From contig MU404075.1 of NCBI GenBank assembly GCA_022695795.1, forward strand, positions 248,001 to 312,000: 64,000 nt of DNA. The letters are read 5' to 3'. The DNA comes from Biscogniauxia marginata. Taxonomy: Eukaryota > Ascomycota > Sordariomycetes > Xylariales > Xylariaceae. A program made the position numbers and the translations under genes. The notes beneath the pieces are model-generated. The model was given only the letters and a program-made list of their open reading frames with translations, was not told where the DNA came from and did no database searches. Each line of letters begins with the position of its first letter. Within the stretch, counting starts at the first letter, position 1. Shown here one piece after another: positions 1 to 64,000 of the stretch.

Positions 1-1089
1 GAGTTATATATATACCTAATAAGACAAATTATATACCTCTAAGTAAAATGGAAGACTAGGTATAGTATCTACCTATATCATCAACAGGTAGTCAATGGTA
101 TCTAAATTTGGAGCCTGCATTGGTTAAACAATGGATCGACGCCTGTAGGCTTAATTATTTCCGACTCCTGCAGCCCTGTCAGGTCGATCGTTTTTGGTAT
201 TTGCAAGTGACAGATGATGCACGCGTGCAGGTGGCTTGATATTGACCAACCTACCTGCGTAGGATGTAGGTACCTAAGCGTTAGGTTCTTGGGGTTCTTG
301 TATGTATCTTCGCACTATTATGTGGGTCCTGAAGTACACGGCTCTGTACTCTGCCACCTGCCAGGCAGATAGTCAGGTGGCAGAGCCACCTGTCCTCGTT
401 CCGCTTTCCTTTCCCCACCTCAATTTACCTTTGCACTCCTCAACCCTTCAACTCTCTCTCCAATCACCACCAACATCTTTTACACTATTAGGGATTTGGT
501 GTTATGCGCGAGGATTCCCCTCATTTGCACATTCCGAATACATCCAGGTCTAATACCTACCTAAGTACTGCATCTCATCGTTTCCCCGCTGTACTTTCAT
601 CCTGAGTTATGTAATCAGTCAGTCCCTCGCAGCCTTCCATGTCTGCTGGGAGGCAATTCATTCGAGGTACGTACCTTCTGCCGCTAAGGACACGTGCTGG
701 CGTGCAGTGGTCAAGGCACCTTTAACTCCTGCCTGAGGTACCTAGGTACCTTTCAACGCGACTTTGGAATTGCAGCCGCCTCTCCACTCTTGGCATCTCT
801 GTGTTCATTCAGTCACCTCACGCTGTCTAGCTTTTTTTATTTAACCATTCTTTCACTTCGCAACCTCTCGCCCTGCTTGCGCTGACAACCCGGAAACCCA
901 CCGAATAGCCCTGGACCGTGATTCAACGTCGAGCCGAAACATACCTACGCTCCGACCGACCTGCGTCATCACTCTCTGCCATGAAATAATCCTCCCGCAT
1001 TCCTACGTTCGAGCGAGCGTCCTCGACGAAGTTGGCAACGACCCTCGGAGACATCGCTTTATCGCGCACGAGACTGGCCTACATCCAAA
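1..1089. promoter_or_regulatory. Upstream region and leader of the TAF1 gene
   Basis: No gene is supported here; the short ORFs lack recognisable protein character. The stretch carries several short palindromic blocks of the TACCTAGGTA kind (for example near 268-276 and 736-752) that recur through the first 17 kb. The last 200 bp before the TAF1 start is pyrimidine-rich and probably holds the core promoter and 5' leader. No TATA box or factor site can be assigned with confidence. Confidence 0.4.
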
Positions 1090-4000
1090 ATGAACGGCTT
1101 CACCGAACAGGCGCAGGCCCCCGGATCTCGCCACGTGAATGGTGCCAACGGCATAAACGGTTCGGATGATGTGAACGGCGTGGCCAGTCCGAAGATAAAG
1201 GAGGAAGCGATGGACGATCAGCCGAATGGTTCCTCGTTTGAGGACATAGATTGGGCTGCTCAGGCGGAGAAGGATGACGCCGACATCAGCAAAATGTTCT
1301 CCGACGAGGGAAGAATACAGATGCCCGATAATCTAGCCGAGTTCGGTACCAAGGTCATTGACCAAAAGGACAAGGCCGATGATGCTGTCGATTTCTCCGA
1401 CATTAGCGACGATGATCTTGCCAGCGACGACGGTTCTATGAATGGCGCCGTGGACGCGGGTATTTCGCAACTTCCTGGTCTCACCGAAGATGAAGGGACT
1501 AGCCACGACACTGAATACATGGACGACCTCTTTGGGGGTGGCATCGAAGGCGATCACGAGTTTCTCCCCTCCTCTCCCCCGGCTGACGACGCTGCCCCAG
1601 AGCAACTTGTCACCCCCGCAGTCCCCGAAAAGCCTCCGAATGCACAGGATGTGACGGATGAGGACTGGAATAATATGAGCTTTGAGGAACGATGGAAGAT
1701 CAACTTTCCTCAGTACAGTATGTCCTCCATCGACAAGTGGATCAATCAGACCAACAAGGAGGATTTGTCGATGCAAAGGGCACCCGAGAATGCGGATGAG
1801 CTTCTCGAGCAGAAGTTTCCCAACTTCACGAAACACAAGGTTCTTCATTTCAATAGACTACTTCCGGAATGGCCTGCCGAGTACATGTATAAAGAACCTC
1901 CCAACAAGGACAAAGATCCCCCCGAGTTTGTTCCTACCAAGCTTGAGCTCGAGCTTGATGCCGACTGCTCTAAGCTTTTCAGGATTCCGGAGAGCGCCCT
2001 AAACGCCGCCCATCAGAGGGCTAATTACCCAGATGCGGGTGAATGGAGTACTTCCGGTGGCGCTCCAGCTCTAGACGCGGACGATGGCGTTTCAGATTAC
2101 GACTCGGACGAGGTTGTCGGTGGGTTCACTCTGAATGAGATTGCCACCATCTGCGATGAGTGGGACACTCTTGCCGAGCAGCCTGACCCGTCCAAGTCAA
2201 ACTCCGCTGTGGCTATTGCCGAGGATGAGGAGATGGATGATTGGGACAGGGAGTTTCTACAGCCGCAACCTAAGAAGAAGCGGCCTCGATATGAGCCTGG
2301 TCTCCCGGATATCTCATCATACGACACATGGGGCATCGATGACTTTGAAGGATCTACAAGGCGGCATAGCAAACGTGTGCGGCTTGACCTCAATGACCCG
2401 TATCTCTTGCTCGATGAAGTTCAGTCTGAAAGGCCTTCAAAGCGTCCGAAATTGGAAGAGAAGACCAAGCGCATGGCCAATGGTCAACTCAGAAGAGATG
2501 TCATGCATCACTTCAATTTGTCTAATGACGATGCATACGAGGCACTAAAGAATAATCACAAGAGCAAAGTCCGAGCCACTCTCTCTAGCCTTAGCGTTGA
2601 ACACAGCTTGCCCGCCCTCAAACTCACCTATCCTTTCTACCGTACAAAGGTCGAGGGTCAGCCTTGGGAGTATCACCGCAAGAAATTCGAGGTGGATAAG
2701 GTTGTGAAGCACGGTATTGGCCTTCGCAAGCCATCCAAGGTCAAACGGAAGGATACGAAGGGAAAGAGTGCGCAAGAGGTGTTCAAGACGACGAAGGACC
2801 TCAGCCTGAACGACAACTCAACCGTAGTTCTCTTTGAATACTGTGAGCAGTTTCCTACTGTCATGTCGAATTTCGGCATGGGCAGTCGTGTGATCAACTA
2901 TTATCGTCGCAAAGACAAAAGCGATGATGAGAAAATCCCCAAGCTTGAAATCGGCGAAACACATCCTTTACTACCTGAAGACAGGTCGCCCTTTAGCATC
3001 TTCGGTACGGTGGATCCTGGCGAAACAGTGCCTACCCTCCACAATGAGATGTACCGGGCTCCGATCTTCAAGCACGAGCCCAGACCAAATGATTTCCTCC
3101 TAGGCTACACTACAAATGCCACAGAGGGTCCGAAGTGGTTTGTGCGGAACATCGACCATGTGTATACCGTCGGCCAAGTCTTTCCCTCGATGGAAGTACC
3201 AGGGCCTCACGCTCGAAAGGTCACAAATACAACCAAGAATCGCCTAAAGATGATTGCCTACCGGATTATGAAGAAGAGGGAGTCGCAGGACGTATCGCTT
3301 CAAGAGATTACTCCTCATGTTTTCGAGAAGCACGACCCACAGAATAGGCAGAAGATGAAAGAATTCCTCTCCTACGACAGGGAGCGCAGGACTTGGGTTT
3401 TACCTGAAGGCCAGACTTTGATGGACGAGACCGCCATACGAGCCATGATCAAGCCTGAAGATGTCTGCCTGATAGAATCAATGCAGGTCGGGCACCGACT
3501 GATGGAAAATGCCGGCTTCGATATGAAGGAGAAGGATGATACCGAGGATATGGTTGATCAGCCGCTGGTCGCCTTGTTAGCGCCCTGGCGAATTTCGAAG
3601 AACTTTCTCGATGCCAGTGCTGGTAAAGCTATGGTAGCCCTTCATGGCGAAGGCGACCCTACCGGCCATGGTCTTGGATTCAGCTTCATCAAAACCTCCA
3701 TGAAAGGTGGATATATCAATGCTGTCCAGGGTCCCCTGGCAACATCGGCGGATGCAATCGAACGCGAGCGGAAGGCAAATGGCGGACACTCATACAACGT
3801 AAAGAAACAGCAAGATATGTACAATGCGGCAATTCGGGAGATCTGGGAGAGGCAGAAATCCACTCTGAGTAATAGCACTACTCACAAGGACGATGAAGTT
3901 CTCGACACAGCAAATGAAGACGACCGTTTCAACCAAGTGCAAGCAGATGCAACCCCTGCTCCCATTGATGATGGGCGTAGTCAGTTCAGTCGTCTCAGTG

Positions 4001-4921
4001 CTGCAAGCCGATACGGTAAACGAAAGTTGAGGATCACCCGCAAGAAGAGAAATAGCGCAGGGGAACTGGTCACGGAGAGCGTGGTGGTAGATGATCCCGT
4101 AGTTATCAGAAACTACGTCAAACAGAGGAAGGAGTTGGATGAGAAGAATAGAGAGTTAGTCCTAGAGCCTAAAAGGAAAGGCAAACGAGAAGCAGAACGA
4201 AAACTGACATCCACGGCTAGTGTCTATAGCTTGCAACCATCGGGTGATGCCGATGACAATCGCGAGAAACAGAGGCTGTAAGTTGCTAACGATCATATTA
4301 CCGCTGAGGACTATTGGCTAATATCGTCAAAGTGTCGACAGAGAGCTCTCGCGCCTGCTCAAGAACCAAGATCGCCGCCAGATCCGCGAGAAACAGGGCA
4401 AAAGCAAGAAGAAGAATCCACATCCCGACGCATCCCCGGATCCGTCTTCTGCCGATAAGGCGTCAGCAGGCACGACCCGGAAGTGTGCGAACTGTGGTCA
4501 AGTGGGACACATCAAGACGAACAAGAGGTACTGGCACCGCTGCACTCTCTTAAGTTAATATTGACACCTACCTGCATTCTGTCTTCCCGTCCTCTTTAAG
4601 TAAAGAGCTTGTGAAGAGGATACCATAGGTTAAGTTATACCGGGTCTGCATTGCTTGCTTGCTCAAGTGGCTCTAAAATCTTCAAACTCACCTACAGCGC
4701 TGGGCGGACTTCATATCATCCAGGAACTCATCTCAGATACAAACTCTCATACGAACCCGAATAAGTAAAATAGAAAGGAAAAAGTAGTAGTTTGCTAACT
4801 AGTTTGCCGCAGCAAATGTCCTCTGCTTAACGGTACGATAACGTCGAACAGCAACGCCGCCGACCGCGGAGGATTTGGGTCTTTCAGTGCTCCATCCGTT
4901 CCCCCATCAAACAGCGAATGA
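1090..4921 (+). CDS. taf1: Transcription initiation factor TFIID subunit 1 (TAF1)
   Basis: Scaffold subunit of TFIID, acting in the nucleus in core-promoter recognition by RNA polymerase II. Model: join(1090..4277, 4342..4527, 4813..4921), 1160 aa; both introns are GT-AG and frame is kept at each junction. The N-terminal 200 residues are acidic, as expected for the TBP-binding region. The central DUF3591 (TAF1 HAT-like) domain is recognisable, with LFEYCEQFP followed by MSNFGMGSRVINYYRR near residues 578-606 and LLAPWRISKNFLDASAGKA near 827. A zinc knuckle of the TAF1 type (C1111, C1114, H1119, C1127) is only completed by splicing the last small exon, which supplies KCPLLNG. As in other fungal TAF1 proteins no bromodomain follows. 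The start is the first Met, with an ordinary leader before it. Known of the family: one conserved copy per genome. The identification is firm; the exact 3' exon is by-eye splicing. Confidence 0.95.
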
Positions 4922-6055
4922 GGAGATTCGTCGCGATGAGTTGTTCGTCTTCTTTTTTCAAGTGAATATCAACGTGAGGTGAACATGCCTCGCTTGGACG
5001 AAGCTCCTGCACAGCTATTTCCTAGAGGTGCTTACCCTAGTCACGTCCTCTAACCCCTATTCGATTCATCAACACCCGCACGTATTCATCCTTTATAGGA
5101 TCATCTTCACCACATACCACGGTGGACGACCTTACTCTCACTTTGCCCTCCATCGGTCGCCGTCTCGTAGGAGGTAGTATGGAACCGAGCCAATCGACCT
5201 ACCGGTGTCTTTAGATTATTGTAAGCCTCTTAACGACGGCCCGGCCCGGAGGTTATGACCATGTTTTATGTGTAATTAATTGTTTGGAAAATTATATACC
5301 ACAGCGGCGTTGGGGGAAAACGGCATTTGAAGATTCTTGAACGCTTTCTCTCGGAACCGAGAGAGATTGATAAAAAATGTTTACTCAATTGAGGTAGGGT
5401 GGCCCAAAATTGGAAGCATTTTCAGGGGCGTTTGGGTTCAGGTGCCAACCAGGCGCCATATACGGGAATTATTACCCCAAGCTACATGTCTATCGTCAGT
5501 AGATAGTACACTGAAATAAAAGTACCTGATGGATTCGGTAAACCAAAAGGGAGTCTTCCGATAGGGATATTCCTTGATGATCACACTTTCTATCATCTCA
5601 TGGTCGTTAGAGAAAGACGTGTCAGTAAAGCGGAGGACGTAATGCTTGCTTACTGGCATTAGTCCTGCAGGTGTCAGGCACATGCATCTCCAAAGTCGTA
5701 AGCTCGGGGAAGACGAGAAAAGGGGGGGAAGAGGAAGGGGGGAGACGATTCTTCTGAGTTACCAAGTTGCGAGTCTCTTGTCATCAATTAACCAACCTGA
5801 GGTTAAGCGAATGACCCATGGCTCTCGTCCCAAAACAATATGTAAGAACTTTTTGGTATACCTAATTGTAGCGAGTGCACCTTTTTGGGAGGGGCTCATA
5901 AAGAGAGAGAGTGTGTGTGTGTGACATACAGAAGAGAGCCTCAAGGAGAGTTTCACGCACGCCTGCCGCTGTACACAGCTCAGCCCTATTTTACACAGCC
6001 TTTTTTATTATTTTCTACCTATACATAGTTATTTTGCCTACCTAGGTATGTATGT

Positions 6056-6065
6056 ATGTATGTAA
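6056..6065. repeat. Short GTAT microsatellite
   Basis: Tandem GTAT/ATGT tetranucleotide directly beside a CCTAGG palindrome. A trivial repeat, listed because the same tetranucleotide recurs along the interval. Confidence 0.6.
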
Positions 6066-6567
6066 GCCACGGACCGATGGACATAGAATAGATAAAATCG
6101 GGCAAAGAAAATTCCCGCACCGCCTCAAATTCTTTTGTCTCTTGTATCTCTCTCTCTCTTCCGTTCTCTCCGAGGGAGTAAGAGGAAGAGGAAAGGAAAA
6201 TAATGTAAGATATGTAAGATAAGGCTGATGGGGAATCGGGGACCTCGTGCTACAGCGCTTTATCTACCTAGGTAAGGTACCTTAGACTATATTACAAGAC
6301 TTTTTTTTTTTTTCGGTGGGGGTGGGAGGGGAGGGGAGAGTGTGGTGGTACGGCACTCCCCTGGCGGGATCGATCCGGTTCCCCTTGTTACTACGAGGTG
6401 ACCTTGGACGCTGTTGAACTGTGTAGGTTGCCATACATGAAGAAAAAAAACCCATTTTCTTTATTTCCTTTCCGATGGGGTTTGGTTGGAAAGCTATGTG
6501 CTGCCGTTGTATGTTGTTGCCAACTCCGCCTTGTGTATTCGGCTCTGGAAGGAATAGGATAGATACC

Positions 6568-6591
6568 TAGATAGATAGATAGATAGACAGG
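6568..6591. repeat. TAGA microsatellite
   Basis: About five copies of the tetranucleotide TAGA in a non-coding stretch. A simple repeat with no sign of function. Confidence 0.75.
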
Positions 6592-8127
6592 TCAATGGTC
6601 TCGGGTAAAATACATAGGTAAGTAAGGTAAAGTAAGCGCTGGCAAGGCGGATGGATAATCGTAAGTCGTGTGCCATGTGTATCTCGTAGTATGCAATCTA
6701 GCAGTTTATTTTTCTTTCCGTTTTTTTCTCTCCTACTGTTTCTCTCTCTTATATCTTAGCAGAGAGACATGATAAGACAAAGGAAAGGCATAGTAATTGT
6801 TTCAATACTCGGGTTTCCTGTTACCTTTTGCCTTTGCCTTTGCCTTGACTTTTTTTCTTTTCTTTTTCAATTTTTTTTTTGTGTAAGCATGAAAATCTCC
6901 GTTTGTTAATGATCAGCGACACTATTGGATTGAAATGTAGGGGCTTTTCTCTCACTTTACCTTTCGGCTCTTGTGATGTAGCATTGGGGAAGAAAGGAGG
7001 GAAGAGGAGGGGAAGAAGGATGAAGAAGGGGGGAGGGGGAAAGAAGCAATGAAATGTAATGATCCTTTTTTTCTGGAAGCCTTCTGTTGCATTCGCGGCT
7101 ATGCTATATTATGGTATGGTATGCTATGTTGTGCATGCGTTGAGGCTCTTTTTGTCTTATGTCTTTATTTCGTCTATTTCTCTTTCTTCTTTTAGGTTTT
7201 CCATACATATATTACCTACCTCTATTACGACTGTACTACAGGGTACGAGAGGCTGGGGTCTTTTTTCTAAGGAAATGGAGGTGTGGAAAGGAAGGTGTAT
7301 TGAATCTGGTGTTACTTATCGTGCCCTACATAAATTACACACGAATATAGATGTGTGTATATAGGTAGGCAACATGAAGTATGTTGTAAGGCAAGTTTAC
7401 AAGAGGGAATAAAGCTTCAGGTGTAGCACGGTAGGTAAGGGCTATACTTAGTAAAAAGGGGAACGTAGAGACATGCACGCATTGCGCGGGGCGATGCGAT
7501 GAGAGTAATTCGAATTGAGGTTCATTACCCCAGACTGAAGTTGCCTGTATCGTGAAGCCTCTCGGCTACCTACATGCACAGGTAAGCAAGAGGTAGGACG
7601 AAGTAATGTAATTAGAAAGTTGTAGGAAGGCTGGGGTAGCAAGGGAAATTGACCGTTCTTTCATGATCGCGCGCCGCAAGCGAACCTTGTTCTTACCTAC
7701 CTACCTTGATGCAGTTCCTCGGCACCGACGATATGGTTAACATGCAACATTGGATGCACACATGACATGTATACCGTCGACCGGGCGATCATCTAACTAG
7801 ATGCCTGCTTGTCAGGGACGTGAAAAGGCGGTGCAGGTATGAATTTTCTTCTTTTTATGCGGCGGTCTATACATCAACGGTATGCTGCAACATTGTGCGT
7901 ATGCGTAGGGCGAGACAGACAGGCATGCCATGTAGTATGTAAGCGATGTGAGATGATATACGTTCCTTATTCCGCGATCCGAACTTTTGATATTGGCGTA
8001 AGGGGATGCAGGCTGGGCGATGCTACTATTTCATGCATCAGAAAATTTCTGTTGCCTGCTCTCGTACGACTATACCGAGTCGAATAAGGGGAAAATGGAT
8101 AGAATGGGGTAATCCTTGTATGTGTAC

Positions 8128-8152
8128 GTGTGTGTGTGTGTGTGTGTGTGTG
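8128..8152. repeat. GT dinucleotide microsatellite
   Basis: Twelve or so GT units in non-coding DNA. Read on the minus strand it makes a spurious ORF with a run of His-Thr, which should not be taken as a protein. Confidence 0.85.
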
Positions 8153-11100
8153 TTGTTCTGGCGATGGGACGGACGTAGAAGGACTAAAGAAGAAAACTAA
8201 TAGGGAGCGTGGGGGGTTGAGAATGCAACGGCGAGTAGAGTGAGACACTGGGAAAAGGAAGAAAAGAAGTAATTGATCGGTTCGGATCATGATGATGCTG
8301 ATTATGGATGGAAAAGGAAAAGTTAATGGTGGTAATCAAATGCAACGGTAACTGCGCACATGAGTGGTTGATGAAATAAAAGATGTCCTTTTTTCCCTTC
8401 TATTTCTTTGATATGCAGGTCGGTATGCAGACCTCACATGGCATGTATACATAGTCAAGGTACGTATGTGGTGGGTCAGTACTTATTGTTTGCACTCATC
8501 TTTCTTTACCGGTCACATCCCATACGGGAAGAATTGTAAGATGATATAACCAATGGGTATCATGATAGAAAAGCCAGTATGGCACATGTGATGCAGCAGT
8601 TGTAGCAACCGCCAAGTCTAAGTGGGGGGCAGTAAGGGGAGGGGAATAGGGGAGGGGGGGTCAGGACGAATTTCCTTTTCCTTTGGTTAGACCTGTATAT
8701 ACCCATACATGTATGTATGCATGTCTGGCATGCTGTGCAAGTTATGTATAATAGATATGTATGTACGATAGCTATGTATTGTATCATTACATATGTGCAT
8801 TCAAGTAGGAAAATGCCTGTCTCACCTGCTAGCCTGGGTGGCACGGAGAGACGCACAGAGTAAGATAAGACAAGAACAAGAACAAGAATAAGATCATAGG
8901 TCCTCAATCGTAAATTATAGGATCGTAGGTAGGGACTAATGTAGGGACGCATGTAGAGATGCGGTGGAGCTAATAAGTACCTGGCATGCTTCGGCTATGC
9001 TAGCACTTACATAGTGGGGACTATACGTTCCTGATCTTCTGATTTCTTGGAGTTAGAGGATGAGATCCACGGCGGGATGGATGATGTCCCCTGCTTCGAA
9101 GTTTAGAAGAGTTCATACACCGGTCGTTGTAGGTACTTTGTAGTTACAGTAACTACGGAATATTCCACACACAGTAAGGTAAGGTTGTATGAACTTATTA
9201 GGTAGTAAAACCAAGAGATTACCTATATCTTGTTTTATGTGAAATTAATGTATCTTAGATAATTACCTAATAAGAAGGATTTATCCCAGATTTGATCGTA
9301 AGTTATTGCCTCTGCTCTGCTCGTACTCACTTGAATACCGATCTAACTTGGCTACCTATGTAGGTATGTATTTCATTCTATGTGGGTATCTCGATGAGGA
9401 GTAGGAGTAGGAGTAGGAGATCGTTCTGTGATATGCCAAGCAAAGCTATGATTTACCGATAATAACTCAGAACCGGGAAACAAAATACTGGTACAGTAAT
9501 GCAGCAGCATCAGCAGCAGCATCGTCATTCTGTCGATTGTCGATCACCATGTTCGTCAAAAAAGAACATTCCGTGCAGAATGCAAACCCATGCTGAGCAA
9601 AGCGATGACCTTACCGGTTACACGGGTGGCTTGCTCTCTCGGCGATACTTCACAGACTTGAGTTTCGCCGACTGGTTGATTCAGCCGGAAAGGAGGGTAA
9701 ATTATCAATCGATTTGACCAAATTTACCCCCATATGCCGCAGGATTAACAGGCTAATTGGCCCAAGTGCAGATGTGAAGCTGGGCTAATGCAGGATGGCT
9801 TCACTAGAGATGGCTATTTTTAGCAATCCTTAGGGGCCGGCTCGGCTGTCGTGCGTGGGCCAAGCCCAACCCTGCGTGCCCCAGCCTTGCAACAGGTCGA
9901 GGGAGGCCAATGAGAAGTGGTCCGGCAGCAAGAGAGAGTTGATGTGAGCTTATTTCCTTGTCGGCGCTTAGGAGAACAGCGCCGGGCTTGGTCGGGTTTC
10001 CTAGATAGCCTTCTCTCGGATCCGGTGGGCTCGTGGCCGGTGAGGGGAGGGGGAGTAGGTAGGTAATGTGTGTAAGTCATGTAAGTCAGGTCATGTACGT
10101 GGAACTACGCCGCCGCGGGGCATCGTTTGGAGCAACGCAACGCAATTCTGTTGATAAGCATATCGCGTAACTGGTCTGACGGTCCATGTCGCAGTGAGCA
10201 AAACGAGATACATGACCAGACTAAGATGACTGACTACCCAGGCCTACACGCAGGTACAGAAGATTTCGGTCCCGTTTTGTCGATCTATCGGGGCAACCGA
10301 CAGTGTATACTACTACTACCTACCCCTTATCAATACCCAGAGATCGACGCAATAACGAGTTGTGTTATAGGTAAGTATGCCAGTAGGTAGGTAGTTTCCG
10401 GCGCTTTCATCGCTACTCTGACAGGAAAGGGAAGTTCCCAGGAGATGTTACGACATGAGCGCATGTAGTGTAGGGCTGCCGGCGCGCCTAGTCGTCTAAA
10501 CTTGGGAACATATCGACCCGGCAGTTCGGGGCAGTATGTCTAGACTTCCACAAAGAGCACCTCGCAGATTCTGAACAAGGGGGGGTTCATGCGAGTAGCC
10601 ATCATTCTCTACACACTACAGATCCAGATTCATTTATAGCGAGAATTGCTAGGTGAAGAGTCTATATTGAGCGCGGAGCGCGAGTGAGGCTGCTCTTTTG
10701 CCGTTTCGGAGCGCGTTAGAGCGAAGTAAAGGTGGGGTCCGGTAGTATCGAAGCGCAACGCAGCACATGGCATAGACGCCGTTGTGCAACCGTTAGCTCT
10801 TTGGGTTATAGAAGCCTGGTTGATGGAGTATGTATAGGTGATAGTTGTTATTGATAATGTGTGGGTGGTTTTCTACATGTTGAAACAAAGGCAAGAAGTC
10901 AAGAGAGGATCTCGATGTTTTGATTGTTTCATTCCGAAAATAGCTCTGTTATTTTTTTTGGTTTATTTTACATATCAAACGGTGCCCAGAAGACTCTATA
11001 CATACATGTAGGTATATAAGCCTATACTATACATGTAGTTGAGATACCTATACGCATGTACACACTCAACTACATCATGCCAACTATAATTGAAATATGT

Positions 11101-11749
11101 TATTACATACATGAATGATATAGAGTTCTGTCAATATAGATAGGATTCTTGTTGGTGTTGAGGTTGTTAGTTATGTCAAAGTTAACACTCGTCGTGTGTG
11201 TACATGTAGTTAGTTGGTTGGCGTTGCTAGGATCAATCAATCAATGGATGACTACCTACCCACATACCTCAAGGTAGGTTACATACCTAAGGTACCTTGG
11301 TAAGGTTACGGATATGTGCCTTAGGCTGCTGCTATAATACATCAAATGTACGTGAAGAGTCGGGTTAGTTAAGCCACATTGAACCGTACATGGTCCGTGC
11401 ATCCAGGCCGTTTGACAGACTTTTTCTTCTTCCCTGTCGTTTTTCGAGTAGGTACCCCTGGCCTTGCAGCGTGCAGCCCCTCCGCCTTTTCTTCTGACTG
11501 CTACATAGTACGCACCATATGGTGGGCACTGTGTCGTGGGCTCCAGAGCCCGGCAGGGGGGTTTTGGCACCTGTAGGCCACCTTATAGGCTGCGTCCCGC
11601 GAAAGAGCACCACAAGTTAGTGGAGACCCGGGGAACCCGTTTTGGCCTTGGACCTATTGCCCGCCTTTTGCCAGTGGTCCTGTCTGCTACCCTATTTTTT
11701 CCTGGCACAGTGAACATAGTGACAAGGAGGGAATGCCCCCTCCATCAGG

Positions 11750-12525
11750 TCCCCCCCCCCAAATCCCCAATTCCCTCCCTCGCCCACTCTCTCTCTTTGT
11801 TTCTTCCACAAAAGGTCGGTCGAGTGAACACGATCCCTTCTATTATTAGAATACCACGCCAGATTCAGCCCCATCGTCCCTGCAAGTGCGCGCATTGTAT
11901 CATTGTATCTTAGTACTCTATCGAGACCGAGAAACAGAAAAGCGACTTCATCCAACCTGTGCACATCGTCGCGAGCTCTGCTGCTCTGCTGCTCTGCTGC
12001 TCTTCCGTGTGGATATATCATCAACAAAGCCGTTTCATCTTTGGACCCTTTCCTCCACTCTGCTCCTCCCACTCTCTCTCACACTCACTCTCTCTCTCTC
12101 TCTTACATACTCTCTCTTTTCTCTCCGGCCTCTGGCACCTCTTTCATCTTTTACCCTTCCCTACCCTTTCTTCACGCCATCCTTCCTCTCCGTCTCCGGC
12201 AAACCATCGAACCCGGATCTATATTAATATATAAATAACCGTTTCCCTAGCGTCAACTTTTCTTGAACAGGCTGGCTTGCCACGCGTTTCTTCCGTGCCA
12301 TCGCGACGAGTGCGCTCCTCTACCATCGCCTGCGTCGCTAAACAGGATCGGCTGGGAACTCCATAGTCGCGAACCCTAGCCCTGTGCCATCCGGCAGCTC
12401 AATCTTTAGTTCACTTAGCGCCCGAGCCTCGACGCCCCGTGCTCACTCTGCTTTCTATTTCTCTTTACTCTCTAATAATTGTGCTGTTTTCGATATACCG
12501 CGCCAGGTTCACGGCTTAATTCAAC
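11750..12525 (+). promoter_or_regulatory. Pyrimidine-rich promoter and leader of the MADS-box gene
   Basis: Roughly 780 bp immediately upstream of the MADS-box start, dominated by C/T tracts (notably 12051-12200). Such CT-rich tracts are usual just upstream of transcription start sites in filamentous fungi. The several overlapping plus-strand ORFs here are Ser/Leu-rich products of the tract and are not genes. No specific factor site is assigned. Confidence 0.5.
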
Positions 12526-14532
12526 ATGGGGCGAAGAAAGATTGAGATCAAAGCCATCAAGGATGATAGGAACCGCTCTGTGTAAGTAGTCTTCCCTTTA
12601 TTAATTCGGCGTCGTTGCTTGCTGCCCGCCGCCCTCGATCGAACAATGACTAACATTGTCCTCCTACAGCACATTCCTAAAGCGAAAGGGCGGTCTTTTT
12701 AAGAAGGCTCACGAGCTTTCCGTGCTCTGCTCCGTCGATGTCGCTGTATTCATCTTTGGAAGCAACAAGAAGCTCTATGAGTATTCCTCGGGGGATATGC
12801 GAGAGTTGATCACAAGATATACATATGTAGGTTTTTGCCTTCTTTGTGCGATGGCGCGGGCTAGTATTGATAAGAATTGCAGCACGGCGGCCCCAACGAG
12901 CATAAGGGTCCAGGCGACTTCAACGCTGGCGGCGACGATGACGATGACGACGATGGCGAGGGCACTCCACCACACGCCCACGAGGGATCCGTCGAGCCCC
13001 AGATGGTCCCTCCCCATTTCCAAAGTCAGCCTCCATTTCCTCACTTGCGACATCATACGGCTTCGGCATCTCCTCCCATTAACGGCATGGCCTTCGTGCC
13101 GAGAGGACATACGCCACAGCCTCAGGTGTCCAGGCCGTCATCGAGGAACGATTTCCGACGCACTCCGAGTATTTCTCAAACGGGCCCCCCCGGCCCCCCC
13201 GGCCCTCAGCCCGTTACCAACGGATATGCCTTCATGCCCCAGCCTGCGATCTACAATCCGCAAAACCTACCGCCACCACCGCCGGGTCAATATCAATACC
13301 CGTCTTCTCAGGCGCATTCTCAGGCGGCGGCCTACATGGAGGAGCAACGCCGGTCATCTGTGCCTCCGAATTATCCCCCGTCTCAACCCCCGGGCCAGCC
13401 GTCCTCGCGTCCTCATCCTTCCCCACCACAGGTTCACCATCAGCAATTGCCCCCTCAGCAGGTTCACCAAGTATCGCCGCCGCATCCACCGCATCAACGC
13501 CTAGAGGTTCCGCAGCGTCATCTTCATCAGCACCAGCATCAGCAGCCGCTCCCGCCTCCTCAACCACAACAGAGACAAGAACCCCAACCACCAGCACCAA
13601 TGGAGCTAAAACATGAACAAATGCAAGACCGACCAAGCCAGCCGATGCTTGATACTGCGTCTGCGATCAAAAAATTGCCCGCGCGTAAGCAACACAGTAT
13701 TTTTACGCCCATTGACGAGAACCGATCCATATTGTCTCAACATCTAGCTTCGTTTCACACAGAAGCCCGCATGAATGAGGATGGAGGCAATAGAGCGCAA
13801 TCAGTAGATGTCGGTACGGTTTCCCGGACCAAGGTCACCTCTTCGCCCCCTCTCCCTCAGCGTTCGAATACTTCCAATGTTACCAGTCTGTCCAATGTGC
13901 GCAATTCGGTGCCTACAATTCCCGAGACAACGTTTTCACCACCTTCTCGTTCCAACAGCTTAAAGATCGGAGGCGGTTCTAGACCCCGACTAAAGGTGCA
14001 AATCCCCGATGAAGCCTCGGACACCGGTAGTAATGCCGCTGAGACAGCCGAGGCCACCACCACGACTTCACCTCGCGGTACTGCGGAGGTGGCACCACAG
14101 CTTCCGCGCCGCAACGGCACAGATGGCCCCGGCGTAGTCCTGCCTCCTCCTTCCCCATCGGCATCAGCTTTGCTTTCTGCGGGCGCCACTGGTCCACCTA
14201 ACCCGTTCGCACGACCCCCTCCGCAGAACCAGAACAGTAATATGAATATCGACACTCCTGTATCTGCGCTTCCATCCCGATTTCTCAACAACGAGTTCCT
14301 CCCGAGTCCCAGCAGCTTCTATCCTGAATGGAACTTTCGAGGTAACGACAGCAATACTCTCCTAAGCCCCATGAATTTCGCTACCCCCGTAGCCGGCTCC
14401 GGTCCGTCCTTTCTAAGGGATGACAATTCTCTTAACGCTGCGAAGCGCAAGAGTCCCGACATCAGCAACAACGGACCGCCTTCCGATGGACCGGAGGGTA
14501 GCGAGCACAAGAAAATCAAGGTCGACGGCTAG
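12526..14532 (+). CDS. rlmA: MADS-box transcription factor of the Rlm1/RlmA (SRF-like) type
   Basis: Nuclear transcription factor that in related fungi acts below the cell-wall-integrity MAP kinase. Model: join(12526..12581, 12670..12826, 12883..14532), 620 aa. The start sits directly at the MADS domain ([19 protein letters not shown]), which is split by the first intron inside codon 19. The second intron falls after residue 71. Residues 1-60 form the MADS DNA-binding and dimerisation domain ([25 protein letters not shown]). Then comes [13 protein letters not shown] and a run of seven Asp. The rest is long and low in complexity (Pro, Gln, His, Ser). Conserved C-terminal blocks include [21 protein letters not shown] and [11 protein letters not shown], with basic ends ([15 protein letters not shown]) that may serve nuclear import. 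Intron positions and the C-terminal blocks match the RlmA family, so the assignment is good; pathway role is from family knowledge. Confidence 0.92.
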
Positions 14533-17500
14533 CTACCAACGTCGGGGTTGATCTTATCAGGTCATGCTTGACACCATTTATTCGATTTCATTTATATCTT
14601 TGCTTCTAGCGACGAGTAGAAATACCATCTGAGCTTGCGAGTGTACAACACTTTCATCTAGAACATTTAAGGACCTTCAGGGTCGATCAACTTGGCAGAA
14701 ATCTTGGATACCTTCTCCTTCGTTCTTGTCATATATTCGCATTTCCACTTCATTCAATACCCGGGTTCGCTCGTTTTTACTGCGTCATGCATTTTGCTTT
14801 TCTTTAGCATGGCATGGCGTTGGGTCGTTATATCACATGCAAATCCCAGTCAGCATTACCTTCCCGATAATCGACAGCTTGCAATATGCTTCTTATTTAG
14901 AGACGGACATGACGAATGAGTAATGGGGGGTTTGATAAGGACTGGGATGAACTTGTCGCATTTTTAGTGGGGAAATTGGTACGGATTATTAGGAGACATG
15001 GGAATGGCGTCTGGGAGTTTTCTTTGTTTTACTGTACAGTAGCGCTTGTATGTTGGAACTCGGATGGGGTTTCCCACCGCCTGGGCAATATCTATTTTGA
15101 CACTAATTTGCATTTATGTCCTCATTTGAGTGTTCCCCTTGGGCGTCTCCAAACAGCACCGTGACCGAATCTCAATCCAGATCGCGAGTTCGCTACTTTC
15201 CACGCTCCTCATATGTCCACGGCACTTTCGAGGATCCTATAGAAAACGCTTTGGGGGCTGAAAATTGCCTTTCCGGCCACGCGGCCGGCGGTCCGGTCGG
15301 AACGGCTCGGCTGGTGCTGCTGGGATGATGCTAGATACCGAAGGCTGTATGCATATTTGTGCTCCGATCCTGAGGCAGCCGCATAGCCTCGAACGATGAG
15401 CTGACTCCAGTCGAAGATAGGACAGAGGAGAGAGGGGGTTCTCTGGTTAGTCAGGGGTCGGCCAGAAGGGTACGAGAAAGAATTGCCTGGGAGAAGGATC
15501 TGGATCCCGGCCCTTTTCGGCCGGTAGTTTTCTAGCCCAGATCTCCCTAGACGTTTGAAACAGCGGGAATCGTAAACGGATCGGTAATGTTTTAGACACC
15601 GCGTCCATCTCCTCTCGTGTTTCCCTATCCGGCCTTGTCGTTGGCTATAATAGCCTACTAGGCAGGTTAGCTAGGACTAGGTAGATGACGCGGGAATGGT
15701 ACAGTAAGGCGTTTGTGGGTAAAAGAAGGTAGGTAGGTAATGAGAAGAAAGAAAGGTAGCTAAGGTAAGGTGGTAAGGTAAGCCTTTTAGGGCTGATGAT
15801 CTAAAGGTATGTATGTACATATAACCCTGTGTTGCCCCGTCCTGTCTCGTCCCGTCCTGCGCTGCCCCGTGCTGTGCTGTGCCTGTGCCTGTGCTCCCAC
15901 CTTGTGTGTTGTCCTACCTGTGCTGTCCTAGGTAGGTTACCTTGATGACGCATCTGACATTGGTCTGAATCTGGCCTGAACGCATCGGGGAAATAAAAAA
16001 GAACAAAAGGGGGAGTGGAGTGGAGGGAGAGCTTAGACCTGAAGATCTCCCGAAAGATCTACAGAACGTCTTTTTTTCTCCCTCGATGATCTATCGGGTT
16101 AGGTTAGGTTTAGAAAGAAAGATCTGCATTCAGCTACGGCCACTAGGTACTGTGAGATTCCGATGATTTCGATATACCCTCCGACCACCCCCTTCCCCTT
16201 CCCCCCGCTTTACGTTTTGCAACTTGTTAGGAATCCAAAGTTGATGCTTAGATGCAAGGTTTGAATTCTAAGGGACCTTTTACTTTTTTTTGCCTATATA
16301 CGGTAGATATTGGGTTTTATTTGAGTAATATGTCCCGAGGGCAACCTGCGCATGTGGCAATGTATAATAAAAGGGGGTGGGGGTTGGGGAGCAGGATCGG
16401 TTGGCTTTAGCAGGTTGGGCTGTTTGTATTATACGTAGGTGGCGATGTTCTCTATTATGTCCTATCTTCTTGCGTGTGTGCCTTATGTGTGTGCTACTTC
16501 CCTTCCCTATCTCTAGAGAATCGGAGAAGGTTATATTTTAACTATAGTCCTATTGAGCTCGTCATAACTTGGTTATATGATAACTAAGAACTAACTAGGG
16601 GCCTACCAGGTAGGTACGGACATTCAGGGGCCTGTCCGGTGGCAAGGAGCTGAATGAAGGACCTCTATCGGATTATATAATCAATCGTAGCTGTGCCCTA
16701 GCCCAGGAGAATTTATTGTTAAGTAAGCACAGAGGTGAGCGATATCTGTCTATTTGAAGTTTTGTCTATCTAATCTTGACTCTCCTCCATCTTCATTCTC
16801 TACTTAGGCTCGAAGAAAGAAACTTATACTGTTCCCTGGTCAGAAAGGTTAGAGTCCTTAGATACTATTTGAATTACGTATCCGGTGTTATGTAAAAATC
16901 TTGACGAGGAGAGATACCAAAGCCGACTGATTAATCAGGCGACTTTTCCTGCTTGTTCGTGGAGGGATAGGGATATGGTGTCCAAGCAGAACGCCGACGA
17001 TCATCTCCTTTCATGCAGGGAATAGGAGAGTCATGTATCAATCTTTACTTGCATGAGTGCATACGGCACAGTTTTATCAGAATTGGCCAGTCCATGGTTC
17101 GTCACGTGGAATTTGATCCCCTATTAATCCTAAATCCTGAGAACAGTGCGGCACAGCGACCAGATCTCGTTCCAGATCAGACAGATCAGTTCCTCGGTGC
17201 CCTCGAACTAGGGGGGCTCTCCTGCAAGTTACCTTACGCCACACAGACTGTATGTAAGCACATAGACTTGAACTAGATCCCGAGAAGCCGGAGCTGATCT
17301 TACAACAACGTGGTCATCCTAGATGCATAGATATATACACTCGGCCAAGCTGCTGTTGCAAAGGGGCACGGTGGCTTGGCTTTAAATTTCTCTCATCCAC
17401 GTGGCGCGCCGCATGTATCTCGCAGGAATGTATCATATTACTAGTGCGGCTTTTCATAAGCCAAATTATTGAGAACTCGACTACGAGGATGCAAACTCAC

Positions 17501-18921
17501 TCTTAGACTTGCATGAGGGATTTAGAGCGCGTAATAAGTTATCCTTCCCCTCAGCCTAGAATCCAGGACGACCCCGTGTGTTCATAGTCGTAGCGACGCG
17601 CCTATATGGTACTTCATTGATAAAAAAAAATTGAAATATTATTATAATAACTGCCTAACTCCCCGATTGCCCTTTTTGAATCGCCTAGATTAAAATGCTA
17701 ATAGATCTTTCCTGGTCATATTGAGCGAGGACGATCCTCCTTGAGTAACTCTAGTCCCCATCCGCCAAATGAACGTTTCCTTCCTTATTCCTTAGATAAC
17801 TTAGCTCCAACATGTCCACCAGCGCCAAAGTGACAGGTGTTCATTTTCTGCCGTTACGGTTAATTTAAGTTTATAACACGACTATACCGCGGGATAACCT
17901 ACTATTAAACACTTCACTCCAGCTCTGTGCATCATAATCGCACCCCTCTCACCAAACACGACCATACGAGCAGCTATTTCTCCCAGAACGAGCTCACTGG
18001 AAATTTCGTCAAGACATTGAATAATATTTGTAGATTGAGAGATATTTTGATACGGCCAAACTGGGTGTTAGTCGAACTCCAGCATCTCAAAGGTCAATAT
18101 ACTCAGTTAGACCAGCGTTCGTTTGGAGGCTATATGCCACGACATATGAGTGGATGAGAAATAATGGGTTGCTTGATAGACATCTCAACTGGGATCATTC
18201 AAAACGAAATAGATTTATCGTATCCTTTAAACCTAAGTACGGCATCTTCTTTATTATTGTTACTTGATCAGTGCTGTGGTTATTAGCAGTCGCTACATAA
18301 TAAAAGAATGCATACAAATAACTACAATCGTGACTCTGTTATAGTCTAAGATAGTTATTAGTTTGAATTAAAACTTGGTTACTCAAGACACTCTTGAAAT
18401 TACCAGACGTGACTTATACATCGTGTTAGTCTTTAGACTCACGGTATCCCCGCTAATATAAACCGACCCCCCTGGTTTAATAGTTAGTGAAAACCAGTCG
18501 TCACAAACAGTTGCCACCTTTAATCTTGGCTGTATCTGACGCAGAGTGATTTGCGCACTAACCTTGAGCTTCTATACATGCTTCTTGAGGTTGGTTGTCA
18601 GTATATCAAAACCTTCACCATAGGTCAAGCCACTTGGGTGACAGACGTCGTGAAAAATAGCAAGTACTCGACTATGAACACAGGCTGAATACGCACTATA
18701 TCTCGAAAGGAGTATGATGTGTTGGTTGCAGCCAGCGCATATTTCTTGGCTTAAATACTCCTCATAAAACACAAGACATCAGGGAAATCATCAGATTCTA
18801 GGTCGCTTCATTAGGAAAGTTTAATGGCAACTTGCGGCCAACTCAAACCCCCAAGCCTCACAGCTTCCGAGACCCCTCACGTATCCAGACCTCTAACGTT
18901 ATCCTTAACTTTACTGTGTGC
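14533..18921. other. Gene-free interval between the MADS-box gene and the polyketide synthase
   Basis: About 4.4 kb with no supportable coding region. The first several hundred bases are probably the 3' region of the MADS gene. TACCTAGG-type palindromes and TAGG runs continue to about 16.6 kb. Beyond about 17 kb the base composition becomes plainer and these motifs stop, which may mark the border of the metabolite locus. Short ORFs at 17013-17276, 17927-18157 and 18572-18772 show no family resemblance and I do not call them. Confidence 0.45.
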
Positions 18922-21900
18922 CTAGACCACTGCCTTTTCGCACAACATCTTCGCCAACTCCAATATAGTGAGACCTCCCTCCAGGAGTTGCTGGAAGGGA
19001 ACCTCGACTTTAAACTCGCGGAAAATCCAGTTTCGAAACTCGGCGCCGATCATGCTGTCCAGCCCATGGCTCGCGACAGATTTCTGCGTCGAATGTATTG
19101 ATTCCACCTCGATCATCAGCAGTCGTGCCAGGCGACGGGTAATATATAATGCAACAGCATCGACCGCCCATTCCTTGCTCGGTGCTTGTTGAATTGCTTC
19201 CATAATGCTCTCTGAGATACTGGTCGTGGTACCAGGTTCTGAGACGTCTCCAGCTTGCTCCTTCACTGCACTAGCCAACCAGTTGAGGCGTGGCTCTTGC
19301 CAAGCGACATGAGCGCCAGCTGCCTTGATGGCATAACCGAAAGGACGGGGTTGAATACCGACAGCAATGTGGTCAACACCCAACGGCAGAGAGTCCCTAG
19401 ATGTCATAGCAATTTCAAAGGCCCTGAGCATCTCTTTCCAGTGAATACCATACATCCCTTTGGACTTGATCGATTGTAAGAGTTTTGGGCTCTCATGGAT
19501 TAGTCCGACCCCAAGGATGGCAGGGAGATCTAAGGTAACTGCTGCGAGATTGCGGAAGCGGCGGTGGCGAGCGAGGCTATCCATGAAGGAGTTGGCTTTA
19601 AGAGCGAGTCAGTCTATTACTCTCAGCCGTTTGGATGTTTGGGGAGCTTACCAGCACCGTAGTTACTCTGTCCCGATGAGCCCAGTGTAGAGGTAATAGA
19701 ACCAGTCATGACGAAGAAATCAAGCGGCTCGTCCTTAAGCAGTTCATGCAAATTCTGACAACCCTTGACCTTAGTATCACACACATCCTTCCACGCTTCT
19801 ATCGTCATATTTCTGAAAGTAGCATCACGGAGAACAGCAGCTGCATTCATTACACCACGGATAGGAAATGCAGGGTTGATCTTGGCGACTGCAGCAGCGA
19901 TCTCCTCTTTCTTCAATACGTTAGCGCGGAGCACCACTACCTCAACCCCACGGTCGCGTAGTAATTGCACCGTGTCTGCCGCCGCCGGGTCGTCCGTCCC
20001 GGTTCGCGAGACGAAAGCAAAATGCTTGGCTCCCCTTTTAGCCATATAAAGGGAAACCTGTCGCCCAATCCCGCCCAGGCCACCAACCATGAGGTAAGTA
20101 ACGTTGTTCTTAAACACCAATGGCCGATGCAGAGGAAGGACCTTTAGCGAAGGTTAGTTTATGGATAGATAGATGCCCGGAGAAGAATGTGGCTGACCTT
20201 GAAAACGGTGTTCTCGTCGTAGACTACAATGTGCTTGCTCGACCCTATGTCCCGTTTTTTAGACTGGAGGGCCTCATAAATTTCGGATGATCCCCTGATG
20301 ATAGTTCGATGAGGCGCCTGTATTTGGCCGTCTGTGTATAGTTGCCCGCATGCTTTGAGAATTCTGTATCTGGTTAATATAATGTGTTTTTCTCGACGTT
20401 TTTTATACCTAACTAACCTTGCAATAATAGCCTTCGGTTGCCTCTGAACAATGCTCTGAATATCGAAATAAAACGAACTAATCGGTTTAGCTCGCAAGGC
20501 TTGTGCAGACATCGCCGTTGTAGGTCCGCCGGCACGTCCAGCCGTTATTATCCTGGCAAATGGCGAGACGCTGTGAGTGCACTCAATGATAGTTGTCTCG
20601 TCTGCTGTATCCGGGCAGAAAACGACGTCGACGCCTCTCCCTGCCGTCTTCACATGTATCTGGGCAGATATATTGTCACCATGACCATATATTATCTGAT
20701 CCGGAGACAGTATCCCATCGACCGAGCCAATTCTTTCACCGGCTACTGTTGATGTGACTATAATAGGGTTTGCCTTTAGGATGTGGCATAACTGGACCGC
20801 GGCCCAACTAACCTCACTCATTCCATCGATAATCGCCACAGTTTCGCCGGGTTGGAGTCTAGCTAATTCGTCCAAGCCATACATAGCCGTGATAAACGAC
20901 GAAGGTATAGAAGCAGCCTCGTCAAGGAGGCTGTCTGGTGGCAGTGGCTGCACGAGGGAGGAAGATGTGCGCTGAAACGTTGCAAGCCGATCAAATGCGA
21001 TTCCCATCACTTTAGTACCGGCGGAAAGATCGCGTACGTTAGTACCAACCCTTGTAACTATCCCAGCAATTGCATGACTGAGGAAGTTTGCATCGTCATC
21101 TCCATCGGCCGCTGAGACACCCATTGCTCCAACATGGACTTCAACCTCATCAGGTCCCAGAGGTTCCGAAACTCGTTGGTCGTCACGGCAGAAGATGAGC
21201 CTCCCCTGCTCAAGTTTTCCCTGGACAGCAGGGCGATCGCGCTGGTGTAGAGTAATCGTCTCGCCCGATTTAGGTACGAATTCATAATTTAGATCACGGT
21301 GAGATACTATGCGGCAGATGTGTACCACGCCGCCTTTCAAGTAATACTCGGTCTCTCCATTCCGGCCGTTGACGCGCTGGCGGGTTGCTATGTCGGCGAG
21401 GATATCTGCTACACTGTTGTTGGATGTAGTCTCAGTGTCAAAGTCCAGCGTTACGAGGTCCAGGGAGCCCTTCTCGTTCCGTATCACTCGGGCGGCGCCT
21501 TCAGTCATCCCGAACTCTGGCTTGTCGCCAGAGAGGAGGCCTCCGCATGTCACCCAGGTGACTGCCGACGAGGTTTCCATCAGGTTGATTAATCCTTTTA
21601 ATTGCTTGGCTTGAAGCTGGACAAGGAATGGACCTTCGGCGTCCGCTAATAGAATAACTTGTCCCCCATTAATTGAGTCGATTGATTCAATTGATTGTGT
21701 GCAGATATCCCAACCATCAATGGCCAGCCTGTCTGAAACTACAGATAGGAGTGGTGCAGGTGTTTCTCGATAAACGAGCGTTATTCTATTATTTGCGGAT
21801 GATATAGTGGTATTAACGGTTGGGTTTGGGTCTATCGCTGTCGTCAAAATGATTCCTTCTGGTAGAAACTCGTCAATACCCGAGAAGCCGGTTGACTTCA

Positions 21901-24900
21901 GGGTTGCATGCCATTCATTGGGAGCATCACTGCTGGTCCGAAGCAAAAGGCGGCCGTTTTCGCGTATAACTTTACGGATATGCTCCATCACGTCCCGCTG
22001 GTCATGTTTCATCTCAGGTGTGATGATCAGGTCGTAAGGACCGTTGACATCTGTAGTTTCAAGGGAGTCAGTGTCCCATATGACGACACTCAGCGCTCTA
22101 TTTTCAGAATACAGCGATGTGAGGATATCGATTTCTTTGGATGGAGCCGCAATTGCCATTGACATGGTCGGTCGCCTCGCGAGAATGGAAGCCAGTACCG
22201 ATTTGTCAAGACATAGCGTTCGCATTGTCACATCCTTATGTAGCAGCAAATCGACGATTGTAGCTAAGGGTTGGTCTGATAGAACCCCTGCTTCATTCGC
22301 CCTTGCTACATAGTCAATATCGATATTCCAGTCTATCTTGAGATAATAATCTCGTCCAAGATCTCCTCGCATCTCTTGCGGGAGAGCGGCCCCATATAGA
22401 AGGTGTCGGCACCCAGACAGATCAGCTAGAAGGAACCCATCGTGTGATATGAGTTGCGAATTCGATGTATATGCTCTGTTGCCTATCTGAGGGATCCATA
22501 TCTGTACGGTGCACTGCTCTGCGAGCTGCTCAAGCGTTGGGGGGAAGATGGTAACTTCACCGAAATGAGTCGGAATTGAACCACAGTCTAAGTCTTCTAG
22601 TCGTCCTTGGTGTACAGTCACGAGGAATGGTTGAAGGCACGCGTCTAGGACGGTGGGATGTAGCACATAGCGAGACTCGTTCACCATGATGCTGCAATTC
22701 CTAGAAATTCTTAAATCTCCCCGGGCTGTATGAGTCTCTCCACTAGAATATATATTTGTGATATGATGGAAAGCCGGGCCGAGGTCGAAGCTGACTGTTA
22801 AAACATGGAGTTAGTAATTGCTATATTTGTGTCTTTTTCAGTTGTGAAATTTGTCTCGAGAGTCGAAACTCGCGGCCAACCAGAATAGGTCACTTTGACT
22901 CCTAAGAGGCACTACCAGAGGCAACAGAAAGGCCGAAATATACTCACCAGACCGAAGCTTGTCTAGCCATTCAATATGAGGATCACATTGTGGCGTACTC
23001 GGAAGTCTATGTGGTCGATCTTGACGCCCCGAACCTTTTATATTCAAAGCGATCGTCCCTCGTGCTGTTTCCTTCCAACTTCCATATGAACAACATGATG
23101 AGGTGAATTGATACCACTGACTTGCTAACCCGTTGCTCGATATACTGGGCTTACCATCAAGCGGTAGAAGATGGAACAAAGTCTCTGTTCCAACGTCATC
23201 GTCTGGTACTACAGTAGCGGCAGAAATGGCTACATCCCGAATTGTGTAGCTCTGTATCGTTAGGGGATCATCTGATTGCTCGTTAACCTGTGTTATAGCT
23301 TCGATAGCAAGTTGAAGATAGCCAGCCGCGGGCAACATCACTTCTTCGCCCACACGGTGTTGTGCCAGCCATGGCAGGTCCTTCTGCCGCAATATATTAC
23401 GCCAGACAGGTTCAAGAGCCGATGTGCCAATGATACGACGCCCTAGGATATCATGACGCGGCTCTTTAGCTTTGCGATGTTCCTCACTAAACCGTGATTC
23501 TGTCCAGCAGGGTTTCGAATATGTCCAGTGATATGTAGGAAAATCGACTAGCAGTGACCCGTGGCGTGCTTCAATCGAACCATTCGCGGCGACACGCTCG
23601 ACGCTGGTCACTGCATTTATATCAATTGGAAAGTCACTTGCCCAGAGAGTACCAGCAAGCCGTAGCATCTGCTCGCAGTCATCCTCCTTTCGCTTAAGTG
23701 TCGGCAGGTAGATAACATTCCCCTTCTTGGCTGTCTGGCATATTTGACGTAGGGGTCCACTCAGGCCGCATGAGGGCCTACCTCGATGAGCGTATTGATA
23801 TGTGGCGATTTTTCCAACATATGTTGGACGCTTTGGTTGAATAAAACTGGGCTGTTGAGGTTGTCCGCCCAGTATGAATCTGGAATACTTACCCCTTGGT
23901 CAATGACGAGTCCCGCCCGCACTGTTGAAAACATGGGGATCTTCGAAGGGCTACCAACGTTGGCGATTGATTCTGCTCTGAGGTATGCGTCATATCTCAC
24001 TGCAGCCTCTTTCATATGATGTGAATGGTAGGCCTTTCCGCCCGTCTTGAGGACACGAACGAATATTTTTTGCCCGTTAAATATTTCTCCGAGCTCTTCG
24101 AGTGCGTCTCGATCACCACTGAGAGTGACATTGTTAGGGGAGTTATGGCAGCCTACGACGACTTTCCCTTGGAAACATGCCTCCTCGATGTACTTTCTGG
24201 CTTCTTCTGCGCCAATTCCGACAGCAAGCATTGCACCATCTGTAGTAAGCGATGCAGCGACCTTGCCACGGAAATACGCTATTGTAATTGCGTCTTCAGC
24301 AGATATCTTCCCAGCAGCGTAGGCCGCGCTTATCTCTCCTGAGAAGACGATGTCAAAAGACTATATATATCAGGCGTTTATAAAAATACGAAAGGGACTA
24401 ACCGGATGAGTGGCCGATTACTGCCATTGGTTTCACTCCCCACGCAGCTAGAAGCTCAACGAGGACGATCTGGACAGCTGTGCATAATGGCTGAGAGTAT
24501 TCAGGCTCATTGACTAAGCTCGACTCTTCTTTTCTGGTCATCATCGTCTCTATCTTCCAAGACGTTGGCACCCTCAGCTTAGAAAGACGTTCGTCTAGAC
24601 GCCGGATTGTGTTCAGAGCAGTTGGGAACATATCGAGCAGAGATGCTCCCATCCGTGCCCACTGAGCACCTTGGCCTGAACGCCATATTATTGTTAGCCA
24701 ATTTATGTCACTACTCATTAATCTGCTACGTGAGGTGAATTCATACCTGTGAAGATGAATGCTGGTACTGTCGGCTCTCGCTCAGAAAATATGTTGTTCG
24801 AAGCTGCTTTGATGTCGAGCTCCAGGCTTTCTTTACGAGCGACAGCAAAGGCTCTCTGTGGGAATTTGGTACGGCGAAGCCCGAGAGTGTATGCTAGATC

Positions 24901-26772
24901 AATTAAATCGGCCGTATTGCAACTCATGGAGTAATCTGCAAGGTTATTTTTCAAAGTTGGCTTGTCATGTGCCGAAAATAACAGGAGATGAGGGCGAGCA
25001 GTATCTGGATCTTTTCGGTTCGACCCGTTGGGTACTCCTTCGGCGTGATGCATTGATTTGTGAGTGCGGTAACCTGGAACCAGCGAATTCACACTTTCTA
25101 AGATCGCGTGTGCATTTGTTCCACCATAGCCAAAGGCATTGACACCAATGCGGCGAATGGGGGTTGAGTTCGTGAAAGGAGTAATCTTCCTCACAACCTT
25201 GACGTTGTATTCATCCCAAGGGACTAAAGTCGATCATTATTAGAAACAACTATAAGACAAGATAACACGAAGTATAATAGTCCGAAGGCATAAAAGCACC
25301 GGGTAAATTTAAATAAAAGAATTCTCGTCATATCCGAATACTAGGAAAGGAATTAGGTACAACTTACTACTAGAACTTAGCTTAGTGATCCCTGCAGTTG
25401 GAGGGATCACCCCGTTTTCTAAGGCCATTATAGCCTTGATGAGCGTTCCCATGGAGCTTGCAGCTTCACTGTGGCCGATGTTCGGTTAATCTATAATTTT
25501 ACGTCAGGTAAGAAAACAGAAAGTCAAGACAGAGCTGAGGTATCTTACGCTTCCGATCAACATGGGAGTTGATTTCGGTCTGCTTGCTCCCAATGCTTTG
25601 TGGATGGCCTCAACTTCAATAGGATCACCCACTGGCGTACCCGTACCATGGCATTCGATATAACTAGTGAGATCTGGCGTCATGTTCCCTAGTTTATAAG
25701 CTAGAGCGATGACTTCCACCTGGCCCTCCACGCTAGGATGTGTCAACCCATCCTTGCATTTCCCATTACTATTCGGGGCATCAGAAGCTATCACGATAGA
25801 TGGATCATAAGGGGAATAAACCTACCTGCCCGTAGCAGTCGACCGGATGACCGCGCGAATTGGATCGCCAGCTTTAAGAGCAGCGCTTAGCGGCCTGAGA
25901 TAAAGAGCACCGACACCCTCTGCTCTTGCATACCCATCGGCAGACTCATCAAATGTGTGTGACTAGTTGGTTGATGATAGGACCCCCAGATTGGCTGTAT
26001 TGATCTGTTGGTCCACCGTGAGAATGAGGTTTGTCCCACCCACGATAGCACTGTCACATTCTCCCGAGTTGATGGCTTTGCAAGCAAGGTCTAATGTATA
26101 GAGTGATGAAGAGCATGCCGTGTTGACCGTTAAACTAAAAAGAAAATGGTTAACGTGACTTTAAACATGATGAGGTGAAAGCAATTTTACCTTGGGCCCT
26201 TCAGGTCGAAGACATAACTAATGCGATTCCCTAGTATTCCCGTATCGACACCGGTAGAGACATATGCGTGTCTAAAGTCGGGTTCCTTCGTTGCCATGTG
26301 TTGAAAGTCATACGTGAATGACCCAACAAAACAGCCCGTCTTCCGACCAGCGGCATCACTGAGTGTAGTGCCGCTACTCTCAAGCGCCTCATAAACAACC
26401 TCTAGCAGCTTTCTCTGCTGAGGGTCCATCCACAGCGCTTCAACCGGGGATATCTTGAACATTCCAGGGTCAAAGTCCTTAAGCTCGTCCTCGAGGAAGT
26501 AGCCTCCGGAAACGTTGAGGCTTCCAGGACGTTCATTGCTTGGATGGAGGTAAGCATCAATATTGAACCGAGATGAAGGAACTTTGGGTTTATTTGCAAT
26601 CCCCTGGGAGATCAAGAGTTTCCACAAGTCTGTGGGGCAGCGAACATCTCTAGGCATTCGGCAGCCTTAAGCAACACAGTTAGTACTTAAATATGGTCCT
26701 AACTAATAAGGTGGCCATACCTATCCCAACAATGGCTATTGGCTCGAGGGCTTCTGGTTTAACACCGTCCAT
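18922..26772 (-). pseudogene. Highly reducing polyketide synthase (KS-AT-DH-psiMT-ER-KR-ACP), broken in three places
   Basis: Iterative type I HR-PKS that would build a reduced polyketide chain on its own ACP. Exons on the minus strand by eye: 26772-26721, 26665-26191, 26134-25826, 25768-25549, 25490-25368, 25223-24747, 24675-24403, 24338-22948, 22794-20418, 20369-20198, 20141-19652, 19595-18922. Domains in order: KS (TACSSSL, HGTGTPVGDP, NIGHSEAASS), AT (GHSSGE), DH (HRVGEEVMLP and HPTVLDACLQ), a shrunken MT-like remnant, ER, KR (GGLGGIG, SNYGA) and ACP (HGLDSM, Ser for phosphopantetheine). No thioesterase follows, as usual for HR-PKS. Lesions: an in-frame TAG at 25965-25963 inside KS; a one-base loss at the start of the exon at 25490; and a one-base loss near 23760, just after the AT motif GPHAA. 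No alternative intron removes them without deleting conserved KS or AT sequence. Sequencing error at C runs could explain the two shifts but not the stop. Confidence 0.85.
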
Positions 26773-28354
26773 GTCGAAACACTATTTGCTTTGTAAACGG
26801 GTAATAAGATAACTTGTTGTTTGTAAGATTGTCCAGAGATATGCTATATGGCTGGAAAAGTATATGGATCTCCTTAAGCCGTTGCGGCACATATTTATAC
26901 TTAAACTAGAAATGTACGATACTGGTGCGTGTACTCCTACACGGTATGTCCCTTTGGAAGCTAAATTACACAGCCTTACGCCGCCACGATCGTAAGCACA
27001 AAATGCGAGCATTAGTACAATGAAACTTACGATAACTAAACTAAGACACGGACAAACCATCGGCCAAGAAATCCTGGTTCGTATAACTTCAGTCAGAATA
27101 TTAAGAAGCCGATAATGTCTTCCAATACATATTTGCCGTGTTACCGGTAAGAAGCACGATGAGAACCCAAGTCAGACATTGAAACGTCGGGATGGATACC
27201 TACATGATCTCGGCCTTGGAATTATCCATCCGATTGCAATACACAATCCTTTTTCTAAAAGAGTGATGTCAATCTAGTAAACGTAAGACTAGGTATTTAC
27301 TCATTATTGTTTAGGTACTTAGTGAATGTTTTAGAGTCATTAAGATCCTACAGTATTAGGGTAATAAGGTATGGCATTCAACTTGAATGCACTTTTGATG
27401 ACGTGTATACTTGCCTATACGCTGCTTTAAACTGGATATCGATACGCGCATATGCACTACGTGATCCTAACAAACGGCAACAATCAAAAAGCACATTGAT
27501 TTTTCAATAATGGTGCGTAGTAGCCAATCAAAATGTCATCCGATCATCGGGATATCTCGGGGTAATGGATGTCTTGTTTCTTCTATTGCATATTGTGTTC
27601 ACGTCGCATTGCATAGGTGTATCACAGTTAATCAATTCTGTCAAATGGAGGTGGGATTAGCGATACCCATCCAGGAGTTATCTAAACCCCGCCCAAACAC
27701 GCATTCTGATATATCAACTTGTCATACAATAACAATCATGCGGCTATTGTTTACCATTGAGCGTCGCGTTGGGAGTGTTGGGAGTTAGCCTACAGGATGT
27801 GCCACCCTCCATGAAACTGCAACTGTAGGAGCGGAGAAAGCTTGGGAATAACTTTCAAGACTGTTTTCCGGGGGGTTAGCATGTTAGTAATAGCATACGA
27901 TGCTCCAAATTGCGCCAAAGGTGTTGACGTAGCTGTTCCTACTAATGGGCTCATTTTGGGTCATTTCGTTATAGAGTGACGAGCCTAACCAGGACATCAT
28001 GCACTGCCTACTCACCTTGTCCGACTATTGCAAGACACTCACCGTGGTTGAAAAAAGAAATTTGTTGATGACTAAAGACAAGAATACTCAACTCATCTCC
28101 TGTAACTTTTCCATAATTTACACATCAGAAAAGACTTTAAAGAGAGAAAAATGAGGGAAAGAAACGAAAGAAGGGAACTCTCCCATATGGGAATGTGTAT
28201 ACCCGTATAGCAGTCACGTGAAGCCCTATATGCCCTCCACGACATTACAAGATGTAGATTTGTTTTGATAATTCCTATTGCAAGTTTAAATGTAGCTATG
28301 ATATTCCATAAACACATATTATTTCTATCCAAGTAAGTTTCGCTGCACGTTATC
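26773..28354. other. Intergenic region upstream of the polyketide synthase
   Basis: About 1.6 kb holding the presumed promoter of the minus-strand PKS gene and the 3' flank of the rhodopsin-domain gene. Short ORFs here (26782-27060, 27307-27510, 27510-27788, 28093-28380) have no recognisable features. No regulatory site is assigned. Confidence 0.4.
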
Positions 28355-30117
28355 TTATTCCCAAGAAGCGTTATATCCATTTTTTCCCTGTGTAGTCATG
28401 TTGCTGTGGCGTTCTTCGATAGCTGTGAACTCTGTGGTGCGCACAATGCGGTCATGGAGCTCTGGTATTTTGGGCTTGACGGCGTCGGTGGGCTCTTCGG
28501 TGTTAATAGTATTCATAGTATTCATATCATTTAAAAGCACGTCGTCGTCTCCCATTCGGTGATATGGAGTATTGGAGTTTGCCGATTTAGCATTCGAATT
28601 AGTCCACTCAGAAGAGCCCTTCCCCTTTGATCCTCCAGCAAATGATCGCACTTGGGACCGTAAGGAGTTCACCACCCTACTGAGAAATTTAGAGTCGATG
28701 AAGATCTTCGGGATAGCTGGTACACAAAAGACCATAAACCCGCATGTAAGCTCCGCAAGGGACCACAGCGACATTTTTGACATGGTATAGGTCCAGTCTG
28801 GAGATCTTGAGTACTCCACTGTGGATGATAATCTAAAGGCAGCCGATACACATGCGTTACATAGTTTCCTTGTTAGTTCTGCTGGGCCTGTATGTTGGAT
28901 CAACTAACTTACAGGATACCAACTGCGAATACAAACGAAATACCGACTTTCTTCTTGATCCCCAGCTGAAGTTGCCAAATGACCCTTTGTGGAAGCAAAA
29001 TGATAAGAATATCGACGACAAGGTTCACAGAGGCAGTTGTAAGATCCAGGTTCGTTCGGTTATAGCAGGTTCCCGGAATTCGTTTGTCCCATATTCTGTA
29101 GTCATATATTAGTCCTCCAGTCTGTATTCGGTATGTAGTATATGATACCTATTAAAAGGAATGCAGCTTAGGTTACCAGAAATCTCCACTGCAAAGTAAA
29201 ACAAACCCGTGAACCACAATAGGCCGTGGCAGGTCCACTAAGAGCCATGGAATCAGTAAACACCTTCTCTAGGCAAATACGATTGCAGCTGTGGAGCATG
29301 ATGCTTCTACGGAGACTTACGTAGAAAGCACCACGGGTGCCACGCGGTACGAACATTCGTGCCCAATCCATAAGAATAGCTGCTTTGATGAAAATCATGG
29401 TGACCGCGTAGAAGTTGAAGGCAAGTTGGACAATATGTTTCTTAATAAGTCGAAGTAGAAGAGGCGCCACTTGTGCACACTTACATAAATTAGTTTGTTG
29501 ACGGTCGAGACACGGAAATTCCACTGGTGCACGAAGTGTCCCATCTCAATGAATCGGAACACGCAATAAGCATAGCCAAGATAGACGCCCTATTATTGAG
29601 GCACCATTAGCCGCATGTAGACACAGGATAGAGATGAAAGAGTTCAACAAGAAGGGAGATATTGCTTACAAATCCTATGACTGCGAGGCCTGTTCCTAAT
29701 CAGAATTGCTTTAAAATCAATGCGTCGATACTTACAGTCTTCATCTTATACCCTTCTGAAGCAGACAACCTTTGCATAAGCTCGTAGGAGGAGGGTTAAG
29801 GTTACTATAGTGATACAAAGGACTATCCGAAAATGAAGTCAGTAAATACTGTACTTAGCTCGTTTTCCAGCTCGTCTTATGAGGTTTTACCCCAGAGACA
29901 AGCCAGAGCAGGCCGCTTTTGCTCCCAAGGCATATTATCAGGACCAGTAAAAGACTGAAGTTAACTGACTAGTTACGGCTCGGGATAAGATATTTTGGTT
30001 CGGGGGATTATAGAAGTCGGGTTCAGTGCCCGTTGGAGGAGCCATCGCGAGTCCATTGAGAATAGCATCTTGCTGTTCAGGGGTAAGCAAGTATAATCCG
30101 TCTAATGAGCTCGACAT
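28355..30117 (-). pseudogene. Rhodopsin-domain (PTH11-like) integral membrane protein with one in-frame stop
   Basis: Seven-helix fungal membrane protein of the rhodopsin-domain family often called PTH11-like; role unknown, presumed plasma-membrane. Exons: 30117-29970, 29822-29736, 29689-29670, 29589-29485, 29440-29321, 29237-29149, 29095-28913, 28868-28355, giving a 421-codon frame. Family marks are the N-terminal LYLLTPEQQDAILNG followed by MAPP and NPPNQN, then VFRFIEMGHFVHQWN, FNFYAVTMIFIKAAIL, FVPRGTRGAFYWTCHGLLWF, LSCIPFNRIWDKRIPGTC, INFxxD-like LVVDILIILLPQRVIW, and FRLSSTVEYS. The tail after the last helix is hydrophilic. A TAA at 29748-29746, in the loop after helix 1, interrupts the frame and no splice alternative in the right phase avoids it. 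All other junctions are in frame, so decay is recent or the stop is an error. It lies between the PKS and the monooxygenase, as such genes often do in metabolite loci. Confidence 0.75.
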
Positions 30118-31460
30118 AGTGACTGTTGTCGGTGATGATGATCTGGACGAATTTCTCTACGATGCCAAAGCTTAGTGGCTGTTAGTGATAGTAATAAAGC
30201 ATTGGCATATGGCAGGTTGGAAATAGTTAAGTCGAAGCTTAGCACAGATGATGTCAACGTAACTGAGACCTATGAAGAGAATTTTCAGTGAATGCACGTA
30301 AGCCCATCGGTCAATATGGGGGCCATATATTTAGATCTTCTGTTACGGGGAACTCGACAAAAGGTAATCCCAACGTCATTGCGCTAGAAATTTGAAATGT
30401 AACTGGGTACCTACGATACTGTTACTTGTACTTGAAGACAATTCATTTGTTCCCTAGAAGGGACACCCTGTCATATATCGCATTATCTAGCACATCGGTC
30501 CTGTCGTTTTCCTTTGTGAGAATACTTGGGGGTAGATAGATGAAGATTATGGCAACCTCGTCCTACATTTAGTGATCCTCCTATCCTGTACTGTGACATC
30601 GCCTACTCCTGGTCATATCAGCAGCCTTCCACCGCCGCCCCCTCTTGGTGGCACCTCTGGGGCAAGGTATCGATCTACTGCTTTATCGCCTCATATATCT
30701 GATTTATAAGACTTTCAAATAGAGGTTTAACTTCGAGCCACGGTCAGGGAACCCGAGGTTCCATTGTGCTTATACGTCACATCAGCCATTGTGTAGTAGT
30801 GTGTGTGTGTTGTAGTGGATAGGCAGGCTCGCAAAGAAAAAGGTTGTATGTTGTGTTCTACACCCCCCCTATATTGATGTCCGCCCAGTAAGGTTCATTG
30901 CGAATTCTTATCATGCACGTTCCACTAACATGTGGTCGAGACTGTGGGGGAAGAAAAGATATGCGTAAGTTCATGCAAGGCTCCAGTTGTGTAATGTACT
31001 CGGTGGCATTGGAATGGGATGATGGAAAATAGGAAACCTACCTACTATGAGCGAAATCATTAGCAAAGGCAATTCTTGGATCCGTGAATAGGAAGGTGTT
31101 ACAAGTGCATCTGCAAAGAGCTTTGCCACGGATGATACCACACTATTGACATCACGATATTAGAGAAATTATTCATTACACAGAACTGATACTGAAAATT
31201 GTTAAAGAGGGACATATGCAGTACTCTGGATATGATTATTCGCTTTTACGGCTCTAAGCATTGTATAGCCCGGGGGGGGTTGTCTAACCTACCAAAACTA
31301 GATAGTCCTCTACTGCCTTAGAAATATTGACATAATACAACAAGATTGATACGGGGGTCAACTAGCGGGTTTAAGCCGTGACATTGAATGATTCTAAGTC
31401 GAAAGGCAAAACTACTAGAGAAACTATATGGAACCAAAATCCCGTCGTATTGTAGAGTCT
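30118..31460. other. Intergenic region between membrane-protein gene and monooxygenase
   Basis: About 1.3 kb with no supportable gene on either strand. It should contain the promoter of the minus-strand rhodopsin-domain gene and the 3' region of the minus-strand monooxygenase. A short GT run lies near 30800. Confidence 0.4.
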
Positions 31461-32955
31461 TCAGGCGGCGAATTCGAGACCTTCTGTGTGATTTCCCCAT
31501 CGTGCATGTACGTAGTCAATTGGCGGACGGTTTTGAGGCTTCCAATTACCCATAGTTCCGTACACAGGAAGTCTATCTTCAGACAGGGCGACATAGGTTG
31601 CACTTAGCTGCCACACGCGCTCTGTTTTTGCGGCCGTATTTTTTGGTACTCGAGGAACCGCAGACCTAAACCCATTGCGAGTCATGTGTTTCCATAGTCG
31701 CCTTAACATAATCGCTGTGTTATCGGCTTTCAAAGTCCAAGCGTTGTTAGTATATCCTAGCATGAACATCATATTAGGAACCCCATCAAGCATGGAGCCA
31801 TTCCATATGAATCTCTTACCCCACGACATCGGGTTGCCATCAACGCGTATATCGATGCCGCCACCCATTTTCATGTTAAGGCCTGTTGCGGTTATAATGC
31901 AATCTGCATCAACAGTCTTGCCGTCCTGCATTGCTACACCTGTCGTCGTAACGGTTTTAATCTTCCCAGTGATGATTTCCACGTTTGGGCGGCGAAGAGA
32001 CTTGTAGAAAATACCCTCTGGGTCTGTACATATTCGTTGCTCCCATGGACTGTACTTTGGTATGAAGTGATATTGGCTAACACCCTCCGGTAACTGCTTC
32101 ACAGTCTCGCTGTGTAAAGCTTTCCTTGCAGCATGGGGAAAGTATTGACAAAACACAACAAAAAGGTATGAGGTAACAGCCCAATAGAATCGCCGACATG
32201 CCATGACAAGGAACAACGGGAGGAAGCTGAAGAAGGCCCATGAAGTGTTACTATGGGCCACGATATAGGTCGGGCTTCGTTGGATCATAGTTAACTGGGC
32301 GGCTTTCTTCGCAAGGTACGGCATTACAGTGACGGCAGTGGCTCCGCTACCAATCAATGCTATCTTCTTATTTTCATAATCGTAATCGTTAGGCCAAAAC
32401 TGGGGGTTGATCACCTTGCCTATGGGGCCATTAATAATAGGTACGACTCTGTTAGGTTCAGAAATACTTGCCTTTGTAGCTATCGAGGCCAGGTATGCCG
32501 GCTTGTAGCGGAACCTGATAATCATAGTAACCAGTGCCCAAGATCATCCAGGATGCTCTGAAGGTCTTCGGCTCCCCTTGATGATCAACTGCCATAGTCC
32601 ATTTTTGGTGGTCAGAGGACCAGTCCGCAGATGACACTTTGTGGCAAAGTCGAATGCGCTCGAGGATGTGATGCTTTGATGCGGCAGCTCTGAGGTATTC
32701 GAGAATGAGAGGACCTTCACCAATGGGGTAGGGAAAAGGCCACCAATGCCAGGCAAAGCCCAGTGTGTACATATCTGAGTCCGAACGCACACCCGGGTAG
32801 GTGAATTGATCCCAAGTGCCACCGATATCATCACGACACTCAAGAATTGTGAACCTAACTTCAGGTAGTTCGGTTAGGAGACGATAGGCACAATTTATAC
32901 CGGAAATTCCGGCGCCTATGATGATAATATCGAATTCCTCTAGTGATGAGGCCAT
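31461..32955 (-). CDS. Flavin-dependent monooxygenase of the class B / Baeyer-Villiger type
   Basis: NADPH- and FAD-dependent monooxygenase, probably hydroxylating or inserting oxygen beside a carbonyl of a cluster product. Model: exons 32955-32472 and 32419-31461, 480 aa. FAD-binding GAGISG at residues 14-19 opens the protein; GGTWD, YPGVRSDSDMYTLGF follow as in steroid and cyclohexanone monooxygenases. The region that in the family reads FxGxxxHxxxWP is YKGKVINPQFWP, with Asn in place of His. The second Rossmann motif is IGSGATA near 184-190. The intron (32471-32420) begins GCAAGT and ends TAG, so it is a GC-AG intron; this is the only placement that keeps the frame. A longer upstream ATG at 33066 adds an unlike leader, so I start at MASSLEEFD. 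The frame is intact, unlike the neighbouring PKS and reductase. Substrate cannot be told. Confidence 0.88.
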
Positions 32956-34183
32956 AGCGAGATCTCTAGCAGAGGGTTCGTCTGGATCACGATTGTATGA
33001 AAGGGTCTCCTTGGGTGAGAAAAGAATATATGAGTCTCCCGTGACAATGCTGAACAGGCAAGACAAAGGGAAGAGAAGGTCGCTTTATCGCTCAGAAATT
33101 CGACGACTTAAGGTAGAGAGTGAGGTTGGACTCAAAAAACAAGACAGAAGAATAATACCTAAAGAGTAGAATTCTAGCCGTGGGCGCGTCTTCTCAGCCT
33201 TGGATACTCGGCACCATCTACCTCCCTGACTCGTTACTTATACTCTCTAAATACGTATATATATACGGGAAATATGGGTCTGCAGTTCCCTTGAATTATT
33301 GAATTGGGGACAAGTCAGCTGTGCGACCAACGTGGACCTGTTTGCCAGACAAGAGGCAATAATAATTGATTAATTATCTACCCGACCCGACATAATTGAA
33401 TACTATGACAAACTCCACCGCCTCTTCTCCCTTCCTCTTCCAGCTTCATCCATGGATCGGGTCCTTTCAATGTCGGATCCATCCTAACCTCCGCGGTTAC
33501 GTACCTTAGGTAGCAGTTGGTAAGTAAATCTCGAGTCTATTTTGTGGCTTCCGACTGGGGCCAGGGAGGAGTTGCAGGCCAAGGGCGTTTTTTTCTTCTT
33601 GTCTTGGCTGTACGACTTGCTGCTTTGGCAGATTGGAAATGCCGACAAAGTGTAACGCACAGTCACAGTCCTGCAGGCTGAATGTGGTCTGACCTGATAT
33701 TTGATATCTGATTTATCTGTCTTAACACTGGACAGTTTAAAGGCAGGCTAGGTAGATTGTACAGCTAGTGATCGCTCCAGTATCCGTAATTCTGCCTATT
33801 GATAATCTCCTTATTTATGTCTCGTGTGCGTGCATATCACATTGCCTGTCGCTTATATAGAGAAGTGCCGTACATTGATTGACTTTACATGCTCGGTTGA
33901 ACGACAGGTTACTTTCGCCACTCATCTATATTATAGGTATACCAGGTCTATCCGAATGTAACATATACCCGAAGAGGGAAAGAAGTGCGAGGCGCGTTTG
34001 CGCGTAACGTAGAAATGTTTTACGGATTAGAGTATCCTACAACTAGCTACACGGTAATCGCCAATGATACGGGTTGAGCCACGCAAATACTATCCGCTGC
34101 AATGTATAGATATTTATAAGCTCGGCTGCCTCGGCTAGCTGCTTTATTTTTCTGTCCTCTTTCCTATCGCTGATTCATTCATC
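32956..34183. promoter_or_regulatory. Divergent promoter region of the monooxygenase and reductase genes
   Basis: About 1.2 kb between the minus-strand monooxygenase and the plus-strand reductase. A TATA-like stretch (ATATTTATAAG, about 34109-34120) lies some 65 bp before the reductase ATG. Nothing else is recognised; the short ORFs are not supported. Confidence 0.4.
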
Positions 34184-35312
34184 ATGTATTCCAATAAGAC
34201 CCTGATATACAAATGTTACACGCGGCATTTGCCAGTGCCTGGGAAGCACTTGGCGGTCGAGCCTCGTCCTTTCGACCCCGACACTCCGCCTCCACCCGGG
34301 GGCTTCACGGTCAAAAACGAGTATCTATCCTTCGATACATACCAGCGAGGCCAGATGCGGCTTCCTGACGACCACGGGACTTACTCACTGCCGTGGCGGG
34401 AGGGGAAGCCTGCCGTTGTCACCACCCTCTCTACCGTGCTCAAGTCGGACCGCCCGATGTTCAAGCCTGGCGACAAAGTTAGTGCCATGGCCGATGCCGG
34501 CCGAGCTGGCCGCCGCAGCGCGCCCCTGTCTGGTGTCCAAGTTGGGCCTCGACATCGCGCCGGCAACTCTCATCGGCGCCCTCGGCATATCTGGGCTCTC
34601 ATCATACATCAGCTTTTTCGAGTTCGTACCAAAGCCGCGCGCTGGCAAGGTCATCTTCATCTCAGCGGCCAGCGGCGGCGTCGGTCAAATCGTCGGCCAG
34701 TTGGCCAAGATGCACGGATGAAGGTTATTGGAAGTACCGGCAGCGATGAGAAGGTGGACTTTGTTGTTCGCGAACTTGGGTATGATGGTGCCTGGAACTA
34801 CAAGAAGGAGACAACCGCAGACTCACTCGACAGACTGGCGCCTGAGGGCCTGGATGTCTACTACGACAACGTAGGTGGGGAGCAGCTTGAAACAACGCTG
34901 CTTCGGATGAAGGACTACGGAACCATCGGTGAGATACAAAACCCCTCCTATTATGGCCTCTAATGGTTCGGGAGCTGTTGAGAACTGGTTGATTGATATT
35001 AGAGGCACTAAAGTTGCAAGCGGCATGGCTTCCCAGTATAACCTCCCAGATGAGGAGAAGTACGGAGTGAAGACGCTTATGCACATCGTGTTTAAGCGCC
35101 TCACAATTCACGGGTTTGTATGCTCTGATCCACAACATCTTGAGAAATATTTGCCTTCGTTCTCAAACGACATGGCGACCTAGATAGCGGAAGGTAAGAT
35201 CAAAACGAAGGAGGAAGTTATGATCGGGATGGATAAAGCTCCAGAGGCAATGATCAAGATGTGGAAAGGAGAAAAGTTTGGAAAAATCGTTCTTAAGGTT
35301 GTGGAGGATTAA
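34184..35312 (+). pseudogene. Medium-chain NAD(P)H-dependent alkenal/enone reductase, broken
   Basis: Resembles zinc-independent medium-chain reductases of the alkenal double-bond / prostaglandin reductase type, which saturate enones with NADPH. Seen: N-terminal GDKVSAM region in one frame, then LGLDIAPATLIGALGISGLSSY and the cofactor motif ISAASGGVGQIVGQLAK in a second frame, then KVIGSTGSDEKV and LDVYYDNVGGEQLETTL in a third. So there are two frame changes, near 34490-34510 and at about 34720. An intron at 34929-35004 joins the next exon in frame (GMASQYN, EKYGVK, WKGEKFGKIVLKV to the end at 35312). A TAG at 35181-35183 stands where the family usually has Trp. Length and order otherwise fit the family's roughly 350 aa. 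The PKS ER domain also lacks its cofactor motif, so this gene might once have supplied enoyl reduction in trans, but that is inference. Confidence 0.8.
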
Positions 35313-35565
35313 GTGTTACTTGTTATCGAGCTAATATGGAGTAAATCGGGTGCCTATTCGTAACCCCTTTCCTTGCCTTTTATTTCGAACGTAAATGATA
35401 CGTGATAATTGTCAGACATACGACTATATGAACTCAAAAACTATAATTATTGTGACTGCTGGGCGTTGATCTAGGGTTATTCTAAATGGTCCAAGATGAT
35501 GTTGTATTCTCTAGGTTAATCCCTAACCTAGTAACTAAGCTAATATAGGGGTGGCACCAGCCACA
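35313..35565. other. Short 3' flank before the AT-rich island
   Basis: Ordinary composition up to about 35565. The end carries TATAGGGGTGGCACCAGCC, a block that recurs with two changes near 62210. The boundary with the first LTR fragment is sharp at TGTGACG. Confidence 0.4.
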
Positions 35566-35890
35566 TGTGACGAACCTCTCTATATGTTCTTAGTCAACTG
35601 ACTTCACAGGTGAGTACGTACTGGGTTTTCTTGATTTAAAAGTAATAATAAATCGAGGTTAATTTAAGAGATTTATAATGCTTTATTCGTTAAAGAGATT
35701 TCAAGGTACTTTTATTATAATTTTAAATTAATAATTAAAGAATTAAAATAAATAACTAAATATAAAAGAATTTTTTTTTATTTTTTATTTTTTATTTTTT
35801 ATTTTTTATTTTTTATTTTTTATTTTTTATTTTTTATTTTTTATTTTTTATTTTTATTTCTTATTTTAATATGTTAAATATCGTTAGATT
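35566..35890 (-). repeat. Truncated LTR fragment of the gypsy family
   Basis: The first roughly 215 bp match the start (as listed on the plus strand) of the LTRs at 35906, 42801, 49854 and 51268 (TGTGACGAACCTC, then GACTTCACAGGTGAGTACGT). The copy then runs into an ATTTTTT tandem tract instead of the rest of the LTR. It marks the left edge of the island. Confidence 0.8.
35780..35852. repeat. ATTTTTT heptanucleotide tandem array
   Basis: About ten copies of ATTTTTT inside the truncated LTR. The site corresponds to the variable segment where other LTR copies carry their own minisatellites. Confidence 0.9.
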
Positions 35891-35905
35891 TTTTTATTTT
35901 TAAAA

Positions 35906-36365
35906 TGTGACGAACCTCCCTGTGTGTTCCTAGTCAGCTGACTTCACAGGTGAGTACGTACTAGGTTTTCTTGATTTGAAGGTAACAGTGGGTTGAGATT
36001 GGTTTAATTAATTCACAATGTTATGTTCGTTAGAGAGGTTTCAAGGTACTCTCACTATAGTATTAAAAAGTAATTATAGTTTTAGATTAATAATTAAAGA
36101 ACGAGAGACAAATTACATAGAAAATTCCAATCTATTTATACTTATTACTTCTTTCTTGTGGTATATTAAATACCTATTAAACTTAAATAAGTTATTAAAC
36201 TAACTTAAACTTATTACATTAAGTTTATTCTAGTTAACTAATTAATATAGATTTAATATTATGTAATGTTATATAAAATGTGTATTATCCCTACTATTTT
36301 ACACATTCTTAGTTCTTATTTCGATATCCCTATTAAGTTTCTTTTAATAAAGCTAATTTATAACA
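35906..36365 (-). repeat. 3' LTR of element A
   Basis: 460 bp, TG...CA ends when read on either strand (TGTGACGAAC to TTATAACA as listed). It is followed on the plus strand by CTATTCCCTCTCTC, the complement of the polypurine tract. It is the copy least changed at its left end. Confidence 0.8.
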
Positions 36366-36434
36366 CTATTCCCTCTCTCTTTAAATCTTTGTTTTAAAGA
36401 CCTCGAGTAAGTTTTTCCCTTTTTATTCCTTATA

Positions 36435-37100
36435 ATGTCTAGTGTTTTAAAGCTACCTGCGAAACCTCGTAAAAATAAGCGGGAGTCCCGGGATTTTTCC
36501 GCTATATATATTTAGTTTTCTAGTTTTAAAGTATTTTTTTATTTTAATTATTTTAAAATTAACTTATCTTGTTTTATGGTTTTTAAATTTAAAACTTATT
36601 TTAACTATATAGTTAAAGCTTATTATTATTATAACAATTCGGGTATTAAGATGTTTAACTTATTTGACATAAGTCAAGAACGCGAGAAATTAACGGTTAA
36701 GCGTCGCAAAATAAAGAAAAAACTTTAATCCTTTAATAATTAATTATAAACCCTCGCAAAATAGTTAATTTATATTCGTAAGTAAAAAGAGTTTTTTTAA
36801 AAACGGGGTTTAAAGATATTAAAACGCGGTTTTTCTTTTATTAAAGAGATAAAAAAGGTGGAGAAGGAAGAACAAGAGCGTTTAAGGGAGGAGCAAGCCA
36901 AACTGGCAATTAAATAGCGTTCGTTAGTCGAGTAGATTAATACTGCTTTTACGGCCGTCCCCTCCTTCGACCTGTCTTTTCTAGATTAGGACCCCGATTT
37001 TCGGGCCCTCCTGGCCGATCCGGGTTCTAACGGTGAAAGTTCTTAAGTTCGTCCGTTAAGTTCCTTAAGTGCTTAAGAGGTTCCCAAGTGTTTTTTTTTA
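36435..37100 (+). pseudogene. Degenerate plus-strand ORF opposite to gag-pol in element A
   Basis: Between the integrase end and the 3' LTR a remnant protein can be read on the plus strand, beginning MSSVLKLPAKPRKNKRESRD and continuing through YYYNNSGIKMFNLFDISQ and DLSFLDQDPDFRALLADPG-like text further on, with scattered stops. The same protein can be read at the same place in element B. Agreement of two separately mutated copies suggests it was a real gene of the element and not chance. Function unknown; the ancestral segment may have been Cys-rich. Confidence 0.5.
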
Positions 37101-40100
37101 GTGAGTAGTCTTCCTATTTAACAAAATACTATAATTAACCTTCGACCCGTCTTAAATCTAGTATCTTTTTTATTTCGTACTTATTAGGGTTTTTTTTAAA
37201 TTCTAGTTAGTTTTTTAATATAACGTTATTTAATACTAGTTTTAAAAGCGAAACATGGAATATAAAATGTATTTTAAATCCTTTTAATAATGTTAATTTA
37301 TAATTAATTTTCAAAATAACCTTTTTAATCCTATATAGTCCTAATTTCTTAAACTTAAGTTTTTTATTAAGTCGTTTTATTTTAATTTAAGGTGTTTTTA
37401 ATGTTACGCTTTATTGTTAATAAAATAAATAAATTATATCTCTTTTCTTAAAAATTAATCCTTTAATTCTTTTTTTATTATAATACTTTGTTATTTTATT
37501 TTAAATAAATTATAACTCTTTTTATAGCCGTTATTATACTACTTAGACCTTTTTAGATAATACCTTTATTCTCGGGGCTTTTATTTCGACTTTTAGTGCT
37601 TTTATGAGTTTAATCGGTTGTCTTTAAACTTCTGCTTTTTACCTGTATATTGCCTCGTATGGTAACATTTTTATGTCCTTGTTAACCGAAGTGTTATATA
37701 TTATTTAGGTTATTAATAATAATTCTACCTAGTTATTTATTTTTTAGTTAATATAACTTTATAAATATTGTTTTATTATTTAGTTCAGGTTTTTTATTTA
37801 TTCGTTTATTTAAAAGTAATACGTTATAAATAACCTTTATTTAACTTTTATTTATTTTATTAGATTTATTTAAAACTTTAAAGTAAATAACTTATCTTTA
37901 TTTGAAATAATACGTTTTAATAATTTATATTTATTAACGTATTCTCTTAAGAAATTAAAGGTTAGTTATTTTACTATGTTTAATTTATTAAATAATAAAA
38001 AATAAGCATATTTCGTAAGTCTATTAACGATTACCTATATACTATTATAAAGTACTTTTATAATAAGATCTTTTGACTTTAAGAGTTTCACTACGAAATC
38101 CCATATAATTATATACCACGCTTTATTAAGTATTTAAGTTAGCTATAATAGTTTATATGGTTTATATCGTGATATTTTAGCCTTATTATAAATGTTGTAA
38201 TTCTTTATAATTCTTTTAATTATTTGTCATATTCTTAGAAAGTCGAATTCTTTTTGAAGTCGTTTTATTGTTTTGAAAATTCCTTGGTGGCTATGTAGAG
38301 GATATTCGTGAAATTCTTTAACGAATTCGTTTTATACTCGTTTTAATACGTATACCTTTTCCTTGTACGAGAGAAGTTTATCGCTAAATCCTTGCTAAAA
38401 TTATAATTATTTTTCTTTTTAACTATAATTTTCCTTGAAACGTTATTTTTAGTTTCTTATATTAATTCGCATATAAATTAATATAATTAATTCGTCATTT
38501 TATTATTTAAATATCTAGATATTTCTTTTATTGATTTTTGATTTATAATTTCCTTTTTTGTTAAGAAAATCTACTTAAATATTTTCTTTTCTTTTAATAT
38601 GCTAGATTTTAAAATTGAATTTAAATAAGAAAATCATTTAACGCTTATATTTTTAATTAAGCGTTTATATTATTATGAATTATATAAGGTTTTTATGGTT
38701 TAAATATATATTAATAAGTTCTTTAGTTTTGTTAAGCCATGATTCTTATTCTTTTAATGCTTTAATAACTATTAATAGTTCTTTATTATAAATCTAATAA
38801 TTCAATTTAGTACCATATAATACTTTAAATAGGTACGCGACTAAGTACTATTTCCTATTATCTTTTAATTACTTTAAAACTACTTTAATAGCGAAATCTA
38901 AAGCGTCTATCTTTAATCGTTTCTTTTTATTTTCGTTTAAAAATTTATATATAACCTTATTAGTTATAACTTCTTTTAGTTACTAAAAAGCCTATCTAGC
39001 TTCTTTAATAAAATAAAAAGCCTTTTTTGTTTTCGCTAGGGTAATTAGTTCCGTTAATGGTTTAGTAATACGCCCGAAATCTTTAATTACTACTATTTTC
39101 TCTTTTTAAATATGGATTTCTCCTAGACTTATTATAAATCCTAGATAATCTAGTTTTTTAATATGCTATTCACTTTTAATTAAATAAATAAATAGGTTTA
39201 CTTTTTCTAGGGTTTCTAACACTTATTCTACATATTTCTTATGTTACTTCTCGTTTTCTAAATAAATTAATATATCGTTTAAATAAACGAATACAAATTT
39301 ATTTAAAAACTTACGAAAAATCGTTATAATTATATGTTAAAATATAGCAAGTATATTAATAAGTTTAAACGGCATAACCTTATATTTATAATGTTTATAT
39401 ATCGTTCGGAATACGGTATATTATTCGTGTTTTTTAGCCATTTTAATTATATAATATTTATCGCAAAGGTTTAGTGTTATAAAGATTTAAGCTTTACTGA
39501 TTTATCTTTTTATAAGTTTTATTAGTAGTAATAAGTATCCGTTTTTTTGGGTTATTTTATTGAGGTGTCGGTAATTAATTATTCGTCGCTATACTAGGTT
39601 TCCTTTTTTATTAATATGTTATTTTTCATTTTTATCGATTTTAAGTATCATAATTACCGGGTATTTTAACGAGGATTTTAATTCTTAAATATATTTTTTA
39701 TTAAGATTCTTTTAAATTCTTTTTTATAATGCTTTTTATTTTTCTTGATTTATAAAATATATTAAGAATAGTTTTAGTTGTTTTCTTTTCTTAAAATGAA
39801 TTTAATAATCCTATTAACTATATTTTAGTAATTCTTTTTTTGTTTTGTTTTTAAATAATTTGTGGAAACGAAGGTACTCGCGTGGTACTTTTTTCGTTAG
39901 ATTTTTAAGCTTGGTTATTTAAATTATATAGGCGATATGTTTCGTTTTTATATTCGTTTTTTTGGAGTTACTTATAATATTTATCTCGTAACCCGTAGTG
40001 ATTAACTCCTCTTATTTTTAATTTTAATAAAGCGTGTTTATCTCGAAATTTATTTGTGAATTACTTTTTTTAAGTTAATTCATTTTTAGTATTATGTCGT

Positions 40101-42800
40101 GACTTAATATATATATAATGTTAAAAATAACTTGCTCGAGATGTCTTTAAATGGTTATCGAAAGAGGGATTATTTTTTTTAGCACTTTATTATTCTTATA
40201 ACTAAATATATATCCTTCGAAGTTTTGTAATTAATATGAATTTTATTTATATATTTATAGTATTTTATCTTTTTAAGCTATCTCGGTTAAGATATAGCTT
40301 TTATTTACTCTTGAATTTATAAGAGCTTTATATTTTTTTTTATTATACCTAACTTTAGTTATAATAGTATTATCGAGTCCCGACTAGACTTCATATAAGG
40401 ACTTGCTATTTATGGCTTCTCGCTGCCTTATTAGCAAGAGCCTTTGCCGTTTTTTGGTTTTTCACGCTTTTTCTTTTTTGGGTTTTTTTAAGTTGTTATA
40501 ACCCGGATGTTTTTCTATTCTTGGGCTTTTATAAGAGCGTGTTTTTAGTAATCATTATTTAAATAGTTTCTTTAATTCTTTTTTAAGGGCTTTTTTATAA
40601 CTTAAATCTGTTTTTTTATTAACTCAAAATTTCTTGAGATTTTAGATTATTTTTAAATAAAGTGTATAATTTTTAAGTTTATTTATTAGGGGTAACTTAA
40701 TATTTCTTTATAGATTTATATTAACTTTTAAAAACTTCCTCTTTTTTTTGAGGTATACCTTGACGATTTGTTTATAACTTAGTTTAGTTACACATATTTT
40801 TACTTATTATTTTGTTAAGTGCTTTTTTATTAAGCCGAATAAACTAATGTTATATTTAGCGCGTTTTTCGAGCTATTATGAAAGATATAGTTTTTTTTAT
40901 AATTCTTATAACTCGTTCTTAACTTCGTCTTCTTTAAAACCCGCTTTAAGCAAGTCGTGTACGTCGCATGGTATTAAGGTGTAACATATGTAACTTTTAG
41001 TAATTATTTCGTTGCTTCTTTCGGAACTCGGGTGAAAATAATATGCTTTAAAGTAATGTGGCCATCGTGGGACGTTGTCGTAAATATACTTATTTTCTTT
41101 CGTGTCATTACTCTTTAATTTTTGAGGATAGTAACCGGCTTTATCCTTAAAACTTTTATGTATTTAATAGGCGTTATTAATATAAAAGCTTTAATATAAC
41201 GATACGTGTTTTCTTGAGTTTTAATAGACATCGCAATTGTTATTTATATAAAACCTTTAATTTAAGTTGTTATACTAGCTTTTTCCTTAGTAGGTTTTAT
41301 ACTTATCGTCGTTATAATGGCTTTAATGTAACTTATTATGGTTTAACTTAATTCTTAAGTCGTATCTTAATTTATAGTTATTATATTTATATAGTAATTC
41401 GTTTTCGTTATATCTTTATTTAGCTTATTTTAATGTAAAATATCTTAAGTATAAATAATTATTTTTTAAATAGTTTTTACGGTTAACTTAATAATATTTA
41501 TAAAAATTTTTTATAAAGACTTCCTCGTTTTTCTTTGCCTTAATAATAATAATAATAAATACTTAGTTTACCTTCTTGTTATTTTCGAAATGAACTCTCG
41601 TTTTAAAAGTTTTTTTCTCGGGTTAAAGAATCCCTCTTGTTCTTAGTTCCTATTTCTTAAGACTTCGGTACTCGTTTTTATAATGTCCTTTCTTTTTATA
41701 ATTAAAACACTTAATAGTTAATTTATCTCGTTTTTTTTGTTCCTTTTAAGTAGCGTTAATTTTAATAAAGTTTGATTTAGTTTTAATGCTTTTTCTAGTT
41801 CCAGCACCGCTTTTGTGATTTCCTCTTTTTAATTAATCGCCATTCTTTCATTATACCGTTTTTTTCTTTTTAAGGTACCGTTCAAAGTTCTTATTATTAA
41901 TAACAATTATTATTATAACGTAATTATTAAACTTTCCTAGATTCTTTTCTTTATATAAATTTATTTTATATAGCTTATTCTTTATATAGTTTTTTAGTTT
42001 TTAATAAAACAAGTAATATAAGCTCTTAATAAGTAGTTATAACTAGCTTACGAGTTTTTTAAACTTAATAACATAATTTAAAGCCTTTTTATTTTGTCGT
42101 AGTTTATGAAGTCGAGCTTCGGCTTATTACTTAAAAATTAAATTGCCAAACATAGATTTAAGTTGTTTTTTAAACTCCTTATAATTCTTGAAGACTTTCT
42201 TCGTGTCTTTTTAGGCGTTTAATCCGTTTTCTAAATGATTTTTTTAACACTAGTTAAAACCAGGTTAAGGCAGTTTCGACGAGGAGTTAAGATACCGTGA
42301 GAACCTTTTGTTTCTTAGTGGTAATCATTTTATAATAAAATCGTAAGTAGGTTCCGGCCTAGATTAAAAATCCTTTTAAATCGCTTAACCCATTATATTT
42401 ACTAAGTGTAATTAATTTAAAACCCTTTACGTTAAAGGTTATTATATTGTTTTTGTCGTTTAAGTTATTAGAGTTGTTATCGTTTAAAGGTGGTTTTAGT
42501 TACTTGTTTTTAGGAGGTAGGGGTTGTCTTGCCTATTTGTTTTCTTTTTTAGGTGTTTCTTCTTCCTCCTCTTTTTTAGCCGCAACTATAATTAACTCTT
42601 ATATTGGTTCTTTTAAACCTTTTTATTGTACTATAAAAGAATTTAAAGCTTTCGTTTAAGAGCTTATTAACTGTTATTCTTTTACTTATTTCTTTTTTTA
42701 TTGCTCTCTAGTTTTAGGGGGTATGCTTATCCTGGGACTATTCAACCAAAAGTCCCTCCTCTTGAATCAATATCAAGCATTAATCAAGGAGCTATTAAAA

Positions 42801-43243
42801 TGTGACGAACCTTCTTATGTATTCCTAGTTAGCTAACTTTACAGGTAAGTACGTATTAGGTTTTCTTAATTTAAAGGTAATAATGAATTAAGATTAGTTT
42901 AAGAGATTTTAAGGTATTCTCATTATAATATTAAGGAGTGACTATAATTTTAGATTAATAGCTAAAAAACTAAAACAAATAACTAAATATAAAGGAAATT
43001 TTATTATTTTATTATTTTTTCTTTTTTATATATTTTTCCCTTTTTATATGTTAGATACTTATTAAATTTAACTGGATTTTAAATTACTTTAGATTTAGTT
43101 ATTAACACTTTTTTTATATCTTAGATTTATTAAGATCCTAGTTACGTAATATTATATTATATTTTCCTTTTTTAGAGGTTTATTTCGGGGTCTTTTTAAC
43201 TCGTTTTGTTCTTTAGTCTTTTCGGACTAGTTAATTTGTAACA
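42801..43243 (-). repeat. Shared LTR between elements A and B
   Basis: 443 bp, TGTGACGAAC to TTTGTAACA. It serves as 5' LTR of A and 3' LTR of B, so the two elements are in direct tandem with one LTR in common. That arrangement arises by LTR-LTR recombination or by insertion into an LTR. Confidence 0.8.
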
Positions 43244-43315
43244 CTATTTCTTCTCTTTTTTGATTTTTAATTTTAAAGATTTCTTTTTAAGTAAATTCTT
43301 TTTTTTTAATATATT

Positions 43316-43950
43316 TGGTATTAAAAAACCGGTTACGAGGGTTCGTAAAAACTAGCGCGAGACTCGTAACTCTTCCGCCGCCTATATTTAACTTTATAAA
43401 TACGAGGTTTTTTTTTGTTCTCCTTATTTTAAAAGCGGTTTTTCTTGTTTTATAATTCCGGGTTTTAAGATTTATTTTAATTATATTATTAAAGTTCGTT
43501 ATTATTACGACGATTCGAACATCGAAATGTTATTTTTATTAAATATAAGTCGTAAACGCGATTATATTATTTCCGAATGTCGAAAAGTTAAAAAAAAGCT
43601 TTAAACGTTAGTTAGTTATTTAACCCACTTATATAAATAAAAAGAGTTTCTTTAAAAACGAGACCTAGAAATGTTAAAGCGTGTTAACTATAAAAAAGAG
43701 AAATAAAGGCGATTAAAGGCGAAAAACGTTTGTCTTATTAAAGAATAATAACGAACGGAGAAATCGCTACGTTTATTTGAATTTAAGTAAAGTATATTTA
43801 TTTCGAAGGTTTTCCCCTTTTTCGATTAGTCTTAACTAGATTTTTAGACTTTCCTGGTCGGTTTAGGTTTTAGCGGTGAAAATTCGTAAGTTTATTTGTT
43901 AAGTTCTTTAAGTGGTTAAGTAGTTCTTAAATGTTTTCCTCGAGTAAGTA
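43316..43950 (+). pseudogene. Degenerate plus-strand ORF opposite to gag-pol in element B
   Basis: Counterpart of the plus-strand remnant in element A. Readable pieces include RETRNSSAAY, IIKVRYYYDDSNIEML and ISRKRDYIISECRKVKKKL, matching in order the pieces of A. It supports a third gene of the family transcribed against gag-pol. No function can be assigned. Confidence 0.5.
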
Positions 43951-46900
43951 ACTTTCTTATTTAATAAGATATTATAATTAATTATTAACTTATTTTGAAT
44001 TTAATATCTTTTTTAATTTGTACTTATTAAGTTTTTTTTTAAATTTTAATTGGTTTTTTAATATAGCGTTTTTTAGTATTAGTTTTAAAAGTGAAATATG
44101 AAATATAAAATGTATTTTAAATCTTTTTAATAAAGAAAATTTATAATTAACTTTCAAGATAACTTTTTTAACTTTATATGGTTTTAATTTTATATGGTTT
44201 TAACTTTTTAAATTCAAGTTTTTTATTAAGCCGTTTTTATTATTACGCCTTATTATTAACGAAGTAAATAAACTATGTCTCTTTTTTTAAGAATTAATTC
44301 CTTAATTCTTTTTCGGTTATAACACTTTATTATTTTGTTTTAAATAAATTATAACTTTTTTTGTAATCGTAATTGTATTATTTAAACTTTTTTAAATAGT
44401 ACTTTTACTTTCGGGGCTTTTATTTCGATTTTTAGTGCTTTTATAAGTTCGATCGGTTATTTTTAGATTTCCGCTTTTTAACTATATATTGCTTTATGTA
44501 ATGACATCTTTATGTTCTCGTTAATCGAAGTATTATACGCTATTTAAGCTATTAATAGTAGTTTTACTTAGTTGTTTATTTCTTAGTTGATATAACTTTA
44601 GAGGTATTATTTTATTATTTAATTTAGTCTTTTTGTTTATTTATTTAACTTTTATTTGTTTTATTAAGTTAATTTAAAACTTTAATGTAAATAACTTGTT
44701 TTTATTTAAAACAATACGTTTTAATAATTTATATTTATTAATATACTTTTTTAAAAAACTAAAAACTAATTATTTTATTGTGTTTAATTTGTTAAATAAT
44801 AAGAAATAAGTATATTTCGTGAGTTTATTAATAATTATTTATATGTTATTACAAGGTATTTTTATAGTAGGATTTTTTAACTTAAGAAGTTTCATTATAA
44901 AATCCTATGTAATTTTATGTCACGTTTTGTTAGGTATTTAAGTTAATTATAATAGTTTATATGGTTTATATCGTGGTGTTTTAGCTTTATTATAAACGTT
45001 ATAATTCTTTATAATTTTTTTAATTGTTTGTCGTATTTTTAGAAAGTCGAATTCTTTTTAAAGTCGTTTTAACGTTTTGAAAATTCCTTAGTGACTATAT
45101 AGAAAGTGTTTGTAGAATTCCTTAATAAATTTATTTTGGATTTATTTTAATATGTAAACCTTTTCTTTATACGAGAGAAGTTTGTTATTAAATCCTTATT
45201 AAGATTATAATTACTTTTCTTTTTAATTATAACTTTTTTTAAAACGTTATTTCTAGTTTTTTATATTAATTTACATATAAATTAATATAATTATTTTGTT
45301 ATTTTGTTATTTTGTTATTTAAATATTTAGATTTGTTTTATTAATTTTTGATTTATAGTCTCCTTTTTTACTAAGAAGATTTATTTAAATGTTTTCTTTT
45401 TTTTTAATATAATAAATCTTAAAATTGAATTTAAATAGGAAAATCATTTAATATTTATATTTTTAATTAAACGTTTATGTTATTATAAATTATATAAAGT
45501 TTTTATAATTTAAATAAATATTAATAGGTTTTTTAGTTTTATTAAGCTATAGTTTTTATTCTTTTAATGCTTTAATAATTACTAATAATTCCTTGTTATA
45601 GATTTAATAGTTTAGTTTAACATTATATAGTGCTTTGGATAAGTACGCGACTAGGTATTATTTTTTATTGTTTTTTAATTGTTTTAAAACTGCTTTAATA
45701 GCGAAATCTAAGGCGTTTATCTTTAGTTGTTTCTTTTTGTTTTCGTTTAGAAATTTATATATAACCTTATTAGTTATAACTTTTTTTAGTTGTTAAAAAG
45801 CCTATTTAGCTTTTTTTGTTTTTGCTAGGGTAATTAATTCCGTTAATAGCTTAGTAATTCGCTTGAAATCTTAAATAAGTTATTTAACGTAGTTAATAAA
45901 GCTAAGAAATACGCGTACGTTTATAATACTTTTGGGTTTTAGTTAATTCTTAATTATTATTATTTTTCCTTTTTAAATACGGATTTCTCTTGGGTTTATT
46001 ATAAACCTTAAGTAATTTAGTTTTTTAATATGTTATTTACTTTTAATTAAATAAATAAGTAGGTTTGCTTTTTTTAGGGTTTTTAACATTTATTTTATAT
46101 GTTTCTTATGTTCTTTTTCGTTTTTAAGTAAATTAGTATATCGTTTAAATAAATAAATATAAATTTATCTAGAAACTTACGAAGAACTATTATAATTATA
46201 TGTTAAAATGTAGCGAGTATGTTAATAAGCTTAAATGGCATAACCTTATATTTATAATGTTTATATATCGTTTAAAAAGCGGTGTATTATTCGTGTTTTT
46301 TAATTATTTTAATTATATAATAATTATTGCGAAGATTTAATGTTATAAAGATTTAAGCTTTATTAATAATAACGAGTATTTTTTATTATTATTATTTCGT
46401 TAAGGTGTTAATAATTAATTACTCGTTTTTATACTAGATTTCTTTTTTTATTAATATGTTACTTTTCGTTTTTATCGACTTTTAACATTATAATTGCTGG
46501 GTATCTTAACAAGGACTTTAATTTTTAAATATATTTTTTATTAAAATCCTTTTAAAATCCTTTTTATAGTGCTTTTTGTTTTTCTTGATTTATAAGATAT
46601 ATTAAGAATAATTTCGGCTATTTTCTTTCTTTAAAGTAAATTTAATGATTTTATTAATTATGTTTTAATAATTCTTTTTTTGTTTTGTTTTTAAATAATT
46701 TATAGAAATAAAGGTACTCGCGTAATACTCTTTTTATTAGATTTTTAAGCTTAATTGCTTAAATTATATAGGCGATATATTTCGTCTTTATATTCGTTTT
46801 TTTAGTGTTACTTACGATATTTATTTTATAACCCATAATAATTAACTCCTTTTGATTTTAATCTTAATAAAGCGTATTTATCTCGAAATTTATTTGTGGG

Positions 46901-49853
46901 TTACTTTTTTTAAGTTAATTCATTCTTAGGATTATATTATAATTTAATATATATATAATGTTAAAAATAACTTACTCGAGATGTTTTTAAATGGTTATTA
47001 AAAAAAGGATTATTTCTTTTAATATTTTATTATTCTTATAACTAAATATATATTTTTTAAAGTTTTATAGTTTATATAAACTTTATTTATATATTTATAA
47101 TATGTTGTTTTTTTAAGTTACCTTAGTTAAAATATAGCTTTTATTTGTTTCTAAGTTTATAAGGGCTTTATACTCCTTTTTATTATATTTAACTTTAATT
47201 ATAATGGTATTATCGAGTCTTAATTAGACTTTATATAAAGACTTATTATTTATAGCTTTTTACTGCTTTATTAGCGAGAGCCTTTATCGTTTTTTGGTTT
47301 TTTATGTCTTTTCTTTTTTAGGGTTTTTTAGGTCGTTATAGCCTTTATAGTTTTTTATTTTTAGGCTTTCATAGAAGCGTGTTTTTAGTAATCGTTATTT
47401 AAATAATCTTTTTAACTAATTTTTAAGTAATAAGGGGTAAAAGGTTTATTTTTTATATAGAACTTTACATATTAAAACTTTAATTCTTTTTCGAGGGCCT
47501 TTTTATAACTTAAGTTTATTTTTTTGTTAATTCGAAGTTTTTTAAGGTTTTAAATTATTTTCGAATAAAAGGTATAATTCTTAGATTTACTTGTTAAAAG
47601 TAACTTAATATTTCTTTATAGGTTTATATATATTTCTAAGAACTCTTTTTCTTTTTTAAAGTATACCTTAACAATTCGTTTATAACTTAATTTAATTATA
47701 CGTATTTTTATTTATTATTTTATTAAGTACTTCCTTATAAATCTAAATAGATTTATATCGTACTTAACTCGCTTTTCGAGCTAATATAAAAAATGTAATT
47801 CTTTTTTAACTTCGTTTTTTTCGAAACCCGTTTTAAGTAAATCGTGTATATTACATAATATTAAAATATAATATATATAGCCTTTAATAATTACTTTATT
47901 GCTTTTTTCGGAACTTAAATAAAAATAATATACTTTAAAATATTATGGCTATCGTGGGACGTTATTATAAATGTATTTATTCTTTTTCGTGTTATTACTT
48001 TTTAGTTTTTAGGAATAATAACCAATTTTATCTTTAAAGCTTTTATGTATTTAATAAGCGTCGTTAATATAAAAGCTTTAATATAGCGATATATGTTCTT
48101 TTTGTGATTTTATTATTTCATTCTTATTAAGGTGAAATGTTTCGTTTTTTAGTTGTTTAACCACTTTTAGATTTAGTTTAAGCTTTTCATTTAATAATTT
48201 ATCAAGTTAGTTAGTATTATTTAAGTTTTAATAAACATCGTAATTGTTATTTATATAAAACTTCTGGTTTAAGTTATTATATTTGTTTTTTTAGTGTGTT
48301 TTACACTTATTATTATTATAACGGCTTTAATATAGTTTATTATGGTTTAACTTAACTCTTAAGTCGTATCTTAATTTATAAGTATTGTACTTATACGGTA
48401 GTTCGTTTTCGTTATATTTTTACTTGGCTTGTTTTAATGTGAGGTACTTTAAATATAAATAATCGTGTTTTAAGTAATTTTTAAGGTTAACTTAATAGTA
48501 TTTATAGATTTTTTATAGGAACTTCCTCGTTCTTTTTTGCTTTAATAGTAGTAATAATAAATACTTAGTTTACCTCTTTATTATCTTCGAAATAAACCTT
48601 TAATTTAAAGGTTTTTTTCTCGAATTAAGGAATTCTTCTTATTTTTAGTTTTTATTTCTTGGGATTTCGGTACTCGTTTTTATAATGTCCTTTTTTTCTA
48701 TAATTAAAACACTTAATAGTCGATTTATTTTTATTTTTTTGCTCTTTTTAAGTAGCGTTAATTTTAATGAGGTTTAACTTAGTTTTAATGCCTTTTCTTA
48801 TTCCGGCACTACTTTTATGATTTCCTTTTTTTTGTTAATCGCCGTTCTTTCGTTATATTGTCTTTTTTTTAAGATATCGTTTAAAGTTTTTGTTATTAAT
48901 AATAATTACTATTATAACGTATTTATTAAACTTTTTTAAGTTCTTTTTTTATATAGGTTTATTTTATATAACTTATTTTTTATATGGTTTTTTAGTCTTT
49001 AATAAAATAAATAAAATAAATTTTCGATAAATAGTTATAACTAGTTTACGAGTTTCTTAAACTTAATAATATAGTTTAAAGCTTTCTTATTTTGTTATAG
49101 TTTATAAAATCGGGCTTCGGTTTATTATTTAAGGATTAAGTTATTAAATATAAACTTAATTTAGTTTTTAAACTCTTTATAATTCTTAAAGACCTTTTTT
49201 GTGTCTTTTTAGGCGTTTTGTTTATTATTTAGGTGATTTTTTAATACCGGTTAAAACCAGGTTAAAACAGTTTTAACAAGGAACTAAAATACCGTGAAAA
49301 CTTTTTATTCCTTAGTAATAATTATTTCATAATAAAATTATAAGTAGGTTTCGGCTTAAATTAAAAATCCTTTTAAATTACTTAATTTATTATATTTATT
49401 AAGTATAATTAACTTAAAACCTTTTATATTAAAGGGTCGTTATATTATTTTTATCGTTTAAGTTATTAAGGTCGCTATCGTTTAAAAGTGGCTTTAGTTA
49501 TTTATCTTTAAAAAGTAAAGGTTATTTTACTTATTTATTTCTTTTTTAAGTGCTTTTTCTTTTTCCTTTTTTTTTCCTTGAACGATTTTTCTTGCTAAGC
49601 TTTAAAGGTGTCCTCTTAAGGCTCTTTTTTAATTATAATTATAATTAATTTTTATGTTGGTTCTTTTAAACCTTTTTATTATATCGTAAAAAAAGTTAAA
49701 GCTTTCATTTAAAAGCTTATTAATTATTATTTTTTTAATTATTTCTTTTTTTGTTGCTTTTTAGTTTTAAGGGGTATATTTATCTTAGAATGGTTCGACC
49801 AAGAGTCCCTTCTTTTAAATTAATGTTAAGCACTAATTAAAGAGCTATTAAAA

Positions 49854-50419
49854 TGTAACGAACCTCCTTATATATTCCTAGTTAACTAACTTCACAAGTG
49901 AATATATACTGGGTTTTTTTGATTTAAAGGTAATAATGAATTAAGATTAATTTAAGAGATTTATAATGTCTTGTTCGTTAAAGAGATTTTAAGGTATTTT
50001 TATTATAATATTAAGAAGTAATTATAGTTTTAAATTAATAATTAAAGAATTAAAAAGAATAACTAGACATATAAAAGACACCGTTTTTTTTATACTTGTT
50101 TATTTTACTTTTCATTCTTTATAATTAGTATGTTGGATACCTTTAGATGAGTTTTATTTATACTTATTTATTCTTTACTGGATATTACTAGATATGTTCT
50201 ATTTACACATATCCATTCTTCACTGGATGTTGCGAGATGTGTTTTATTTACACACATTCATTTTCCACTGGATGTTGCTGGATGTGTTTTATCTACACAT
50301 ATCCATATCACGTGACAATAGGTTACTTTCCCTTCCAGGATTTATGTCCGGTGTAGAAGCAAGAATAGTGGGAATAGTACCCCTGTCATTTGATTGCTTA
50401 CCCTGGTTGGTTCGTAATA
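49854..50419 (-). repeat. 5' LTR of element B with an internal 45-bp minisatellite
   Basis: 566 bp, about 100 bp longer than its relatives. The extra length is three tandem copies of a 45-bp unit (ACTGGATGTTGC... type) at about 50177-50310. The LTR ends TTCGTAATA and almost abuts an inverted LTR. Confidence 0.78.
50177..50310. repeat. 45-bp minisatellite inside an LTR
   Basis: Three imperfect copies of a unit containing ACTGGATGTTGC and TTTACACATATCCAT. An ORF across it (50194-50466) is a by-product of the repeat and is not a gene. Confidence 0.8.
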
Positions 50420-50421
50420 AA

Positions 50422-50875
50422 TATTACGAATTAATAAAGGTAAAAGGAATAAAAGGAATTATATGATTTAAGGTTATATAACTCTAAAAAGAATTCTTTA
50501 TTAAACTTTTAAAAATAAAAGAGAATACCAAGATTCTTTATTAAACTTTTAAAAATAAAGGAGAATATTAAGATTCTTTATTAAACTCTTAAGAATTAAG
50601 GAGAATATTAAAATTACTCTCTTAAAAAAAAAGTATAAATAAAAATAGATTTCCTTTATATATAGTTATTCATTTTAGTTCCTTAACTATTAATCTAAAA
50701 TTATAATTACTCTTTAATACTATAATGAAAGTACCTTAAAATCTCTTTAACGAATAAAGCATTATAAATCTCTTAAATTAATCTTAATTCATTATTACCT
50801 TTAAATTAAGAAAACCCAGTACATACTCACTTGTGAGTCAGTTAACTAGGAACATACATAAGGAGGTTCGTCACA
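50422..50875 (+). repeat. Inverted LTR copy
   Basis: Reverse complement of the LTR family: the family end TGTGACGAACCTCC appears as GGAGGTTCGTCACA at 50862-50875, and the other end as TATTACGAA at 50422-50430. It abuts the preceding LTR head to head with only two bases between, forming the arms TTCGTAAT and ATTACGAA. It contains its own 40-bp tandem repeat. Confidence 0.78.
50493..50612. repeat. 40-bp tandem repeat inside the inverted LTR
   Basis: Three copies of a 40-bp unit (ATTCTTTATTAAACTTTTAA and following bases). It lies at the same place in the LTR where other copies carry a 45-bp or 7-bp tandem array. Confidence 0.85.
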
Positions 50876-50876
50876 C

Positions 50877-51249
50877 GAGTAAGCCACTTGATTTCCTATA
50901 TAAAATCGACTTTTTTAAAAATTCATAACTTTACACGTAAAAATCGTAAAAATCTCGAACATTTTTTATTAGTTATATAATTGTACGGTTTTACTAAAAT
51001 TAACATCGAAAAAATTAATTTTTAAAAACGCGAAAAGAAAACGCGTAAAATTTATAATTAAAATAAAACGTATAAACCTTTTTACGTATTTTTTTTATAT
51101 ATTTCATTTTCATTTTTTTTGATTTTAGTTTTAATTAAACCTTATAATTATATAACTAAAAAAAGGTCCGAGATTTTTATGATTTTTACGTGTAAAGTTA
51201 TGAATTTTTAAAAAAGTCGATTTTATATAGGAAATTAAGTGGCTTATTC
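50877..51249. mobile_element. Foldback / MITE-like element with arms of about 104 bp
   Basis: The left arm (50877-50982) and the right arm (51146-51249) are near-perfect reverse complements, including AAGCCACTT, CCTATATAAAATCGAC and CATAACTTTACACGTAAAAATC. The centre of about 163 bp is AT-rich with no ORF. It lies directly next to the end of the inverted LTR. I see no clear target-site duplication. It could be a non-autonomous DNA transposon or a foldback repeat. Confidence 0.75.
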
Positions 51250-51267
51250 ACTTGTATAGCTTACTTA

Positions 51268-51729
51268 TGTGACGAACCTCCTTATGTGTTCCTAGTCAGC
51301 TGACTTTACAGGTGAGTACGTACTAGGTTTTCTTAATTTGAAGGTAATAATAGGTTAAAATTGGTTTAATTAATTCACAATGTTATATTCGTTAAAGAGG
51401 TTTTAAGGTACTTTCATTATAGTATTAAAGAGTGACTATAGTTTTAGATTAATAACTAAAGAACGAATAACTAGATATATAAGAAATCCCCTTCTTTTTA
51501 TATTTATTCTCCTTGGTACATATTCCCTCTTTACATTAACTGTTATATAAGTAGAGTTTGTCCGGATTTGAGATTAACTTAGATCCCATTTGATATGATT
51601 TGAGAGTAATTTAGATTACATCACGTGACGTCTTATTATGTTCTAGAAAGGACCGCCCTGTATTTATATTCGTGGTCCGTGTCTTAATACCCTTGTAGGA
51701 AATCCCTTTAACATAGTTGGTTCGTAACA
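51268..51729 (-). mobile_element. Solo LTR with 5-bp target-site duplication
   Basis: 462 bp, TGTGACGAACCTCC to GTTCGTAACA. It is flanked by ACTTA on the left (51263-51267) and ACTTA on the right (51730-51734), a 5-bp duplication as gypsy integrases make. No internal region remains, so it is an LTR-LTR recombination product. Confidence 0.85.
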
Positions 51730-52375
51730 ACTTACTTATAAAACATGTTAGTTATAATTCGCGTATTTATATAATAAATAAAAATACGTTTAATAATTTA
51801 GATTTTAAAAAGTTATAATTATTTTTATTTGTTATTAAATTTTTATTTGTTATTAAATTTTTATTTGTTATTAAATTTTTATTTGTTATTAAATTTTTAT
51901 TTGTTATTAAATTTTTATTTTTATTTTAAAGGGTTTTAACTCGGAAAATATAATAAATTAATTAACTTAAATTACGCATTAAAAAAACCGAATACTTAAT
52001 ATAAAAAAGGTATTTAGTTTTTAAAACGTAAAACTAAAAAAGATAATTTAAATAATAATAATTATTAATTAATTTAATGTTATATAAATGTTTTTTAATA
52101 GTTAAAATTACGAAAGTTATAAAAACTAGCTTACTCGCTTATATAACTCACTTATTTATAAGACACGTTAATTAAAACTACGAAAATTTTAAAAACTAAT
52201 TTATTTATTTATATAGTTAATTTACTTATAAAACACGTTAAATTTAATTATAATTTAATAATTAAATAACTTCACTTTTATATAATAACTAACTTAGTTT
52301 CTTATAATTTATAAATTATAAAAAGGTTAGTTATTATAAAGAAATATTTTAAAAAAGGTTAAATACCTAGTGATA
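51730..52375. other. AT-rich degraded sequence at the right end of the island
   Basis: Continuing AT-rich DNA of RIP-like composition. It includes a repeated block around CTTATAAAACACGTTA (three variants near 51735, 52160 and 52225). Composition returns to normal at about 52375. No coding signal. Confidence 0.55.
51822..51917. repeat. 18-bp tandem repeat
   Basis: About five copies of TTTTTATTTGTTATTAAA, nearly perfect. Confidence 0.9.
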
Positions 52376-52876
52376 GTTTAAGTATCATAGACAGGTCCGC
52401 AGTGGAGACGGTCGCAAAACTACCAAACTTTAAATTGACCTCCAGTCCAGAACCTCGCCTGGCCCTTTTATTATATAGTGGATAGTAGTGTTCGTGCGGT
52501 GGTAATATGCTTGGAGGCGGTATCACTCAGCCTCCGATAAAACTTGACATATTCTTCGTCGCCCTCGTATAGCTCACCCTTGGGGAATGCGGAAGTTCTC
52601 CAATACCGCAGCCATAGAATAAGGGCTGGCTTGGGCGCCAAGCGCTTCCACACATATCTTCACTTCTTACCACTGCATGAAGATCCGTCTTCTCGGCGCT
52701 GAGCTTGCCCGGCAACCTTGTTCACAAGAGTCGGTACATGTATGCCGGCCGGTATTGCCAACACATAGTATCGTACGATATGGTTACCAGTAGTATTCTA
52801 TTCTGGAGTCACGTCAAAAAGAACTAGTACTAGACGTGCCCTAGATACATAGGTAACAGCCGGCGTGCCTCCTCAT
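52376..52876. other. 3' flank of the prenyltransferase gene with an unassigned ORF
   Basis: Normal-composition DNA between the island and the prenyltransferase. A minus-strand ORF (52653-52471, 60 aa, with WKRLAPKPALILWLRYW and EEYVKFYRRLSD) has protein-like composition. It could be the end of a gene cut off by the island, but I recognise no family and do not call it a gene. Confidence 0.3.
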
Positions 52877-54324
52877 TCACTTGTGCCCATTGCTTACCAT
52901 CAAACGAGTGGGATGGAACGCCTCGGGTGATACATATGAAGTGATCTCCATATCCCCGCTAGGCTTAAACATGCAGCTTACATACGTCTGCATGCCTGTC
53001 CCCTTGTCCATCGGTCGGTGCTGGGCAATACACTCCAATGCTGCTAGATACCGTTGACAATATGCTCCGCGGCCTTTAGATTCCATCCACGACGTGACGC
53101 CGCGCGAGATACGGAGATCATTGCGCCCATATCGCCGCACCAAGGCGTAATATTTGATGCCGGGCACCCTGGCACCGACGGCAATGTCGAAGTAGTACAT
53201 AGACCCCTTGAGCAAGACCGAGAGATCGAGAAAGTTATCAGTTGATGTGTTGTAGATAGGGCGCGGCAGCTCGGCGTCAGCAGGGTAGTCGGCAGGTAGC
53301 GACAAGGCGGACAAGATGAGATCACGGAGATCGTGCAATCTAGGCTCCGGCACCTCCACACGGCCTCCAAGCGTCATGACCTCTCGGACAGACTCGAAAC
53401 TTGTGTGAGGCGTCTGAAAGTAGAGCTTGATGCGCGATTGTGAGGACGCGGCGCTATTGTCGACTCCGACCATACTGCAATATCACAATCCGATCTCGAT
53501 TAGCAAGAATGGAATGGCGTGGGTAGTGACTATGGGTCCACTGACAAGGGCTCCAATAGTTTGCCTTCCGGGTTGTTACGGAGGAAATCCCATAACATCG
53601 CGCGGGCTTCGTTGGCAGGATCGAGCTTGACAAGCGCCTCCTCCCACAGCTCAAGCGGGACCACGGGCTCCGTCTGTCCAAGCTTGCGGGGCATGAAATA
53701 CGTCTTGAACCTATGGCCCGAGCTTGGGAGCTCGTGGGCCATCATCATGGTGGTCCGTGACGCTGCCTCCTGAGCGTACTTGGAGTTGTCATGATCGAAT
53801 AGCGTGGCGATAAAGTGGTCGACCAAGCTCAGGTCCACAGACGGATCTGCAGAACGAAGTCGGTGCAGTAACAGTCGCGTGGCTTGCTGGTTCAATGGGT
53901 CAAAGTCCCCGCCTGAGAGCTCGTTAATGCCCTCAATGGCGTACCGGATCTCTGGCTCGCCGCCGGCAGTGTTCCACTTCCAAGAATATTCGATGGGGGT
54001 TCCGTCGTCACCCAATGGAATGCATCTCCATGTCAAAGCGCCATTGGGGTTTGGTGCAGGTCCTAAAGATGGAACCTGGGAGTCGAGTTAAACAATTACT
54101 TATATCAAGCAGAAGAAGATTGCAGAGTCACTCACGATCCAATGGTAATAGAACAACAAAGCTTCATACTGTCTATCAGTAGAATAACCTGCTAAGTGAG
54201 TCCAAGCGGCTAAATGAGGTCCCGTGAGCTGCCACCAGTAATCGCAGCCGGGGTTGCGAGGCGGAAGCCATTTAGACACTGACGCCCAGACCTGTGAGGG
54301 TTGTTTTTCTGCTAATGAATCCAT
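52877..54324 (-). CDS. DMATS-type aromatic prenyltransferase
   Basis: Soluble ABBA-fold enzyme of the dimethylallyltryptophan synthase family, moving a prenyl group from an allyl diphosphate to an aromatic ring (indole or phenol). Model: exons 54324-54136, 54075-53531 and 53474-52877, 443 aa, the usual family length. Seen: YWWQLTGPHLAAWTHLAGYS and YEALLFYYHWIVPSLGP near the N terminus; LTWRCIPLGDDGTPIEYSW with E92 at the position of the family's catalytic Glu; SRIKLYF; PGIKYYALVRRYG; and MFKPSGDMEITSYVSPEAF near the end. The frame is intact. Intron 2 uses a weak donor (GTCACT) but is the only in-frame choice. A small extra 3' exon is possible because GTAAGC follows near the end. Neighbours are the P450, UstYa and precursor-fusion genes, whose repeats carry Trp and Tyr, so the peptide is a candidate acceptor. 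That is inference; a small-molecule acceptor is equally possible. Confidence 0.9.
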
Positions 54325-55612
54325 AGCCTTGATACTAGTATAGTGTAATCATTACATTATCCCTTGTTCTTCATGCCATCTGCTTCATTGTGCCTAATAT
54401 ATACACCGAGGGGCAGACCTTGGGCGGGGAAGCAACAACCATTCGCGAAATAGCCGTTCAAGGACCACGGTGATCATTGAGCCCATGAAATCTGGGTATC
54501 TATGCCTATACGTAGATTGCAAATCCTCTTAACTCCATATCCTGCGTCTAGGCTTTTAGTCGGCGCGGCGGCTGGAACGTTACGTGTTTGCTATTCTTGG
54601 GACCTAGGGAGATGCATCTAAAGTCGGTTATTGCTACTATGTATGTGTAAATAGCTGCATAGATTCACAAGGAAACAGTACATCTACCTGTAAAAACAGT
54701 TGATATGATCCTCATCCGTACGTACATATCTTCTGCAATCTACATCAAATACTGAATGACAGCAGTGAGCACAGTCTATCAGACCCTCTCGAGCTACCTA
54801 CCTTACTAGTGGGGAAACTGTGACACCCACCGTTAAAAGGACCTGGGGGGATATATTAAATGCAAGGTTAATTATGGTAACGATCGCCATAAGATTATAG
54901 CTAACTGCTTAGCGATATGTTACATTAAGGGCAGGCTGGCTTATGGCTTGTGAAAGTGGAGTCGTTCTCTATGGCGCGTCGCATAGATCCTCGATCTAGG
55001 CCGTAATACTCTCCACAGTTGTGTAACCCACTTGCTTTAAGACATCCTTATAGACAGTAACCTGTAGAATGATAATGTAACTGTCGTGTTGCTACATGCG
55101 CATGTAAGATTAGATCCGATAACGATACCATTTCTTAAAAAAAAATTGCTATACTCACCGCTTCATGTGCGTTGGTACATATTGGTAGGAACTGCAACCC
55201 TAAGACGAAGTCTGTAGTGTTTACACTCACGGGAGGTGTGATACTCCGTGATCCTTTACGCGGGCTTGCCGTGGATAGCAGCTTGGACAGATAATGTCAC
55301 TTGTCCCGATGTAACGAAGTTGGGTAACATAGCACATATTCTTTTTTAGTTTACAAACTAGTGACTCCCTTGTTGTACTGCACAACCTCCCACGTCCAAA
55401 CCTGAAGTGTTCGCATATGGACTTGGCTAATATCGACAAACACCACGCTATTAAGAAGTTCTCCATAGTTTAATGAGCTTCAATCTGTTCTTAGAGATGT
55501 TTAAAGTCGTAGATATCCCATGTGGCCCTGGAACTGAGACTACCTAGAGCTTATTTCATCACTAAAAATATTAACCCATGCTTTAGTAACCACTTTAATA
55601 CTTCCAAGAGCA
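54325..55612. promoter_or_regulatory. Divergent promoter region of prenyltransferase and P450
   Basis: About 1.3 kb between the minus-strand prenyltransferase and the plus-strand P450, suggesting shared control. No binding site is assigned. The ORF at 55227-55466 on the minus strand shows no protein character. Confidence 0.45.
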
Positions 55613-57473
55613 ATGGATGTTCTTTTAACGACGAAAGTTCTAATTTCTTGCTTATTCGGTTTCCTATTTTGGAAAATCCTCCTGATTGGGCAACGGCCAA
55701 AAGACTTTCCACCAGGTCCTCCCACCGTTCCCATACTGGGAAATATCCATCTAGTAGGGCCCCAATAGCAAGGTACATCAGAAGACCTCTTGTTACTGAT
55801 ATTAATGATTTGTAGATCCCTAAGCACAACGTTCATTTGCAGTTCCAGAAATGGGCGCAGGAATATGGACCAGTATACAGCCTAATATTAGGCAGTAAAG
55901 TCATGATTGTCCTCTCTAGTGACCGTGCGATAAAGGACCTCTTGGATAAGAGAAGCGCTATATATAGCGACCGGATGGATTTATACGTAGGCCAAACTTT
56001 GGCAAGCGGAGGTTTGAGAATCTTGATGATGGTAAGCTGAATATGGCTAGCTGATCGAAACGTTGGTGCATTGCTAAGACTGTTGCGTTTCCAGCGATAT
56101 GGACAAACTTGGAGAACTGTGTGTCATCATACACTCATTAAACGAAAAGAAATCTTAGTTGACGACCTCCTAGATTCGGCGGATCATGCACAATCTTCTC
56201 AATATACATGCCGCCCGTTCCTTCGAACCCTATCAAGTTCTTGAGAACCAACAGATGATATATGATATTCTTAACGAGCCCCAGAACTTTACGCAACACG
56301 TTCGTCGCTACGCAAACTCTCTGACTACCACGGTCACGTTTGGGTACGACCTCCCTTCCCCGGTACCCTTTTATGGACCGAGACTGAGCCTGCAGGTACC
56401 GAGTGCCAACATACGAAGACCCCCACTTCCAGGAGCTCTTTAAAGTCTTCGGTGATTTTGTCCTGCTTGCACAAACTGGTACAGCGGCGCTTCTTGATTA
56501 TATGCCTGCACTACGAATCCTTCCGGCATGGATACTTCCCCAGAAGCGACGTGCCAAAGCCCATCATCGTCCAGAAAAGACCCTTTACAGATACCACTGG
56601 GACAAAGCGAAAGCTAATTCTATGTCTTCAACAAGTCCAAATCCCTGTTTCACTGTGGGACTCATTCAGGAGCAGAGAAAGCATGGCTTTGACGACGACT
56701 TTGCTTCATATATTACTGGAACACTCCTCGAAGCAGGGAGCGACACGACCGCAAACACTCTGCTCGGGTTCCTGTGTGCCATGCTTGTTTTCCCCGAAGT
56801 CCAACAGCGCGCAAAAGCTGAGCTCGACCAAGTGGTCGGGGCCAACAGAATGCCGTTGCTAGAGGATGAGCCGCATTTGCAGTACATACGTGGATGTGTC
56901 AAGGAATCTCTCCGCTGGATGCCAACCACCATTTTAGGCGCAATTCCCCATGCTCTCACACAAGATGATGACTACATGGGTTTCAAACTGCCAAAAGGAG
57001 CGGGAGTTCTTAACAATGTTTACACAATCCACAATGATGACTCTCGTTACCCCCATCCACGCCAGTTCGATCCTGAACGTTTCAAGGATGACAAGCAATC
57101 TGTTTTTGATGCAGCCGTCAACCCAGACGTATCCAAACGTGACCACTTTACTTTCGGGGCCGGACGGCGTATCTGTCCAGGTATGCATGTAGCAGAGCGA
57201 AGTCTCTTTCTGGCCATTTCGAGGCTGCTGTGGGCATTTGACTTCAAAAGGCCAGTTGATGACGATGGAAACGAGATTGTCCCGGATTCTAGCCAAGTCA
57301 CCCAAGGCTTCGTGTGTGCACCACTGCCTTTCAAGGCTGTCATTACGGCCCGGGACGAAAGACGGGCGGAAATTGTTCGCAACGGATGGAAAATTGCACA
57401 GCAAGAGAATCTGGTACCGGAAACAATGCAGTGGAGGAGCTTTCCTGAGGGCATTCGGACCGCAAATTCATAG
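55613..57473 (+). CDS. Cytochrome P450 monooxygenase
   Basis: Membrane-anchored P450, probably oxidising a cluster intermediate at the ER. Model: join(55613..55753, 55816..56031, 56095..56118, 56174..56343, 56396..57473), 542 aa. The N terminus is a hydrophobic anchor (MDVLLTTKVLISCLFGFLFW) followed by the proline hinge FPPGPPTVPILGN. Exon 3 encodes only eight residues (RYGQTWRT), completing the conserved C-helix text RYGxTWR-IRRIMHNLL. I-helix AGSDTT lies at 297-302, KESLR (ExxR) at 353-357, and the heme loop FGAGRRICPG at 437-446 with C444 as heme ligand. All motifs are present and no stops occur, so it should be functional. It resembles the fungal group that includes O-methylsterigmatocystin oxidoreductase-like enzymes. 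The substrate is unknown; peptide-side-chain oxidation is possible given the neighbours. Confidence 0.93.
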
Positions 57474-57860
57474 GTCAGTTCTAATCAGTCAAGTAAAAAA
57501 AAAAAGGGGGGGTGTTGGGTTCTCCTGTTGAAAGCCTTCTAGAGGGATTCAGGAGTGAATAAATACATGATTCTTTGAGCGAATGGTAGTTTTATTACTG
57601 AACCGCAAACCTGTTCATGGAACAGTGTTTTTGATATACTTATTGACAAATATGAACCTATCCCTATTCTAATGATCACCTCAGTTATTGCCTGTGTGAA
57701 GTCTGTAGATAGATGCTAAGGAGCCGTTTATTTTCTCCCACTACAACTTTGATGCATGACAAATCTGTCGCTGTATAGCTTCCTGTAAGCAAAGCGTAGT
57801 GAAATCAAGACATAGCCAGTCGGATTAGCTTCGGCATGATAGTGATAGGCTAGCTACTCG
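57474..57860. terminator. Convergent 3' region of P450 and UstYa genes
   Basis: About 390 bp between two convergent genes; it must hold both polyadenylation regions. An A-run (57495-57506) followed by a G-run lies just after the P450 stop. Nothing else is recognised. Confidence 0.4.
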
Positions 57861-58791
57861 TCAATTCTGAATCCCGTCAGCATCACTATACCTGTGCTTC
57901 TCGGTCCACTCCTTGAGAGCCTCGAAATCACGGCATTGGTGAGTAGAACCCCAACCTGTGACACCACCTATGGTCTCATTTCTCTTCTCCAACGTTGGAT
58001 CCGCTGCGCACATAAGAGACTGGCGAATAAAATCGAAGCAATGCTGCATGTGAGGTGAAGGTATACCATCCTGTCTCTGAATGGATGATCCGGAATCCTC
58101 ATCCGGCCTGGTGCTACCTATCTCAATGGCTGCATAGTACCCATGTCGTAGCATGTCCTGTAGGGAACTTTTCGTCAGCATATAACAGCGTCGCGTGGAT
58201 CTGCAGGCTGGCCTGGGCAGCAACTATTTGGCATAGAAAACTTACCAGACAATGCAATTGATGGAATGCTGACACGCAGTATCGGTTCACAATACCTGAT
58301 ATATTGGCTTTGACAAAACCTCGACCCTCTAGTAGATGTTAGCGTGAGATAACTATGCAATGTGACGTGACACACTAACTAGGAATCAGCCTTTCCCAAG
58401 CCGAATTGGAGGCATCCGATATAGCTTCCGTATACAACGGGTCTCTGCGGAATGTCCTTAGGGTAGTTGATGTCCCAGATGCAGTAGCTTCTGATCCAGT
58501 CAATCCTGAAGTGTCTGGAATGTTGACCGTGAATGCTCGGGAATATTGACCTTCTGGATATTGCAATTCACCTGACGTTATACTGCGCCAGAGATATCCC
58601 GTCCCAAATCCACTCAGAAAGACAATGGATAATACCGCAAACAAGACCGGTTTTGATAGACCTCGTTGACGATGTATAGGCTTTGGACAGCATTGTGGCT
58701 CTGCCTCGTCCCAGTAGGCGACTCCACGCCCATCATCCCGGTCATTTCCTTCAAGGAGAGAGGCCAAGGACAACTCGGAAGAGATCGACAT
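57861..58791 (-). CDS. UstYa-family (DUF3328) oxidative protein
   Basis: UstYa-type protein; relatives in ustiloxin, asperipin and cyclochlorotine pathways carry out oxidative macrocyclisation or chlorination/hydroxylation of peptides. Model: exons 58791-58380, 58328-58246 and 58157-57861, 263 aa, a usual length. A cytosolic N terminus is followed by one membrane segment at residues 48-68 (PVLFAVLSIVFLSGFGTGYLW) and then a lumenal domain. Both family motifs are present: H160-Q-L-H163-C164 after KGRGFV, and H201-M-Q-H204-C205 in PHMQHCFDFIRQSLMC. The start was chosen at MSISSEL because the longer ORF upstream lacks family resemblance. It is divergent from the precursor-fusion gene with 665 bp between, and convergent with the P450. 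Frame is intact. Confidence 0.92.
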
Positions 58792-59456
58792 ATTCAGTGT
58801 AAACGAAGAAATGTTAGATTGAACAAAAAAAAAGTGTGTGATATTCACAGTATGCTTGGATAGAGCGTAATGATGTTTTGATACTAAGATGCCTCCTTGT
58901 CTGAGAGCTCTTATCAATTGTTCGCATAGTAGTACATATCCATATCCTCCTCGTGAAAGTGGAGGCTACAGCAACTACGTTGGCCCAAATCCCAGCAGAC
59001 TTCTTCCACGGAACTCTCATGTAACGTAGGAAATGTTATTCCTGCGAGTTGAAGGCGGGGTCGCGCATCAATTGTTGCACTTTTAGTTGCTACGCAGTGG
59101 TACCCAAGTTTATGAGGGTACAGATAAGGCGGCGAAACCATCTTGAACACCATGCAGAGTTATATAGCCACATGCCGACTGCATGCAACTCAAGGAAGTA
59201 TCTTGCTCGATAGGAGAGACGACGTATATCTCCCTATTCGGTAGGATGGTATCCCTCAACAGGTGTTCATCACGAAGGGTTTTCTTCCTTGGCATGGCAA
59301 CTCTATTCATATAGTCTCATATCAAGGTATTATAAAGTAAGCTAAGGTCAGGTGCTTTTGATCAGGCTCTAGACTGCACATCTTTCTATCAACGAGCGTG
59401 CCTACTAGTTCGAACCATCTCTTATTGGATAACGAGGTCCTCAGTGTATTTTCAAG
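58792..59456. promoter_or_regulatory. Divergent promoter of the UstYa gene and the precursor-fusion gene
   Basis: 665 bp between two divergently read genes whose products carry the same HxxHC motifs, which suggests co-regulation. Short minus-strand ORFs (58814-59020, 58914-59153, 59110-59310) are not supported as genes. No specific operator is assigned. Confidence 0.5.
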
Positions 59457-60342
59457 ATGTATCGAAACTTCGCCTTATTTGTTGCCTACATCTTGGTGAA
59501 TCATGCGTTGGGTTTACCGGTGAAGTCCTCAGGTAAGTCTAGAGCTGGCCTTTTGGAATTAAAGACTGACATTTCACTTAGATGATTCTACCAACTGGTA
59601 TGCAGACTCTGCATCCGGGATTTCCAGTGCTCTCAATTCTCGCAAGGAGGATACAAACTGGTACGCCGACTCTGCCGCTGGCATGGCGGAGTCCTTACCC
59701 GAGAAGCTACGCCGTAGCGAAAAGACGAATTGGTACTCCGATTCGGCATCCGGAATGGCCGAATCACTGGATAAGCGGTCCGGTATGTCGAATGAAGAGA
59801 AGCAGAGTTATGAGAAGTCCCTCAGAGACTGGATCTACAATGACATGCGAGGAGAACCTTTGCGTGAAAGTTCCGAGAGAGGTAAGGCATTCTTCGAGTT
59901 CACCCCAAAGCCGCGCCATGATATAGTCGATCGTTGGCATGTCCCGGCCGAGCTACAAGAGCGCTTCAATACCACTCACTCGGATGCTGAACGCGTCAGC
60001 ATATTGAATTACTACCTGATGGTGACCGATCGTGAGCCCAAGTCGGCACGAGAACTTGGTTTTACGCCAACGTTTGACGCGCCTGGACTCACGGAAGCGA
60101 ACGAGGTCGGATACGGATACGCTCTCGCTGGCCAGCACCAATACCATTGCGTCAATTTTGTGGCCGACGCCATCGACATCGGCAAGGAACATTTGAACGA
60201 CTTCTACCTGAAACATGCCATTCATTGCCTGGGCCTGTTGAAATGGCTGGCACCACAGTTGACTATGAAACAACCCACAAGTTTTTTACTTACTGGGGCA
60301 AATGAAAGACTCCTTAACGATTATCCGCAAACAATTGATTAG
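59457..60342 (+). CDS. Putative RiPP precursor fused to a UstYa-like HxxHC domain
   Basis: Model: join(59457..59532, 59582..60342), 278 aa. The intron is a standard GTAAGT...TTAG. Residues 1-20 (MYRNFALFVAYILVNHALGL) look like a signal peptide. Residues 29-91 hold three tandem repeats, TNWYADSASG (29-38), TNWYADSAAGMAESL (50-64) and TNWYSDSASGMAESL (74-88), each followed by a basic pair: RK at 46-47, RR at 69-70 and KR at 90-91, the last two being classic Kex2 sites. Residues from about 125 to the end are a globular domain with H211-Q-Y-H214-C215 and H237-A-I-H240-C241, the two HxxHC motifs of UstYa/DUF3328 proteins. Repeats and motifs lie in one uninterrupted exon, so the fusion does not depend on splicing. 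Known: fungal dikaritin RiPPs come from secreted, Kex2-cut repeat precursors and need separate UstYa oxidases. Inferred: here precursor and oxidase are one protein. The motif spacing is tighter than usual, so the domain may be divergent. Confidence 0.82.
59590..59778 (+). repeat. Three tandem core-peptide repeats with dibasic spacers
   Basis: Repeat units start at Thr29, Thr50 and Thr74, so the periods are 21 and 24 residues. N-W-Y, D-S-A and G are invariant; the fourth core residue is A, A, S. Spacers differ more than cores, which is what selection on a processed core would leave. Confidence 0.85.
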
Positions 60343-61551
60343 GGTTAAATCTTTTTCATACCATTCGGGTCTACTTTTGGTCGAGAAATAATGTTACACT
60401 ATGACGTGACTTTGTCGCTGTTATTGTCTTTGGGGGCTGGAGGACTTGGTGCAGCTGAGGCCGACGTTATGGTATTTTCGTGGTGATAATGATGATTATG
60501 ATGATTAAGTCGATTCTATTATACATGGGTATTTAGGTAGCTCTCTCTTTATGTATTTCTTATCCATAGCAACTTATTATTTTATGATATCTGACATGAT
60601 AGTATCACAACTCACATGATACTTAAGGGATAATCTCATTTTAGAAAGCAAAGTTGTGATAACATAGAACAGTGTATGTTGGCAGTGCACAAACAAATGT
60701 GCTCGACACTAGATACCATCACCCTGGCAGCACGAGTTCTACAACAATTGCAAGGAGATTGTTGAAACTGACCTAGGCCATCTTTTTATTTAGCCTCTTG
60801 TTATTTCCTCACTATGTGAAAGTTTAGATAGGCCTTAACACGATTTCCCCCATCAGTAACGGAACGCTTTAGTATGCAACGGTTGAAATAACATATGGTT
60901 GTAGCTAGTACTTTGTAGCTAGGAGCAGGCGTGTAGGTAATCACCTAGTCGTGTGCGGCGACCATCCCTTTGCGCAGATCCTCTGAGGCGTTCCGCTGCA
61001 TCCGAGCTTGTATAGAGCGCCGGGTAGGTAAGTACTTTACATTTGCACTAGTGGGCTAAAAGCTGGGGATAGCGTTTGACCCTGAAAAGGGGGGGCTCCT
61101 TTGCCTGCTCGTATACTGGTTACACCTTATAAATCAGCAGGATGGTGTGTCGCACAACAGGTAAGGTTGCAATATTTAGGGTATCAATGGCAATTTAACA
61201 CATCGATCGCTACTTTGAAGTGGCGGAGGTAGATAATTCTAAGACTTCTGAGCGAAGGTGAGACATGGCCGCATTGTACCCTATCATGCGGAAGCAGCCT
61301 CATACTAATTTCGATGAAAACTGCCAGGTTCTTAACATGTACGGGCAATTTAAAGCTATCAGCTACAGTGTCTTCATAAGGGTCAAAATGGTCGATAGGC
61401 ACACGCTGAAAAGCACGGTTACACCAGGGGGAATAACATTCACATTAGTTCTTGTTATCTCTCATGGATGTCCCAAGTGGACGGGGATCCTAGTATGTAC
61501 CCAATACGGTACAAAGACTGTTCTTCCCTTACATTACATACCCCCTTTCAC
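60343..61551. other. Intergenic region, nothing recognised
   Basis: About 1.2 kb downstream of the fusion gene. The first 200 bp should hold its 3' end. ORFs at 61184-61402 and 61265-61558 on opposite strands overlap and have no family features. Confidence 0.4.
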
Positions 61552-61807
61552 ACACTAGGCACTAGCCACGATATAAAGCCACCTTACATATTAATATTAA
61601 CTATATCAATCTCTTATACTAATAAATAAAATAACAATAATAATAACAATAATAATGACATTTTTTAAATTCTTTTATAATTATATTAACTCATTTTTCA
61701 AAATTATATAATCAACTTTATACGGGTCATTATTATATTATAAAGTACTTATATCATGTATTGAAAAATGAGCATTACGCTTATCTACCCCATATATGAC
61801 TAGTGTG
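61552..61807. repeat. Small AT-rich insertion, possible MITE relic
   Basis: About 256 bp of AT-rich DNA bounded by CACACTAG on the left and its inverse CTAGTGTG on the right. Inside is a perfect 12-bp inverted pair, CTCATTTTTCAA (61690-61701) and TTGAAAAATGAG (61761-61772). Composition differs sharply from both flanks. No coding capacity. Confidence 0.45.
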
Positions 61808-62169
61808 GGAGCAACAGGGAGAAAATAGGCGTTTCGCTCTCAGCCATACAAGGAACTCCTATTCCGATCGATCTTGGTCTCATCGACTTGGCCAGGAACC
61901 ATTTTGTGAGAGGCAAGGGACCGCCCCCGGTCACTGATAGGTCATAAAATCTATTGGGTGGGGGCTGTAAGGCAGGCACGACAGAGGACTGACCTACTAA
62001 CTGGCTGAGTTCTTATCCGCAGATCCAATGAACAGAAGCCGGGCGTGAGGAGATAAAAGATGACAGGAGGATGGTCACCCATGTGGCCATAGTAATAGCA
62101 GGTACTGTAGGCTTTGGATGCTAAGCTGCGGCTGTGGTGTGTCAGAAAGTAAGCGAGAAAATAAAACAC
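61808..62169. other. Intergenic, nothing recognised
   Basis: Normal-composition DNA between two AT-rich patches. The minus-strand ORF at 61951-62169 has no recognisable features. Confidence 0.35.
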
Positions 62170-62500
62170 AAGGGTGGCATCTTTTATAAAATAATTATAT
62201 TAACCATCTATAGGGGTGGTACAAGCCGGAGGCCTTAAATTCAAAATTCTCGTTAGTTAATTTAAAATTGCCATTTATTATTAGTTATTATTATTATATT
62301 TTATATTATTTAAAATATAATATTTATTAAAATAATTAAAATTTATAATTTTAATAAACTTTTATAAATTAAAAAACTAAAAATAATTTAATAGTTAATA
62401 TAATATTTATTTTAACTTATGTTATTTTGTTTTATTAATATAAAAATTCCTTTTTCCCTTTTATTATTATTATAAATCTTTTCATTGCCACGTGCTTTAT
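62170..62500. repeat. AT-rich patch of degraded repeat character
   Basis: About 330 bp, mostly A/T with a TATAGGGGTGGTACAAGCC block near 62208-62228. That block nearly matches the one just outside the left edge of the retroelement island (about 35547-35563). It probably represents a small RIP-mutated repeat close to the methyltransferase promoter. Confidence 0.45.
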
Positions 62501-62641
62501 AGTTTCGGTTTCGCGTCGAGAATCAAGTTAATCATAAAAATTGATTTTGATTCATTCACTTGTGTATGACATTACGGTTTTCACGAATTGGGAGATCAAC
62601 GATTATCTTTACCAACCAGATTTACTCTTTGCAGTCTCACT

Positions 62642-64000
62642 ATGCCTTCCATTGATGCCTCCAGCGTTGATGCTCTAGTGCAGCAGATCGAATTGATTGT
62701 TCGCCATGCTGAAACTAATCCTGAGCTCATCAACGAGACTCTACGTCGCCGATTAGGCGAGGCTGGGTCGAAGTTATCCATGGTTATGGAACCACCTCAT
62801 GAGACTGTTCATAGAATCGGTGGCACTGTAAGTCCTCCATACTATTCTGGCGACTTAGACTGCTAATAGACCTGTAAACCAGCCATTACAGGCAGCGCTT
62901 GCTCATGTTGGCATCGAAAAGGGCATCTTCAAGCTCATCACTAGCCATGATAACCTCGGTGTCTCCGGCTTGACTCTGGCCCAGCAGACTAAGACTGATC
63001 CTAGCTTGATGAGTAAGTAGTCACGGCGTTACAGGCTTGAGTACCAAACTTACTATTCGTAGAACGCCTTTTACGTTACTACCAGTCCCTTGGAATGGTG
63101 TCTCAGCTCGGCGAAGACAGCTTTGGCCCGAGTAACATTACCAAGAACCTAACATCCCCTATTTGCAGCGTTGGAATCACCTTCTAGTAAGTATTATTTG
63201 AGTCATCTCAAATAATCAACTTATTAACCACATTAACAACATGAAGTTTCCAGGTTTTAAGTCAGGCCTTCCTCGCAGTTCCCCAACTCCTAAATGAAAT
63301 TAACTATAAGAACCCGACCGATCCGAACTTGTGCGCCTGGAATATCGCACACCAGACGGATGAACCTCCTTGGAAATGGCTTCAAGCCCATCCGGAACTC
63401 TCGGCAACCGTATCGAATTGGATGGCAGTGCATCGCGATGGCCTCCCGAGCTTTTTGGATGCAATCGACTTTGAGCAGGAGTTTGGACAAGAAACAACCG
63501 AGTCTACGCCCTTGCTTGTCGATGTAGGCGGAGGAGTTGGTCAACAATGCGTAGCTTTCCGACAGAGACATCCTACTCTTCCTGGTCGCGTTATTCTTCA
63601 AGACTTACCACAAGTCATCGCACAGGCGGAGTCAAGCCCCCTTCCAGGCTTCCGAGACGGTGGTATTGAAGTACAAGCCCACAACTTCTTCACCCCACAG
63701 CCGGTAAAAGGTAAAATATTCTAGTTATCTCGGTGGGAATTCACATTTCAACGAAATCTGACTTTTTCCTCGTAGGGGCTCGCGCTTATTATCTTCGCAA
63801 CATTCTCCACAACTTTACCGATGACGACTGCCGAAAGATCTTAGAAGGCATCAAGCTCAGTATGAGCCAACAGTCTGTGATTCTAATCGACGAAATAGTC
63901 CTCTCTGAAACCGGCGCTCCGTTGACAGCTTCTCAGATGGACATGACTATGCTGACCAGTCAAGCCGCGAGGGAACGCTCGGAAATTGATTGGAAATCTT
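62642..64000 (+). CDS. O-methyltransferase (class I SAM-dependent, fungal secondary-metabolism type), cut by window end
   Basis: SAM-dependent O-methyltransferase of the family that includes sterigmatocystin O-methyltransferases. Model so far: join(62642..62827, 62892..63012, 63063..63186, 63247..63710, 63776..>64000); every junction keeps the frame. An N-terminal dimerisation region (AALAHVGIEKGIFKLI, LMKRLLRYYQSLGMV) is followed by the SAM-binding motif VDVGGGVGQQ at 235-244, then AHNFFTPQPVKGARAYYLRNILHNFTDDDC, whose His-Asn-Phe text is the usual active-site region. The C-terminal end lies beyond the window. I start at MPSIDASS; an upstream in-frame ATG at 62588 adds an unlike extension. 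It lies 2.3 kb from the fusion gene and is plausibly the next cluster member, but its substrate is unknown. Confidence 0.9.

What the first reader, a model, noticed from the sequence alone, without database searches (positions are those of the whole stretch)
59457..60342. RiPP precursor repeats and a UstYa-like oxidase domain in one protein
A secretion signal, three NWY-containing repeats separated by dibasic sites and two HxxHC motifs stand in one 278-aa protein, with repeats and motifs in one continuous exon. In described dikaritin pathways the precursor and the UstYa oxidases are separate genes. Borosins (methyltransferase fused to core) and BURP-domain plant peptides show that self-modifying precursors exist. 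A UstYa counterpart would be a new architecture; I do not know of a described one.
Basis: partly seen in the sequence, partly recalled or inferred. Interest (0 to 1): 0.93.

Follow-up and report, generated by a model that had tools for sequence, protein, structure and literature searches.

The report
Fungal peptide precursor carrying own oxidase
A fungus encodes, in one secreted-looking protein, repeated short peptides with protease cut sites plus a domain that resembles the copper enzymes that usually modify such peptides from a separate gene; related fungi have the same design, which would be a new way to build peptide natural products.

Summary
Window 59457-60342 encodes one 278-aa protein, identical to predicted Biscogniauxia marginata protein P0001: hydrophobic N terminus, three TNWY[AS]DSAxG units with basic sites, and a C-terminal domain with HQYHC and HAIHC. 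It belongs to a family of 46 database proteins. All 31 with more than 41 residues ahead of the domain carry the repeats (32 of 46 carry any; 165 units, 124 followed by KR/RR), so the fusion is real and conserved. Cores differ between subfamilies (TNWYxDSA, PPWYRDS, PIWYKTA). Both HxxHC motifs are kept in 43 of 46; the other three are broken or cut short. Relation of the domain to UstYa/DUF3328 is supported but remote: 16 bits against a 25-bit Pfam cut-off; one of 500 permuted profiles is as good. It lacks that family's membrane helix and extra cysteines. An ordinary UstYa gene stands next door; eight of its twelve closest database hits share organism and contig length with fusion proteins. Best reading: a fused precursor-oxidase RiPP whose UstYa-like copper domain, probably with the neighbouring UstYa, oxidises the Trp-Tyr cores before Kex2 cleavage. 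Chemistry is untested. Nine searches of the paper library showed no such fusion.

The parts
59457..60342 (+). whole gene of the fused precursor-oxidase protein, 278 aa
   Evidence: identical to P0001
59457..59532 (+). exon 1: signal-like N terminus MYRNFALFVAYILVNHALG and first residues
   Evidence: 8 of 45 relatives show a hydrophobic N terminus by the same measure, many of the rest being cut at the start
59533..59581 (+). 49-base intron (GTAAGT...TTAG) ahead of the repeats
   Evidence: spliced frame equals P0001
59590..59637 (+). repeat unit 1, TNWYADSASGISSALN
59641..59646 (+). RK basic site after unit 1 (not a classic Kex2 site)
59653..59700 (+). repeat unit 2, TNWYADSAAGMAESLP
59710..59715 (+). 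RR site after unit 2
59725..59772 (+). repeat unit 3, TNWYSDSASGMAESLD
59773..59778 (+). KR site between repeats and C-terminal domain
59791..60339 (+). C-terminal domain (residues 96-278), divergent UstYa-like
60136..60150 (+). HQYHC motif, residues 211-215
60214..60228 (+). HAIHC motif, residues 237-241
57861..58791 (-). neighbouring stand-alone UstYa gene (P0031, 263 aa, one hydrophobic membrane-type helix); exons 58791-58380, 58328-58246, 58157-57861
   Evidence: PF11807 65.7 bits on its last frame; exons checked against F5X99DRAFT_139391, identical
56388..57473 (+). cytochrome P450 (part of the gene)
   Evidence: PF00067 190.5 bits
52877..54087 (-). DMATS-type aromatic prenyltransferase in two frames that cover successive parts of the profile
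   Evidence: PF11991 111.2 and 127.6 bits; TIGR03429 127.4 bits on one piece, below that model's cut-off for a whole protein
63245..64000 (+). O-methyltransferase, running past the window end into L009
   Evidence: PF00891 27 and 52.7 bits on successive frames

Best explanation
The gene encodes a fused fungal RiPP precursor-oxidase. Shown by sequence: a hydrophobic signal-like N terminus, WY-containing core repeats separated by basic sites, and a C-terminal domain with two conserved HxxHC motifs, in one polypeptide, in a conserved family linked to an ordinary UstYa gene. Inferred: the chain enters the ER; the C-terminal domain folds as a UstYa-like pair of helices whose HxxHC motifs bind two coppers; alone or as a heterodimer with the membrane-anchored neighbouring UstYa it oxidises (crosslinks or dehydrogenates) the Trp-Tyr of the attached cores. 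Kex2 in the Golgi then cuts the cores from each other and from the domain. DMATS, P450 and O-methyltransferase genes nearby may finish the peptide.
For: Fusion present in all 31 of 46 relatives with more than 41 residues ahead of the domain, in Sordariomycetes and Dothideomycetes. KR/RR after 84 of 114 units against at most 30 in 2000 shuffles; KR/RR follows 124 of 165 units in the larger set, W kept in 162 of 165. HxxHC pair in 43 of 46, spacing 26 in all 43. UstYa is the Pfam family matched by most members, 33 of 44 at E up to 1, best E 1.6e-4; in 9 of 10 relatives scanned in detail the match lies over profile positions 101-173. A UstYa HMM scores 20 of 40 domains above all 3000 decoys. Profile-profile alignment puts the first HxxHC in register in every local run and both motifs in some; with match columns only, 1 of 500 permutations does as well. 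Predicted order strand-helix(HxxHC)-helix(HxxHC)-strand in both the fusion domain and the neighbouring UstYa. Relatives of the neighbouring UstYa share contig length and organism with fusion proteins in 8 of the top 12 hits and 0 of the other 30. HxxHC(x)nHxxHC is reported as the copper site of DUF3328 enzymes and its alanine mutants as dead (PMC12435403, abstract and passages).
Against: Pfam score 15.5-16 bits, below the 25-bit cut-off. hhalign probability only 20-52% in local runs, driven by 15-42 columns round the motifs; global-mode runs gave no match (0.1-1.3%). The domain has no membrane helix and 38 of 40 domains have no cysteine beyond the two motif ones, whereas the copper enzyme CctR works as disulfide-held dimers. 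Residues conserved after the second HxxHC in UstYa (D207, Q211, C215, D218 of P0031) are not kept in P0001, read by eye. The C-domain HMM put only 8 of 42 UstYa proteins above all 3000 decoys. The profile search listed no UstYa protein. A conserved separate UstYa may do the chemistry. Five of 13 named fusion proteins (P0008, P0009, P0011, P0013, P0027) had no linked UstYa among the hits, a list limited by that search. In the window's copy the first site is RK. No product or transcript evidence.
Confidence: 0.6

Rival explanations
1. Tethered helper: the C-terminal domain is a UstYa relative that no longer catalyses alone. It docks the cores on the separate UstYa (as recognition follower or dimer partner), and that enzyme does the oxidation.
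For: Linkage of an ordinary UstYa gene in eight genomes. The domain lacks anchor, extra cysteines and the D/Q/C residues after the second motif. DUF3328 enzymes are reported to work as dimers. Two homologous DUF3328 proteins are described as indispensable for cyclising ustiloxin (PMC7329392, passage; section 7).
Against: All six histidine and cysteine residues of the motif pair are kept in 43 of 46 members, which a pure docking domain would not need. The domain changes more slowly between eight species than its partner UstYa (mean distance 0.19 against 0.35).
Confidence: 0.25
2. Plain Kex2-processed repeat protein: the WY peptides are secreted unmodified (signal or hormone-like) and the C-terminal domain has some other metal-binding role.
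For: The repeat unit WYxDSAxGVxxSL is nearly invariant among the first 30 relatives, unlike fast-changing toxins. In Umemura 2020, 22% of such repeat proteins had a DUF3328 gene nearby, so most did not (abstract).
Against: UstYa, DMATS, P450 and O-methyltransferase genes around it; UstYa linkage in eight genomes; HxxHC pair in 43 of 46.
Confidence: 0.08
3. The domain is not related to UstYa and the HxxHC pair is convergence.
For: Sub-threshold scores, similarity limited to the motif region. Fold searches gave no match, which is uninformative because no UstYa relative was found among solved structures.
Against: Permutation test 1 of 500, decoy test 20 of 40 domains above all 3000 decoys, same predicted element order, and linkage to a UstYa gene.
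Confidence: 0.07

Closest known systems
Dikaritins (ustiloxin, phomopsin, asperipin-2a pathways)
   Same: Precursor with Kex2-spaced repeats containing Tyr; UstYa/DUF3328 gene adjacent; methyltransferase nearby.
   Different: There the precursor and the DUF3328 oxidases are described as separate genes (PMC7329392 section 7). Here an HxxHC domain is part of the precursor; no tyrosinase match lies on this contig; a DMATS prenyltransferase is present.
UstYa/DUF3328 (PF11807) copper enzymes, e.g. CctR
   Same: HxxHC(x)nHxxHC on two consecutive predicted helices.
   Different: Below Pfam cut-off; no membrane helix; no extra cysteines; motif spacing 26 against 27 to 106 in the 41 of 42 compared UstYa relatives with two motifs; carries its own repeats.
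Fused burpitide cyclases of plants (AhyBURP and others)
   Same: Core peptide and copper oxidase in one autocatalytic polypeptide; split versions also exist (PMC12186524 passages). The DUF3328 site is likened to the BURP four-histidine copper site (PMC12435403 passages).
   Different: BURP domain is a different family; plant; no match of P0001 to it at E up to 1.
Borosins (omphalotin OphMA type)
   Same: Modifying enzyme fused to the core peptide (recalled).
   Different: Enzyme is an N-methyltransferase with the core at the C terminus (recalled); the two families that P0001 matches at E up to 1 are UstYa and DUF6348.
Kex2-processed repeat proteins (KEPs)
   Same: Hydrophobic N terminus, repeats, KR/RR sites.
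   Different: KEPs are defined by signal and repeats, without a fused enzyme domain; the pipeline of Le Marquer 2019 set the C-terminal part aside (PMC6339444 passages).

Membership tests
UstYa / DUF3328 (PF11807) | Pfam gathering score of 25 bits | tested here: not met
   15.5-16 bits for this protein; up to 18.1 bits among ten relatives scanned in detail
UstYa / DUF3328 (PF11807) | HxxHC(x)nHxxHC motif | tested here: met
   43 of 46 members; P0020 and P0086 end before a motif and P0030 looks broken
UstYa / DUF3328 (PF11807) | remote sequence relation by profile | tested here: met
   1 of 500 permutations as good; 20 of 40 domains above 3000 decoys, reverse test only 8 of 42; global-mode alignment fails
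UstYa / DUF3328 (PF11807) | N-terminal membrane helix anchoring the domain | tested here: not met
   only the signal-like N terminus is hydrophobic; best 19-residue window beyond residue 30 is 0.64 against 1.98 in P0031
UstYa / DUF3328 (PF11807) | extra conserved cysteines for disulfide-held dimers | tested here: not met
   38 of 40 domains have only the two motif cysteines; 42 of 42 UstYa relatives have four or more from the first motif on
UstYa / DUF3328 (PF11807) | copper- and O2-dependent oxidation | not testable with these tools
   needs protein
UstYa / DUF3328 (PF11807) | same fold as a solved member | tested here: inconclusive
   no solved relative found by sequence; fold searches gave nothing significant; only element order compared
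Kex2-processed repeat precursor | three or more repeats between KR/RR sites | tested here: met
   met in the family (84 of 114 stretches); in this copy three units with RK, RR, KR
Kex2-processed repeat precursor | secretion signal | tested here: inconclusive
   hydropathy only; no signal-peptide predictor on hand
Dikaritin pathway | DUF3328 gene beside the precursor | tested here: met
Dikaritin pathway | tyrosinase gene in cluster (not in all) | tested here: not met
   none of the 13 PF00264 matches in the genome lies on contig C21; the search scores only its best candidates
Fused burpitide cyclase | BURP domain | tested here: not met
   only UstYa and DUF6348 match P0001 at E up to 1

The most novel reading that the evidence does not exclude
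A new class of self-modifying fungal RiPPs: each chain carries its WY cores and its own binuclear copper UstYa-type oxidase, which crosslinks Trp and Tyr in cis in the ER before Kex2 sets both free; the neighbouring UstYa is its membrane-bound dimer partner. It would be the fungal counterpart, evolved independently, of the fused BURP cyclases of plants.
Probability: 0.4. Interest if true: 0.92.

Novelty: new variant of a known kind. Interest (0 to 1): 0.82.

Why it matters
Dikaritin mining looks for separate precursor and DUF3328 genes, and DUF3328 is called by a Pfam cut-off that this domain misses; the named members here are called hypothetical or uncharacterized protein. If the domain is active, it gives an anchor-free, single-chain UstYa system with substrate attached, handy for studying how these copper enzymes work, and a second case (after plant BURP proteins) of a copper cyclase fused to its substrate.

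Tried and rejected

The first hhalign run, in which I had set the global option, gave no match, as did the global runs; local runs did match. A 100-permutation control was clean (maximum 24.6 against 28.7), but later controls showed 7 of 300 and 18 of 500 permutations above the real score. In one search, 10 of 313 were above it, all at 129 to 138; the two that I printed were 3- and 5-column alignments made by gap columns. With match columns only, 1 of 500 remains (33.4 against 28.85). The domain set had uneven borders and is superseded.

Mirror-tree test of fusion domain against linked UstYa over 8 species: r -0.06, p 0.65, with a truncated UstYa (P0034) in the set; on gap-free columns r 0.37, p 0.037. 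I treat this as weak. The count of cysteines had a slicing error (three domains shown with none) and was redone. One search counted 76 of 114 stretches with KR/RR because it read overlapping pairs only once; one search gives 84.

dN/dS between the three repeats could not be had (dS returned as not computable). DUF6348 matches of some relatives (11 of 44, best E 1.3e-9) lie mostly in the repeat region in P0001; I take them for a composition effect.

Mis-joined gene models: rejected, because repeats and domain share one exon here and the same join is seen in 31 of 31 members that reach far enough upstream. Paralogues in this genome: none found (one weak match, E 0.33, on another contig).

Nine searches of the paper library showed no listing of a UstYa/DUF3328 domain fused to a precursor. 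I read passages or sections of seven papers, not all that were listed. The library lacks most subscription papers, and supplement look-ups were capped at 0, so some of these proteins may already be listed in print as KEPs.

Full report
What is there. The window is bases 248001-312000 of contig C21 of a 45.3 Mb fungal assembly. The public copy of the protein names the organism Biscogniauxia marginata, of the Xylariales. At 59457-60342 lies a two-exon gene: exon 1 59457-59532, intron 59533-59581, exon 2 59582-60342. The 278-aa product equals the predicted protein P0001. It begins with a hydrophobic stretch, followed by three units TNWYADSASG, TNWYADSAAG and TNWYSDSASG. RK, RR and KR follow the units, and then comes a domain with HQYHC (211-215) and HAIHC (237-241). 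Repeats and domain share one open exon. Between the repeats, silent codon differences equal or outnumber changing ones (6/6, 7/6 and 10/3 of 16 codons in the three comparisons), which fits selection on the protein but is too little for a rate.

The family. A database search found 30 proteins, this one included, and a profile search brought the set to 46. 32 of 46 carry WY units, 165 in total, one to ten per protein. All 31 with more than 41 residues ahead of the domain have them, and P0021 with 33 does too; the 14 without have at most 41 residues ahead or start inside the domain, and look like cut gene predictions. W is kept in 162 of 165 units; Y was part of the search pattern. KR or RR follows 124 of 165 units. 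In the first 30 proteins 84 of 114 stretches after a unit have KR/RR, against 16.7 on average and 30 at most in 2000 shuffles. Three core types appear: T[ND]WYxDSAxGVxxSL in the main branch, PPWYRDS in the branch with Cladosporium and PIWYKTAPAAEA in P0079. The Trp-Tyr pair is thus the fixed point of the core, and the residues round it vary between branches. Named members come from Sordariomycetes and Dothideomycetes (for seven names). A tree of 40 domains places the Dothideomycete Periconia in a well-supported five-row group whose other named members are Xylariomycetidae sp. FL0641 and Xylariaceae sp. FL1272, two rows being unnamed. That hints at transfer of the gene between classes.

The domain. 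Both HxxHC motifs are present in 43 of 46 members at a spacing of 26. The exceptions are P0020, which ends before the second motif, P0086, which ends before the first, and P0030, which looks broken. Pfam UstYa is the only family at E up to 1 that covers the HxxHC part of P0001, at 15.5-16 bits, below the 25-bit cut-off. It is matched at E up to 1 by 33 of 44 members, best 1.6e-4, and in 9 of 10 scanned in detail over profile positions 101-173. An HMM of 42 UstYa relatives scores 20 of 40 domains above all of 3000 shuffled decoys; the reverse test does so for 8 of 42. Local profile-profile comparison aligns Y-x5-HQ-x-HC with its UstYa counterpart and in some runs the second motif too. Probability is only 20-52%, global alignment fails, and one of 500 permutations is as good. 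AlphaFold2 gives strand 205-207, helix 208-225 with the first motif, helix 232-251 with the second and strand 255-257. For the neighbouring UstYa it gives strand 150-156, helix 157-181, helix 200-216 and strand 221-223. The order is the same, but the models could not be superposed here. The domain lacks the membrane helix of UstYa, and 38 of 40 domains have no cysteine outside the motifs. My judgement is a remote UstYa relative, not a member by Pfam's rule.

The neighbourhood. Divergently transcribed from it, 665 bases apart, is an ordinary UstYa gene (P0031), the only PF11807 match on this contig among 34 in the genome. Its nearest relatives lie on contigs of the same length, from the same named organism, as fusion proteins in eight cases: this genome, Xylaria sp. 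FL1777, X. bambusicola, X. scruposa, Xylariomycetidae sp. FL0641, Periconia macrospinosa, Zopfia rhizophila and Xylariaceae sp. FL1272. All eight are among the top 12 of 42 hits and none among the other 30. Contig length is a stand-in for shared contig; the contigs themselves could not be fetched, and two of them are over 900 kb, so nearness is not shown there. Locus numbers differ by one or two in X. scruposa, FL1272 and FL1777 and widely in the other five, this genome included although its two genes are adjacent, so the numbers say little. Four of the top 12 UstYa hits have no fusion match, one of them on a 2187-base contig. Five of 13 named fusion proteins have no linked UstYa in the list. 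A DMATS prenyltransferase, a P450 and an O-methyltransferase lie near the pair. Their conservation in other species was not tested. No tyrosinase match is on this contig.

How it most likely works. DUF3328 proteins are described as binuclear copper enzymes whose HxxHC(x)nHxxHC pair lies on two helices of a dimeric four-helix bundle, and alanine changes in the motif kill activity (PMC12435403, abstract and passages). The fusion domain keeps these ligands without anchor or disulfides. I infer that it acts on the attached cores in the ER, perhaps as a mixed dimer with the anchored UstYa, and that Kex2 then cuts at the sites between cores and before the domain. Copper, the reaction and the partner are all inferred.

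Against known systems. In ustiloxin, asperipin-2a and phomopsin pathways precursor and DUF3328 proteins are separate genes, and where DUF3328 genes accompany repeat-precursor genes they lie on average 3.09 genes away (PMC7329392: abstract; section 7; section 6 part 1; passages). The words fused and fusion do not occur in that paper's main text. Plant burpitide cyclases exist in fused and split forms (PMC12186524, passages), so a fused UstYa would be a parallel. Nine library searches listed no such fusion, and none of six WY-core strings occurs in any held paper. Of the other papers I saw passages only (PMC6339444; PMC12048977; PMC7099791; PMC8403587). The JACS 2025 paper on a DUF3328 cyclase is not held.

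Verdict. The fusion is real, conserved and, as far as I could search, undescribed. Relation to UstYa is probable, self-modification plausible and open.

Noticed in passing
window 36001-52000: A block of about 16 kb with only 18-26% G+C and two open frames of 90 aa or more between 36000 and 52500 separates a polyketide synthase locus from the peptide cluster; it may be repeats degraded by repeat-induced mutation, which I did not test.
   Followed up: partly
window 18922-26666 (-), 31461-33084 (-), 34139-34963 (+): Highly reducing polyketide synthase pieces in several frames, a flavin monooxygenase and a medium-chain reductase; frames change often, so introns or decay.
   Followed up: no
window 12650-14532 (+): MADS-box-like start ([27 protein letters not shown]; name recalled) followed by a long proline- and glutamine-rich frame.
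   Followed up: no
L009:4856-5446 and L009:2469-3215: A second O-methyltransferase-like frame just below its cut-off (21.6 against 22.3 bits) and a fungal rhodopsin-domain membrane protein downstream of the window.
   Followed up: no
P0010, P0006, P0007, P0014, P0019: The Dothideomycete Periconia sequence sits in a starred five-row group whose other two named members are Xylariomycetidae, with its UstYa partner on a contig of the same length; possible transfer of the pair between classes.
   Followed up: partly
P0001 and partners: The fused domain changes more slowly between eight species than the linked stand-alone UstYa (mean distance 0.19 against 0.35 on gap-free columns).
   Followed up: partly
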